Shown in pieces: positions 1-64,000 of a DNA stretch of 64,000 nt. Within the stretch, counting starts at the first letter, position 1, and the number at the start of each line of letters is the position of its first letter. The stretch is from Platerodrilus igneus (lineage: Eukaryota; Arthropoda; Insecta; Coleoptera; Lycidae): assembly GCA_036346225.1 (NCBI GenBank), contig JARFIW010001104.1, positions 8,210,001 to 8,274,000 of the forward strand. Reading direction: 5' to 3'. The position numbers were made by a program, and so were the translations under genes. Below the pieces are notes generated by a model, which saw nothing but the letters and a program-made list of their open reading frames with translations, did not search any database and was not told the origin of the DNA.

Positions 1-1186
1 AATTCGTGTAGAAATAGTTCGTTGCTAAGTTCATACCCATAACAATTGATACCATCATCGGCCTAATACTAACTTCTTATAAAGTTCATCGCGACCTCTA
101 GCGGGCGTAGTCTAAACAACTATTGTGGCGGTAATATTTAAATTATGCAGCTTCTACCATTATATCCTTTTTCTTGAAATAAAGAACCACGTGCAAAGAA
201 AATATCATTTATCAGACGTTTTCAGAAATGAAAATGTTCGATAAATACTATTTTTTCAAGAAAACGAAACTATGAACATGAATAATGGTCACACTTCAAT
301 ATTTTGGGTAAAATTATATACATATAGATTATATATAATAAAAGCTACAAATTCGTTCTGTTAAACTGAAATTTTCATTTGAAAGGATGTCTGTAATTTT
401 ATAACAACATTTCAAGTCTTTATTACTTAATTTTATTCAGTAACATCAGTACAATATCTTACAATACACAGAAGTTTGTAGGAATTTTACAATTATATTT
501 AATTATTTCACAAAACTTACGATGTCATCAGTAGGAAACCGGGGCATTTATGTTTCAGAGTTTTTCTTACAACACAAAGGCACACAGCACAAGAAAACCA
601 TTGCTTATCCTTTTTAAATACTAAAATTAAGTCAATAAACGCGAAACACAATAAATTAATCTGCAAATAAAAACACTAAATATTTTGAATGAATGTTCAA
701 CAAATAACAATAATTAAACAATACTCACAAATGTCACCATTGACAAAAGTTTTATCTGTGAAATGTCATCTAACGTCCGACAGTTTCCTGCATTACAAAT
801 TACACGTACCATCTCGCGGGCGTAGTATGAACTAAATCAGTGCTAAAATCGCGGCCATAAATGTTACCCATCTAATGTGTGGTTTTATCTATGAATTGAT
901 ACTTTTGTTCTTATGCAATAACTCGAAAAACAAATCGACACTTAAAAATTACTTTTAATTATTTTTTAAGCTATTTGCGTTTTAGTTAGCTGCAATTCTT
1001 TATCGCTTTTGGTTCATGTTGATCCATTTGCTAGTCAAATCCAAAAAATTCTACACGTCACCAAAAAAACAGTTATGACGTCAGCGCCTATCATATTTTT
1101 CGATTCCGTTTTGTGTCAAAATTGAAAGCGTAAGCTCCAAACTAATAAATAACTTAAACACAAAGAAATTGTGACACCATAATTAA
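1..1186. other. AT-rich flank, no gene recognised
   Basis: I see no long reading frame, RNA gene or repeat structure that I can name here. The stretch lies upstream of the first mobile element and of the host gene. Promoter or exon content of a neighbouring gene cannot be excluded by eye. Confidence 0.4.
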
Positions 1187-1710
1187 GGGCGCGATAGCAT
1201 CCCTCTATTTTCATAACACGAACTAATTTTAAAATAGTCGCTTTTGTGGTATGACTTTCGCATGATAGAGGGAACTACTTTGTTTTAACTTTAGTAGTTT
1301 ATTGGTTCGTTTCCAAGTTAGGCAAATAACGGTTGCTAGGATACGGTAGGATGCTGGTTTTTTCCATTTCTGTAACTATTCATCGTAAATGACCTTCAGC
1401 AATTTCGAAGTTGTTGAACAGCAAGCAAAGCGTTGGATATAGTTGAAATCAAATAAAGTCAAGCAGGACTCATAGCTAGAAAAATATTCGTCGGCTGTAT
1501 AATTCAATGCAACCACTTTGAAGGTATGTCCATAAAATATTTCCGTTTGTAATTAATTGTCAAACATTTTTAAGGTTAGGTTAGAAATTGTGCTTTGTTA
1601 TTTCACTTGCGATTTTCTTTTCTTTTAAAGATAATTCTGATATACAACAAACAGTTTTTTTTAAACTAAGAACCTTCTACACATTGAATAGTGTTTGGTC
1701 AACACTTATC

Positions 1711-3188
1711 AAAATGAACACGCTTCGTAACAAACATTTGAACTTTCAAGCTCAGTTGTTGGTGATGAATGTCCTAACATTTTTTGAAAGAGAACGTGAT
1801 AATCATGGAACCTTGGCCCCATTTGAGTCAGTATTGCAGGTATAATCAAATTTTCAAGTGATATGTTGTGTTAACTGTTGCTTATTGTTAGCGAACATCT
1901 GAGGCTTGTGGGATAGGACTGAGTTCTCTTCGTTCCATTAAAAAAAGAGAGTTTTAGAAGCCCGAAGAGAAAATAAAGTTCCTGAGTCACCAAGCAAGCA
2001 CCGAAAATTCAACAAGTCTAAATCGTCTGATGTAGATGGTTTTGTAATAGTTGCGGTTAAACGAAAAATTTACGAAATGTAATATAGTTTTCATAACAAT
2101 TTTATTTAGTGTTTTTAGTATTATGCTTTTAGGGCTCCATGTAACTGTTAAATCTTTACGACAAGAAATTGTAACCGCTCAAATTTTTAACTTCAGCCAG
2201 TCTAGTCTGACGAGACTTCTATCAACAATTGGTTTTTCTTTTAAATTGGACGATGGCAGAAGGGCTGTGCTTGAACAGGAACATATTGCTGCTGCACCAG
2301 TGAAGTTTTTAAGAGCATATGAAATGTATCAAACAATTGTAACTTTATGATCCTGTTTTCTTGGATGAGACGTGGATTTTTAATCGAGGTTCTGTTAAGA
2401 AGAGATGGCATAATGGTTCCAAGCTCAGTGTAAAGAGAAATCCTCCTGGAGAAGGAAAACGGTTAGTTTTTTAAAGTTAAAATTACATTTAATAGAAATA
2501 TTTTTTATTACAGGTTCATAGTCGTACATGCAGGCAACAAAACTGGATTCATCCCCAATGCAGCACTTTTGCATTCTACAAAATCTCCAAGTGCTGACTA
2601 TCATGGAGACATGAATGCAGCATTATTTACAAAATGGTTTGAAGAACGTTTAATTCCTAATTTAAGCAAACCCAGTGTAATTATTCTAGACAATGCTAAA
2701 TATCATTGATTACTTGATTAAACACAATGTTAGTTGCGGCAGTCACACGTTAAAAGGAACTATTATCATTAATTAAAAAACATCCACAACCAAAAATTTA
2801 TGAAATAGATACCCTAGCAGAAATGTACGGACACAAAGTTTTGCGGCTACCTTCGTATCACTGCGAGTTTAATCCTATAGAGTTGGTATGGGCGAACTGT
2901 AAAAAATATTACAATAAAAATGTTGGACGGCTTAACCAACTTTATAATGACACAAATGTCAACTTGATATGGCAAGAATCTTTGCAAAGAATAGATGGGC
3001 CATATTGGCAAAAATGTATCACACATGCAGAAAAATGTATGATGGAATGGTGGGCTATAGTACAGCAGTTTGATGTTGTCGAACCTTTAATTATCAAAGT
3101 GGGTGATACAAATAGTGATAGCAGTGGCTGTGATACTGATCAGAATAACCAGTATTACCTACACGGTAATTTTGGTTGGTTTTGTTAG
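1711..3188 (+). pseudogene. Decayed DDE_3 (IS630/Tc1-like) transposase gene
   Basis: The frame appears split by short GT...AG introns (1840-1891, 2079-2118, 2461-2513). The catalytic core is readable: LDETW around 2362, LDNAKYH around 2686 and PSYHCEFNPIELVW around 2850, matching the D, D, E positions of the DDE superfamily endonuclease of the IS630/Tc1/mariner type. It is broken: stops around 1956, a frameshift near 2340 between the helix-turn-helix region and the first catalytic block, and TGA at 2707-2709 just after the second block. Family members would cut and rejoin DNA at element ends. The intron calls are inference; the catalytic motifs are visible directly. Confidence 0.6.
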
Positions 3189-3469
3189 CACGAGACCAAC
3201 ACAAACACAATACACAAGTGTATGGTAACGGTCACCAAATTGCATTATTTATTGTGCAATATTTATGTTAACAAATCATTAATGTTTAGCGATTGATGTT
3301 TAACCATTCATGACCTGCTAGAGTTTTTATACAAGAAATTTAGATTTAAGTTTCATTGTCATTATTATTTGTGCAATAAATTTATATCGACTAGTTTGCA
3401 GAAAACTTGTTTGCTTTCAAAAGTTAAAAAAGGATACAATCATTACATCAATACCACCAACGTGAAACT

Positions 3470-4825
3470 TTAAATCGGCCAAGTGTGTTGACTACCACAA
3501 GGAAAGGTCCAGGGCGTGGGGTTGGTGTGAACGTAAGGAAGGAACTTAAATGTCAGGTTATTTTGTTTGGTTTGCAATTGACTCGTATACTTGAATATAT
3601 TTTGGATAATGTTTAAATTAAATCGCAAAACTTTTACTGTAGGCACAGTATACAGATCCCCAAACTCTAATCTGCTTAGTTGTGTTGACGAACTAGATAA
3701 TATATTATCTTATTTAGCACCAATGATGGATAATATAATATGTTTAGGTAATGTCAATGTGAATCTTTTCAATTTAAATAATATTATCACACACTGCATT
3801 GATTCTTATGGATTCATCCAAGTAATAAACGAACCTACGCGCATAGTAAATAACAGCAGTACTCTTTATTGATTCCATATATTTATCAAGTGATGAATTA
3901 TTTGTTCGTGCATGTACTATTGATGCTGATATTGTTTCGGATCACGGAGAAAATTAGAGATTGTGTTAAGGATAAGATAAAAGTCATAATTAACAATACC
4001 TCTTCCATTAGTTAGTTCTTCAAGAAATTTCTGTTTAATACTTGACGATGATTTACGCTTTAAGTCACATGTTGCAAGATTAATAAAAAGGTCGTATACA
4101 GCACTTAAACAACTATATGCTTGTCGGTCTATACTAACCTTACAATTGAAAAAGCTGTTGTCGGAAGCTAGTTTTGTCATTATTTAACTATTGTGATTTT
4201 ATATATGGTCCAAACCTTGATAGCACTTCTATGACACAAATACAAAGGATTCAAAATACTTGTTGTCGTTTAGTTTTGGACTAAAAAATTTGATCATGTA
4301 TCGCATAAGATAAAGAGTTGCACTGGTTAAATATGGATAACTGCAGGAAACATCATTTGTTATGTTTTGTTCATAAAATAATTATAAATGACTTCAGGGG
4401 ATATTGCTAAAATATTAATGACACGCTCCAAAGTGCATTGCATCAATATTAGACACACTAAAACTTTAATAATTCCCAAGAAACTGACTGCTATGTTTCA
4501 GAGAAGATTCATCTATAATGCTGTTTCTACTTATAATGCAATTCCAGATGGATATAAAAATTTTTTTTACTTTTACTGCATTCAAGGTTCAAATCAGGGC
4601 GCATATTTTGGATAAGTAGTAACATCGCCTAATTGTATATTTTTCAATTATTGTGTAATTATTCATTTGCTTCACTCATTTTCCTTGTAGAGATATGTAG
4701 TGGTTTATGCAGGTTAAGTGTAAGATAGTCTATGACTAAACTTTGCCTGTATGGACCTACAAACATGCCTTATATACTAATATTTAATGTAATATTAACA
4801 ACAATAAAGTCAATTTCAATTCGAA
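3470..4825 (+). pseudogene. Non-LTR retrotransposon fragment (endonuclease and 3' end)
   Basis: Frame 3591-3872, continuing with a break to about 3946, carries the second half of an APE-type endonuclease: VGTVYRSPNS, a GNVNVNL block where GDFN normally lies, NEPTRIV, and an SDH just before the break. The reverse transcriptase is almost wholly missing. Around 4230-4280 an IQRIQNTCCRLVL block and at 4388-4615 a C-terminal block (FIYNAVSTYNAIP) match the extreme end of Jockey/CR1-type ORF2. An AATAAA-containing tail lies near 4803. The copy is internally deleted and frameshifted. Exact ends are uncertain. Confidence 0.6.
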
Positions 4826-5928
4826 AGCTGTTCGTATATTTATTACTAAATGTTTATCTATTGACCTTAAAATGTGTGGTTTAAAAAATATTATTTACAA
4901 ATGCCTGTTATTCACTTCTTTTCACCAATACTTTTATATCATTTACATTGCTACGTATTGTGTAAAACAGTGTTCCTTTTAAGTTTTTGGTTGGTTACGA
5001 CTTACTGTGCAAAAATACCTATATACACATTATTGTAAATGTTACAACAATTGAACCTATTTTTATTTTCTTAGTTATTCATTAAAAATAAAACATTTGT
5101 AATAATTTTGTTTTAATAAAGCACACTTTACAGGTAACAACTCAAAGTTTTTTTGTATTGGAAATACATTTTTTTTAAAAACTATTATAACATAGTATAA
5201 GCTTCACAAAGTAACACTGCTGTAATAATTTACTTATCGCTTGTAAACATAAACATGAAAGTTTACAAACAACCATGGATGTTGAGGTTATGCTATTTTT
5301 GGTTTCATAAATATTCGCAATTAATCCAATCATTATTATATTACACTTATCAAAAGGTAATTCACCATATATTATTAGTTTACTTTATTTCAATGCAACA
5401 AAAACAAAGTCCAAAATAATTCAATTTGAAATATTCTGGTTTTAAACCTTATTCTACACATCATTAACAGTGCCATCTTCGGAAAAAGTCGTGAACAACT
5501 TCTATTAAAATGGCGTACAATTAATGTAATAATTCAATAAAATCCATTCAGTACACTACGGCTATCATGATCAATATTTTTGAAATTTTTTTTAACAGAA
5601 CGATTATATATGTATTCTGCTATCCAATGAATGCTTTTTTTTATATATACAAATTGATTATGTTAGATGTAGTAACTAAAATAAAGTAAGTAAATTTTTA
5701 TCATTACTTTTAACAGCTATTTCTTGCTTATTACTGCACTTTAGAAAAAAAAGCAAACCTTCGTTAGAAAGTACAAAGTTTTGTGAGTCTAATGGTGAAG
5801 TTACATTTTGCATATTTTCAATCCAACAAAAGTTATTTACCAAACAGAATAACCTGTTTTTTGATGGATTTTAGGCAGCCAACCATACATCCCGATCGCG
5901 CCCTTAAGGCCGGTCCAATGCTAGTTAT

Positions 5929-6091
5929 AGTCGAAATCAGGAAAGAATGAATGTGTCATAGGTTTCTGAATTAGAAACCGACATACTTTCAAATCTTATG
6001 CATTACGTATATTGCGATAGATCCTTTAAAAGTATGTCGGTTTTTAATTCAGAAACCTATGACGTGCATTCATTCTTTCCTGATTTCGACT
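5929..6091. repeat. Near-perfect inverted repeat (MITE or foldback)
   Basis: The left arm (about 5929-5990) starts AGTCGAAATCAGG and includes TTTCTGAATTAGAAACCGAC. The right arm (about 6025-6091) is its reverse complement with a few mismatches and ends CCTGATTTCGACT. The arms are about 62 bp with a spacer of some 35 bp. No reading frame is present. The size and symmetry fit a MITE. It lies about 200 bp upstream of the host gene start, so it may sit in its promoter or 5' UTR. Confidence 0.7.
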
Positions 6092-6294
6092 GTAGTTCAA
6101 CGTTCAGAAAATATTTGTAGATTAATTTAAATTAAACTCCTTTTAAGTTGAACAAAGTGTTGTTTTTATGTTTGAAGTGGTAGATTATACACAATTAAAA
6201 CTGTTGGAACTGTCAATTTTAAACAAAAATTGTACCAGTAGGAGCTTCTAAAAACAATTGATGTAAATCTAACCTCAATTATTTTAAAATTTAA

Positions 6295-6386
6295 ATGGAT
6301 GTGAACGTTTTCCCCATGGATGAATTTAGTGATATTTTTAATGAATCTGCTATGAAAATTGATGATGTAGAAGAGGATATACATCG
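6295..6386 (+). CDS. FIRRM/C1orf112-like protein, exon 1
   Basis: This is the first of eight coding exons that splice in phase through 49194, encoding about 389 residues so far. ATG at 6295 opens a short acidic N-terminus (FPMDEFSDIF), and the exon leaves in phase 2 before GTTTAT. The assembled helical protein resembles FIRRM (C1orf112, DUF4487 family), known from other animals and plants as a partner of FIGNL1 that restrains RAD51 filaments in recombination and mitosis. Supporting similarity lies mainly in exons 4-7: a conserved HCK-S-E junction, an A-x-x-W-K block and the spacing of leucine-rich helices. The family's usual length is about 850 residues, so roughly half is outside the window. 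The family assignment rests on remembered similarity, not a search. Confidence 0.6.
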
Positions 6387-6465
6387 GTTTATGATATCCT
6401 TTTATTAGGCGTTTATTTTTAGTATTGTTTTGCAGTTAATAGTTTCTCCTTAATACTGTTTACAG

Positions 6466-6613
6466 CTTGTTAGGTCCTCACAATACTAAAGAAATAAGAT
6501 ACGAAAATATTTGCAATGTAGTTTATAAATTTTTGCACAAAACTTTATTAGTGGACCTGGAGGAGAAAATTTTTAAACATGTGATGCCTGCGATTAATGA
6601 TTTGTTTATAACC
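6466..6613 (+). CDS. FIRRM/C1orf112-like protein, exon 2
   Basis: The acceptor is TTTACAG before 6466 and the donor is GTAAGT at 6614. The exon joins exon 1 in phase 2 and leaves in phase 0. It encodes a helical segment with NVVYKFLHKTLL and EEKIFKHVMPAINDLF. The preceding intron is only 79 bp. Confidence 0.65.
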
Positions 6614-6653
6614 GTAAGTTATTACACTAATAATTTGCTATATGTACTAACAG

Positions 6654-6755
6654 GAATTGTTTCAGATATTTAAAGAAATCTCTGATATTCTAATTGCTAG
6701 TGAAAATCAAGATAATTCTGCAACAACTTTAAAATTGTTACGTGATTGTTTATTA
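6654..6755 (+). CDS. FIRRM/C1orf112-like protein, exon 3
   Basis: The acceptor is CTAACAG and the donor GTAAGTGT at 6756. The exon is exactly 34 codons, phase 0 at both ends, and encodes a helical stretch including LFQIFKEISDILIA. It is followed by an intron of about 22.2 kb that holds the piggyBac, LINE and solo-LTR insertions. Confidence 0.65.
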
Positions 6756-7443
6756 GTAAGTGTCACTTTGTAAATCTATTTGATTTTGTGGGTAGGTGCT
6801 TGGTTTCCAATGCCTTTGCAGCAATATTTGTTTGTGTTTGGAATAAATATGCAAATCATTCATGGCACTTAAAACTTTTGCTACTTACTGTCGAGCCTGG
6901 ATAAATATGTACATACAAAACACTGAAAGACTAGTAACAGTTTTTATTATTGCAAAAGGTTACAAAACAATTCCATTCTAAAAACATACGAATTTCAGGG
7001 ATGTTAGCCTTCACACACCTACTTGAAATTACGTATTTTCTAACTTGGCAAGTCGGGTTGCGTTTTTTAGCTTCTAGCATATAATAATACTTTTTGTCCT
7101 ACTAAAGCGAAAGTCCACTAGGTGACTTGATACTTCTACCATATCTAGTGACAATGGGTAAATAAATGTTGCTACACCAATTATGGATGAGAAATATTAG
7201 CATCAGACGACCTATCACTCGCTGCAGTGTTCCTGCTACTATTTGATTTTAAACCATGATTAGAATGTGGGCATAGAGCGAAAACTCGCTAAGTCGAAAA
7301 CAACAGTTTTGAGAAAAAGCACTTTGAAAATTGTGGTTTACTAGAAATGATTGCATGGTGTTGAATTATCTACAAATGTTCTTTTAGAAATTATTACTAG
7401 ATGACTTTAACTTTTAACTACTGATTACAGGTTAAAAAACTAA
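6756..7443. other. Intron sequence, nothing recognised
   Basis: This is the start of the third intron of the host gene. It is AT-rich, with no repeat or reading frame I can name before the piggyBac target site at 7444-7447. Confidence 0.5.
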
Positions 7444-7447
7444 TTAA

Positions 7448-9761
7448 CCCTAGAATACTGGACATTCGTAAAATTTACGAATGTCAATTTATTTCGGTGC
7501 CTTTCGGATATTTCCGATATACATTCATGTTTGATACGTCCAGTACCTTCCTCTTCAGTGTCATAGTAAGCATTAGTGAGTTCAGGTGTGAAAAATTTGT
7601 TCCCGATCTTATATATTCTGCACAGCCGTCGTAAGAATTACGAAAGTCCCGTATTTCCGTTATAATTAATGATTTTGTGTTTTTTTATGAATTGTTATAT
7701 TTGAGTACTGTTTTGACTTGCTGTAAGTATGGTATTGCACATTTTGATAACTTTAGTATAAAATAAATATTCCTTAGAAAAATGGCATCTAAAAAACAAC
7801 TGTCTGATGAAGAATTGGTAGCTATTGTTCAAAGGATTATGAATGGAGAAGAAAGTGTTCCTGAACCTTTCGAGGATAGCGGTAGTGACTGGGAAGAAGA
7901 CAACGTTGAAGTCGAAGTGCCTGATTCCAGTGAAAATAGCGATAGTGAATATAATCCGGAAATAACACAAAATACAGAAGATTTACATGAAGTAGGTGGT
8001 AGTGAAGATTCACAAATCCCTGAGCATACTGATAACTGTGCATCATATAGTAATAATAGTATTCATTTACCTGCTATTTCACGAAATACTAACTATATTA
8101 TCCGTCTGAATAAAAGACGATTGAAAGGAAAAAACGGTTATAAGTGGTCAACCGTAATACCTAAAATGTCCAAAAGAACGGGTGCTCGAAATATTATTCA
8201 TTTTATGGCTGGCACCAAGGGTGAAGCTACAAAGTATAATGTAATTGATGAATACTTTCTTCATTTTTTTTTCTGAGAACATTATAGAAACTATTCTTCA
8301 ATATACAAATGATGAAATAACCAAACAAGCTGAAAATACACAACAGGGCATGCAACGATGAACTTATGGCTTTGTTTGCAGTACTAATACTTGCAGCTGC
8401 TAAAAAAGACAATCATTTATCTTCAAGGAACTTTCTATAAAGCGTGTATGAGTTGTGAGCGTTTTAATTTTTTGATAAATTGTCTTAGATTTGACGAAAA
8501 AGAAACACGGGAAGAGAGAAAGATAAATGATCCTTTTGCACATATACGTGAAATATGGGATATTTTTATAGAGACATGTAGGACCTCCTATACACCATCA
8601 TCTTATCTAACTATAGATGAACAACTATTAGGATTTCGCGAGCGATGTCCATTTCGTATGTACATGCCAAACAAGCCTAATAAATGCGGCATAAAGACTG
8701 TAATGATGTGTGATTCTTCATCAAAGTATATGATAGATGCCAGTCCATATTTGGGAAAGAAAACACCAAATAATGGCCTACCCCTGGGAACGTATTATGT
8801 AACAGAACTATCAAAATCGGTATATGGCACTAACAGAAACCTCACCATAGATAACTGGTTTACCTCCATAGGACTTGCAGATGAGTTACTAAAAGATCCA
8901 TACAAGTTAACTCTAATTGGAACATTGCGTAAAAATAAAAAAGAGATTCCCAGAGAAATGTTAGAGGTAAAGAATAGAAATCCAAATTCGTCACTTTTTT
9001 GTTTCGATAAAAAGAAAACTCTAGTTTCCTATATGCCTAAAAAAAACAAAATCGTTTTACTACTTTCGACAATGCACGGAGCAGAAGTTTCAAGAGAGAA
9101 TGGTAAATCATCAATCATTTTGAATTACAACGAAACAAAGAGGGGGAGTAGATACTTTCGACCAAATGGGTTCGAATATGAGTTGTAGCAGAAAAACGCG
9201 AAGGTGGCCACTATGTATTTTCTTTGGAATGATGAGTATGGCTAGCATCAATTCTTATGTTTTATATACCTACAACAATTTAAAAGCCCAAAGAAAACCC
9301 CTCTCTCGGTATCAATATATGACCGAACTGAGTAACCTATTAGCAAGGCCATGGATGGAGAAACGTTTAAATATAAAAACTTTACGCCGTGAACTTCGTT
9401 TGGATATATGTAAAATTTTAAATATAACTCTAGAAAAAGATAGTACTGTTCCCCAACGAAAGAAAAGAAAGATTTGTTTTACTGCCCAAGTCAAAAACGC
9501 TCGAATGACCACTACATATTGCCAACAATGCAGGAGGCTATTTGTGGAGAACATCGCGCAGTATTTGCTCACAGTGCTCTACTGAATGTTAAAACTGTTC
9601 TTTTAAGTCAAATAATAAACAAATGTGTATAGAATATTTCATTATTTTGATAATTTATTTTTGAACAAATTTTTGTTTCATTTTACCCAATTTACTTGAA
9701 GTAGTAAATAATACTATAGTCCAGTAATGACGTATATTTAAAGTAATCCAGTATTCTAGGA
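7448..9761 (+). mobile_element. piggyBac-family transposon, both ends present
   Basis: The left end is TTAA (7444-7447) followed by CCCTAGAATACTGGA. The right end is TCCAGTATTCTAGG plus one changed base, followed by TTAA (9762-9765). The TTAA duplication and CCCTAG terminus are diagnostic of piggyBac. At 2,314 bp it is close to the usual size of about 2.4 kb. A palindromic block (ACATTCGTAAAATTTACGA) lies just inside the left end. The element sits in an intron of the host gene in the gene's orientation. Confidence 0.92.
7782..9585 (+). pseudogene. piggyBac transposase, frameshifted
   Basis: ATG at 7782 starts an acidic N-terminal region of about 160 residues. The frame breaks near 8260-8410 (at least two shifts). 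It then resumes as the DDE_Tnp_1_7 catalytic domain in 8391-9145, with TIDEQLLGFRERCP (first Asp) near 8614 and LTIDNWF (second Asp) near 8842. Another frameshift near 9146 separates YNETKRG from the VDTFDQM block carrying the third Asp. A basic C-terminal region follows, with a partial cysteine-rich finger (CQQC near 9520) disrupted by a further shift. All three catalytic Asp codons survive, but the protein cannot be made in one piece. Confidence 0.88.
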
Positions 9762-9918
9762 TTAAATTTAATCAAAATTATAGAAAAAAAACGTAGTTTC
9801 AGAAAAAATGCGACTTAGTGACTTATGCCAGGGGAGATTTATGCTAGATGCGTGACTTGATAAAACAACTTGACAAAAATCGCTTTATGTATTGTTCCAA
9901 AAAAGTTAAACAGTAATG

Positions 9919-10125
9919 CTATTCTTGGTCACTGTCTTTAAATTCAGGTTCTGGTGCTGGTTCTACATCAACGGATCCACCGGTTGGCAAGGAATCATTC
10001 CAACCATGGTATTCTTTTGGAATAGTCCCCCGTCGGCACAAATTCATTAGATCTGATTTCTTTTCTTTGGTTATTGGTATCAACTCTATACTTGAAATAA
10101 TCTTCGTTTGTTTCCACGAGTATCT
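9919..10125 (-). pseudogene. pogo/Tigger-like transposase C-terminus
   Basis: An open minus-strand frame of about 69 codons ends with TAG at 9919-9921. It contains KEKKSDLMNLCRRGTIPKEY and an acidic tail (PAPEPEFKDSDQE). This matches the end of DDE_1 transposases of the pogo/Tigger group, where an L-x-L-C/L-x-x-G-x-I-P-x-x-Y-H-x-W block precedes an acidic tail. The catalytic domain is absent and no terminal repeat is seen nearby. Confidence 0.5.
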
Positions 10126-10288
10126 ATTTGGTTATACCTATTCGCCAAAATAATCATACTTGTATTCAATACTATAAGCAGAACCCTTCTTAAAGCGCAA
10201 ACATTTAATTTTTAGTCACTGAACTTTTTTATTATTTATATCAAGCAACCTATTTCTTAAAATTTGTTTGGCCAAATCTTTAAAATCT

Positions 10289-11518
10289 ATCATCATCATT
10301 AGGTCTTTAGTCCTAGAAGTGGTTGGACGCGTACCCTCATTGTTTCCTAGTCTGAACCACCCTACACATTTCCCTGAAATTTGCACAATCTGTATCTATC
10401 ACTATCTGTGTGTTAAAGTCTGATCTTGGTCTACCCCTACCTCTCTTTTCTTATTTCTGCTGGTAGTGTATCCCGTACTATTCCCCAGAAATGCCTTAGA
10501 ACGTATCTTGTCCTTCTATTTTTTCATTTTCCACAGATATCTTTATTCCTCTACTGTTTGTACAACCTATTTGTTATTAACTTTGTCTGTCCATGCTACC
10601 ATCTTCATACATCTGAAGGGTTCTATCTCTTTCTGTCTGCTGTTCCTACTGCCCCTATTTCATAGATGTACTGTGCTGTGCTCCATACTATGCTTTGAAC
10701 AGTTTTCTTCTTGTATCTATGTTCGTTGTTTTTGAACATAACTGCTGTTCTTTCTTGTTTGATGCAGTTCGGTCACCTATTGTTTTACAGTTATATACCA
10801 TATTTCCCTGATATTCAGTGGTATATGAAGGGAGGTAAGCAGCCTTTGGCTGCCAAGTTCCTCCAGCACCTGAACCTTTGTCGAATTAATAGTTTTTCCA
10901 ATTTATCCTTTCACAAAATCAACATTAGTTAAAAATAATTCACAACCAACACCTGTAGTTGTTTATAATAATCATCAGATTTAAGAGCACTTATTTTTTC
11001 GTCATTGAGTTGCACATCTTGAAACTGGTTGGACTTGTACCTCAGCTTATTTATGTTCTGAGCCAGCCTACACCGTTCCTTGCAAAACTCACAACAGCCG
11101 ATATACAGCTCGATTCCCTTCTATTGTTTTCTAATTATATGCCCTATTTCACCGAGATTCAGTGATATGTGAAGGGGGTTAAGCAGCCTGTGGCTACCAA
11201 CATTCCCCCAATACTTAGACATTTGCCGTATTAATAGTTTTCAAATAAATCCTTTCGCACAGTTAACATTAGTTGAGAGTATTGCAAAACCAATATCTGT
11301 AGTTGTTTATAATAATCACCATGTTTAAGTACAGTTATTATTTTTGTCATTAGTTTTTCCTTCTTGCGGCTGGTTGGAAGCGTACCTTCATTGATTTCTA
11401 TTCTGAGCTAGCCTACACATTTCCCTGAAATTCTCACAACCTACATCTTTCACTATCTGGGAGCAGTAGTGTAACCTAGGTCTACCTCTACTTCTCTTTT
11501 TTCCTATCTCTGCTTCTA
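10289..11518 (-). mobile_element. RTE-like LINE, 3' part (split by Jockey insertion)
   Basis: Reading on the minus strand, 11388-11518 continues the ORF2 C-terminus with AEIGKKRSRGRPRL and CRLAQNRNQ. It is followed by two imperfect tandem copies of a roughly 350-bp unit (about 10800-11160 and 11140-11480), a second older ORF2 C-terminal fragment (about 10400-10800), and an ATGATGATGA-type tail at about 10289-10300. The 5' part of the same element resumes at 14868. The same compound 3' arrangement recurs inverted at 40685-41820. Confidence 0.65.
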
Positions 11519-11600
11519 ATAAGATAAGATAAGATAAGAATTTATTCAGCACTTTGCCTGTATACAGGATGTGATAAGTCATTACACTCTTATTCATATT

Positions 11601-11903
11601 CTATTGTATATTAAAGTATTCCTTAATGCTATAGAACGACTTATCATATAGAAATTCTTTTAGTAAATGCTTATATGTTTTAATATTGATTGCTTCTTTT
11701 ATATAATTTGGAATAGCATTGTATATTTTAATGCCAGCTTGTATCGGCGATTTTGCATAATAAACATTGTGAAATTGTTCTTGATAAAGAAGGTGTCCTT
11801 GGCGTGTTTCATGTTCATGTATAGATGAGAGAGTACGAAAATTTTTAATATTTTGTCTTACATATAACGATATTTTATATATGTATATCCCAATAACTGT
11901 CAA
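11601..11903 (-). pseudogene. Jockey-like ORF2, extreme C-terminus
   Basis: This frame of 100 codons contains RQGHLLYQEQ and IQAGIKIYNAIPNYIKE, the block that closes Jockey/CR1-type ORF2 proteins. It is separated from the reverse transcriptase frame by breaks between 11903 and 12107. It lies just upstream of the CTTAT-repeat tail. Confidence 0.6.
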
Positions 11904-12106
11904 GATTTTTTTTCTTTAAAAACTAATTTACAGCTAGCTCTGGCATTTAGGTTAAATAGCAGCCTAATAATTCGTTTTTGTGATACTAGTAATCTTTTCA
12001 TTTCAGTGGCTTGCCCACAGAGAATAATATTATAGCTTAGATGCGTATATACCAATGCGTAATATACGTTTAAAGCTTGGGGTTCATAAGTATTGCTCCA
12101 TAGTTT

Positions 12107-13342
12107 TTAACATATAATATGATTTGTTAATCTTTTGCATCGATTATCTATGTCTGCTTGCCAGTTCAATTTAGCATCTATGTAACTTCCCAAGAATAAT
12201 ACTTTTTCACATATTTCAACCTTTGATTTATTCAGCCTAATATCGATGGTGCCTAGGTGTCTTATTTTATAAAAGTAAACACATTTTGTTTTAGTTATAT
12301 TAATAACTAATCTATTTCTTGCACACCACTGCCAAAATTGTTCTATCACAATGTTTACTTTGGCCTGAAGCTCTTCTGGAGATTTAGCTTCAACCACCAT
12401 TGTGGTGTCATCTGCATAAAGTATTACTTTAGCTTTGGTTATGTATTTCGGAAGGTCATTGATAAACACACTGAAAAGCAGGGGCCCCAGAACAGATCCC
12501 TGCGGTACACCTAATTCGCACACATGTTCTATTGATGTGGCATTGTTGATTTTGGTTTTTATTTTTCGTTGCTGCATGAATGATATTAGCCAGTCACATA
12601 TTTTACCTCTAATGCCAACATTAAATAATTTAGGTTCCATGAGGTTAGGATTAACACAATCAAATGCACGTGTGAGATCAAAGAAAAGACCTATAACATA
12701 CTTGCCTTCATCTTGTTGTTTGAGTACATAATTTAGAAATTCACATGCAGCTGTTTCTGAAGAACGACCTGGTCGAAAACCATGCTGCTCATCCGCCAAC
12801 TGATTATACTTCATTAGAAAATTCATTATTCTTTTTGCAATTAATTTTTCAAAATGATAGAAAACTGAGAGTATGCAGACTGGTCTATAATTTTCAACGC
12901 ATTTTAGATCACCTTTTTTAGGAACTGGCACTATTAAACCGGTTTTCAATGCATCAGGATACCGCCCAGTTTTCATAGAGTAATTTAGTAGAAATGTTAA
13001 TATAACAGAAAAATGCTTTATTGTCTTCTTTATAAATGATTTTGGAATTTCGTCCACACCTGCTGAATTTTTATTATTCAAATTAACTATTGTATCTAAT
13101 AATTCTTGCTCGGTTACATCTGTGAAATACATACTGTTCATTATTATTTTCGGCGCTATACATTTACTACAACTAGTGTCTTGCAGACTATTGCTTACGA
13201 TATTATTAGCAACATTACTAAAGTATTCACAGAACGCATTTGAGATGTCATATTCATTATTTAAGACCTTTTCATTGTATTTTATTCGAGTTACTGCAAT
13301 TTTATTGTTCATTTTCCAGTGATTTGATGAACTATTTGCCAC
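12107..13342 (-). pseudogene. Jockey-like ORF2, reverse transcriptase
   Basis: This is 411 open codons of reverse transcriptase. Visible motifs in order are VPVPKKGDLKCVENYRPV, FDLTRAFDCVN (motif A Asp), GVPQGSVLGPLLFSVFINDL (motif B) and LYADDTTMV (motif C, YADD). Target-primed reverse transcription of the element RNA is the family role. The frame overlaps the endonuclease/linker frame (13309-13968) in another phase, so ORF2 is frameshifted there. The catalytic residues are intact. Confidence 0.85.
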
Positions 13343-14475
13343 ATCTGTTTAGTGCTGTTTAAGGATGCTAATATTTTTCTTGAAAGTATTTTTTTTGCAT
13401 TGCAAATATTTTGACTGTGTTGTTTTTGTACTTTGTATTCAGCTATTAATCTGCCATCATTAGTGACTTTTACCATCTGATAAAGTGTTCTTAGATGTTC
13501 TGCTTGCTGAATAATACTCTGATTTAGCCATTCCTTATTAGATCTTCTGTAATTTGAGTTGTAACATTTTTTGGGACTTACTACTTCTACGCACCAATAG
13601 AAGGTGGCCCAAAATTTATTAAAGGCATCGTTTATGTCTGTTGCACCATAAACGTCATACCACCTCATTTTGGTTATTAGCTGTATAAAATTGTTAATGT
13701 GTTTATCTGTAAAGTGTCTTCGCAGTCGGATAGTCTTTTGTGATCCGTATTTTATTTTAGCCACTTGAATTGAGCATATTTGAGCAGAATGATCTGAATA
13801 GCCTGGATCAGTCACAATTATACTGCAATCGTTAGCATTTGTTAGCATATAATCAATCGCATTCTTACCTCTGGTTGGAGTATTAACATAGTTATTTAGA
13901 TCGTAGCTCAGAAGTATATCTTCCAACTCTCTTTTATTTAAAGAATCTTTTAAAAAGTTTATGTTCAAGTTACCACATTATTAAAATTTCAGATAATTGT
14001 GACACTATAGTTAGCACTTGATCAAACTGCTTTATAAAGTTTTTAAAATTACCATCCCCACTTCGGTATATTGTTACAATACACACCCTCACACAGTTGA
14101 AGTTACATTTAATTGCACAACACTCAAAGTCCTGTTCGGTAAAGTACTCAGATAAATCGACTACTTTTGTTTCTATTTTAGATTGTGCAAAGATTACCAC
14201 ACCACCATGTCTTTTAATAGTTCTGCAATAGACCGCTGCAATTTTATATCCATATATATTGATAGATGGTACTGCATCTTCATATATCCAAGTTTCTATG
14301 ATGCATAAGAATAATGGTTTTTGTTAATTGACAAACACATCTAGTAAATGAATTTTATTGGATATACATTGTATATTCAAATTTATCAGTTTAAGTGTAT
14401 TATAGATTATATTATCTTTAAGTGTTCCTACATTTGTTGCAGTTAGCAGTCTGTTGTCTGTTAGTTGTTGGTTTT
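13309..14475 (-). pseudogene. Jockey-like ORF2, endonuclease and linker, broken
   Basis: Three frames in succession (14324-14475, 13970-14200, 13309-13968) hold the APE-type endonuclease. The start block (LKLINLNIQCISNKIHLLDV) lies near 14400. A VRVCIVTIYR strand follows near 14100, and NTPTRGKNAIDYMLTN and GYSDHSAQIC (catalytic SDH) lie near 13870-13780. Then comes the linker to the reverse transcriptase. Frameshifts and stops separate the pieces. Confidence 0.75.
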
Positions 14476-14867
14476 CTCTTTTATATCTGCTTGGGCATGG
14501 AAAAACTGCAAATTGAATCTGCGAATTTTTATATTTTTCGGCCAAAATTCCACATTAACAATGTTTTCATAATAGTTAAAATCAAACCCCACTTGAAAAG
14601 CTTTTAGTTTTCCTATGGTTTTTAATTCTTTGCAGTCTACTGCAGTATTAGGATACTCCTCATGTACATATTCAATAATTGTGTCTGGTGTGGTTTCAGG
14701 TGAGCAGCCACCAACATAAATCCAGGGCTTTTTAATAGGAGCTTTGAGTTTTGCTTCTTTGATATTGGTTCCAATTAGTGTTTGTTTTTTGTTATTTGCT
14801 TTTTTCTCACTTTACTAAATCCCTCATTGCTATGTGTTTTATCTTCATTTATATTAACAAGTTGATT
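14476..14867 (-). pseudogene. Jockey-like ORF1, C-terminal part
   Basis: Minus-strand codons between about 14770 and 14530 give KKPWIYVGGCSPETTPD, KAFQVGFDF and NVEFWPKNIKIRRF. This pattern matches the RNA-binding C-terminus of ORF1 in several insect LINEs (W-x-Y-x-G and the FWP-x-x-x-x-x-RRF close). The upstream part runs to the insertion junction at about 14867, where ORF1 is 5' truncated. Confidence 0.6.
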
Positions 14868-15800
14868 TATTATGTGTCTTATATTCCGCACTATTCCCTC
14901 ATGTCTTAGTATGTGGCCTATCATCCTATCTCTCCTATTTTCTACTGTTTTCCACATAGTTCTTTCTTCCCCTACTATTTCTAGTACCTCTTTGTTCTTA
15001 ACTTTGTCTGTCCATGGTATGTTCATCATACGTCTGTAGCACCACAATTCAAAGGCTTCTACCTTTTTCTTGTCTGCTTCTCCTAATGTCCAGGCTTCAC
15101 AGCCATACAGTGCTGTGCTCCACACATATGTTTTAAGCATTCTTTTCCTTGTTTCTATGTTTGTGGTCTTTGAACACAGTAGTTGCTTTTTCTTGTTAAA
15201 TGTAGCACGACCTTGTGCTAATCTTTGTTTTATATCTTTTGTGCCTTTCCCATCTTGCGTTATTTGACTTCCTATGTAGCAGAAATCCTTAACCTCTTGT
15301 AAGTTCTCGTTACCTATTTGTTTTCTTGTTTTTGATTTATTATCCCCTCTTTTGCATACTAGAACTTTAGTTTTATTTTTGTTAATTTTCATACCTATCC
15401 ATTTCGAGTTTCAGGTTCTCTAGCTTACCTACTTGTTTAATACTTCTGACATTCCATGCTCCGATTCGCAGAATGTTCACGGATCTTTTTCTATTCTTTC
15501 GGATCACATCCCCGAAGTAGTCTCCTCTCGGAGATCCGAATGTGGGACTTATTTTACCTCTGCAATTTTTTATCCCAGAGGATGCCATCATGTTTAACAA
15601 TTTTTGTACGCAGCGTACTTGGGAGGTAATGTGGTAGTTTCCCGTTGCCTTCCACATCGCAGTAGTATGTCTTAGAATGTCATACCGACTTCTATGGTCT
15701 CTGCCACTCTAAGTACCGAAAAAGCTGCTGCCCTCTTTCGGGGACCTGTCTTAGTCCCGTTCCTCACTAAAGACCCCACTAATTTGGTTAAACCTATAGT
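14868..15800 (-). mobile_element. RTE-like LINE, 5' part with internal deletion
   Basis: Minus-strand 15657-15392 carries a leader and the start of the endonuclease (ILRIGAWNVRSIKQVGKL, cut after LEMDRYE). At about 15390 it jumps directly to the end of the reverse transcriptase (MKINKNKTKVLVCKRG, CYIGSQITQDGK, STALYGCEAWTL, WCYRRMMNIPWTD, RDRMIGHILRHEG). The rest of the endonuclease and the catalytic reverse transcriptase core are absent. The frame ends at the Jockey insertion at about 14868, and the missing C-terminus is at 11518-11388. The 5' boundary is not clear. Confidence 0.7.
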
Positions 15801-17218
15801 TCGGCTTTTTTGCTCATTGAAACGCGCAAGCCATTTTACCTGCTCTAGTAGTTTTGAACGTAGTCGAGGTGCAGATCCTTTCAGAATGGTTAAAATCTAT
15901 AAAGACTTCAAATGTTATTTGTTCAACAATATATGGCTTTCTAACTCGATTATGATTCCTTTGGAATCTTGCCAGGTTGAAAATATTCAACCAATCATGT
16001 ATCACCTATACAGGGGTGTTCTTTTTTTGCATCTCGATAGCACTGTGCATCGAGTCCACTTCCATGTATGAATGTCCACTTTCAAGAAATTTGTATTCAA
16101 TAACGTGAACATTGGTCATCTGAGTCAAATAAAGCATAGCGCAAACATATTGGTTGCGGTTTTGTCCGCTGCGTGTCTGAAAACAACGAAACCTCTTTTA
16201 CTTCTTGTGGTAGAGTGGTAAATCACTTATATAAACACGTTCCAATTTCACAACTGCCCCTTCTTCCATTATGTTCTGTTCGTGAATAACAGTATGCATT
16301 ATTTGGCAAACCAAATTCGTAGACTGCCAAGTTATACATATTAATTTTTCTGATGTAATATATCAAAGACACATCAGCGCAAGGTATCTGTAAAACAGAT
16401 TGCAGGTCAAAGGTTGCAGAACGTCTTCCCCCACCAACTGAGATTGACGTACTTCCGCTTGCGTTCGTGGGAAGATAACTTCTCATGTCAGAACCCTGTG
16501 TCAACGCTTACGACTGTAAAGATACACAACTGATGCCGAGATTGGGGGTCTCACAACATCAACGTGATTGCACTAATTAACGGAGATTTTTACAAACATT
16601 AAAATAAAGTCCTTAACTTCTAAATTAAATGAATCGAATTGCTAAAAGCTTTAAAATAAAACGCAACAAAGCAGTATGAAAAGCGAGTTTAAGTCCTTTG
16701 AGAAAGAATACGCACTTCAACAAATCAAGATATATATGACATTTTCAGAACAATTTATGTGTAACGCGCTGTCAAATACTGAACAAATTTTATTTTTATA
16801 AGTGTTTTTATCTTTACATATTATATTATTCCTTTTTATTTTTGTTAATAAGTTTATAAAGATTGTGTACAAACGTTTGTGTCACGTTTCACATGATTTA
16901 ATTTATAATTTTAAAAGAAATATATAATTTTGAAATGACGCCTGTCAAAATATTTTAATGGATTACATATTACGAATGATAAAGGAACATAATGTACATT
17001 TGAGTTTTGATATTGGCATATATGGATAGATATGAAATATTCGATATTAATGATTCTTAAAATTGGGATCTACCAACGAATATAGTTTATATATTAAGAA
17101 ATACCTGATCTACAACTGTGCTTCTCCTGGTACTAGTTCACACCCGATTGAGAATTATATATTTCACTGAAACATAACAAATTGCTTATTTTTCAAATAA
17201 AAATAAACCAACTATAGA
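15801..17218. other. Intron sequence with one TE-like fragment
   Basis: Apart from the fragment at 16223-16504 nothing is recognised. The part from about 16560 is very AT-rich and may include the 5' UTR of the element that starts coding at 17219. Confidence 0.4.
16223..16504 (-). pseudogene. Fragment of an unnamed TE-associated protein family
   Basis: The minus-strand frame of 93 codons contains YYIRKINMYNLAVYEFGLPN, CYSRTEHNGRRGSCEIGTCL and an upstream DLQSVLQIPCAD. I recall the pattern Y-N-L-x-x-Y, C/Y-x-W/R-x-E-x-x-G-x-R-G-S-x-E-I from insect proteins that look transposon-derived, but I cannot name the family. No complete domain or terminal repeat is visible. Confidence 0.35.
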
Positions 17219-17490
17219 ATGTTGAAGCAGTCAAGCGATAATAAAAAAATGCAATATAAAGTATTCAGAAGACGATTTTCAAACCCTACAGAGCTAACTA
17301 ATAATTCTCATAATCCCTCAAATGACTGGGTTATTTGCAATATTTGTGGTTACAACTCAGTTTCTAAACGCGGCTTAAAACAACATCACACCAAGTCACA
17401 CTGTTTAACAAAGAAAGATGATCATTCTATGTCAGAACCAAAATGTTTTATCAAACCACGAGACAGAAGAAATTTCGAGAAATGCTGTTG
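17219..17490 (+). pseudogene. LINE ORF start with C2H2 zinc finger
   Basis: ATG at 17219 begins about 90 codons with one clear C2H2 finger: CNICGYNSVSKRGLKQHHTK followed by SH, at roughly residues 40-61. Such fingers bind DNA in R2/NeSL-type LINEs and help choose the target. The frame stops at 17492. After shifts, an acidic stretch (CEVQELIELLSEAKQYL) and an IPKGAR block near 17570 link it to the reverse transcriptase. Confidence 0.65.
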
Positions 17491-17586
17491 TTAACACTGA
17501 AAATTGTGAAGTTCAAGAACTGATTGAATTACTATCCGAGGCTAAACAATATTTAAAATTTTCGTCTTATACCCAAAGGTGCTAGA

Positions 17587-19145
17587 GTGGCCATTAGTGA
17601 CGAATTGTCAAATCTACTCAGAAACACTACGGCTAGAAATGATTTGCATTCATGGTCAAGGCTACTACTTTTTACTATATGTGTTCTTCATATCCCACCT
17701 AGAAAGCTAAAGCAAGTTTCACTTGCAACACTTGTGAAACAAAACTTAGTCTACTTTCAAAAGAATGACATTGATACCATAAAACTATTCCTTAAAACAT
17801 CATGCAACAGTGCAGAAAAACTAGCTACAAGAACAATACCTTTAAAAGAAAACACAAATAAATTGTGTAAACAAGTGACACAAAAATTATCAGAAGGTGA
17901 CATTAGCGGTGCAGCTCGACTTCTGTGCTCAAATGATAAAGTTGCAAATAATTGTCCTGAAACATGGCTTGCCTTAGAATCCAAACATCCACCAATGGAT
18001 TACCAGACAAATTATCCATCCAGTCCTTCTGATGATTATTTATCTCAAAATTACCTACGTCTAACATCACACGAAATAGTAAAAAAGGCAATCAACAGCT
18101 TTCCTCGAAGTTCATCCGGTGGAATTGATGGTCTTAGACCACGACATCTTTTAGATCTGTTAGCAATTTCTAACAGTGCTGTTACAACAACCCTTTTAGA
18201 AGCACTTGCCAAATTTATCGACAATGTTTTAGATGGTAAATTACCAAAATCAGTTTTACCAATATTTTATGGTGCCTCATTAACCGCTTTAATTAAAAAA
18301 GATGGAGGAATACGTCCAAATGCATGTGGTAATACTTTACGACGAGTTGCAGCCAAAATCGCTTGCAACATAGTCCATGAGGTTTCAAGTGCAAAATTAA
18401 AACCAATTCAACTTGGTTTTGGTGTTAGAGGTGGCGCAGAAGCTGCTGTACATGCTACCCGCACTTTTCTTGAGATTAATACAGATGCCGAAGTGATTGT
18501 GAAGTTTGACTTTGCAAACGCATTTAACACATTACGACGAGATCACATGTTGTCCATAGTTCACCGCGAAATACCCAGTTTGTTTCCATTTATATGGCAA
18601 GCTTATAGAAATCAATCCAACTTAACATTTGGCAACAGGCTCATAAAATCTCAATGCGGTGTACAACAGGGTGACCCATTAGGACCTTTGTTGTTTAGTT
18701 TATCAATTATGGAACTTACACATTCTTTAATCTCCGATCTTAATGTGTGGTATCTCGATGATGGTACAATCGGCGGAAAAATAGATACAGTACTTCAAGA
18801 TATAATAAAAGTAATTGAATATTCCAAAATAAGCGGATTAAACTTGAACACTACCAAATGTGAAGTTTTAATCAATCAAAACAACAATACAACATCCACC
18901 CTTTCATCTATAAATGAATTGATTCCCGGAATTAAACAAGTTAAATCTTGCGATTTTGAGATTTTGGGTGCACCAGTGTTAACTTTGGCAGTTAAAAATG
19001 TCTTACTAAACAAAATATCTACCTGCAAACTTATGTGCAGTAGATTGCAAATTCTTGACACACATGCAGCTCTATATTTAATGAAAAACTGTTTAAGCGC
19101 TGGTCCTAAACTTACTTACATTCTCGTTGTTCACAGTTATACCAA
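17587..19145 (+). pseudogene. Reverse transcriptase of RLE-type LINE
   Basis: Over 500 open codons hold an N-terminal extension (DLHSWSRLLLFTICVLHIPP) and the RT palm. Motifs visible are SSSGGIDGLRPRHLLDL, KKDGGIRPNACGNTLRR, KFDFANAFNTLRRDHML (motif A Asp), GVQQGDPLGPLLFSLSI (motif B), VWYLDDGTIGG (motif C) and GLNLNTTKCE. The catalytic aspartates are intact. The YLDDGT-x-GG form differs from the YADD of Jockey/CR1 RTs and matches an abundant but poorly named RT family seen in cnidarians, oomycetes and arthropods. The frame is lost just before 19145 and the C-terminal part continues at 19149 in another phase. Confidence 0.88.
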
Positions 19146-19580
19146 CATATGGACCTATTAAAACCGTTTGATGACATATTTCGAAATTGCTTAGAGAATA
19201 TAACAAATATAATAATGGATGATATGGCATACAATCAAGCAACTCTACCATGCCATCTAGGTGGTCTTGGCATAAGAAAAATAACAGACTTGGCTTTACC
19301 TTGTTTTATAGCATCAATACACACTTCAACCAATCTTGTTTCAGACATTTTAAAAACGCCTAGTTTAACCTTAACCGGTTTGTCTGAAGCATTGATTTTA
19401 CTAAATAGACCCATACCAGACAAGGAAAATAAAAGTTTGTCATCACTAAGCTCGCAGAAATTTTGGGAATCGGATTCACTAGAAAGCAAGTACAACGATT
19501 TGATAAAAGCCAGCGACATTCGTTCCATTGCTCGCTTAAAAGCAGTATCACAAAGGAAAGCTACCAATGGTTACATGCAC
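19146..19580 (+). pseudogene. RT thumb/connection segment, frame-shifted
   Basis: This frame continues the same polypeptide (MDDMAYNQATLPCHLGGLGI, KAVSQRKATNGYMHSF). The PCHLGGLGIR block is the usual sequence after the RT core in this family. Frameshifts at about 19130 and 19578 flank it, so it appears only as a separate frame. Confidence 0.7.
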
Positions 19581-20985
19581 TCCTTCTTCTCAGCTTGGAA
19601 CAGTCCTACCGAGCGAAGCAATACGTATATGTGTGGCGTTACGCTTAGGTGCAAGAGTTTGTGAACCCTTTACTTGTTCTTGTGGTGTTTTCGTAGATTG
19701 TACAGCCTCTCATGGTTTAAGCTGTAACAAGAACACAATTGGTCGATTATCCAGACACGAATCGTTAAACCAAGTAATAGCACGATCTCTTGCTAAATTA
19801 CAAATTCAATCCGTTCTCGAACCCTTAGGTACTTTAAGAGATAATAAGAGACCTGATGGTGTAACAATAATACCATGGGAGAAAGGTCGGTCGTTGGCTT
19901 GGGACACAACTGTAGTAGACACCTTAGCTCCTTCACATTTAATTTCAACAAGTAAAACATGTGGAGCAGCTGTTGCTGAAGCTGAAAGATGTAAAATTAA
20001 TAAATATAGAGATATTGGCCAAAATTACACCTTTATTCCAATTGCTTTCGAGACTATGGGAGTCGCTGGTGAGTTAACTCGGCAACTAATAAACAACCTA
20101 GGTCATAGACTTAAAATAGCAACATGTGAACAAAGATCCACAATATTCCTTTGGCAGCGACTATCAATAGAAATTCAACTTGGTAATGCTGCTGCAATAC
20201 ATGGCATTTTACCACAATGCAATACATTTCGAATTTATAACAGGGAGAATCACCAAATGATCACAAAAGTTCCAAATATTACTTATCAAACCAATAAATC
20301 CATTTTAGAAGAAAATATACTCAAGGTTGTAAATATACAAAATAAAATACAAAAACCATTTTCACTTGATGAACAAGCAGAAAAAGATCAACAAACAGAT
20401 ATTGATGACAGTGGTAAATTAATAATGGGACGTTACATAAACACAATAATCGATGATCTCCATAAAGATGTAAAAGATCTAAAACCACTACAAGATGCCC
20501 CAATTGCAAACATAACGGACCATGACAAAGACAAACAGCCTAGTCCTGAAACGAAAGAACGGCAACCACCAACAAATAATAATTTAAGCCTTCGACCTAT
20601 AATAAAAAATAACTTCCCAAAAGCATGTGGATTAGTAAATTTGGGCAATACGTGTTTTTTCAATTCGATTTTACAATGTCTTGGACAAACACCATACTTA
20701 TTACAATTACTTCTTGAAACTTCAAAGCCAGGACAATATTTTAAACTTCCTGGCGGGAGGTTAAATCCCGATGATAAAGATTCATTGGTGTTAGGCCCAC
20801 TTAATGGGACTTTAGAAGAATGGCTACCATTAACACATATTTTATCACAAACGTTAAAAAAATTACAAAATGATAGACCAGAAATTTATAATCCAAGTAC
20901 GCTATTTTCAAGAGTCACAGAAAGAATACCACAGTTTTCTGATGGTCAACAACATGACTCACATGAACTATTACGACATTTATAA
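19567..20985 (+). pseudogene. Restriction-like endonuclease fused to USP N-terminal half
   Basis: This is one uninterrupted frame of 472 codons. First come a zinc-knuckle-like C-x-C...H...C segment (FTCSCGVFVDCTASHGLSC) and the restriction-like endonuclease (RPDGV near 19849, WDTTVVD at 19900-19920, then RQLINNLGHRL). Next is a roughly 130-codon polar linker (DHDKDKQPSPETKERQPP). Finally comes a ubiquitin-specific protease start: GLVNLGNTCFFNSILQCL with the catalytic Cys codon at 20653-20655, and DGQQHDSHELLRHL near 20943. The frame ends at TAA 20983-20985 where a Leu codon would be expected. The USP type is closest to USP16/USP45. Known USPs remove ubiquitin from substrates. Its role in this element is unknown; sparing element proteins from degradation or changing histone ubiquitination are possibilities only. 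Confidence 0.85.
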
Positions 20986-21876
20986 GAAATATTGAGTGAA
21001 AATGACTTAAAAAGGTATCAAACCGTAATTTTAGAAAAATTGAAGGTTTAGTTGTAAAATAGATCCATCATCTTGTGAAAGTGATAAAGAAAGAATTATA
21101 AAATTTTATGAAAGGCAGGCTTCTGAGTTACAACTACCAACTGAACAAATATTCAGAGGAGTCTTAGTCAGTACATTACAGTGCCAAGACTGTAAACATA
21201 TTTCACGTCAAGAAGAATTCTTTTTTGATCTAAGTTTGCCAATATCGAAAAGAGAAATTTTACAGCCTTTTAAAAACGATAAGGAAACCGATGATACATA
21301 TGCAGATGAATATTCCATACAATCCTGCTTAAGCCAATTCACAGACTCTGATCTGCTTTTTGGAAATAATAAAGTAAGTTGCAATTTTTGCAAAAAAAAA
21401 CATGGTGAAACTAAAAAAGGATTTATTTATACAAACGCAACTAAACAACTTCTAATATGTAGTCCTCCTGCTATATTGATTTTACATTTAAAACGATTTC
21501 GGGTTTTAAGACTCCGATCTGCAAAGGTGAATAAATATGTTTCGTTTCCCCTGTTACTGGATTTAACGCCATTTTGTTCAATTGATAATCAAACTAAAGT
21601 GTTATATGCATTATATGGTGTTGTGCAACATAGCGGTTCAATTCACAAAGGACATTATGACGCATATTAAAAATAAGAACTGCTTTAGACAACAACAGTT
21701 ACTGTTGGCAATTTCTATTTCAATATCAAAATGGCGTATTGCCTTTATCTTGCGAAAATAGCAAAGCCAATGCTGAAATTCTGCCAGGAAAGTGGTATTA
21801 TGTTAACGACTCTTATGTTTTAGAAGTACCCGAAAAAAGGGTACAAGCATATTTGCTATTTTATGAACGAATTTGA
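20986..21876 (+). pseudogene. USP16/45-type protease, C-terminal half
   Basis: After the stop at 20983 and a frameshift near 21040, the protease resumes. It has a zinc-ribbon pair (TLQCQDCKHIS near 21180, KVSCNFCKKKHGE near 21376), an EEFFFDLSLPI block and ILILHLKRFRVLRLRSAKVN. The His box is HSGSIHKGHYDAY with the catalytic His codon at 21653-21655. One more frameshift at 21667 is followed by GKWYYVNDSYV and a terminal AYLLFYERI ending at TGA 21874-21876. Cys-to-His spacing is about 333 codons, as in compact USP domains. No introns are present, unlike typical host USP genes. Confidence 0.82.
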
Positions 21877-23778
21877 AACTGTAATTCTATTTAATGAACT
21901 CATTTAATCATATCTATTATAGGTACACTAGATTCAAATTATAACACTAATAAAAATCTTCACTGGCAAAAAAATGATATAATCACAAACAATTTGCCAC
22001 ATTAGATAGGTTCGTGTATGGCAACTAATGCCAAGGTCCTAGGTTTGACTCCTGACATGGATTGCTTGAAAAATGTTAGGTGAGCATTTTTCACAAAAAT
22101 ATGTCCTTGTTCGAATTAGAATGTGGGTCTCACGTGTTATCTTGCACGTTAAAGATCTCTCCTTGCTTGGAATAACAAGGGTTTGCCAACAAAATCTCTC
22201 GTTAAAAAAACTCTTCTTGACTAATGTAGTACCTTCTGGTGAATCATTGGAAAAATCAAAATATAGGATCACCAAGACAAAGAATCGCATATGGCAGAGC
22301 TGAAGAATGACCTTCTGTCATTTCTGCATATGAAACTTTTACAGTGGCATGCGGGTTTAGCGATCAAGAGAATTTGGTGAGACTGCAGAATTACACTAAA
22401 AGTGTACAGCAAGAGATTATATTGAAATTTTGATGCATAACTCCACTTGTGGACCTAATATTTTATTGCTCAATTCGTTCAATTAATGCAGAGCTATTAG
22501 ATAAAATATGCCAAGCATCCTCTCCCAGAGAAGACAAACCAGAGATGTTATTATGATATGCACCGTCAGTACAAAATTTATGGGCTGTACTTGGACAGAA
22601 TATATAAATGACTGTGACTACCACGTACATATATGGTAGTTGGTTGAATCAGTTGTTGGATAGGATATGTTTTATAAACCCAGCAATTAGTTTAATTTCT
22701 AGAACTAATATAAATGGTATCAACAAATCAAGTCTTGGAAAACATCTGACAGCTTCGAAAAGAAACGCTTGCATTAATTACACGTAACTATGAAAACAAC
22801 ACCTGAAAGCAAATGCTTTGCTTGCTCTTAATCTTGCAAAACACTTACGAGATTGCCCACGATTTATCAAAATGGAATTGAAAGAAAAATTAAATCTTTT
22901 GAACCTCAATGGTATCTGTAAAAAATGTCTGAAGAAACATTATATCAAATTTCCTAAATGATGAGCATAAGGTGCAAGATATATGATAAATAATTGTTAG
23001 AGCATAAGTTCAAATAAATTTAGTTGCACGCATTTTTCTCCTATGGGAAGTCTATATTCTCATCTTAAAACTGTTTCTTTTCACCCATAATTTACAACCT
23101 GCCCTTACTTTTCGTTTATATTACTACATTTTGACATTTTTAATTAACTACTTGTGGATAATTAAAATAAATCTTTCGCGTCGGGTCTAACCAGGGTCAT
23201 TTCTTTTTCTTTAAAATCCTCTCACGTGAAATACGTATGACTAGGTGCTTAATTTTTCTTTATGTAACTAGGTTAATATATTGTAATATTACATTTTCTG
23301 ATGATGTTTGCTTTGTAATCTAGTATCTGTGGATTTCACTAAATCAACTTTTTCTTTGTATTTAACCACATTGTAAAAACTTTATTTCGATCTTAGAATG
23401 TAACATTGTAAGCTATAGTTGTAATTGTTTCGGTGTATTATTAAATTGAATTATTTCTAATGATTGATGTACAAATGTTTTCTTAATTTTGTGAGAAATG
23501 CATAACATTGAAATATGTTTTCCCTGTTTGTGGTTTTAAAATACTATAAACCAGAGTTCCATCCTAATATGTATTTTACTATAAATAACTTTCTGGTTTT
23601 GTGGTTTGAATTTATTGCATGACGCCCTATGTTCTATACCTATTTAACATTCTTGTTTTTACATATCTATTACATTGTATGACTTATGAATTCTTTTATT
23701 TCAGCGGTTTTTATTGTTGCGATGTTTGTCCTATTCAATGACTAATGCATTATCTTAGTATTGTATTAAACTATACCA
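21877..23778. other. Intron sequence; weak SINE-like and gag-like traces
   Basis: Mostly AT-rich with no clear gene. A tRNA-like B-box trace (GGTTTGACTCC at about 22051) with a small stem (TGGCA...TGCCA) may mark a SINE remnant. The gag-like fragment is listed separately. From about 22990 to 23778 I see nothing, though its end may be the 5' UTR of the next LINE. Confidence 0.3.
22740..22960 (+). pseudogene. BEL/Pao-like gag zinc-knuckle remnant
   Basis: Plus-strand codons around 22840-22940 read HLRDCPRFIKMELKEKLNLL and GICKKCLKKH. The arrangement H-x-x-x-x-C-x-x-F...K-E-K...L-C-x-x-C-L resembles the knuckle region of BEL/Pao gag proteins. The frame is short and broken on both sides, so this is a tentative call. 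Confidence 0.35.
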
Positions 23779-23820
23779 ATGTCTTGCTTTAATTTATTAC
23801 CAATATATATTATTGAATGT

Positions 23821-24930
23821 ACAGGGAGATTGAAAATGTTGAGCTGTACTTTGTGTAAAGTAAGTAATAAAGTTTTTACCTGTGATAAATGTAAAAAGCT
23901 ATTTTGTGATGTATGCAGTAATATTACCTCTTCTGAAGTTCGATGCCTTGAACTCAAAAAGAGGGTGCTTCTATTCCACTGCAAAGAATGCTTGTCTAGT
24001 GTTAGTAATGATGACAATTACATACAAAACATTATCCAATTAAGCAATCAAGAAATATTGAAAAATCTCAGTACAATGTTTGAAAGTTTTAAAACTGAAT
24101 TCATGGAGATGGCTTCCAAAAAACTCACTACCCATCAACTTAATATGACCAATGAACCCATGAAAACGTATGCTAGCATAACTAAATCTGATCCAATACT
24201 TGTGGTAAAACCAGTAAACATTCAGCAAAGTAAGGATACTAAATCTGAAATTAAAGATGCAATCAACCCTGTTGAAATGGGGATTAATGTATCTAAAGTA
24301 TTTGAGGCATCAAAAGGCAAAGTTGTCATTGGGTGCAGAACTGAAATGGATCGTGATATGCTACAAAATAAGATTGCAGAAAAGTTAGGTAAAAGATATA
24401 ATGTAGAAGCCCTAATCTAAAAAACCAAAAGTACGAATAGTTAACGTTAAACATGACGATGTAGATGGAATGGATCACACTCAAATCCTAGAAAAATAAT
24501 CAAACAAAATAAAATACATTCTGAAGAAAACAGCTTCCATATTAAAGTTTTAAAAGTAATTGAAAATAAAAAGATGAGAAAGTCAACAATCATTTTGGAA
24601 GCTGATCGAAAAACACATAACCATCTAATAAATATGAAAACAGCTGCAATTGGTTGGTCAATGGGTATCATATACAATCATATCAACGTAACTCAGTGCT
24701 TCAATTGCCTCAAGTTCAATCATCATGCTCAGGATTGTAAGTCGGAAATAACATGTTCGTTGTGTGCTGGAAAACACAACTATAAAAACTGCAGCTCTGA
24801 TGTTAACAAATGCTCAAACTGTACATATGCAAAGGAAAAGTTGAACATGGATATTGATAACAGGCATCCTGCTGTACACAAAGAATGTCCCTGTTATATA
24901 CAAGCATACAAAGAGAAGCTGCAAAGATAG
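23821..24930 (+). pseudogene. LINE ORF1, PHD-like finger and CCHC knuckles
   Basis: From ATG near 23836 the protein begins LSCTLCKVSNKVFTCDKC and continues with KLFCDVCSNI and FHCKECL, a PHD/RING-like cysteine cluster in the first 60 residues. A central segment follows (MGINVSKVFEASKGKVVIGC). A stop at 24418-24420 and shifts near 24420 and 24500 break it. Frame 24574-24930 then holds CFNCLKFNHHAQDC, CSLCAGKHNYKNC and further cysteines, as in nucleic-acid-binding ORF1 proteins. Confidence 0.75.
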
Positions 24931-25016
24931 AATACTATACTCCTATATAGCAACTACATCAAAAAACTGTTTACAATATCTCACATGACCTAAAAAATCA
25001 GCAAATAATCCAGCCA

Positions 25017-27693
25017 TTGCGGTTATGTCTTATAAATATTCGTTCCATCAATTCCTGTTTCGATGATTTTGTATCTTTTATTTCATTAAATGATTGTGAT
25101 CTAATTGGGGTTGCAGAAACATGGCTCTCAAGTAACTTTCCATCTGCATTGATTAGCATTGCAGGTTACAATTTGATAAGAAATGATCGCCCAACTATAG
25201 GTGGGGATTATGCTGGTATATTGCCAGCAGTCTGGCGCATAAAATGTTGGATATAAATTATGTTGAACATCCTCAGTTAGAACAATTATGGATTAGCATT
25301 AAAACCAACAAACATAACATTGCAGCAGGACTTATTTATAGACCACCGAGTACATCATTGGAATGTTTAAATGATCTTGAACTGGTTCTTTCACATGTTT
25401 GTACAACATATGATGATATCATCCTTATTGGGGATGTAAATCTTGACTTCATTCAACATGACACAAGGTGTAAAAAATTAAGTTCACTGTTGAACATTTT
25501 CAATCTTACACAACATGTGAAGGATCCAACACGAATTACTGAAACTACATCAACATTAATCGATATAGTATGTGCCAGTCCTCAAATCAATATGATATCA
25601 TGTGAAACTATCGATCTCTATCACATGACTGATCACAGAGCAGTACTTTGTACATTTGATGTAAATGTACGCAAACATGAGCCATACTGCTTCACATACA
25701 GATGTTTTAAGAACTTTAATATGAATAACTTTAATTATGATGCTAGTCACATTCAATGGGATTTAATAAGATCATTACCAGACCTCAATGATAAAGTGAA
25801 TTATCTTAATAATGCAATAACATTATTATTTAATGAACATGCTCCAATACGTACAGCTTATATAAAAAAGAAAACGCCACCATATATAACGCCCACCATC
25901 AGACTGATGATACGTCTACGGCATTTGGAATATAGCAAGTATATTAAGACTAAGAACAATACTAAGCTTCGCTTTTATAAAGACCTAAAACATTATCACA
26001 ACAGCAGTAAGGAATGAAAAAAAAGCATATCTTGAATATCAATGCAGGAATAATATTAACAATCCTAAGCAGCTATGGAATATTTTTGATAGATGTCAAA
26101 TACATTCAAAAACGAAAACCCAAATTTCAAATGAAATTCAAAATCCTGATGAAGTCAACGAATTTTTTATTGAATCCATCCCAGATCGATCAATACCAAG
26201 TCATCAAATGAACTTTTACAATCAAAACATTCACAAAGCTATAAATGGGCCATTCATTCTACAACCAGTAAATGTAAATGTGGTAGAGAAATCGATCATG
26301 AAGATCAGGTCTAATGCTCAAGGATTTGATGGCATTAATAAGAAAATACTAGTGTTGGTAATGCCATTCATTATTAATGTTTTAACGCATATTATAAATG
26401 TATCACTAGAATCAGGCAAATTCCCTATAGCTTGGAAATATTCGACTATCACTCCAATTGCTAAAAAACCTCTGGCTACTACATATGCTGATTTACGCCC
26501 AATTAGTATATTGCCTATAATGTCAAAGGTTATGGAACACATAGTTTACACACAACTAATTGAACACATATCCAAATGGAACTTGTTACCCACATTCCAA
26601 TCTGGATTTGCACTGGCTATAGCACAGCAACTGCACTAAGTAAGGTTGTTAATGATCTTACATGCTCAATTGATGCATCAAATATTGTTTATCTATTATT
26701 TCTAGACTTCAGTAAGGCGTTTGACTTAATCAATCATAACCTGCTTGTTGCTAAGCTTCGTTTCTATGGGTGCGATAATATTGCAACAGAATGGTTTAAA
26801 GACTATTTGAGTAACAGACAGCAATCAGTTAAACTACATGGACAACAGTCCCAGTTCTGCTGTGTTTCACGAGGTGTTCCACAGGGTAGTATCTTGGGCC
26901 CTCTACTCTTTGCTATTTTTACGTCAGATTTTCCAGAAATACTATCACCAGAATGCAAATATCATATGTATGCAGATGATATCCTACTTTATGTTTCTAG
27001 TAATGTTTCACTTGTCGATGATGCAATAGTAAAACTGAATGAAAATCTTGTTGTAGTGGATAAATGGGTACACGACAATGGTCTTATCCTTAATGCTAAC
27101 AAAACACTTGCATTACTCGTTGGTTCACAGGTAAACCATGTTAAATCTGAAGTGCAAAGATCTCTAGATATCAAAATAAACAATAAGGTAGTGACATTTG
27201 CTGACTGTGTTAAATATTTAGGCCTTTCTCTCGACAAGCATCTTACGTTTGAAAAACATATCAACAAAAGAATAGGTTTGTGTTATAGTAAAATGCGGAC
27301 CCTTTACAGATACAAATTTCTGTTAAGCTCAAACATTAAATGGAACTTATGTAATAGTGTTGTGTTGTGTCATATAGATTACTGTAGTGTAGTTTACTAT
27401 AAATTTTGGCAGGCTACTTAAGGCAAAGAATACAAGTACTTCAGAATGTATGTTTTAGATATTCATATAATATTGAGCGTAAGCAACATATAACACCATA
27501 CTATAATTCTAAGAGTATACTTAAATATGATAAACGTGCAGAACTCCTTTTCGCTGTGTACATATATGCTATATTAACCAAATGTAGACCAAACTACCTG
27601 TTAGAAGCTATACAAATCAGAGCTACTCAGCATAGTATTAACCTACGAAATACAAATGATTTCAGTATTCCAACACTCAACAAAGAAATTTGA
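25017..27693 (+). pseudogene. LINE ORF2, endonuclease and reverse transcriptase
   Basis: The endonuclease starts with LCLINIRSINSCFDDF and VAETWL (25017-25256) and continues after a shift in 25244-26017 with GLIYRPPS, IGDVNLDF, KDPTRITET and MTDHRAVLCTF. The reverse transcriptase occupies 26208-27421 in two overlapping frames. Motifs are SNAQGFDGINKKIL, LFLDFSKAFDLINHNLL (motif A), GVPQGSILGPLLFAIF (motif B), MYADDILLYV (motif C) and VKYLGLSLDKHL. The C-terminal block is in 27406-27693. At least four frameshifts interrupt it; catalytic residues appear intact. Confidence 0.85.
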
Positions 27694-27984
27694 ATCATGT
27701 TATGCTTATGTAGCACCTGTTTTAATAAACAAATATAGAACACTATTTGACGAGACTAATAATAAAAATATATTTAGGCTAAAATTTTATGATGTATTAA
27801 TAAGGGAGCAGCGACTGTCTTAGACTATCCTAGATGTTTATTGTATTATGTATATAATCGTATATTTTGTATTTTATATTTAAGGGTGGAATCTAAAATC
27901 AGCAGTGCTGAATTCTATCCCTTTTGGTATAAAACCAATAAAGTGATTTGATTTGATTGATTTGATTTACCATTTACTTGGTGA

Positions 27985-28730
27985 TAGTTCTTACCAAAAA
28001 GTCGATAAAACAGTTTACGAAGTCGGTAATACAGTTTAAGAGTTCATAAATACATCGCGCAAGCGCAATGAATAAGAAAGCGACGCCCCTGGCGGCCGGA
28101 AGCGCGAACCTTATTACAGATTCCGCGTTGCCAACTACCATGACGTCACCGATACACAAGTTAAATTGCGCAATTACGCCATATATAAATTTAATTAGGA
28201 AGCAATTATGACTATAATGTACTACTTACATAAGGAATCCGAACGTCCTGCGGGGCTCCATCCCGGAGAAATTAAAGATGGTAACTGCTCCGGTGCTGTT
28301 GGTAAAACATGGACATCCGGGGTCGTCTCGTCGTGGAGTCCGGTACGTCTATGGCTTCAAATTCATCACCTATGTAGGGATCGGATTAGGAAAAAACCAG
28401 GTAAAGGGCGACAACAAAGATAATTAGGCAGGATATCTACATAGGTAAAGCTAACGATACGTTACCAAAAAAAACGACCAGTTCACTCAAAGATCAAAGG
28501 CAAAAAGCCACGTTGAAGCGTCTCACCCAAAACTCTCACCACTTTTCCCCCTCTTTTATCTTTTACACATCGGCGCGAACTTATTCGTACAACCCTGTAG
28601 TGTCGCGCACTCTGCACAAATGCACTATGACGTAACGGAAGTACACTGCGTCTTTTGAAATTATGGCGCGAAACTCCCGCACATCAAACTAACCTAATAA
28701 CAATGTTTAAGTGCCGATTGGCACGTAACA
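27985..28730 (-). repeat. Diverged solo LTR related to the Gypsy A/B LTRs
   Basis: The right end is GCACGTAACA, the complement of the TGTTACGTGC that opens the LTRs at 51740 and 57141. Shared landmarks in reverse order include AACGATACGTTACC, GATAATTAGGCA, CTACATAGGTAA, CCTATGTAGGGAT and CTTACATAAGGAATCC. No internal retrotransposon sequence adjoins it, so it looks like a solo LTR left by recombination. The lower end meets the LINE tail at about 27966 and is probably truncated by it. It lies about 260 bp upstream of host exon 4. Confidence 0.65.
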
Positions 28731-28989
28731 AATTATACTAACTGCCCTAATTGAAATTATATTTTCTAAAAACAAAAAAATTAAAATATCATTCTTAATT
28801 AATATTAACTATTCATGAAATTTACTATACAGGGAACATCAAAATTAATTTGCATCTTTAGGATTAATTTTCCTCTTTTTACGTCTGGTTTTTGTTTAAT
28901 GTAACGCCAAGACGTTACAAACCTAGTAATTGAGTATAGGTAGAATGGTAATGAACGTTTCATATTTGATATCATTCTTTTTGTTTTAG

Positions 28990-29132
28990 ATGTGTTTGGG
29001 ATTATTTGAAGTTTTGGATTGCATTTTAACAAACTTATTGAAAAATGGTAAAATCGACTTCTGTTATGTTCAGTCAGTTCCTGCAGAATTGGCCACTGCT
29101 CTCTTATCAACATTTCAACATTGCAAAGAAAG
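28990..29132 (+). CDS. FIRRM/C1orf112-like protein, exon 4
   Basis: The acceptor is TTTTGTTTTAG and the donor GTAATA at 29133. The exon enters in phase 0 from exon 3 and leaves in phase 2 (codon AG|T) into exon 5, so it supplies exactly the phase change the flanking exons need. It encodes LFEVLDCILTNLL, SVPAELATALL and FQHCKES, which resembles the LP-S-x-x-x-x-x-I-x-x-x-F-x-H-C-K-x-S-E segment of FIRRM. It is isolated between a 22.2-kb and a 17.0-kb intron. Confidence 0.65.
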
Positions 29133-29179
29133 GTAATACACAAGAGGGATTCACATTGTTTCTGTTGCTCATTTCCTAT

Positions 29180-29181
<2 letters not shown>

Positions 29182-29231
<50 letters not shown>
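29182..29231. repeat. (TA)n microsatellite
   Basis: About 25 uninterrupted TA units lie 50 bp downstream of host exon 4. Confidence 0.97.
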
Positions 29232-29234
<3 letters not shown>

Positions 29235-30563
29235 CTATCTGTCCTAAACCTTTATTTAAAACAAATTTAATGAACATAAGGGTTTTAGTGCTATATTAGT
29301 TAATCATGCATTTTGTGATTTTCTATTTTAAATACAAGGCAAGAATATTAGAAGCATAATACAGTGTACTCTCGATTAACCAGGTATAGATTATTCGGTT
29401 TACGGATTATACCTGCTTAAAATAAATTAACTTTTCAAAAATTCATGATTAGAATATGTGACAATTGAAACAAAATGTGGTATGTACATTGGTGTTTCTG
29501 GTTTGGATTTTGGTGGATATATAAAACTTTTGCTACATTCTATTAGTGTGTTGCCCACTGAGTGAATAGTAATGAATTTGGAGTACGGATTGATTTTTTA
29601 CAAGCACCTAACATTTTATATCTGCACCCTGTAAAAATGCAAAAAGTATATGCCTCAAATATGTTCCTACATTTTTAAATCAAATTAATATTGTTGCTAC
29701 AGCTTATGTATATATTTCGATTACTCAATTTTTTAATGATAAATCCTTTTTTTAATCTAGATTTTCTATGAACTAATGTAAATTTGTACTTTTTAAATCA
29801 TAATTGAAAGGTAATTTTGTTCAGTATGAAGAATTATTTGTCTTTATTTTGTTATAGGTATAACAGTGATAATCTACCTATTTGTTAATAAAAATAATAT
29901 GTATGAATAACATGTAAATCATTCGTAAATAAGTAAAGGATGGCTAACTATCTTTCATGAATGAATGCACACCAATTAAGTGAGTTTGTTGAATACGATA
30001 AGACAGGTGAAGACTTTAGATCAGATAAGATAACACGTTTTAATGACCATAAGTATAAATTATAACTAGAGCGATAATCAATGAGTATTTTACATTTATT
30101 TGTACATAAAGCTTACGATTGCAATGAATTAAACTGTCAGCTAATTAAGAATAATCACGCGGAGATTAATATTCCTTGAAACTTGTCTTGTTATGCTCCA
30201 AAATACATAGAAGTCGACCTTTCAAAACATTCAGGTGTTCATTTAACGATCGTTTAAAATAATAGTTCTAGGAGTTTACATTTCACAGTATTTTATATAT
30301 AACCAACGTCTGTTTGTTTGTTAAGAAAGCTCTTTACCTTGGAATTATTGATTTTTCATGCTCTGACGCGTTTTCTGACGTTATAACCCTTTAAATTAAA
30401 CTACATTAAATTAATTATGCATTTCTATTGTCTTATAAAGCTGATTTTCATTATGAATCTATTACCTTTTAATGCCTAATTATAACAATACGTCAACCCT
30501 TGTTAATTTAAATTAAATAATTGAAATACATTTTTGCGCGTATATAAATGGTTCCTTCCTCTA
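29232..30563. other. Intron sequence with a Tigger-like terminus
   Basis: Near 29361 the sequence CAGTGTACTCTCGATTAACC followed by ATTATTCGG and GGATTATACC resembles the terminal and subterminal repeats of pogo/Tigger elements (CAG-T...CTCTCGATTA). No matching second end was found. The rest is AT-rich intron without recognisable content. Confidence 0.35.
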
Positions 30564-31486
30564 TACAGGGTGTTTGAAATTGCATTGTTTATCCCCAAAT
30601 TTAACCCTTTAAATCCACTACATAATCCCCCTATTTTAATTCTAAGAAAACTACTTCGTGTTTTCTGCATTTAAATATTTATTCACTAATCTAATCTTAC
30701 ATGCTATTTCTATACACCTATCTACCCAACTAACACTACCTATGCCTATTTATCCAACCTATCACTACTTATCTACCTATTTCTACACTTATCTCTACTT
30801 ATTTCTATCCATCTACATCTATCTTTATTTAGAATTAACTATTCACACTGATCACTATCTTTTACCTAACTATTTCTATCTATTACTAACTCTTTATCCT
30901 CTTATTTCATTCTATTTTCTCTTTTTATTTCCTCCTTTCGTCTTTTATTGACTCTTTAAGTACCTCTTTTGTACTTTTTTCTTTATCTTCACTTTTCATA
31001 CTTTTAACCCTACCTACTATCACTATCTGTATCTTATCCTAACTATACACACTTAATTCTATATCTACATTTAACTATCTCTCATATTTATCCTATACCT
31101 AATTTTATTTTTCTATGAACACTTACTTCTACTTCTCTATATACACCTATCCATATTTATCCTATTTCTACCTATACTTTTCTATCTACACCTATTTCTA
31201 TCTCTATCTATTTAAATTTTACACTACCATTCACCTATCTCTATATTTTCGTTCATTAAGCCTCATTTCCTTATTTAAATCTAACTCTTTTCTTGACCCT
31301 CCAAGTCTTTCTTCTTACAATCTTAATACTCTTCATCCCTATTTCTCCTCCAACTATTTCTATACTTATTATCCCTGTTATTTTACATAAAATAAAATCA
31401 TCCCTATTATCCTGACTCTTAAATATTTCTTTTTCAGTCCCTACACTTGTCTGTTTCTCATTTATTATTATTTCTTTTTCTGCGGA

Positions 31487-32080
31487 TCAACCCAACGATA
31501 CTACCTCAACATCTTTATCTCTCCCCTCTATACAAAACTTTTCATCTCTTCTAGACCCTTCATGTACAATATTCATCTCATAAAAATCTTTTAAATTCAA
31601 ATTCAAATTACCAAAATTATCTTTGCTCCTTAACTCACTTATGCCTACTTTTATCTCTCGTGGGTCACATAATGCTGTTTTTACTTCTATCTTCATTACT
31701 TTTGACTCGTTATCCACTATTGATGCTGCGCTTGACTCTACCTCTACTTGTTCAGCCTCTTCGTTCACTATCAATTGTACCTCTTCTAACTTCTCCTCAT
31801 TATATTCACCTGAGTCGATCTCTTTCACTTCTTCATCATCTCCCTCTATACTATTAATACATAACCCCTTGTCATCTTCTGTGACCTCATAACTTGCCTT
31901 CCAGGGCAATATCCTATCCCCAATCCTAACTATTTTCCTCTCCATACCAATTATAACCCCTAACTTCATCATACAATCGACCTCTAATATCCCTTTAAAC
32001 TTTAACCCAGGTATAATTATAAATTTTTGTTCACAGCTAACTGAACCTAACTCTACTTTTAAAATAACCACGCTATTCAC
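31487..32080 (-). pseudogene. Retropepsin-like fragment with acidic tail
   Basis: The frame of 197 codons begins SVVILKVELGSVSCEQKFII and IPGLKFKGILEVDCMMKLGV, which resembles the second half of a retroviral-type aspartic protease (hydrophobic strand then a G-x-D-x-L-like turn, here VDCM). A Glu-rich segment follows (EEVKEIDSGEYNEEKLEE). Upstream, around 32100-32200, broken codons may hold the first half, including an Asp-containing active-site strand that I cannot confirm. The frame ends just before the pyrimidine-rich tract. Confidence 0.45.
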
Positions 32081-32351
32081 AACAGCAAATCGCTTTTTAT
32101 TCGGTGCAACTTCTTTTTATTGGCATTATCCTGTCACGCACTTTATCTTTAATTTCATTTACGAATTCCTCCGATACTCAATTCGCTTCAGCTCCTGAAT
32201 CTAATAATGCACCTAAATTTTTCTCAAAAATTTTATCTCAATTATGGGCAACCAAATTTTTCTATAATTTCTGGCTCAATTTCCTCTATTTTTAAAAATT
32301 CCCTAGGATGTTCGTATTTGTACACAGTGATGTCTAGTGGTTTGTCTTCAT

Positions 32352-33349
32352 CTAAAAATCCTGTCCAGGTCTGGTCTCCCTACTCGGTCCTGGTCTTGCT
32401 ACCACTTCGGCATATGTCCGCGGCGTCTCTGCTCTGTTCGCGTTGTCACTTTCCCTCTTGTTGGTCCTCTGTGTCCCCCTTATGTCTGGCGAACTGTTCT
32501 GTCTCGTTACTCCCGGTCTTGGTGCAGGTCCCCTCCCTACACTGTTACTCCTAAAAAAAGTTCGTCTTGGTTCCCAGTTATGTCTATTGTATTGAAAATT
32601 AGTCCCCCGTCTTGGGTAACTGTCCCGTCTGTTGTCGAACCTAACCGTGTTTACCTGTCGTTCCCTTGGTTCCCGAGGTCGTCCACTGCTTACGTCGTCA
32701 TACCTCTGCAGGTACTCCAAAAACATCTCCCGATCTACGATATTTTGCAACGCCACATGTTGCCGAACCTCAACCTCAAAATGTCGTGAAAGGTATTTTA
32801 TAATTTGTCGGTCAGTCAATGGAAGGTTAAGTTGCTTAGCTATGCTATACTTTTGTATAGCATATTGCTCCCTACTTCCTGAAAATTCCCCTTTAAATTT
32901 ACCTGTGATCAGAAGATCGTCTCGTACCTGGTCCTGTCTGTGATCACTCCAGTAATGTTTCAAAAACTTGTCCTCAAAGTCAGTGTAAGTGTCTATTTCT
33001 TGTCCAATTAAGATGTACCATGTTCTGCATGGTCTTTTAGTAAAGCTTTCACAACATTCAATTTCGCCTGTTCGTCATATAAATTGTTTATTAAACCTCT
33101 AACGTTATTAATGAATATTTGAGGGTTTACCCTACTATCTCCATAAAATTTCATTTGCTGCTCCAGCGACATATTACCTGTTACAAATCTTGGACCATCC
33201 CCCATCAGAGTTGCCACATTTTGTTTGATCCCTGTCACTTCTCTCTCTACCCGACCTAACTGATCCTTACACGAGTCCGTTACCTCAGTCATTTTAGCAT
33301 TAATCTCGTCCTCACAGAAAATCCTTACATCTGTCCTTAACTGTCCCAT
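32352..33349 (-). pseudogene. Ty3/Gypsy-like gag
   Basis: Two frames (33349-33008 and 32963-32352) make one gag-like protein. It has an N-terminal coiled segment (RVEREVTGIKQNVATL) and a core with QQMKFYGDSRVNPQIFINNV, LYDEQAKLNVVKALLKD, then KHYWSDHRQDQVRDDLL, GSREQYAIQ and ADRQIIKYLSRHF-like helices. An arginine-rich C-terminus (RRDSYPRRGTN, GRGPAPRPG) follows instead of CCHC knuckles. A frameshift near 33000 separates the frames. This capsid-like arrangement is common in insect Gypsy-group elements and related domesticated genes. Confidence 0.65.
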
Positions 33350-33530
33350 TTCCTGGGTGTCCCATTTAAAAAAATATAAGTTTAGTATGCTCTGGAATTA
33401 TGAAACACCCTGTATGCTTCCAAATATTTTTAAAATGTGCACTTTAGGTATGCCTAATATGCCTCCAAATTTGGTTTACGTAGCTTTTATAATAACGGAG
33501 TTATCGACCGTTGCCACACTAAAAACTCAT

Positions 33531-33532
<2 letters not shown>

Positions 33533-33572
<40 letters not shown>
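33533..33572. repeat. (TA)n microsatellite abutting a Penelope-like fragment
   Basis: About 20 TA units immediately precede the GIY-YIG-type fragment. Penelope-like elements often sit beside TA repeats. Confidence 0.95.
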
Positions 33573-33575
<3 letters not shown>

Positions 33576-33962
33576 TGTTGATAATTTCTTGACCATCTGT
33601 AGAACATAAAAATAGGACGCACACAATATAAAAAATTAATTGTACTGAATGCCCTGGTGTATACATTAGAAATACAAAACAATATATCCACAAGCGAATT
33701 TATGAACATAAATACACAATAAAAACGAACAATAAAAAAAAGCACAGCACTTGCAACACACGCAATAGATAACCTCCACCAATTTGATTTTAATAATGTT
33801 AATATTTTAGGAACAGAGCAGAATGATAATAAAAGAAACATAATAGAAACTTTACACATACACAAACACACAAATGCCATCAATTCAAAAACCGATCAAG
33901 ACGACTTCATCAATATTTACCACAACCTAATTGCTTAAATATCCAAATATCACAATTAATGC
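33573..33962 (+). pseudogene. Penelope-like element, GIY-YIG endonuclease end
   Basis: Plus-strand codons from about 33640 read YCTECPGVYIRNTKQYIHKR and IYEHK, then after a shift a His-containing segment (HQFDFNNVNILG) and RNIIETLHIHKHTNAIN before the stop near 33938. This matches the C-terminal GIY-YIG nuclease of Penelope-like elements (VY-x-x...Y-I-x-x-T...R-x-x-E-H-K...E-x-x-H-I-x-K). The GIY half appears degenerate and the reverse transcriptase is missing. Confidence 0.6.
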
Positions 33963-34405
33963 TAGAATGATTGTAAATATACATGTTATATGTATGTTAT
34001 CTAACCTTCATGGTCACTCCCACTTTACACTGTGATCACACTTACTATACTAGTTTCAAGCAATTTATTTATTACTTTGTTAATAGTCTACACTTGACAA
34101 CATTTGACCTACGGTCAAACTTTTATTTAAACAAGTATGTATAACACCATACTAAAATTTATTATAATACTCATTTCAAAAAAGAAGTTTTGGTTTGTAT
34201 AAATGTTTTATTAGTATTTTAATTAACTTTTTTGTACATTACAGACAATTTTAATTGAAAATGGTCGCTGACCAAACGTCTTAACAACAAAAAAACTGAT
34301 GTAATTTATACCATATTTTTATTAACTATTTTATTATACTGACAAAAGATATTGTACCTATAAATTACATATTATTTTGATGACCAAAATCCAGGAACTG
34401 CTGAT

Positions 34406-34407
<2 letters not shown>
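33963..34407. other. AT-rich intron, nothing recognised
   Basis: No frame, repeat or RNA gene seen between the Penelope-like fragment and the TA repeats. Confidence 0.5.
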
Positions 34408-34449
<42 letters not shown>

Positions 34450-34466
34450 CAAAATTTATTTGTGGG

Positions 34467-34517
<51 letters not shown>
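34408..34517. repeat. Two (TA)n tracts bounding the tRNA-like array (left)
   Basis: TA runs occupy about 34408-34446 and 34468-34517, separated by 21 bp. A matching (TA)n closes the array at 36118-36167. Confidence 0.95.
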
Positions 34518-34520
<3 letters not shown>

Positions 34521-34655
34521 GAGTAATCCACATTTGGAATGCAAATGAATGCTTAATATATATTAATAGTTATTAAGATGAAATGAAAACCCAACTTTGT
34601 ATTTAAAGTTGAATTACCATTTCAAATCGAACTAGTAATTGAAAACCACTAAAAA

Positions 34656-34728
34656 CGGCTACAGCAGGATTTGAACCTGCAACCTCTGATTCTCGGATCA
34701 GTGCTCTAACCAATTGAGCTATCTAGCC
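34656..34728 (-). tRNA. tRNA-like gene copy 1 (inverted), anticodon loop short
   Basis: On the minus strand it starts GGCTAGATAGCTC and ends CTGTAGCCG. Acceptor, D (GCTC/GAGC), anticodon (CTGAT/ATCAG) and T (GCAGG/CCTGC) stems can all form. Compared with the other copies one G is missing in the anticodon loop (6 nt instead of 7), so it is probably nonfunctional. Confidence 0.7.
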
Positions 34729-35146
34729 TAATTGTTTAGATGATGTTATATTAATACTACTGAAGCTTGGCCCTTGTTAATGATTTTCAATTACGTCTTG
34801 CATTTAAGGAAATTGAATCTAGTTATATACATAATTCATGTACTAATAACTTGATCATCCCATTTTGCAACGTTGAATAATACAAACATGTAATTATATT
34901 ATTATTAATAGAGAAGAGTAATCCACATTTGGAATGCAAATGAATGCTTAATATATATTAATAGTTATTAAGATGAAATGAAAACCCAACTTTGTATTTA
35001 AAGTTGATTAATGGGATGATCAAGTTATTAGTACATGAATTATGTATATAACTAGATTCAATTTCCTTAAATGCAAGACGTAATTGAAAATCATTAACAA
35101 GGGCCAAGCTTCAGTAGTATTAAGTATAACATCATCTAAACAATTA

Positions 35147-35220
35147 GGCTAGATAGCTCAATTGGTTAGAGCACTGATCCGGAGAATCAGAGGTTGCAGG
35201 TTCAAATCCTGCTGTAGCCG
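35147..35220 (+). tRNA. tRNA-like gene copy 2
   Basis: A full cloverleaf folds: 7-bp acceptor with one G-G mismatch, A box TAGCTCAATTGG, anticodon stem CTGAT/ATCAG with loop CCGGAGA, B box GGTTCAAATCC, discriminator G. Positions 34-36 would read GGA (Ser codon TCC), but the usual U33 is C and there is no long serine-type variable arm. Identity is therefore uncertain. Both Pol III promoter boxes are intact. No CCA is encoded, as expected in eukaryotes. Confidence 0.72.
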
Positions 35221-35546
35221 TTCTTTTAGTGGTTTTCAATTACTAGTTCGATTTGAAATGGTAATTCAACTTTAAATACAAAGTTGGGTTTTCATTTCAT
35301 CTTAATAACTATTAATATATATTAAGCATTCATTTGCATTCCAAATGTGGATTACTCTTCTCTATTAATAATAATATAATTACATGTTTGTATTATTCGA
35401 ACGTTGCAAAATGGGATGATCAAGTTATTAGTACATGAATTATGTATATAACTAGATTCAATTTCCTTAAATGCAAGACGTAATTGAAAATCATTAACAA
35501 GGGCCAAGCTTCAGTAGTATTAAGTATAACATCATCTAAACAATTA

Positions 35547-35620
35547 GGCTAGATAGCTCAATTGGTTAGAGCACTGATCCGGAGAATCAGAGGTTGCAGG
35601 TTCAAATCCTGCTGTAGCCG
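35547..35620 (+). tRNA. tRNA-like gene copy 3
   Basis: The sequence is the same as copy 2 over the whole cloverleaf, including loop CCGGAGA and both internal promoter boxes. It lies exactly 400 bp downstream of copy 2. Confidence 0.72.
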
Positions 35621-35948
35621 TTCTTTTAGTGGTTTTCAATTACTAGTTCGATTTGAAATGGTAATTCAACTTTAAATACAAAGTTGGGTTTTCATTTCAT
35701 CTTAATAACTATTAATATATATTAAGCATTCATTTGCGTTCCAAATGTGGATTACTCTTCTCTATTAATAATAATATAATTACATGTTTGTATTATTCCG
35801 AACGTTGCAAAAATGGGATGATCAAGTTATTAGTACATGAATTATGTATATAACTAGATTCAATTTCCTTAAATGCAAGACGTAATTGAAAATCATTAAC
35901 AAGGGCCAAGCTTCAGTAGTATTAAGTATAACATCATCTAAACAATTA

Positions 35949-36022
35949 GGCTAGATAGCTCAATTGGTTACAGCACTGATCCGGAGAATCAGAGGTTGCA
36001 GGTTCAAATCTTGCTGTAGCCG
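35949..36022 (+). tRNA. tRNA-like gene copy 4, mutated
   Basis: Same as copies 2 and 3 except for a G-to-C change at the start of the 3' D-stem strand (TTACAGC) and a C-to-T change in the T stem (AATCTTGC). These weaken the D and T stems. Spacing to copy 3 is 402 bp. Confidence 0.6.
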
Positions 36023-36111
36023 TTCTTTTAGTGGTTTTCAATTACTAGTTCGATTTGAAATGGTAATTCAACTTTAAATACAAAGTTGGGTTTTCATTTC
36101 ATCTTAATAAC

Positions 36112-36117
<6 letters not shown>

Positions 36118-36167
<50 letters not shown>
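36118..36167. repeat. (TA)n closing the tRNA-like array
   Basis: About 25 TA units directly follow the truncated last unit. Confidence 0.95.
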
Positions 36168-36172
<5 letters not shown>

Positions 36173-38254
36173 CCTGCTAACAATTCTGCGTCCTTACAAA
36201 GTTGATACGTTTTGGCGTCCACCAGAAATAGCGGAAATAGGTCATTACATATGTGGAGTATATTGTTGTTTATTTCTTCAAGAAGCCCAAAATCACAAAA
36301 GCAATGTAAAATAGTAAAATATATAGATATACACTATTTTGTATTTTCCTATCATTGTAGAGTCCTTTCAAAGCCATTTAATTTTGCATCCGTCGTATAT
36401 CTCCTTTCATTTTACATTAAATCTAATATCACATTTGCTTCCTGCAGCGTTGTCAATAACTTTTTAAAGTAACAGAGATGAAACATACAATTAATACCTT
36501 AAGAGAGACTAAGATATGAGTAATTGGACATTCTACATTTAATCGTTTGTTTTTCTGTTGCCTGGCGACTTCAAACGTTCCAGTAGTATTGTTATCAGAT
36601 GGTAAGTGAATAAACTTACAACATCAATATTCGACCGCTTTCTGATGATATTAATACTACTTGTCTCTCAAAGTGCTGCGTACGCATTATAATACTCTAC
36701 TTTTTATCGATGCGCTGTTAAATTAAAACATGTGTAGGCATTATCAATGTTTTATAAATTATATCAGGATGTAACATTAAATGTCATTTTAAATTATTAT
36801 CATAGCTTTCCATGATCAAGAAGTGGTTTAGATTTCAAATTTGATGACCTTTTTCTTTAATACAAAACGTTAATTCTATTAATTCTAGAAAGGCTGGTAG
36901 TTTTTACATCTTATCGATACGCTTGTGTAAATCAAGACGTTAAAACGGTTTATTTTGGTGCAGGCATCAGAAAATAAATGTTCGATAAATTTATTTTAAC
37001 TTATTTTGCTTTTGCATACGCTAATTGATTTTATTGGTGTGATGATTATACAATTATTTAATTGGAGCTGAACATCGCGGTGGGTATTATTCAATAACTA
37101 GCAATGATTCAACTGCACTACAGAAACTGTTTTACCGTCGGCATTTTGAGAATGAGCTGCTACTTGCATGAATGATATCAAAGCTCGAATCGTAAGCAGA
37201 AACGATCATCCACTTCGTGAAATTACTAAAAGAGTAGTTCCGGTTTGTAAAAAACATTATCACCATTTTTCTATGAAACCACTTAAATTCTTTTTTTAAT
37301 TCTTTACCAATGTTTGATGGAATTTAAAACACAAATACAAATTATTAAAAAAGCTGCATTCGTTCGTGGTGTTAATTGACTAATAGAGCGTGCATTTAAA
37401 TGTGCAGACGCCACCGTTTCCGACAATTTTAAGCCAAAAATGAAAATAAAAGGAATTCTGTGGAACACGTTTAAAGCGCACCGCCAAATATTTTAAAGAA
37501 AGTCTCTTGCACACTTTAACAAAAGATGCTGAAGAGATTATGGGTTAGGAAAATCTTTAACTTGAAATACAAATTTTTTTTTGGATATTGTAAAAATAAT
37601 TTCCTTGTCAGTACAATATTTGGTCATTCCTATGTTCGTTTAGATGCATAAAGCGTTCTCGTATACTTTATTGACATATTTGCATTAAAATGTCTACAAA
37701 ATGGTTTAATGTAGGGGTATGTAAAGCTAATTATGGTTTATAGTATGTATGTTTATTGTACGATCTGAGAAACCTGCTATAATGGAACATAGTAATTAAC
37801 GACAGTCTACCTTACACTAAAATTTCAAAACTTAATCACTTCACAATATAACTTTGTTGGTGCGAAAATGGGCAAAAGGCTTTGTGTGCATCACCTGAAC
37901 TTATTTAAATACAATACTCAAAAGTAGTTCTGAGAAACAGATTTTTTTTTGTTTTTTTTTCAGGGCAATACCCAGTTTTTCGTTAGCCTTTACTTCTGCC
38001 TGAACTCTGAGATGACGCTAGCCATCCTGAAAAAATATTTTATTTGTATTATCCACATTTTAGAAAAAGCAGGCTTTATTGAAATTTTTTTAACAAAAGG
38101 TTATTTTAGAATTATTTTACTATTATGATATAATTCGATTTATGTGAAAGAATACTGAAGATATTGTTCCAGAACCAGCAATAAGAGAAGTGATTGAGAA
38201 ACATAAATCCCTGACCGTTTACAAAATTAGATGTTTGTGATGTAGGTATCTTCC
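36168..38254. other. Intron sequence, nothing recognised
   Basis: Roughly 2.1 kb of AT-rich sequence with only short unconvincing frames and no repeat symmetry that I can name. Confidence 0.45.
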
Positions 38255-38466
38255 TTTATGTTGTGTGTTAGACAACGGTTTAGGAATCAAGTAAAAGACT
38301 TTAGAAACTACCCAGAAGCAGATATAGACACTGACCACAACATCGTAATTATGAAGGCCGCACATAAATTATAAAATTCGAAAAAAAGAAACAAAAAAAG
38401 GCACTTTGACTTAGAGAAACTAAAAGATAAAGATATTCAACAAATATTTGAAAAAAGTTAAATGAA

Positions 38467-38859
38467 TTGCTAAAAGATATCGGGAAAATATCTGATACTA
38501 AGGAAGTAGAAACAGAATGGAATAACATTAAATCCAGCCTAGGCATGGCTGGCAGAGATATTCTGGGGTATACACAAAAAGAAAATACCAAACCATGGAC
38601 AACAAAGGATATCATGAATTTAATAGAAGAAAGACAAATATACAAAAATAAATCAAATGAAACAGGAAAACAGAGATACGAAGTCATAAAATGGGAAATT
38701 ATTCGCAAATGCAGAAAAGCTAAAGAACAATGGATTGATGAAAAATGCAAAGAGATACAAACTAAGATAGAAATAGGAAAAACAGAAGAGGCATACAAAC
38801 TAATTAGAATCAATTTTAGGGATATAAAACCGTATAGCAAAAATATAAAGAACGCATGA
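38467..38859 (+). pseudogene. RTE-like ORF2 linker between endonuclease and RT
   Basis: 130 open codons rich in Lys and Glu with NTKPWTTKDIMNLIEERQIY and KCRKAKEQWIDEKC. The KPW-x-T-x-x-I-x-x-L-I-E-E-R pattern is the usual linker after the endonuclease in this LINE group. The frame stops at 38857 and continues in broken form to the mariner insertion. Confidence 0.65.
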
Positions 38860-39061
38860 GGAAACAACATTATAGAAAATGTAGAGAAAGTGGGTAGATA
38901 GCAACAATATATAGGGAATTTATATGCAGAAGAGGAACCGTCTGCATGAGAACAGAAATCAGACATTGAAAATGATGACTTGGGATATCCTATACTTAGA
39001 AATCAGTTTGAATTAGCATTAAAAGGTTTGAAAAATAGTAAGGCTTCGGGTACAGATATTA

Positions 39062-40339
39062 CATCACTCAATAAGTCCGTAGGATGATACATAGATGGCG
39101 TTGCTATGTAATAATCCATATGATTTGTAGGAAGTACTAACCTTAAAAAGATATCTGTCAAAAATTCATGACAATCCGACGATTAGTTTACAAGTTACAG
39201 AGGTTTAAGTGACGATACTTTTGAGTTTTTCACAAAAATGAATTCCAAGCAATTTCGCGTGTTGATTTATCATTGCTTTTGATGGGTAAAATACCATCGC
39301 AGCCAAAGCATGGCTTGATAAGTGTTATCCGGGCTCTGCTCCATCGAGACAAACGGTGGAGAAGTGGTTTGCTGATTTTAAACGTGGCCGTACAGACACT
39401 GACGATGCTGAACGCTCTGGAAGGCCAATTGAGGTGGTTACACCGGAAAACATCAAAAAAGTCCACCGAATCGTTTTGGAAAACAGAAAAGTGAAATTGC
39501 GTGAGATAGCTGACACCTTGAAGATATCAGAAGGCAGTGTGCACACTATTTTGCATGAACATTTGTCCATGAGAAAGCTGTTCTCAAAGTGGGTGCCGCG
39601 TTTGCTCACAGTAGACCAAAAACAACAACGTGTCGATGATTCTGAGAGCTGTTTGGAGCTGTTCAACCGGAATAAAAGGACTTTTGCGTCGGTATGTGAC
39701 AATGGATGAAACATGGATCCACCACCACACTCCAGAGTCTAATCGGCAGTCAGCTGAGTGGACTGCAGCCGGAGAACCACGTCCGGCGACCAAAATCGCA
39801 AAAGTCGGCTGGTAAGGTTTTGGCGTCTGTATTTTGGGATGCGCACGGAATTTTGTACATCGACTATCTTGAGAAAGGAAGAAGAATCAACAGCGAATAC
39901 TACATGGCATTATTAGTGCGTTTGAAGGAAGAAATTGCCAAAAACGGCCACACATGAAGAAGAAAAACTTCTCTTTCACCAAGACAATGCACCGTGTCAC
40001 AAGTCGATCGCAACGATGGCCAAATTGCACCAATTGGGCTTCGAATTGCTTCCCACCCACCGTATTCTCCAGATTTGGCCCCAGCGACTACTACCTGTTC
40101 GCAGACCTGAAAAAATGCTCGCCGGAAAAAATTTGGCTCGGATGAAGAGGTGATCGCTGAAACTGAAGCTTATTTTGAGGCCAAAGACGAATTGTTTTAC
40201 AAAAAAGGTATCGAAATGCTAGAACGGCGTTGGACTGATTGTATCACTCTTGAAGGAATGTATGTTGATGAATAAAATCGAATTTTGCCAAAAAAATGTG
40301 TTTTTCTTAGTTATCCTACGGACTTATTGAGTGATGTGT
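39062..40339 (+). mobile_element. irritans-type mariner inserted in LINE
   Basis: Both ends carry CATCACTCAATAAGTCCGTA (39062-39081; complement at 40317-40336). The flanking TA dinucleotides (39060-39061 and 40340-40341) duplicate the target. Removing the element rejoins the LINE reading frame (GTDI then VQAETL). The 1,278-bp length is normal for mariner. The left end lacks about three bases relative to the right. Confidence 0.92.
39238..40275 (+). pseudogene. mariner transposase (Himar1-like), frameshifted
   Basis: ATG at 39238-39240 opens an N-terminal helix-turn-helix region (KQFRVLIYHCF, GRTDTDDAERSGRP, LREIADTLKISEGSV). The D,D34D catalytic blocks are MDETWIHHHTPESNRQSAEW near 39704, HQDNAPCHKS near 39974 and a third Asp in a PDLAPSDYYLF-type segment near 40075. 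The protein ends at TAA 40273-40275. Shifts near 39270, 39670, 39785, 39950 and 40060 break it. Irritans-subfamily similarity is strong throughout, from memory of the family. Confidence 0.88.
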
Positions 40340-40341
40340 TA

Positions 40342-41820
40342 AGGTGCAAGCAGAAACTCTAAAAGCCGCTGGACAAGCAGTAACTGAACGTCTTTTCCAA
40401 CTTGTAAGCTATATGTATGAGACAGGCGAGATACCAAAAAATTTCAAACGTAACATCATATAACCATACCAAAAAAGAAAGGCGCGGATAGAAGTGAAAA
40501 TTTTTGAACAATATTTTTAACAGCACACGTATCATAAATATTAACTAGAATTGTACAAAGGCGAATAGAAAAACGAGCTGAAGAAATACTAGGAGAAGCC
40601 AATTTGGGTTTCGGCAAAATAGAGGAACACGGGAGGCTATTTTAGTTATGAGGGTGATGATGGAAAAAACAATAGAAAAGGGGGAAATGTGTAGGCTAGC
40701 TCAGAATAGAAATCAATGGAGATACGCATCCAACCAGTCCCAAGATAGATAAATTAATGACGAAAAAAGTAACTGTACTTCAACATGATGATTATTATAA
40801 CCAACTACAAGTATTGGTTTGGCAATATTCTCGAATAATGTTAATTGTGTGCAAGGATTTACTGGAAAACTATTAATTCGGCAAATGTCTAAGTGTTGGG
40901 AGATCTTGGCAGCCATGGCTGCTTAATCCCCTTCACTGAATCTCGGTGAAATAGGGCATAAAATTAGAAAACAATAGAAGGGGAACCGAGCTGTATACAG
41001 GATGTGTGAGAATTTCAGGGAACTGTATAGGCTAGCTCAGAGTATAAATAAGTGCAGATACGTGTCCAACCAGTTTTGAGACGGAACCCTAATAACGAAA
41101 AAATAAGGGCAGATAAATCTGATGATTATTATAAACAACTACAGGTGTTGGTTGTGAAATATCTGCAAACTAATGTTGACTGTGCGAAAGATATATTGGA
41201 AAAAATATTAAATTGGTAAATGTTCGAGTGCTAGGGGAACTTGGCAGCGACAAGCTACTTACCACTCTTCACAATCACTGAATGTCGGAGGAATAAGGTA
41301 ATAATTGTAAAACAATTGAAGGGGACCGAACTGCATCTAACAAGAAAGAACAGCGCCTATAATGAAAGACAACAAACATAGAAACAAGAAGGAAATTGTT
41401 GAAAGTATATGTGTGGAGCACACCACAGTATGCCTATGAAATACGGACAGTAGGAAAAGTGGACAGAAAAACGGTAGCAGCCTTTTAGAATGTTGTGCTT
41501 CAGATGTATGAGGAAGATAGCATGGACAGACAAAGTTAATAACAATTAGGTTATAGAAATAGTAGGAGAACAAGGATATCTGTGGAAAAAAATAGGAGAA
41601 ATAGAAGGGCAAAACGTGTTCTAAGGCATTTTTGGGGAATAGTATGGGATATATTACAAGCAGAGATAGGAAAAAGGATGTAAATTTAGACCCAGATCAG
41701 ATAGTGATAGAAGCAGACAGTGCAAGTTTCAGGGAAATGCGTAGGTTAGTTCAGAATAGGAAATAATGATAGTACGCGCCTAACCAGTTACACGACTGAA
41801 GACCTAATGATGATGAAGGG
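40342..41820 (+). pseudogene. RTE-like ORF2 remnants and duplicated 3' region
   Basis: 40342-40460 is readable RT sequence (ERLFQLVSYMYETGEIPKNF). 40460-40685 is frameshifted RT. At about 40685 the C-terminal CRLAQNRNQWRYASNQS block follows. Units with TAGGCTAGCTCAGA at about 40690 and 41028 repeat with a period of about 340 bp. 41330-41760 is a second, more decayed ORF2 C-terminus (VWDILQAEIGK near 41650). Confidence 0.55.
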
Positions 41821-44400
41821 TTGCTGCTATCACCAAAACTAACTTACATACCATTGCTGATAGATGTTTTGATTGTAGGCTACTAAGCATTGCATTAAAA
41901 AAAATTTTAAAGTTTTCTGTTGAACCGTTTACGAGCTATAATATTTTCCTGTATAAGAGTTGCTGCCACCTCCCAAGACTGACCTTCGTGCGCTGTTGGC
42001 GGTGTTTATTTTTAGAACAGATTATTAGAGGAATGCATGTGAATATTTTGTTCCAGTCTTATAGGAGGTACAATTTATTTAGTTTAAGGGTTGCTGCTAC
42101 CCTCAAGACTGGTTTTGGTGCACTGTTGTTGGTGGATGTTTTTGTTATACATTATTAAGCATTGTATGTGCAAATTTTGAAAACTTTCTATCAAGTCGTT
42201 TACGAGCTATAATGTTTTTTAGTAATCCCCAAGACTGGCTTTCGCCAACCGTTGACAGTGTTTATCTTGGTAATAGACAATTAAATGATTGTATGTAGAA
42301 GGTTTTTACCTGGACCTGTACGAGGTACAATTTATTTAGTTTAAGGGTTGTTGCTATTCCCAAGACTAACATTCGTGTGCTTCTAGTGGTGTTTATGTTT
42401 GTAGTAGACTATTAGGACTATTAGAGAATTGCATGTGAAACTTATTTTCCACTCCTTTACGAGGTACAGTTTATTTAGTTTAATGGTTGCTGCTACCTCG
42501 AAGACTGGCTTTGGCACAGCATTGCCTGAGAGTAGTTTTGAAGGAAACTATTAGAAAGATTGCATGTGAAAATTTAAAAATTGTATCGTACTGTTTATAA
42601 ACTATAATGTTTTTTAGTATAGAGGTTGCTGCCGTCCCCAAGACTAGCTTTAATGCACCGATGCTAGTAAATATTTTTATATTAAATTATAGGATTGCAT
42701 GTGATAACTTAAAAATTTTTACATCGCACCGTTTACGAACTACAATTTCTTTTAATGTAGGGGTTACTTTCACCCCCAAAGCTGGCTTTCACGTGCCGTG
42801 TGTTTATTTTTGTAATAGTGTGTTGGATGATTTCATGTTAAAACTATAAAAAATTTTAGTCAGGTACGATTTATTTAGTTTAGGGGTTGTTGCCACCCCA
42901 GCCTAACTTTGGCATACCATTGCTGGTAGATGTTTTTATTGTAGGCTATTACGCATTGCATTTGAAAATTTTTAAAGTTTTCTGTTGAACCGTCTACGAG
43001 CTATAATATTTTCCTGTATAAGGGTTGCTGCCACCTCCCAAAACTGATCTTCGTGCGTTGTTGGCGGTGTTTATTTTTAGAACAGATTATTAGAGGATTG
43101 CACGTGAAAATTTTTTTCCAGTCTTATACGAGGTACAATTTATTTAGTTTAAGGGTTGCTGCTACCCTCAACACTGGTTTTGGTGCACTGTTGTTGGTGG
43201 ATGTTTCTGTTATTCATTATTAAGCATTGTATGTGCAGATTTTGAAAACTTTCTATCAAGCCGTTTACGAACTATAATGTTTTTTAGTATAGGGGTTGCT
43301 GCAATCCCCAAGACTGGCTTTCCCCAACCGTTGACGGCGTTTATCTTTGCAATAAACTATTAAAGGATTGCATGTGGAAATTTTTTACCCAGTCCTGTAC
43401 GCGGTACAATTTATTTAGTTTAAGGGTTGTTGCCACCCCAAGACTGACCTTCGTGTGCTTCTAGTGGTGTTTGTGTTTGTAGTAGACTATTAGAACTATT
43501 AGAGAATTGCACGTGGAGCTTGTTTTCCACCCCTTTACGAGGTACATTTTATTTTGTTTAAGGGGTGCTGCTACCCTCAAGACTGGCTTTGGCACAGTAT
43601 TGCCTGAGAGTAGTTTTGAAGGAAACTATTAAAAGATTGCATGTGAAAATTTTTAAAAATTGTGTATCGTGCCGTTTATGAACTATACTGTTTTTCAGTA
43701 TAGGGGTTGCTGCCGTCCCCAAGACTGGTTTTAATGCACCGTTGCTAGTAAATAGTTTTGTATTAAATTATAGGATTGCATGTGACAATTTAAAATCTTT
43801 TACATTGGACTGTTTACGAACTACAATTTCTTTCAATGTAGGGGCTACTTTCATCCTCAAAGCCGGCTTTCACGTCCCGTTACGTGTGTTTATTTTTGTA
43901 ATAGTGTGTTGGATGATTTCATGTTAAAACTATAAAAAAATTTAACCAGATACAATTTATTTAGTTTAGGGGTTGTTTCCACCCCAAGACTGGCTTTGGC
44001 TCACCATTGCTAGTGGATGAGTATTTTATAGACTCTTAAACAGTGCATGCGAAAATTTTTAAATTCTTCCAACGAGTTGTTTAGGAGCTTAACATTTTTT
44101 TAGCATAGGGGTTGCTGCCACCCTCTAGACTGACTTTGGTACAAGGTTGCTGACTGATGATTTGTAATGTACTATTAAAGGATTGTATACAAATCTTAAA
44201 AATTTTCTATCCCGTTATTTACGAGCTATAATTTTTGTAATATAGGGGTTGCTGCCACCCCCAAGACGGCTTTTGTGGACCTTTTGTTGATGGATATTTC
44301 TATTATAAACAATTGGAGGATTGGATGCAAACGTTTTGAATATTTTCTATTGCGTTATTTATGAGTTATAATTTATTCAGTGTAAGGGTGAAACTATTCC
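41815..44400. repeat. Satellite with 8-monomer higher-order repeat
   Basis: About 20 diverged monomers of 120-140 bp. Each has a GGGTTGCTGCCACC-like start, a CAAGACTGGCTTT-like block and a TTTACGAGCTATAAT-like block. Monomer starts fall near 41822, 41957, 42089, 42218, 42347, 42486, 42624 and 42763. The series then repeats at 42886, 43021, 43153, 43286, 43425, 43563, 43698 and 43835, giving a higher-order period of about 1,065-1,085 bp. Extra monomers run to about 44400. Corresponding monomers of the two periods match far better than neighbours do. Confidence 0.9.
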
Positions 44401-45127
44401 TTAAGTATGATAAGGGAGAATTGTGTGCAAAATTATAAGTACCAATGTAGTCAGACACAATTTGCAAAATTCGAAATCTATATGTAAATATTTGTAATAA
44501 AATATTTAAATTATATTTTCTAAGCTTCACAAAATCGTTGCTAGAAAACAGTAAATAACATCATACACATGTAGAAATATGATAGGACATCATTTATACG
44601 ATTTTGCAACCCAAAAAAATTAATAAATCCCTCAAGTACAAGATATATATTAGTAGACAAAAGTTTGCATTCTCTGAAACTATACGGATGCAACTTCTAC
44701 ATAACTGTTCGTTGCCCTATCATCTAAGCAGACTAACTGGTGCCACGCTCTGTTGCCATTTAGCGGATGTAAAGATAATAACATAATGAAATATTACGTA
44801 TATTAAAATATATTCTGTGGCGCCCTTGACGGAAAATCGCTAGACTAAAACTATACGATTCCTGTACATTTTCCTATCAATTTTTAAGTCACTTTGTGTT
44901 TCTTAAATATTTAAAATAGAAATTTGTACAAAAACTCATTTACTTTGATGTATTCCAAATCCTACCAATTTAGGTCTTCTTCCATATAAATATCTTAGCC
45001 AAAGAAATTCCATGTCAATAACGCCAAAAGTTAAAGGTTTATCTTGCGTCCGATATACGGTAGTAAGTTTACAAGGGACATAAGTTTAAATGTAAATTTC
45101 GGTCTATCGGGTGCAAAATGATAGTAG

Positions 45128-45131
<4 letters not shown>
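44401..45131. other. Intron sequence, nothing recognised
   Basis: AT-rich sequence between the satellite and the next (TA)n, with no frame or repeat that I can name. Confidence 0.5.

Positions 45132-45166
<35 letters not shown>
45132..45166. repeat. (TA)n left of Penelope-like inverted repeat
   Basis: About 17 TA units, followed within 30 bp by the left copy of the inverted repeat. Confidence 0.93.
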
Positions 45167-45171
<5 letters not shown>

Positions 45172-45191
45172 GTAATATTGACTGTTTTATA

Positions 45192-45943
45192 ATGTATAAG
45201 CAAAATAAATATTGGGGATACAGTCAGATTGGGCATGGATTTATTATAAACTTCTTATACCCATTTCAAGCTTTCGAAAATGTTTATTTTCTTCATCAGG
45301 ATACTAAAAGTTTATAATTTAACATTTATATGATAAAATTCTATAGGTTACTTACGATTATAAAGTTTACAATTATATAAACATTAAATGACATCTATAT
45401 GACATGGACAGGTTTTTGTTCATATGCGTACATTTAAAAGTTTCTTATAAGTATATGCAAAATTAAAGTTAAAGTTAATGTAGTAAAGATATTAATTAAA
45501 TAAAGTAACATAGTTATTATAGGTCTTGATAAAAATAAAATAGAAACTAAAAAGTGTTATACTAGTTTTTAAAAATTAAAGCTAATCGTATTGTACCAAA
45601 GGTGTTATAAATTTGTATAGTGTGATAGTTTTATATAAATTTGGAATTATTTTTATTCTTTATTATTGTTATAAGATATGAATAAATATTGTTTAAATTT
45701 TGTGTGTCTGTTTTTTTATTTATAGGATTTTCTTCGAGAGCAATCGCGATCATTTCAAGAAATAAGCGTTTTTTATAGCTAGTTTCTCTGAATATAATTC
45801 TGGTGTCATCATAATTCATAATGTGACCTGTATCAATTACATGGGAAGCTAGCGCGCATGTTTTTTTGTTCAGATTGCAATCAAATTGTTTATTAAATCC
45901 ATGCCCAATCTGACTGTATCCCCAATATTTATTTTGCTTATAT
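45192..45943 (-). mobile_element. Penelope-like fragment bounded by inverted repeats
   Basis: The segment at about 45192-45243 (GCAAAATAAATATTGGGGAT, then CAGTCAGATTGGGC) recurs as its reverse complement at about 45893-45943. Each copy is flanked on the outside by a TA-rich microsatellite. Between them the minus strand holds a GIY-YIG-type fragment. Inverted terminal copies of this sort (pseudo-LTRs) are known in Penelope-like elements. The copy is short and inactive. Confidence 0.6.
45631..45890 (-). pseudogene. Penelope-like GIY-YIG C-terminal part
   Basis: The minus-strand frame reads NKKTCALASHVIDTGHIMNY, RIIFRETSYKKRLFLEMIAI and TQNLNNIYSYLI. The pattern A-x-H-x-x-x-T-G-H-x-x-x-Y...R-x-x-x-E-x-x-x-I...L-N is the end of Penelope-like endonucleases. 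Both the GIY core and the RT are missing. Confidence 0.6.
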
Positions 45944-45978
45944 ATATATATATATATATATATGCATACATACATACA

Positions 45979-46013
<35 letters not shown>

Positions 46014-46016
46014 GTA
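45939..46016. repeat. (TA)n and (CATA)n compound microsatellite
   Basis: A TA run (about 45939-45962) passes into about a dozen CATA units (to about 46006) and back to TA. It lies 160 bp upstream of host exon 5. Confidence 0.93.
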
Positions 46017-46178
46017 TATGCAACATTGATTGAAGCTAATTAAGTTACACGGATGATGTGTTAAAATATTATATTCTATAATTGGTGTACATGAAAACGT
46101 TTTACATTTCCTCTAAATAACAATATGAAGCCCTCTTAAAGCATCTATGAATTTAAAAATTATATATGATATTTTTAG

Positions 46179-46333
46179 TGAAAAGATATACGACCACTAT
46201 TTTAGCGAATTAAAGGAAATTGTTCAATTATTTAGAAGTGCTCAGGATATTCACACTAAGTTATTGCAGTTATTAGTTTCTCATATTAATTTTAATTTTG
46301 ATGTAGAGCAACAAATTATCCTTTTGAAAGGTG
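46179..46333 (+). CDS. FIRRM/C1orf112-like protein, exon 5
   Basis: The acceptor is ATATTTTTAG and the donor GTAAGT at 46334. Its first base completes the split Ser codon from exon 4. It encodes KIYDHYFSELKEIVQLF and HTKLLQLLVSHINFNFD, helical and leucine-rich. It leaves in phase 1. Confidence 0.65.
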
Positions 46334-46382
46334 GTAAGTATTTAAAATGTTTTATTTTTAATGACTAATATATTAATTTTAG

Positions 46383-46579
46383 TTCTAGTTACGTTAGAGG
46401 AAATTGGGGAAGTTGTAGTTGAGATGAATGTGAAAACTTTAGCTGATAATTGGAAAGGTTACATGACATTAATTGACAAGAATTCTGATATTTTAATTCA
46501 AAATAATTATGATATCAAGAAGTCCTTAGACTTCATTACTCTCTTAATTGAACAAAATTTAAAAAATGTTTTAGAAATG
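46383..46579 (+). CDS. FIRRM/C1orf112-like protein, exon 6
   Basis: The acceptor is TTAATTTTAG and the donor GTAAGT at 46580. It joins exon 5 in phase 1 across a 49-bp intron and ends in phase 0. It encodes TLEEIGEVVVEM, TLADNWKGYMTLIDKNSDIL and LLIEQNLKNVLEM. The A-x-x-W-K-x-x-x...I block followed by a long helix is one of the clearer resemblances to FIRRM. Confidence 0.65.
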
Positions 46580-46892
46580 GTAAGTTTGTTTGTTTCCTTT
46601 ACGTTGATCTAGAATTCTAAGAACAAATCAGACAATCGTAAAATATTTTTTAGATTACTATGGTTGATTGTTATTTAGAATAGTTATTCTCAAGGTACTC
46701 TGTATTGATGTACAACAAATTAAAAATATATTGTCGCAGTTTATTCAGATATAACTTTTGGCCAAAATTTGGTTTGCCGGACATCGTAGAGATGGCATTG
46801 CTAGACAAAATTTAAATAGTGAGTCTAAAGACAAGATGAAAAGCGAAATAAACAAATGACCTGTTACCTACCTAGCACTAGAAGATACTTTT

Positions 46893-47701
46893 AAAGTTAT
46901 TAAGTTTTGTTATTGAAATAAACAAATGACCTGTTACCTACCTAGCACTGGCGGACCTTCGAAGACACTACACCCAGTGCTAAATGAGGAAGTCGGTTAA
47001 TGGAAACCAATCCGTTTCCAATTAAATGTTAATGAATAATTTGGCCTGGCATGGGGAAATTAATTCGAGCATATGGAACGAAAAACAATATATAAATTGT
47101 TGGTTATTTTGCAAAAAGAAAAGCCCATGACCGGTTTCACTGTTCTTGCAGATCATCAGACGGACTCATCTCTTTTTGTAAAACAACCAAGTTCTAAAAT
47201 AATACACAAATTAAAGTGTATTTATAGTACAAATGTTCTTCATGCGCCCTCTATACTCGAGTATAAACAACTAACTGTCGAAGACTGTTTCCAGTCTCCG
47301 ACGTGATCGTATAGATGGCATTAATATGTAATTGGAAACGGATTGGTTTCTGTCGAGCAGCTTCCTCGTTTAGCACTAGGTGCAGTATCTTCTTAGAAGG
47401 TCCACCAGTGCTAGGTAGGTAACAGGTCATTTGTTTATTTCATTTTTCATCTTGTCTTTTGACTCGCTATTTAAATTTTGTCTGGCAATGCCATCTATAC
47501 GATCACGTCAGAGACTGGAAACAGTCTTTGACAGTTAGTTGCTTATACTCGAGTATAGAGGGCGCATGAAAAACATTTGTGCTGTAAATACATTTATTTG
47601 TGTATTATTTTAGAACTTGGTTATTTTTGCAAAAAGAGATGTCTGTCTGATGATCTGCAAGAACAGTGAAACCGGTCACAGGCTTTTTTTTGCAAAATAA
47701 C

Positions 47702-47754
<53 letters not shown>

Positions 47755-47945
47755 TTTCGTTCCATATGCTCGAATTACTATCTCCATGCCAGGCAAAATT
47801 ATTCATTAATATTTAATTGGAAACGGATTGGTTTCCGTCGACCGACTTCCTCGTTTAGCACCGGGTGTAGTATCCTCGAAGGTCCGCCAGTGCTAGGTAG
47901 GTAACAGGTCATTTGTTTATTTCAATAACAAAACTTAATAACTTT
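46893..47945. repeat. Foldback element with about 430-bp inverted arms
   Basis: The left arm (about 46893-47330) and right arm (about 47945-47490) are reverse complements of about 90 percent identity by eye. Both start AAGTTATTAAGTTTTGTTAT and include GACCTGTTACCTACCTAGCA and CGAGCATATGGAACGAAAAA. A (TA)n tract (47709-47751) interrupts the right arm. Further partial copies at about 46780-46880 and 47400-47510 give a nested arrangement. A GACCGGTTTCACTGTTCTTG block followed by GATCATCAGAC recalls the CCGGTTTC/CATCATCAG motif in Penelope-like terminal repeats. No coding frame is seen. Confidence 0.75.
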
Positions 47946-48816
47946 AAAAGAATTAACAAAATTACAAATAACGTCCCCCAAGCTGAACGTACATTTAAAT
48001 AAGTCCCAATCAACTTATTTATGTAGTTATTAACATAGATTTTAATTCTACAGAAACAGTTTCTAAATACGTGTAATTATAAACTAGAAAAAAAAACATA
48101 GTAACCATATATAACTGAATGTAGTACATTTTTAGTAAAACCTAAGTTTTGACCTATTGATATATTTAATAATCAGCTTAATTTTACTAAAACTATTACC
48201 AAATAAGTCTAATTTCAAACGGAAAGAAACAAATTAGGTCCAAATACTAAGTGCTAAATATAAGAATGCATACTGTAGTCTGTGTCATGAAACTGACATC
48301 TAAAAGTTGAATTCGTGTGCGTTCTTTTATTAGAAGCATTCAAATTAATTTTACGTAATAACTCGGAGCAGTCAATATGCGCATGAATTATTTTTGATTT
48401 TATTAGAGTTAATTTGAAATTAATTTTAAAGTCTCTTATCTTATTACTTAAATGTGACTAATCTTTAGAAATCATTATTGTGTTCGTATGTGAACTCAAC
48501 AATTATCATGCACTGCTGTAAGCTGAAACATTGTTTTCTATTTCCTATACTTGTCTGTAAGTTTGAAATTAGTTGTGGAAAGTTTGTTCTTAAAATAATG
48601 TTAGTAATTACGTCATCAAATTTGTTAATGTAGGATTAGCATCACTTAATTTCGCATTTTTTTATTGCATAACAAGTCGGACCAGAAGAGTTACTATCAT
48701 ATTCTGAAAATGTCGAATTTTTTTGTTAAAATTTTTGTTAAATTATGCGACATTTTCTGGCAACAGAATTACAAAATGAACTCATGCGTTTTACTATTTC
48801 TTTCATCTATTTATAG
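47946..48816. other. Intron 6 sequence, nothing recognised
   Basis: AT-rich stretch without a visible gene or repeat, ending at the acceptor of host exon 7. Confidence 0.5.
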
Positions 48817-48990
48817 GTAAGGTCAAAATATTTTAAATCTTTTTGTGACTTATTAGAACATTTCAGATTTTATACTCCATATTTGCAGTTCAAGGGTTAT
48901 TGCAACTCCATTGCCAATGGAATAGAGGTAGTTATAAACGTTTGTGATCCTTTAATTGAAAAATGTTTACTTGAAGCTGAATTTGTTATG
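48817..48990 (+). CDS. FIRRM/C1orf112-like protein, exon 7
   Basis: The acceptor is TTTATAG and the donor GTAATA at 48991. It is 58 codons, phase 0 at both ends. It encodes KYFKSFCDLLEHFRFYTPYL, then ANGIEVVINVCDPLIEKCLL. The preceding intron of about 2.2 kb carries the foldback repeat. Confidence 0.65.
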
Positions 48991-49037
48991 GTAATATATT
49001 TTTAATTTTAATTTAATTTCTAAAGCAAAATTTTTAG

Positions 49038-49194
49038 ACATTCTGTAAGATCGATCTTAACTCAAATCTGAACTCTCCAGGACTACTGTTCTTTATATTG
49101 AAAGTGTTTTCTAAACTTACTATGAACACTAATGATTTAGGCTTAATCAGGATTGATATTTTAATTGATATATTCTTTAAAATTATTGGCGAAA
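49038..49194 (+). CDS. FIRRM/C1orf112-like protein, exon 8 (last in window)
   Basis: The acceptor is ATTTTTAG and the donor GTAAGT at 49195. It is 52 codons plus one base, so the next exon must enter in phase 1. It encodes SPGLLFFILKVFSKL and IRIDILIDIFFKIIGE. No continuation is visible in the remaining 14.8 kb, which is retrotransposon sequence, so the rest of the gene lies beyond the window or is displaced. Confidence 0.62.
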
Positions 49195-49340
49195 GTAAGT
49201 ATGTTTTATCATTTTCCTTTAGTTGTGTTAGTAAATTGTTTTATAGTATTTCTTACTCTAACAATTCATCATTAACAGTATCATTTTCATACAACATAAA
49301 TATATTAACTTTTTTCGTCTGTGAATATGTTATTTTCAAG

Positions 49341-50336
49341 CTGATAACTCGAGAGACAATATTAGATACTGATCGGGCAACTCAGGGAAGGTGGAGCGAA
49401 GTAGGTACCCCTGGAGTTCCACCTCCCGGAGCAGTGAACTGTAATCGTTTAGGGGGAGACACCATTGGAAGAAATACGAAGGACCGAATAGTAGGAAATG
49501 AACACTATTGACAATATAACAAATCACAACGACAATATAGTGAACTTTATTGAGTGAATAAATTAACTAATTGATCGTATACCGTGTAGTAAGAGGATCA
49601 TATTTTATAACGTCAATAAGAATTAGAAATACAGCAAAAAGCACAATTTGCAGTATATTCAATTTTTGAATTATTCGACTTTGTATAAACGCAGTACTTA
49701 ATCACACTATTATAAATTTAAGTACATATGCGGTTGCATCAAGTTTCCAACGTATTTATTTTATGATATGCCAATGGAAAGTGTCATTGCATTAATACCA
49801 CACAAGCACGAGATAACTTGTTGTGAGACCAGATTAAGAAAATTGTTATTAATTACGATTATAACCGGAAGGATCAATAATGTTTGGACGATTTGTAAGA
49901 AAGTTACATACATTCGGAAAAACACGCACCTGTGTTGAAAGAATAAAAATTACTACGAATAATGATCGCCTCGTTTTTAAGTTAATCTGTAACTTTTACG
50001 ATAGAAACGAATGCATTACTAATTTTGCACACTAGAGATAATTTATAGAGCAGCGTTGGCATAAAGGTAATTGCAACCCGCGCGAATACGTCTGTAACTT
50101 AGAAAAGCTAGAAGCAGACTCTCTCTTTTGTTTATTAGAACAAAAGCAGGTGAGCGATAAACAGCGCTGCATGTGCCACAAATGTTATCTTTCTGTCTGC
50201 TGGACAGGAAATTAAATGGAATTTAATATTGGTGAAAACTAATGAAATAAAGATAGTGCATTTTTGAACGTAATTAATGTTATAGAGAATAAAGAGGATT
50301 TTATGAATAAGAAATAATTTACGAAACTCCAACATA
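49341..50336 (-). repeat. 3' LTR of a BEL/Pao element
   Basis: On the minus strand it opens TGTTGGAGTTTCG at 50336, directly after a purine tract (GCAGGGGAGTA, 50337-50347), as expected for a BEL LTR following its polypurine tract. The other end reads GAGTTATCA at about 49341. The length is about 1 kb. The far end is inferred from a TG...CA boundary only. Confidence 0.6.
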
Positions 50337-50442
50337 CTCCCCTGCATTGAAGCAATGCTTTAACAAAAAAAGAAACCAGAACAGAAGGGAGAGCAATGAG
50401 GGAGGAAGAAAGAAGAAAAATGTTTTGTTCATTCGAGCCGGA

Positions 50443-51515
50443 TCAGGGATCTCGAGTCGAATCTTGACTTGAAGAAGAATGAATTTGATTTGGCAAAAGA
50501 CACAACTTAGTTATTGGCCTTATGTAGTCGCCAGTTTTTGTATGAATTTTGACAGCACGAACTTTTCCATCGCAGCCAGGAATTGTCTCTAAGACACGGG
50601 CGAGAACCCATTGAAGAGCAGTGTCATCTTCTTTGACTAACACTAGGTCATTTTTCTTTAAGTTTTCTTTTTCTTCAAACCATTTTGATTTATTTTGCAA
50701 ACGATTAAGATACTCAACAGACCAACGTTTCCAAAAGATTTGCTGAATCTGTGATATTTTTTGATAAAGTGAAAGTCTATTTTCAGAAATATTTGAGACA
50801 TCTTTTTCTGGATAAGAAGTTAATGCAGAACCAATTTAAAATGGCCAGGGGTTAAACAGCTCAAATCAGAAGCATCATTAGATAAGGGACTTAGAGGTCT
50901 AGAGTTCATTATAGCCTCTATTTGGCATAATATTGTTAGAAATTCTTCATAAGTGAAACTTTGGTTACCTATGATTCTTTTCATATGGTATTTCGCACTT
51001 TTTATGGCGGATTCCCATATACCACCCCAATGAGGGGATTTTGGAGGGATAAATTTCCATGAGGTTTCATTTTGAGAAAGAAAATTAGAAATAATCAGAG
51101 AGTTATTTTTATTTTTGAAAAAATCATAAAGATCTTTGAGTTCGTTTTTTGCACCTAAGAAATTTGTAGCGTGATCGCTATAGATTGTTGGCGACGGATT
51201 TCCACGTCGCGAAATAAATCTTTTTGATGTAGATAAAAGGGATTCAGTAGATAGACTTGTAACTACTTCGATGTGTGCAGCTATTGTAGCCATACAAACG
51301 AATATTGCTATATAGGCTTTTATTTTGGGAGCTTTACGCAGCCGAGAAGATTTTAATAGAAAGGGGCCACCGAAGTCGACACCCGATTTATGAAAGGGCC
51401 TTGCAACATTGACTTTGTCTTGAGGGAGGTCTGCCATTATTTGTTTAGAATACTGATTGCTAAATCTGAAACAAGTAATACAATTTCGAATTAACCTTGA
51501 AACTGGTTTTTATTT
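50443..51515 (-). pseudogene. BEL/Pao pol, integrase part
   Basis: Minus-strand 51437-50820 holds the integrase core: GVDFGGPFLL (first Asp), IYSDHATNFLGA (second Asp), SPHWGGIWESAIKSAK (Glu) and MNSRPLSPLS. A frameshift near 50830 interrupts LTPGHF. Frame 50700-50443 then contains the DUF5641-type C-terminus (LVLVKEDDTALQWVLARVLE, RPITKLCLLP). Upstream, a zinc-finger remnant (NCITCFRF) is cut at about 51515. Gag, protease, RT and RNase H are missing, so only the 3' third of the element remains. Confidence 0.85.
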
Positions 51516-51739
51516 TTCTTTTCTAAATGGTTACAAGGCTAGCCTCGCGCATGGGCAAGTGTAACGAAGTCTTCCGACATAACTAGGGGTCTATTCCTTG
51601 GGTAGAGCTATGAGAAATGGGGGGGTAAGTCGAAATCTGATTGTAAGTCAAACTTAATCCAAAACAAATAGGCGCCACCAAGACCTGACTTATTTATGAT
51701 AATTGCGTGGTATATTTCTAGGGACGGACGTGGAAACCC
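51516..51739. other. Unassigned sequence between BEL remnant and Gypsy A
   Basis: No frame or known repeat recognised. It includes a run of seven G (about 51619-51625). Confidence 0.4.
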
Positions 51740-52520
51740 TGTTACGTGCAATTTGCACTTAAACATTGTTTTAGGTTAGTTTTTGGTGTACGGAAGTTTC
51801 CCGCCATATTTTCAAATACGCGAGACGCGGGAATTTTTAAATAGACTAGGCGGTGCTTCCGATACGTCAGAGTAGTGAGCTTGCGCAGTGTGCTTATCCC
51901 TAGAGGGGTAGGGCAATACTAGACAAGGGGTGGGAGAGTTCCGCGGTTCTCGCTGGATAACATGGCTTTTTACCTGGTATCGTCGTGTTAAGTGCACGTT
52001 TTTGTCTCTGGTAACGTATCGTTAGGGTTATCTATGTAGTTCCTTGCCTAATTATCTTTGTTGTCTACCTCCATACCTTTTCCTGTCCAATCCCTACATA
52101 GGTAAGACATCTGCCGCCACCGAGGAGTACCGATCTTCATGCCTGAGGATGACCTCATGTTTACCTTAGCTAGCCGGAGCTGTTCCGTACGCATTGGATA
52201 GCGTCGACGTATCATCTCTAATTCCTCCGGGAGGAGCCCCGACTGGACTTGGCTAGAGGCCTACCCGAACGCAATTTCGGCGAAAGCATGATTTCTGATA
52301 TAAGTAATCCGTTACTTAATTTGCATGCCTTATTCTTTGTGTTTGAATTACGGAAATTTACGTAGCATTGCGTAATATTGATGACATCATTAGTAGTTGA
52401 CCGCGCCCCAATCTGTATAAGAATTAGTGCTGCCAACTGTTGATAGTGACTATTACACCACGCTACCGGTGTTGTATTTATCAAACTTTGTAAATATAAC
52501 CACCGGCGTGGCATGTAAGA
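51740..52520 (+). repeat. 5' LTR of Gypsy A (minimum extent)
   Basis: It begins TGTTACGTGC. It shares GGGAGAGTTCCGCGGTTCTC, CTACATAGGTAAGACATCTG and other blocks with 57141-57612, with only about two differences seen. The 3' boundary is uncertain. A primer-binding-like AGCGCTTCAACGTG follows at 52525 (GACGCCCAGCGTG in B). However, a TATATAA box (about 52867) and AATAAA (about 52930) lie further down, so the true LTR may run to GTAAC near 53146. Confidence 0.7.
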
Positions 52521-53393
52521 ATTTAGCGCTTCAACGTGTTTTTAGGTGGTATGATTCCTATATACCTATGGAATGAATAGATTAATGTTTAAACAAGCTT
52601 TTTCATTTAAATCATTTTAATAAATTTTATTATCTATGTTCACTAAAGATATCTGTGCATTTTTGATTTCGGTTGGTAACTTGCGGAAATTCCCCAGAAA
52701 ATTTCCGGAATTGACAGATAGCGTTTGTAATTAAAAACCATCATTGTAATATATAGTTTTTATCTAAAAAATGTTAATCTATTTACCTTATTGAAATTTT
52801 AAAATGAAGTTCATAACTGCAGTTGCCTAAAATATGTGTCAGTTCTCTGAAAATGTGTATTAGTGTCTATATAAAACTTCAAATTTTTACAAGGATGTAT
52901 ACTAACCTCACTTTTTTCAAGTAAGTACAATAAATAAATATTTTAAGTAATTGCACGTCTTAAATACCGTTTATTTTAACAATTATTTACCTTATCTCAG
53001 TTAAAATATAAAAAACATTTAACCTAACGATTTGACTTCTAGAATACCTTTTGAAGATGCTACATTAATAGCCTCGTGTTATCTGTTAAAATAATACCTT
53101 ACCTATTTTTGTTTCTCTATTTTGGAGGGTTTTTTTTTGTAACTTATCAAGGAGATATCCCTTGTTAAATACTAACCTTGTTCGCATATAGTTTTAAATG
53201 TGTTTCTTTAGTGTGTTGATTAATTAACGCTTTAACATTTGCATATTATTCTTTACCGGTGACGTTCCTAACAAGGTTTCACCCCTAAATACCGTATCGT
53301 ATTAACTTAAAGTAGCTGTAACGTTTTTTTACCTTCTGATCTGCGTCAGAATCGCATATTTTATATATATCGTGTCTCGAATATTCTATTCAC
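52521..53393 (+). other. Gypsy A leader or LTR remainder
   Basis: This stretch is about 85-90 percent similar to 58410-59409 of element B. Conserved features are TCTATATAAAACTTCAAA (near 52865 and 58755), a strong splice-donor-like CAAGTAAGTA (near 52920 and 58810) and ATATTCTATTCAC at the gag start. No coding frame is present. Confidence 0.6.
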
Positions 53394-54451
53394 GATGATC
53401 CCATAGCTGCACACCTTGCTGTTACAAAAACTCTCGCTAAAATATCTGAATTATATTACTGGCCCACACTTAAGCAATTTGTTTGTCGTTATATCAAGAG
53501 CTGCAAAATTTGTGGTTCTCATAAGAGTTCACAAGACGCTCGCCCTGGTTTAATGGGTAACTTTAAGCGTGTATCTTATCCCTTTCAATTAATATCGCTT
53601 GACTTATTAGGACCTCTCCCCCGATCGAAAAGAGGTAATCAATATCTTTTAGTGGTTACCGATTGGTTTTCTAAATTTGTTATGGTGCAACCCTTACGTA
53701 AAGCTACATCCGCAGCTATAATTAAATTCCTAGAACAAAATGTCTTTCTTATCTTTGGTGTCCCACAGATTATCCTTTGTGACAATGGTGCACAATTTAT
53801 CTCTAAAGATTTTCAGAATTTCGTTAAAAGTTATAAAGTACAAAAAATTTGGTTTAACGCAAAATATCACCCCCAAGTAAACCCTACCGAAAGAGTAAAT
53901 CGAGTCTTAATTACCGCTATCTCTTCCTATATTGATTCAGACCATACTACATGGGATGAACATATCTTTGAAATTGCTCAAGCTTTGCGTACATCTAAAC
54001 ACGAAGCAACCCAATTCACTCCGTCATTTCTTGTTTTGGAAGATATACCCCAATCGATGGGAGTTACTATGGTTTAGTGCCTGACGATACTAACGTAATT
54101 GAATTTGACGATAAAGTACGTTGGGACAAGGACCAACAGTCATTACCTTCTATCTTTAACGACGTTAGAAAAAATTTGTTAAAAGCTTACGAAAAGAGCA
54201 AGGACCATTATAACTTACGTAAACGAAATATTTCCTTCGCCTTGGGCGAACAAGTTTGGAAAAAGAACTATGTCTTATCGGATGCATCTAAGAAATTTTC
54301 TTCAAAATTAGCCCCTAAATTCATTCTTTGTAAGGTCACTCGTGTCATTAGTCCCCTTATCTACGAACTTCAGGATGCTGAAGGAAAACGCCAAGGCAGG
54401 TGGCATATTAAAGACCTTAAGCCATTCTCTGCCGACCCAAATGCTACTTAA
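53394..54451 (+). pseudogene. Gypsy A pol: integrase only
   Basis: The frame starts directly after the deletion junction in the HHCC finger (IAAHL..., SCKICGSHKS). The integrase core is SLDLLGPLPRSKRGNQYLLV (first Asp), ILCDNGAQF (second Asp) and YHPQVNPTERVNRVL (Glu). One T is missing near 54035, which shifts the frame (LVLEDIPQ instead of the LVFG-type block) and gives a stop at about 54077. The GPY/F-type C-terminal domain (RKRNISFALGEQVWKKNYVL, WHIKDLKPFSADPN) follows in 54077-54451. Catalytic residues are intact but there is no gag or RT. Confidence 0.88.
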
Positions 54452-55899
54452 GTTTTTCATGTTCCATGCTCCTCACCATTTACCTAATATTTTTTTGTTT
54501 TCACCATCAATTAGTAACTTTAATTACTTATTCCTTCTCTTATACACCTACGGTTTATACGTTTAACTCATTTACCTTTAAACCTTTTCTTTTGGTTGAC
54601 TTTCCCTTGACTATACCGTTGGTTGTGTGTCACTTCATTCTCTACACCCCCCAATATAACTCTGTCGTTTCATTTGATTAACCCTTGAACTTTTCCTACT
54701 ACATATTATTTGGTTTTTAGTATTTCTCTTATATGGTTTAATTGTGTGGTAATTGTCGTAACTTTGGTTGAAATAGCTCATTGAATTTTTATGATTGGTT
54801 TTAGCTGATGTTGAGTGGATGATTTTTTTCCTTGGACCAACATAGGAGTCATGACCTATGCCATTGTAAGAAATAGTTCATATTCGCAGTTGCAAAGACT
54901 AGGACTACTTATTCCATGTGTTTTTCTTCTGAATTATTGCAGTCGCCCACATTATACTACATCATTATTTCTTTCTTTTACTACTAAATCAACATAACTT
55001 ATAAACATTTTTTTTCGTTGTTTTTTATTGAACTTTGTGGTGAGATGCTATTGCTTCTTATTGTTATCTTATTAAATTCTCGGTTGTTTTAGCATATGGG
55101 GACAGTGTATCTGTATTTAACTGCTTATAATTGGGCATTTTTGTGTGTTTAGGGTGCTACCGTTTTAAAAAACTACCTTAAAACAGTTTGTTTTTGTGTG
55201 TTTGTATCTGTAATGATACCTTCAAGTTGTCGTGTCTACCTTTGTCTGATTTTCTTATCGTAGTCAATGTACTCGTTAGGAAAATGATCGCACTAGTTCT
55301 CTTGAGAGTCTAGTGAATGTCAACATATGATATATCTTATCTTGTCGGATCAATATCGCAGGTAGTCCTTCAAACTGCGCTGTGTTTAATAGGGACAACT
55401 CTCTACCTTCTCTTGGACGCTTGTCCAAAAACTATACTTTTTTTTAACCCGCTATCTCCGCTATGCCTTATTCTTCTTTCGGTGGACCTGTTCTTGTCCC
55501 GGAACACCGTCTGCCACATAAGAATGATGTTCCCTCATTCCGAGCTACTAGTCACATTGGCTGGTTGAGTAGCGCTTTGCTATCCACCTTTCCTCTGTCG
55601 CTTTTGCTCAATGCGAGCCCTTCCTCTACTTTCTTCTACCTGGAAGTGTCTCTTATGCACTCCAAAAAACCAACCTCCTTCTTTTTACCTTTCCTATTTC
55701 TACTGCCTTTTCATTTCTGTTAGTCACCGTGTGGTTGCGCGGGAGGTTTCCACAGACACCTGGACCATGTCTCTGTGAATCTTTCGTGGGGTCATGCGGT
55801 GCCGCTGTCAGTGCATGGGCTCTGGCAGTGAGGGTATGTATGAGTATGTGAATGTGTGAGTGAATGTGTATATATCTGTATATCGTTATATACCGTGTG

Positions 55900-56064
55900 G
55901 ATATCGGGTGATAGTATCACCGATATCGATTATCGCCGGGTGCAGGAATGCACCCAAATGTCTTTGCCGGTCTCTCGTGCCGTTTATTGCAAACGGATCT
56001 GCTTCACAGGTTTCTCTTTTTAGAGAGCACGAGTCAATCCCATTTAAACGGCTCTACTGGAGCC
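55900..56064 (+). other. Cluster of hairpins, possible structured RNA
   Basis: Successive complementary stems occur: GATATCGGGTGATA with TATCACCGATATC (55900-55927, one bulge), and GGGTGCA/TGCACCC (55938-55955). CTCGTGC (55974-55980) pairs with GCACGAG (56027-56033) and encloses CGTTT/AAACG (about 55981-55995) and CTCT/AGAG (56014-56025). GGCTC/GAGCC spans 56050-56064. The density of stems in 165 bases is unlike its surroundings. It is conserved sequence of unknown role in the noncoding part of a retrotransposon. Confidence 0.5.
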
Positions 56065-56089
56065 ACTCTATTTGTTGTTATTCATTGTC

Positions 56090-56525
56090 TTGGGTAATAA
56101 CTAGGCCAATATCTTTGTCTTCTTTATTATCTTCGACAATACCCTTAGTTTTAATATCGTTATCTTACTGATTACCTTTAGTAATAACCTTAGTTTAGTA
56201 TCGTTATCTTACCGATTATCGTTAGTAATAATTTTGGTTTAATTTCTTGTTATCTTACCGACTACCGTTAGGAATAACTTCGAGTTATTTCGCGTTATCT
56301 TACCGGTTATCTTGAGTAATAACTTTTGTTTAATTCCGTGTTACTTTACCTACTACCTCTTATAATCACTTTAACTTAATATCGTGTTATCTTATCTAGT
56401 ATCTCAAATAACAACTAAAGCTTAATACCGTTATCTTATTCATTACCTTTGAGGATAACAACTTAAGCTTAATATCATTATCTTATCTACTATCTTTAAC
56501 AACAATTTGAGATCTTATCTTATCT
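56090..56525. repeat. Degenerate tandem repeat of about 60 bp
   Basis: Seven or so imperfect units share a GTTATCTTACCGATTACC-like core followed by AGTAATAACTT and TTAATATC. They drift along the array. It lies between the hairpin cluster and the 3' LTR of Gypsy A. Confidence 0.75.
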
Positions 56526-57140
56526 TTTTATCGTCCTAACGTGTGGTATATATGACCAGACGTGGGAATTATTTTTTTTCCTGAAATTTAAGTGAAAAAG
56601 CTAACCCGATTTAGAAATGTAATTTGTCAGGTTAGCATATAAGGATTTAGTAGGTGGTACTTTTGGTAAATTTGTTGATTCACAACTGTGTCATGGACAA
56701 GTTTTAAATGTGCATCGTTGGAAAACCAAAGTACTAGTAACAAAATTTGCTGGAGTGCAAAGTGACGCACTCCATGAACATTTTAAATTTGGGCACTTCT
56801 TGCCAAAAAGAATTTTTATGTTAGCTTTAGTTAGATAGGTTTAGATAGTTTAGGCGACTTGTCGCACCCGTGTTAGTTTAAGTAGTGTTTCATGCTCCCC
56901 GACAAATTTGTGCTGTCGATAATTAGTGTAGTCAAAGACTATCGGGCTACCTATTCCGTTTCCTGGTACTTCGGTAGACGTGTTATCGGTCGAAAAAACC
57001 AGGTGGCGCCTTATATAAACATTTTGTAGGTTTCAAGTTAGGTTTTATGTAGGGTAGTTAGGATTTAGATTTTAAGCTGTTACTGTGCTAACAGACTTTT
57101 TCTTTTTTTTAAGTTTTTTCTTTTGTGGCTTTGTCGCGAT

Positions 57141-57612
57141 TGTTACGTGCAATTTGCACTTAAACATTGTTTTAGGTTAGTTTTTGGTGTACGGAAGTTT
57201 CCCGCCATATTTTCAAATACGCGAGACGCGGGAATTTTTAAATAGACTAGGCGGTGCTTCCGATACGTCAGAGTAGTGAGCTTGCGCAGTGTGCTTATCC
57301 CTAGAGGGGTAGGGCAATACTAGACAAGGGGTGGGAGAGTTCCGCGGTTCTCGCTGGATAACGTGGCTTTTTACCTGGTATCGTCGTGTTAAGTGCACGT
57401 TTTTGTCTCTGGTAACGTATCGTTAGGGTTATCTATGTAGTTCCTTGCCTAATTATCTTTGTTGTCTACCTCCATACCTTTTCCTGTCCAATCCCTACAT
57501 AGGTAAGACATCTGCCGCCACCGAGGAGTACCGATCTTCACGCCTGAGGATGACCTCATGTTTACCTTAGCTAGCCGGAGCTGTTCCGTACGCATTGGAT
57601 AGCGTCGACGTA
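57141..57612 (+). repeat. 3' LTR of Gypsy A, interrupted
   Basis: 472 bp almost identical to 51740-52211. It stops at GTCGACGTA where the LTR of element B begins. The remaining part of this LTR should lie beyond element B, outside the window, if B inserted here. Confidence 0.8.
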
Positions 57613-58410
57613 TGTTACGTGTCATTGCACTTCAACATGTTTTTATGTTAAGTTTTTTGATATATGGAAGTTTCCCGCCATAATTTTCAAATACGCGGTA
57701 CGCGGGAACTTTTAAATGGACTAAGCGGTACTTCCGTACGTCATAGTAGTGAGTTTGCGTAGTGTGCTTATCCCTAGAGGGTTAGAGCAATACTAGACAA
57801 TGGGGTGGGAGAGTTCTCCGCTTCTCTCGCGACAACGTGGCTTTTTACCGGGTATCGTGAAGTGAAGTGCACGTGATTGTCTCTGGTAACGTATCGTTAG
57901 GGTTTACCTATGTAGAAATCCCTTCCTAATTATTGTTTGTTTGTCTACCTCTACCTCTTTCCCGCCAAACCCTACATAGGTAAGAATTTGCTGCCACCGA
58001 GGACTACCGATCTTCACGCCTGAGGATGACCTCATGTTTACCTAGCTAGCCAGAGCCGTTCCGTATGCATTTGATAGCGTTGACGTATCATCTCTAATTC
58101 CTCCGGGAGGAGCCCCCGATGGACTTCAGAGAAGCGAACTGTAACGCAATCCCGCCGGATACCGGATTCCTTATGTAAGTAATCCTTTACTTATTTTCTA
58201 CTTTGTTCGCTGTATTATGTGTTATCTTAAATGTATCTATTGTTTCCGATAATTACGTCTTAAATTTATGTATTGATGACATCATAGTAGTTGACTGTGC
58301 CCAAAATCTGTATAAGAATTAGTGCAGCCAACTGTTAATAGTGTCTATCATACCACGCTACCGGTGTTGTATTTATCAAACTTTGTAAATATAACCACCG
58401 GTGTAGCGTA
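57613..58410 (+). repeat. 5' LTR of Gypsy B (minimum extent)
   Basis: It aligns throughout with the LTR of A: GGGAGAGTTC, GGTAACGTATCGTTAGGG, CCTACATAGGTAAG, CTTCACGCCTGAGGATGACC, TGATGACATCATAGTAGTTG. As in A, the downstream end is uncertain; GACGCCCAGCGTG at 58418 is a primer-binding candidate and GTAACA at about 59149 an alternative LTR end. Confidence 0.7.
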
Positions 58411-59410
58411 AGAATTTGACGCCCAGCGTGTGTTATTTAGGTGGTATGATTCCTATGTACCTATGGAATGAATAGATTAATTTTAAACAAGCTTTTTCAT
58501 TTAAATAATATCCATAATATTTATTATCTATGTCCCTTAAGAATCTGTGAAGTTTTAATTTCAGTTGGTACCTTGCGGAAATTCACCAGAAATTTTCAGC
58601 AATTGACAGATAGCGTTTGTAATTAAAAACCGTCATTGTAATATATAGTTTTTATCTAATAAATGTTAATCTATTTACCCTATTGAAATTTTAAAATGAA
58701 GTTTATAATTGTAGTTGCCTAAAACTGTGTCAGTTCTCTGAAAATGTGTGTAGTGTCTATATAAAACTTCAAATTTTTACAAGGATTTCCACGTAACCTC
58801 ACTTTTACGCAAGTAAGTAAATAAGCTTTTTAAAAGTAATTGCATTTCTTAAATACCGTTTATTATAACGATTATCTACCTTATATCAGTGTAAAATATA
58901 ACCCTTGCTGCTAAATAAAAAATTGCACCTAAAATTATCTCATGTGTTTATAAAAAAGTGTTTGTCATTTACCTGTTAATTAATATTTAAACTCGCTTTT
59001 AAAGAAACCTTATGTTTAAAAAAAACATTTAACGTAACGATTTGACCTCTGGAATATATTTTGAAGATGCTACATGAATAGCCTCGTTTTATCTGTAAAA
59101 AATTTACCTTACCGATGCGTTTCTCTATTTTGGAGGGCTTTTTTTTTGTAACATATGAAGGATATATCCCCTTATTAACCATTTACCTTGTTTAGATACC
59201 TTTAAATACAGTTATTACAAGATTATCTATTAAAATATAACTTTTGTTGTTTTCTTAACTTTAGAAGACAGGTTTTTTTGAAACTTTTATGTTACATTCT
59301 AAAAACTGCATTATGGATTATACCTTTACAAGAAAACCTTGTGGTTAAACTTCCTGATTTCCGTTAATATCGTATATCTCATATATCGTATCTCGAATAT
59401 TCTATTCACC
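58411..59410 (+). other. Gypsy B leader or LTR remainder
   Basis: Homologous to 52521-53393. It contains a TATATAA box near 58757, a donor-like CAAGTAAGTA near 58811 and an acceptor-like TTTCTTAACTTTAG near 59260, so a spliced leader is possible. There is no coding frame. Confidence 0.5.
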
Positions 59411-60733
59411 ATGAACGTTTCTCATTTAAAATCCCTCGAATTAATTTACGAGCTTGATTGTAGGAACATTATTGCAGCTAGTAATCAAAATGATAGGAGA
59501 TCTCAGCTCAGGGCTATTTTGGCTCAGGAAACGAAAGGCGTTGCTATCTTAAAGAAACCCGTTGGCGATTGGCCCCTTAACGAATCGGAAATTAGATGGT
59601 CTTTGGACGACATATCGGGTATTATAAATAGAACAGATCCTGGTGCTAGTGATATTGAGTTAGGGAGATTGGCTTCGAGAATAACTCACGTCAAACAACG
59701 TGTCGAATTATTATCTTTATATAACGATGAGCGAGCGACTCAAGCTAAACAAAGTTTGTTGTCCGAGGTATTATTGCTCGAAGGGATTGTTCTTGAAAGA
59801 CTTAATCCTAATGCAGACGTAGATATATCGTTACCTTTTTCAAATCTTGTGCTTGCCCAACCTAAACCATTAGGGAAATCTATACCTGTATACAAATGGG
59901 GTCTTACTTTCGAAGGGTTTGATTCGAAGGTCTCTTTATCATCCTTTCTTGATCGTATTAATGATTTCAAAATCTCTTGCGGGCGTACCGACCAGGACCT
60001 ATTTGTCTCAGCAGGTGACTTGTTCGCAAACTCAGCGTTAATATGGTACAGAAACATACGAGACCAAATTTCTACCTGGGAGGAGTTAGTTGCGTGTTTA
60101 AAACGAGACTTCCTACCTTATGGCTATATTAACGACCTTTGGAACGAAATACGTAACCGAACCCAAGGTCCTGACGAAAATGTTGTTTCTTTTATTACCT
60201 CACTAGAAGCTTTATATAGCAGACTCGACAAAAAACCTTCAGAATCCGAAATTATCGATCAATTACTTAGAAATTTAAACCCCTACTTCTCAGAACGTTT
60301 GGCATTGCAGCAAATCTCTTCGTTAGCCCACTTTAAAGACCTATGCCGTTCTCTTCAGGAAGTGAAGTCAAGGATTAACAAATATCGGCCACCCCCCGAG
60401 AAACTATCTGGTCTTTTAGAACCTGATTTAGCTTGCCAAGTTCGAGCTTCCCATAAACTATCTACCCTTAACGTTCCTTCTACCGTTACTAACAACTCAC
60501 TTACCTGTTGGAACTGCAAGCGAAGTGGACATAACTATACTGTCTGCACATACCCTAGAAATATTTTTTGTTATGGTTGTGGTCGCTCAAATATCTACAA
60601 ATCTAACTGCACCAACTGTAATCCTAACGTATCGGGAAACTCCCGTCGAGATATTTCAAATCAGGGTGTGAATATCTCAAGAATTCAAAATCGCCCTCAT
60701 CACCAATCATTCAACGGACCCAGACGCCAATAA
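59411..60733 (+). CDS. Gypsy B gag polyprotein
   Basis: ATG at 59411 in good context (TTCACCATG) opens 440 intact codons. The retrotransposon-gag (capsid) domain is in the middle: KWGLTFEGFDSKVSLSSFLD, ALIWYRNIRDQISTWEELV, DFLPYGYINDLWNEIRNR and FITSLEALYSRL. Near the C-terminus are CWNCKRSGHNYTVC, a proper CCHC knuckle, and CYGCGRSNIYKSNC, a second knuckle in which the His is replaced, then CTNC. A basic tail ends at TAA 60731-60733. An in-frame extension upstream of 59411 exists but has no good start. The pol frame overlaps its last 105 nt in the -1 phase. Confidence 0.88.
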   Translation: MNVSHLKSLELIYELDCRNIIAASNQNDRRSQLRAILAQETKGVAILKKPVGDWPLNESEIRWSLDDISGIINRTDPGASDIELGRLASRITHVKQRVELLSLYNDERATQAKQSLLSEVLLLEGIVLERLNPNADVDISLPFSNLVLAQPKPLGKSIPVYKWGLTFEGFDSKVSLSSFLDRINDFKISCGRTDQDLFVSAGDLFANSALIWYRNIRDQISTWEELVACLKRDFLPYGYINDLWNEIRNRTQGPDENVVSFITSLEALYSRLDKKPSESEIIDQLLRNLNPYFSERLALQQISSLAHFKDLCRSLQEVKSRINKYRPPPEKLSGLLEPDLACQVRASHKLSTLNVPSTVTNNSLTCWNCKRSGHNYTVCTYPRNIFCYGCGRSNIYKSNCTNCNPNVSGNSRRDISNQGVNISRIQNRPHHQSFNGPRRQ

Positions 60734-63700
60734 ATTCAAATCATAAAACTACCTCTAACGTTGTACCGTCATTAAATTTATCTAACAATAATACTGCTAC
60801 TATTAATGTACAAAATGCCTTGCCTTTATTAGAGGAATTATGCTATACTACGCCAGCCGAGTGGTCTAAGTGGTTACAAACCGTCAATTCTTTTTACCAT
60901 AAAAAGACTGCTGCCGTTTCACAACTTGTTAAAAAACCCTTTGATAACCGTTCACACTTATCTATCTCAATTGGTTCCTTAAATGTAGTTGCATTATTGG
61001 ATACAGGTTCTTCATGTTCCCTTATAAATAACGAAGGTCTACATCAATTATCTAAACAAAATATCAATATTCAAATTATTCCCGAAAAAACTTCCATAAA
61101 TTTAGCTGACGATAATCAAATACATGTAACCGGTTCCCTTAAGTTAAAAATTCGAGTAGAATCTCTTGAACGTGACGTTTTATTTTTGATTGTCCCTGCA
61201 TTAGCGTATCCCTTTCTACTAGGCGTTGATTTCTGTAAACTTTTTAATCTGTCACTTTATTTCCAGGATTTTTCATGGCAAACCTCTCTTAAAACGAACT
61301 CCTGTGCATCTACAGGAATATCTAACAAAATCTCTCTTACTGATTCCCAAAATGTAACCCTTAACGCTACAATTGACAAATTTCGCAAACTTAATACCTC
61401 CGAACTGGGTTGTGTTACAACGGCAACACACGTTATCTCTACAGGTGATGCCCTTCCTTTTAAGCAACGTCAGTATCCCTTATCACCTGCATTACAAAAG
61501 CATTTACATGCTGAAATAGACAAAATGTTAGAATCTGGTGTTATCTCTCTTTCAAATTCACCGTGGACCTCTCCCGTATTACTAGTTCGGAAGAAGAATG
61601 ACGAATGGCGTGTCTGTTTTGACGGCAGGAAGTTGAATTCCGTGACTGTTTCTGACGCTTACCCTCTACCTAGAACTGACTCGATTTTAAGCCGGCTTCG
61701 AAACGCAAAATTTATCTCATCTATCGACCTTAGACAAGCTTTTTATCAGATACGTCTCGACCTATCTTCTCGTCAAAAAACTGCTTTTTGTGTTCCAGGC
61801 CGAGGTCTTCTCGAGTATAATTTCTTGCCATTTGGTCTCTGTAACGCTCCACAAACTTTACAACGTACTATGGATCAAACGTTAGGTCCTATCTTACATC
61901 AAGAACGTGCCTTTGTATTTTTAGATGATATCTTAGTTATCTCAAGTTCTTTCGATGAACATATCGCCACATTAGATGAAGTTGCAGAACGTTTAAACGC
62001 AGCAGGTTTTAAGATAAACTGGGAAAAGTGTCAATTTTGTTGTTCATCCCTTACATTTCTTGGTTTTATTATCGATGGAACAGGCTTACGAGCAGATCCT
62101 GCTAAAGTTGATGCTATTACTAAATTTAAAACACCAAAAACTGTTACCGAAATCAAACGTTTAATTGGAATGACTAGCTACTATCGCATTTTTCTACCCA
62201 ATCTTTCAACTATATCCGCACCCATTACTGCTTTAATTAAAAATAAAAAGAAATCCCAAACTATCGAGTGGAATTTAGAATCCCAACAGGCTTTCGAACA
62301 AATTAAAACATTAATCACTTCAGCACCTATCTTAATCTCTCCAAATTTCGATGATAAGTTTTTTTATACAAACCGATGCCTCACTTACTGGGTTAGGTGC
62401 AATGTTATTCCAGGTAAACAATGGTTTAGAACATCCAATCGCCTATGCGAGCCGTGCCTTAACTTCTGCCGAACAAAAATACTCTGCTACCGAACGAGAA
62501 CTATTGGGCGTTATCTTTGGCATCGAGAAATTTAGAGGATATGTCGAAGGTACACACTTTACCGTAATCACTGATTGTGCAGCCCTCACGTGGTTTAATA
62601 ACTTGAAACAGCCCGCAGGTCGTTTGGCAAGATGGAACTTGCGTATATCTCAATTTACTTTTGACGTTAGGCATAGGTCTGGCAAACTAAATATCGTACC
62701 TGATGCCTTATCTCGTGATGTCGTTTCTCTTAACCTTCCAAATTTAATTCTGGATACCTGGTACCTCAATATGATTAAAAAAGTTTCTGATAATCCCGAC
62801 AAATTCCCTACCTTTCGTGTAACAAATAATAGACTATATAAATTTGCATCTTCGTCCCCACATAAAATATCGAATATACCTGAATGGAAACTGGTCGTGC
62901 CCACTGCAAACCGCAGTGAGGTGCTCAAATTATGTCACGATGATCCCATAGCTGCACACCTTGGTGTTACAAAAACTCTCGCCAAAATATCTGAATTATA
63001 TTACTGGCCCACACTTAAGCAATCTGTTTGTCGCTACATTAAGAGCTGTAAAATTTGTGGCTCTCATAAGAGTTGCCAAGATGCTCGCCCTGGTTTAATG
63101 GGTAACTTTAAGCGTGTATCTTATCCCTTTCAATTAATATCGCTTGACTTATTAGGACCTCTCCCTCGATCGAAAAGAGGTAATCAATATCTTTTAGTCG
63201 TAACCGATTGGTTTTCTAAATTTGTTATGGTGCAACCCTTACGTAAAGCTACATCTGCAGCTATAATTAAATTCCTAGAACAAAATGTCTTTCTTATCTT
63301 TGGTGTCCCACAGATTATTCTTTGTGACAATGGTGCACAATTTATCTCTAAAGATTTTCAGAATTTCGTTAAAAGTTATAAAGTACAAAAAATTTGGTTT
63401 AACGCAAAATATCACCCCCAAGTAAACCCTACCGAAAGAGTAAATCGAGTTTTAATTACTGCTATTTCGTCCTATATTGATTCAGACCATACTACATGGG
63501 ATGAACATATCTTTAAAATTGCTCAAGCTTTGCGTACATCTAAACACGATGCAAACCCAATTCACTCTGTGATTTCTTGTTTTTGGAAGATATACCCCAA
63601 TCGATGGGAGTTACTATGGTTTAGTGCCTGACGATACTAACGTAATTGAATTTGACGATAAAGTACGTTGGGACAAAGACCAACAGTCATTACCTTCTAT

Positions 63701-63998
63701 CTTTAACGACATTAGGAAAAATTTGTTAAAAGCTTACGAAAAGAGTAAGGACCACTATAATCTACGTAAACGAAATATTTCCTTCGCCTTGGGCGAACAA
63801 GTTTGGAAGAAGAACTATGTCTTATCGGATGCATCTAAGAAATTCTCTTCAAAATTAGCCCCTAAATTCATTCTTTGTAAGGTCACTCGTGTCATTAGTC
63901 CCCTTATCTACGAACTTCAGGATGCTGAAGGAAAACGCCAAGGCAGGTGGCATATTAAAGACCTTAAGCCATTCTCTGCCGACCCAAATGCTAATTAA
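60628..63998 (+). pseudogene. Gypsy B pol: protease, RT, RNase H, integrase
   Basis: The pol frame is open from 60628 in the -1 phase relative to gag, which suggests -1 frameshifting. Domains: aspartic protease (VALLDTGSSCSLI near 60990); reverse transcriptase (SPWTSPVLLVRKKNDEWRVC, SSIDLRQAFYQIRL, FGLCNAPQTLQRTM, VFLDDILVIS near 61915); RNase H (TDASLTGLGAM near 62365, ERELLGVIFGIEKF, DALSR near 62700). The integrase follows, with the HHCC finger (LCHDDPIAAH, SCKICGSH), DDE core and GPY/F end. A frame change in a seven-T run at about 62350 and an extra A near 63552 break it; the C-terminal frame resumes at 63624. Confidence 0.88.
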
Positions 63999-64000
63999 AT

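Follow-up and report, generated by a model that had tools for sequence, protein, structure and literature searches.

The 64,000-nucleotide stretch of the Platerodrilus igneus genome analysed here (the window) contains a dead copy of a LINE family of the restriction-like endonuclease (RLE) type, whose polyprotein runs in the order zinc finger, reverse transcriptase (RT), RLE, linker and ubiquitin-specific protease (USP). This anatomy, jointly with the status of the locus as a mobile element, is virtually certain, and we put at about 85% the full explanation, in which an RLE LINE family captured a host USP16/45 protease that would serve the element in cis.

All features of the copy lie on the forward strand. 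The whole element, with broken frames, occupies 16761..21895, limits set by alignment with the copies L022, L023, L024, L025 and L030, and its 5' start is common to L022, L023 and the window. A 5' untranslated region (16761..17218), alignable with L022 and L023 over the sequence preceding the ATG, leads into the ORF start and N-terminal piece (17219..17494), beginning with the same residues as the intact copy L022 and holding a C2H2-like zinc finger at about 17336-17401 (zf-C2H2, E 0.041, below the Pfam cut-off). The reverse transcriptase piece (17557..19161) is of non-LTR type, with RVT_1 at about 18295-18891 (PF00078, E 1.3e-18), and is followed by a frame-shifted piece (19110..19664) that appears in the frame listing and matches the continuous frame of L022. 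A single stop-to-stop open frame (19540..20985) then carries the RLE, the linker and the N-terminal half of the USP, with a UCH match (PF00443) at E 1.9e-15. Its RLE (19570..20244) is recognizable in translation by RPDG near 19849, WDTTVVD and the end motif LSIEIQLGNAAAIHG; motifs of the CCHC and PD..D type were identified by eye and, together with a modelled relative, P0265, indicate the C-terminal RLE of the R2-like group. In that model an R2-like RT-RLE is joined by a low-confidence linker to a USP fold, and alignments to seven R2 chains span 750-787 columns. A further relative, P0122, has a sequence match to R2 in the PDB, and another, P0221, bears the depositor's name SLACS.

Between RLE and USP lies a polar linker of 375 nt and 31% GC (20245..20619). 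The USP N half (20620..20985), assigned by PF00443 and alignment to beetle USP16/45, has the catalytic Cys box NLGNTCFFN and is terminated by an in-frame stop; its middle part continues in another frame (21044..21670; PF00443, E 6.5e-23) with CxxC pairs and the His box KGHYDAY, and after a further frame shift translation and alignment place the C-terminus, with NDS, the host-like end AYLLFYERI and a stop, at 21670..21876. The start of a 3' untranslated region common to other copies follows (21877..21895). The first-pass annotation, which had read one open frame of RLE motifs, polar linker and C19 USP, continued past a stop and shifted to a His box and a terminal LLFYERI, is thus borne out, as is its USP16/45-like identification: USP16 is the best solved-structure relative of the piece 21044-21667 in a PDB search, and the UCH core nests among USP16/45 proteins. 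A Pfam search of the window pieces and L022 found no Peptidase_C48 or N-terminal Ulp1-like protease.

The RLE-linker-USP junction recurs in seven further copies in the same 2.7-Gb genome (L022, L023, L024, L025, L030, L055 and L056), all taken, like the other loci numbered L009-L056, from a UCH-score ranking, from which 18 were picked for type and frame length, and L055 and L056 for span. Multiple copies with one RT-RLE-linker-USP order, which had been proposed as a check, are therefore at hand: RT lies upstream of the junction in five of the eight (window, L022, L023, L024 and L030), L056 having been read at the junction only. L022 retains an unbroken frame of 1560 aa from stop to stop with the complete domain order (RVT_1 at 365-562, UCH at 1142-1557). 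Six compared copies are 97.3-98.6% identical in DNA, and homology among copies extends 10-57 nt past the USP stop. Because homology ceases just behind that stop while several copies (L024, L025, L030 and L055) are 5' truncated, the LINE-USP fusion is mobilized as a unit. The copies keep their 3' ends, which vary by tens of nucleotides, and lose 5' sequence, the pattern of target-primed insertion. L022 has a 12-bp direct repeat at its 5' end and about 18 nt beyond the 3' homology; around the window copy no clear target-site duplication was found, only one 13-bp match touching neither end (12-bp control counts 0-10) and, in a second comparison, matches of at most 8 bp. A search of genome contigs gave eight distant loci at 27-33% identity, and a search of viral contigs for element copies gave none.

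These copies bear on two rival accounts. The USP part lacks introns, is truncated at its 5' end and stops close to the C-terminus of the host protein, and the window taken alone is compatible with insertion of a 5'-truncated processed USP16/45 pseudogene into or next to an ordinary LINE copy. The identical junction in seven further copies, the continuous frame of L022, the 5' truncations and homology extending beyond the USP stop reduce the probability of such a chance neighbour to practically nil; a lone processed pseudogene was rejected likewise, the junction being common to the seven further copies and shared with the neighbouring element. It is also very improbable that the copies are segmental duplicates of a domesticated host gene formed from LINE and USP, for although several have long stop-free frames, the eight lie on eight contigs and differ in 5' truncation point and in the flank behind the USP, as LINE insertions do. 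The frame itself also argues against chance. Among the 120 relatives listed, the RLE end motif was located in 104, in which the protein ends a median of 19 aa after it, whereas the window frame stays open past the motif through the linker; a linker as open as observed arose in 5 of 20,000 base shuffles, and the remaining five linker frames contain 13, 15, 6, 5 and 5 stops. A host-derived linker was rejected: against the host ZnF-USP linker there was no detectable homology (3.0 bits, with shuffles reaching 10.3), and a gapless-looking alignment was set aside for that reason.

The predicted protease derives by capture from a USP16/45 gene of the host, judging by its phylogenetic position. In a tree of 38 of the 120 host proteins (Periplaneta, P0035, was dropped as the box pattern was absent) the LINE USP groups with fireflies inside beetle USP16/45 with support 99/92, in agreement with the captured host deubiquitinase suggested in the first-pass annotation. 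Its end branch is 1.16, compared with 0.06-0.22 in the six nearest relatives, and this length makes its exact placement unsure. In its catalytic core L022 shares 53-68% identity with the beetle USP16/45 (C19) proteins shown, and the alignment retains the catalytic Cys, His and Asp; the LINE protease differs from the host enzyme in its fusion to RT-RLE and in lacking the ZnF-UBP and an insert of about 200 aa. The Pfam search of window pieces and L022 likewise found no ZnF-UBP, so this USP16/45 trait is missing; PF02148 is listed for 116 of the 120 USP16/45-type host matches. Capture probably occurred by a template jump through which the 3' portion of a spliced USP16/45 mRNA of the host was joined to the LINE 3' end or, alternatively, by co-transcription of a LINE with an adjoining retrocopy.

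Variants shared among copies suggest purifying selection on the USP. In the window family shared variants give a USP pN/pS of 0.30 (9N:8S, P 0.014) and in a second, USP2-like family, with L009 left out as the same place as L017, 0.11 (3N:7S, P 0.001), values that come from small counts with several segments tested and from copies drawn from the UCH-score-ranked list, which favours well-kept USPs. The RLE row of the window family was not used owing to a misaligned L055 flank. Singleton variants in the USP revealed no significant constraint (P 0.21), and the case that selection keeps the USP coding would seem to be partly made. In the USP2 family the PDI-like tail, at a shared pN/pS of 0.80 (P 0.48), appears unconstrained, and captured pieces can thus be mere passengers.

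The fusion is one of several, and the first-pass annotation, in naming USP16/45, understated the extent to which related LINEs carry USPs of various types. At least 143 UCH matches were counted in the genome; of 20 UCH loci sampled (ranks 9-69 of 143), 18 have an RLE upstream in the same orientation. At least two more USP-LINE families are present, one USP2-like with a bromodomain and the PDI-like tail, the other with a USP7 that extends beyond the catalytic core. Elsewhere 15 proteins combine RT and UCH, with the UCH C-terminal in all 15; their types are USP35-, USP2-, USP8- and USP30-like and, tentatively, USP16/45-like (P0163, with 66 aa of USP present), P0252 being loosely called USP8 (191 bits, against 187 for USP15). 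Two are without type: P0251 has a weak PDB match and P0265 received no assignment at 1e-15 in the PDB sequence search. Gene-model merging was rejected as the source of such proteins: they are single frames, most of the contigs concerned are a few kb long, some of the proteins comprise several member sequences, and unbroken fusion frames exist in the DNA of this genome. NCBI gene models that join RT to a kinase (P0242), glycosyl transferase (P0161), dynein (P0260) or endonuclease/exonuclease (P0266) were not counted as captures.

Mapped onto the RT tree, USP type requires 12 changes among carriers, within the range of 200 shuffles (10-14, mean 12.7); the type does not follow the tree, which implies that the slot has been repeatedly refilled. 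(Every second plain LINE of the 120 relatives was left out of the RT trees, and the long branches P0250 and P0267 were dropped from the second.) One pair 81% alike in RT-RLE has USPs 33% alike (20/61 residues), compared with 62% (151/242) in a same-type pair that is also 81% alike, and P0125, the closest RT relative, is without a USP. Among the best 32 relatives, 26 are not NCBI gene models; of these, 14 have a long C-terminal extension, which contains UCH in every case, 10 stop 16-45 aa beyond the RLE motif, and in 2 the motif was not located. Different predicted USPs thus occupy the same C-terminal place in related LINEs. It is about an even bet that this RLE LINE clade forms a C-terminal docking slot for host deubiquitinases, with a changing occupant (USP16/45, USP2, USP7, USP8, USP30, USP35 and the two without type) where others have N-terminal OTU or Ulp1, in an arms race against ubiquitin-based restriction that would have left some hundred or more host-derived USP copies in one genome.

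As to what the USP does, the role we regard as most likely, at a probability close to one half, is that of a cis-acting deubiquitinase protecting the element protein, the activity being predicted from sequence. Tethered by the flexible linker to the RT-RLE protein, the USP would work as a general deubiquitinase, removing ubiquitin placed by host ligases on the element protein or on chromatin at the work site and so prolonging the life of the RNP. If the LINE supplies the targeting, many USP catalytic domains would suffice, which would explain the variety of types found in one slot. USP16 acts on H2A, and it is possible, if somewhat unlikely, that the USP instead removes ubiquitin from histones where the element inserts and so aids target-primed reverse transcription; the PHD domains of many relatives, SAP or RFX in some and the added bromodomain of the USP2 family fit such a role, but USP30- and USP8-type enzymes have extranuclear functions in the host, and the property common to all is ubiquitin removal. 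That the USP merely spreads with the LINE, bringing it no benefit, is distinctly unlikely: the tail of the USP2 family indicates that passengers exist, and P0152, with a C-terminal extension lacking any known domain, is a counter-case to UCH-only extensions that weakens their count, yet all 14 long extensions counted above carry UCH, the type has changed repeatedly, the catalytic residues are kept and shared pN/pS is low.

In known systems, the RLE LINEs NeSL and Utopia encode an Ulp1-like cysteine protease (PMC4640811, as excerpted), and so resemble the present family in an RLE-type LINE protein bearing a protease for ubiquitin-like proteins; theirs is Ulp1-like and N-terminal (in nematode families for NeSL), whereas here it is a host-derived C19 USP at the C-terminus, varying in type among elements. 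Ginger1 transposons carry a C-terminal OTU or Ulp1, and a T. vaginalis transposase_11 with Peptidase C19 is cited in the same source (PMC2836005); these too are mobile-element proteins ending in a ubiquitin-pathway protease, C19 in one DNA transposase case, but they belong to DNA transposons with an integrase-like transposase rather than LINEs, and the excerpted text describes no swapping among many USP types. Insect LINEs have also acquired SF1 RNA helicase domains (PMC6338049), a foreign accessory domain fused to the LINE protein as here; there the helicase is viral, the clades are TRAS and Jockey, and the excerpt describes no deubiquitinase. Mammalian L1 proteins are restricted by ubiquitination and ubiquitin ligases, according to the excerpts of two reports (PMC10716122, PMC5570191). 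Our literature search found published LINEs that encode Ulp1 and published transposases that encode OTU or Ulp1 and, in agreement with the first-pass annotation, which knew of none, no LINE with a USP, nor a LINE-encoded deubiquitinase of the USP kind as an answer to ubiquitin ligases.

The RT-RLE-USP protein makes the question of ubiquitin-based restriction testable in one polypeptide, by mutating a single cysteine. The repeated change of USP shows that LINEs are able to acquire host coding modules at the 3' end and to exchange them for others, which may serve as a route to exon-like shuffling and to large expansions of host enzyme domains, of which the UCH matches of this genome are an instance. 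For genome annotation, LINE-borne USP copies would be expected to inflate USP gene counts.

The restriction-like endonuclease (RLE) of the window element runs into the N-terminal half of a ubiquitin-specific protease (USP) within a single open frame (19540-20985, + strand; translation and domain search), and the remaining USP follows after 20985 to 21876 on the same strand in two further frames, with a host-like C-terminus. The reverse transcriptase (RT) was placed at 17557-19161 by domain search, and an N-terminal C2H2-like finger is a Pfam match below the cut-off. USP16 is the top solved-structure match for the main USP piece. Frames in this copy are broken in the LINE and USP parts alike. 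By eye, the window outside the element is mostly other transposable elements, with a piggyBac-like transposase, two jockey/CR1-like LINEs and Pao- and gypsy-like LTR pieces recognized from frames (7767-9585, 12107-15410, 23770-27421, 50820-54451 and 59303-63631); a 400-bp unit is also tandemly arrayed at 35010-36124 (2.8 copies, 99% matches).

The fusion is multicopy. A search of the 2.714-Gb assembly with PF00443 (the USP catalytic domain, UCH) gave at least 143 UCH matches out of 3561 candidates, about 80 of these 143 being free of internal stops by table count. Among 18 stretches read, picked by us for type and frame length, an RLE precedes the USP in the same orientation in 16, and none was found upstream in two, L026 and L029. 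Five of the 18 (L022-L025 and L030) belong to the window family, with USPs 93.3-94.5% identical to that of the window, and two additional copies (L055 and L056) were identified afterwards. The RT is seen 5′ of the junction in L022, L023, L024 and L030. In L022 a single frame of 1560 aa runs from stop to stop and contains both RVT_1 (365-562) and UCH (1142-1557). Pairwise identity among six copies is 97.3-98.6%, and the USP is free of in-frame stops and private frame-breaking indels in six of eight copies, being broken in L030 and the window.

L022, L023 and the window copy have a common 5′ end, and L024, L030, L025 and L055 begin further in. Homology extends past the USP stop by about 10 nt in L025, 12-19 nt in the window, 36 nt in L022/L023 and 57 nt in L024/L030; since the flanks diverge after these differing lengths, the 3′ ends differ by some tens of nt. 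L022 has a 12-bp direct repeat at its 5′ end and about 18 nt beyond its 3′ homology, and the same end comparison found no clear direct repeat round the window copy. The differing 5′ starts, the homology past the USP stop and the L022 repeat are marks of target-primed insertion of the fused RNA.

Other USP types occupy the same position. In a further sample of 20 loci (every third rank, ranks 9-69 of the UCH-scored list) an RLE is found no more than 1.5 kb 5′ of the USP, in the same orientation, in 18, and counting all loci examined together with this sample it is upstream in 27 of 33. L018 presents the order RT-UCH-bromodomain in a 1573-aa frame, and L017 the order RLE-UCH-bromodomain-thioredoxin domains in one frame, the thioredoxin part being labelled PDI-like by us; among the types compared, their USPs are nearest the USP2-like set. 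The host-like domains behind the USP of this USP2-type LINE (L017:4721-8101, L018:2165-6883), with the PDI-like array in L017 and others, possibly record a series of captures. In L021, UCH and USP7-specific C-terminal domains lie behind the RLE, though in a different frame, with a MATH piece below the cut-off; L020 and L033 resemble it (tblastn), and L033 has the RLE end and USP within one 778-aa frame. L026, on contig C1290, has USP and zf-UBP in one frame and is probably an ordinary gene. A second UCH match lies 12 kb from it, which perhaps indicates a host gene expansion there; matches of similar span occur on contigs C674 and C631.

Outside this genome, the best 120 of 3813 matches to the window linker plus USP all contain UCH, the top ones being beetle USP16/45 proteins, and an RT domain was found in none of these 120. 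The RT-RLE query returned three RT+UCH proteins among the best 120 of 983 matches, and a length-restricted search 14 among 85. In all 15 RT+UCH proteins combined the UCH is C-terminal to the RT and the Cys box is present. The His-box pattern was detected by script in eight; GHY also occurs in P0251 and P0262, missed by the pattern, and P0163, P0214, P0255, P0258 and P0261 stop short of this box. Top PDB chains are USP35 (P0148), USP8 (P0262), USP30 (P0259), USP2 (P0256) and, for P0252, USP8 with USP15 nearly tied; the match is weak for P0251 and none was found for P0265. The others were typed by similarity to PDB-typed proteins, P0163, with a short USP piece, being tentatively assigned to USP16/45. 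P0252, P0258 and P0259 carry close to the N-terminus a 2A-like D-x-E-x-(N/T)PGP, which we take to be a ribosome-skipping motif. An N-terminal OTU is found in three relatives above the cut-off and one below, and an N-terminal Ulp1 in one; the relatives that begin with OTU, Ulp1, SAP or RFX winged-helix domains are P0189, P0247, P0249, P0253, P0241, P0254 and P0244, the RFX winged helix of P0244 being below the cut-off, and many others carry PHD. An AlphaFold2 model of P0265 (mean pLDDT 75.8, pTM 0.58) is confident for RT-RLE, near 30 for linker 676-729 and mostly 70-90 for the USP except insert 966-1108; Foldseek retrieved R2 proteins first and USPs second.

A tree of 90 RT-RLE rows requires at least six changes in USP presence and 15 in USP type (5 and 13 in the first tree). 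When the carriers alone are considered there are 12 changes of type, and shuffling the labels 200 times gave 10-14 (mean 12.7); the observed value lies within this range, so that USP type does not follow RT descent. P0163 and P0214 are 81% identical over RT-RLE and 33% over the USP (20/61 residues); for P0255 and P0257, of the same USP type, the values are 81% and 62%. The USP is of host origin: that of the window nests within beetles, grouped with fireflies and two further sequences (99/92), Agrilus adjoining (98/93), although its end branch is 1.16 and the program warns that placement of so long a row is unsure. The host is taken to be a beetle on the strength of this nesting. The ZnF-UBP domain is missing from the window USP, as is an insert of about 200 aa that all eight aligned hosts have.

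Variants common to at least two copies were compared with neutral expectation. The window-family USP gave 9N:8S (pN/pS 0.30, P 0.014; 8 copies), or 8N:7S (P 0.022) with six copies; the USP2-family USP gave 3N:7S (pN/pS 0.11, P 0.001) and its PDI-like tail 9N:3S (pN/pS 0.80, P 0.48), each with 12 copies. Against selection on the USP, however, copies were drawn from the UCH-ranked list, several segments were tested, singleton USP variants showed no significant departure from neutral expectation (P 0.21) and RT+RLE was borderline (P 0.08; P 0.03 for RT alone).

Among the matches listed from an open-access library, no LINE with a USP was found. Published cases include Ulp1 on nematode NeSL and Utopia elements (PMC4640811), OTU or Ulp1 on Ginger1, and a T. 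vaginalis transposase bearing C19 (PMC2836005); PMC6338049, PMC6875170, PMC7650587 and PMC5678591 were also consulted. L1 ORF2p is reported to be ubiquitinated by TRIM41 (PMC10716122) and ORF1p to be acted on by TEX19.1 and UBR2 (PMC5570191). Together the data show the anatomy of the element, its multicopy state, the host origin of its USP and repeated changes in USP type. The main rival reading gives the USP a role at chromatin. A putative cis-acting deubiquitinase is the reading that best accounts for the recurrence, at a single position, of catalytic domains from several USPs, whether or not their neighbouring domains came with them.
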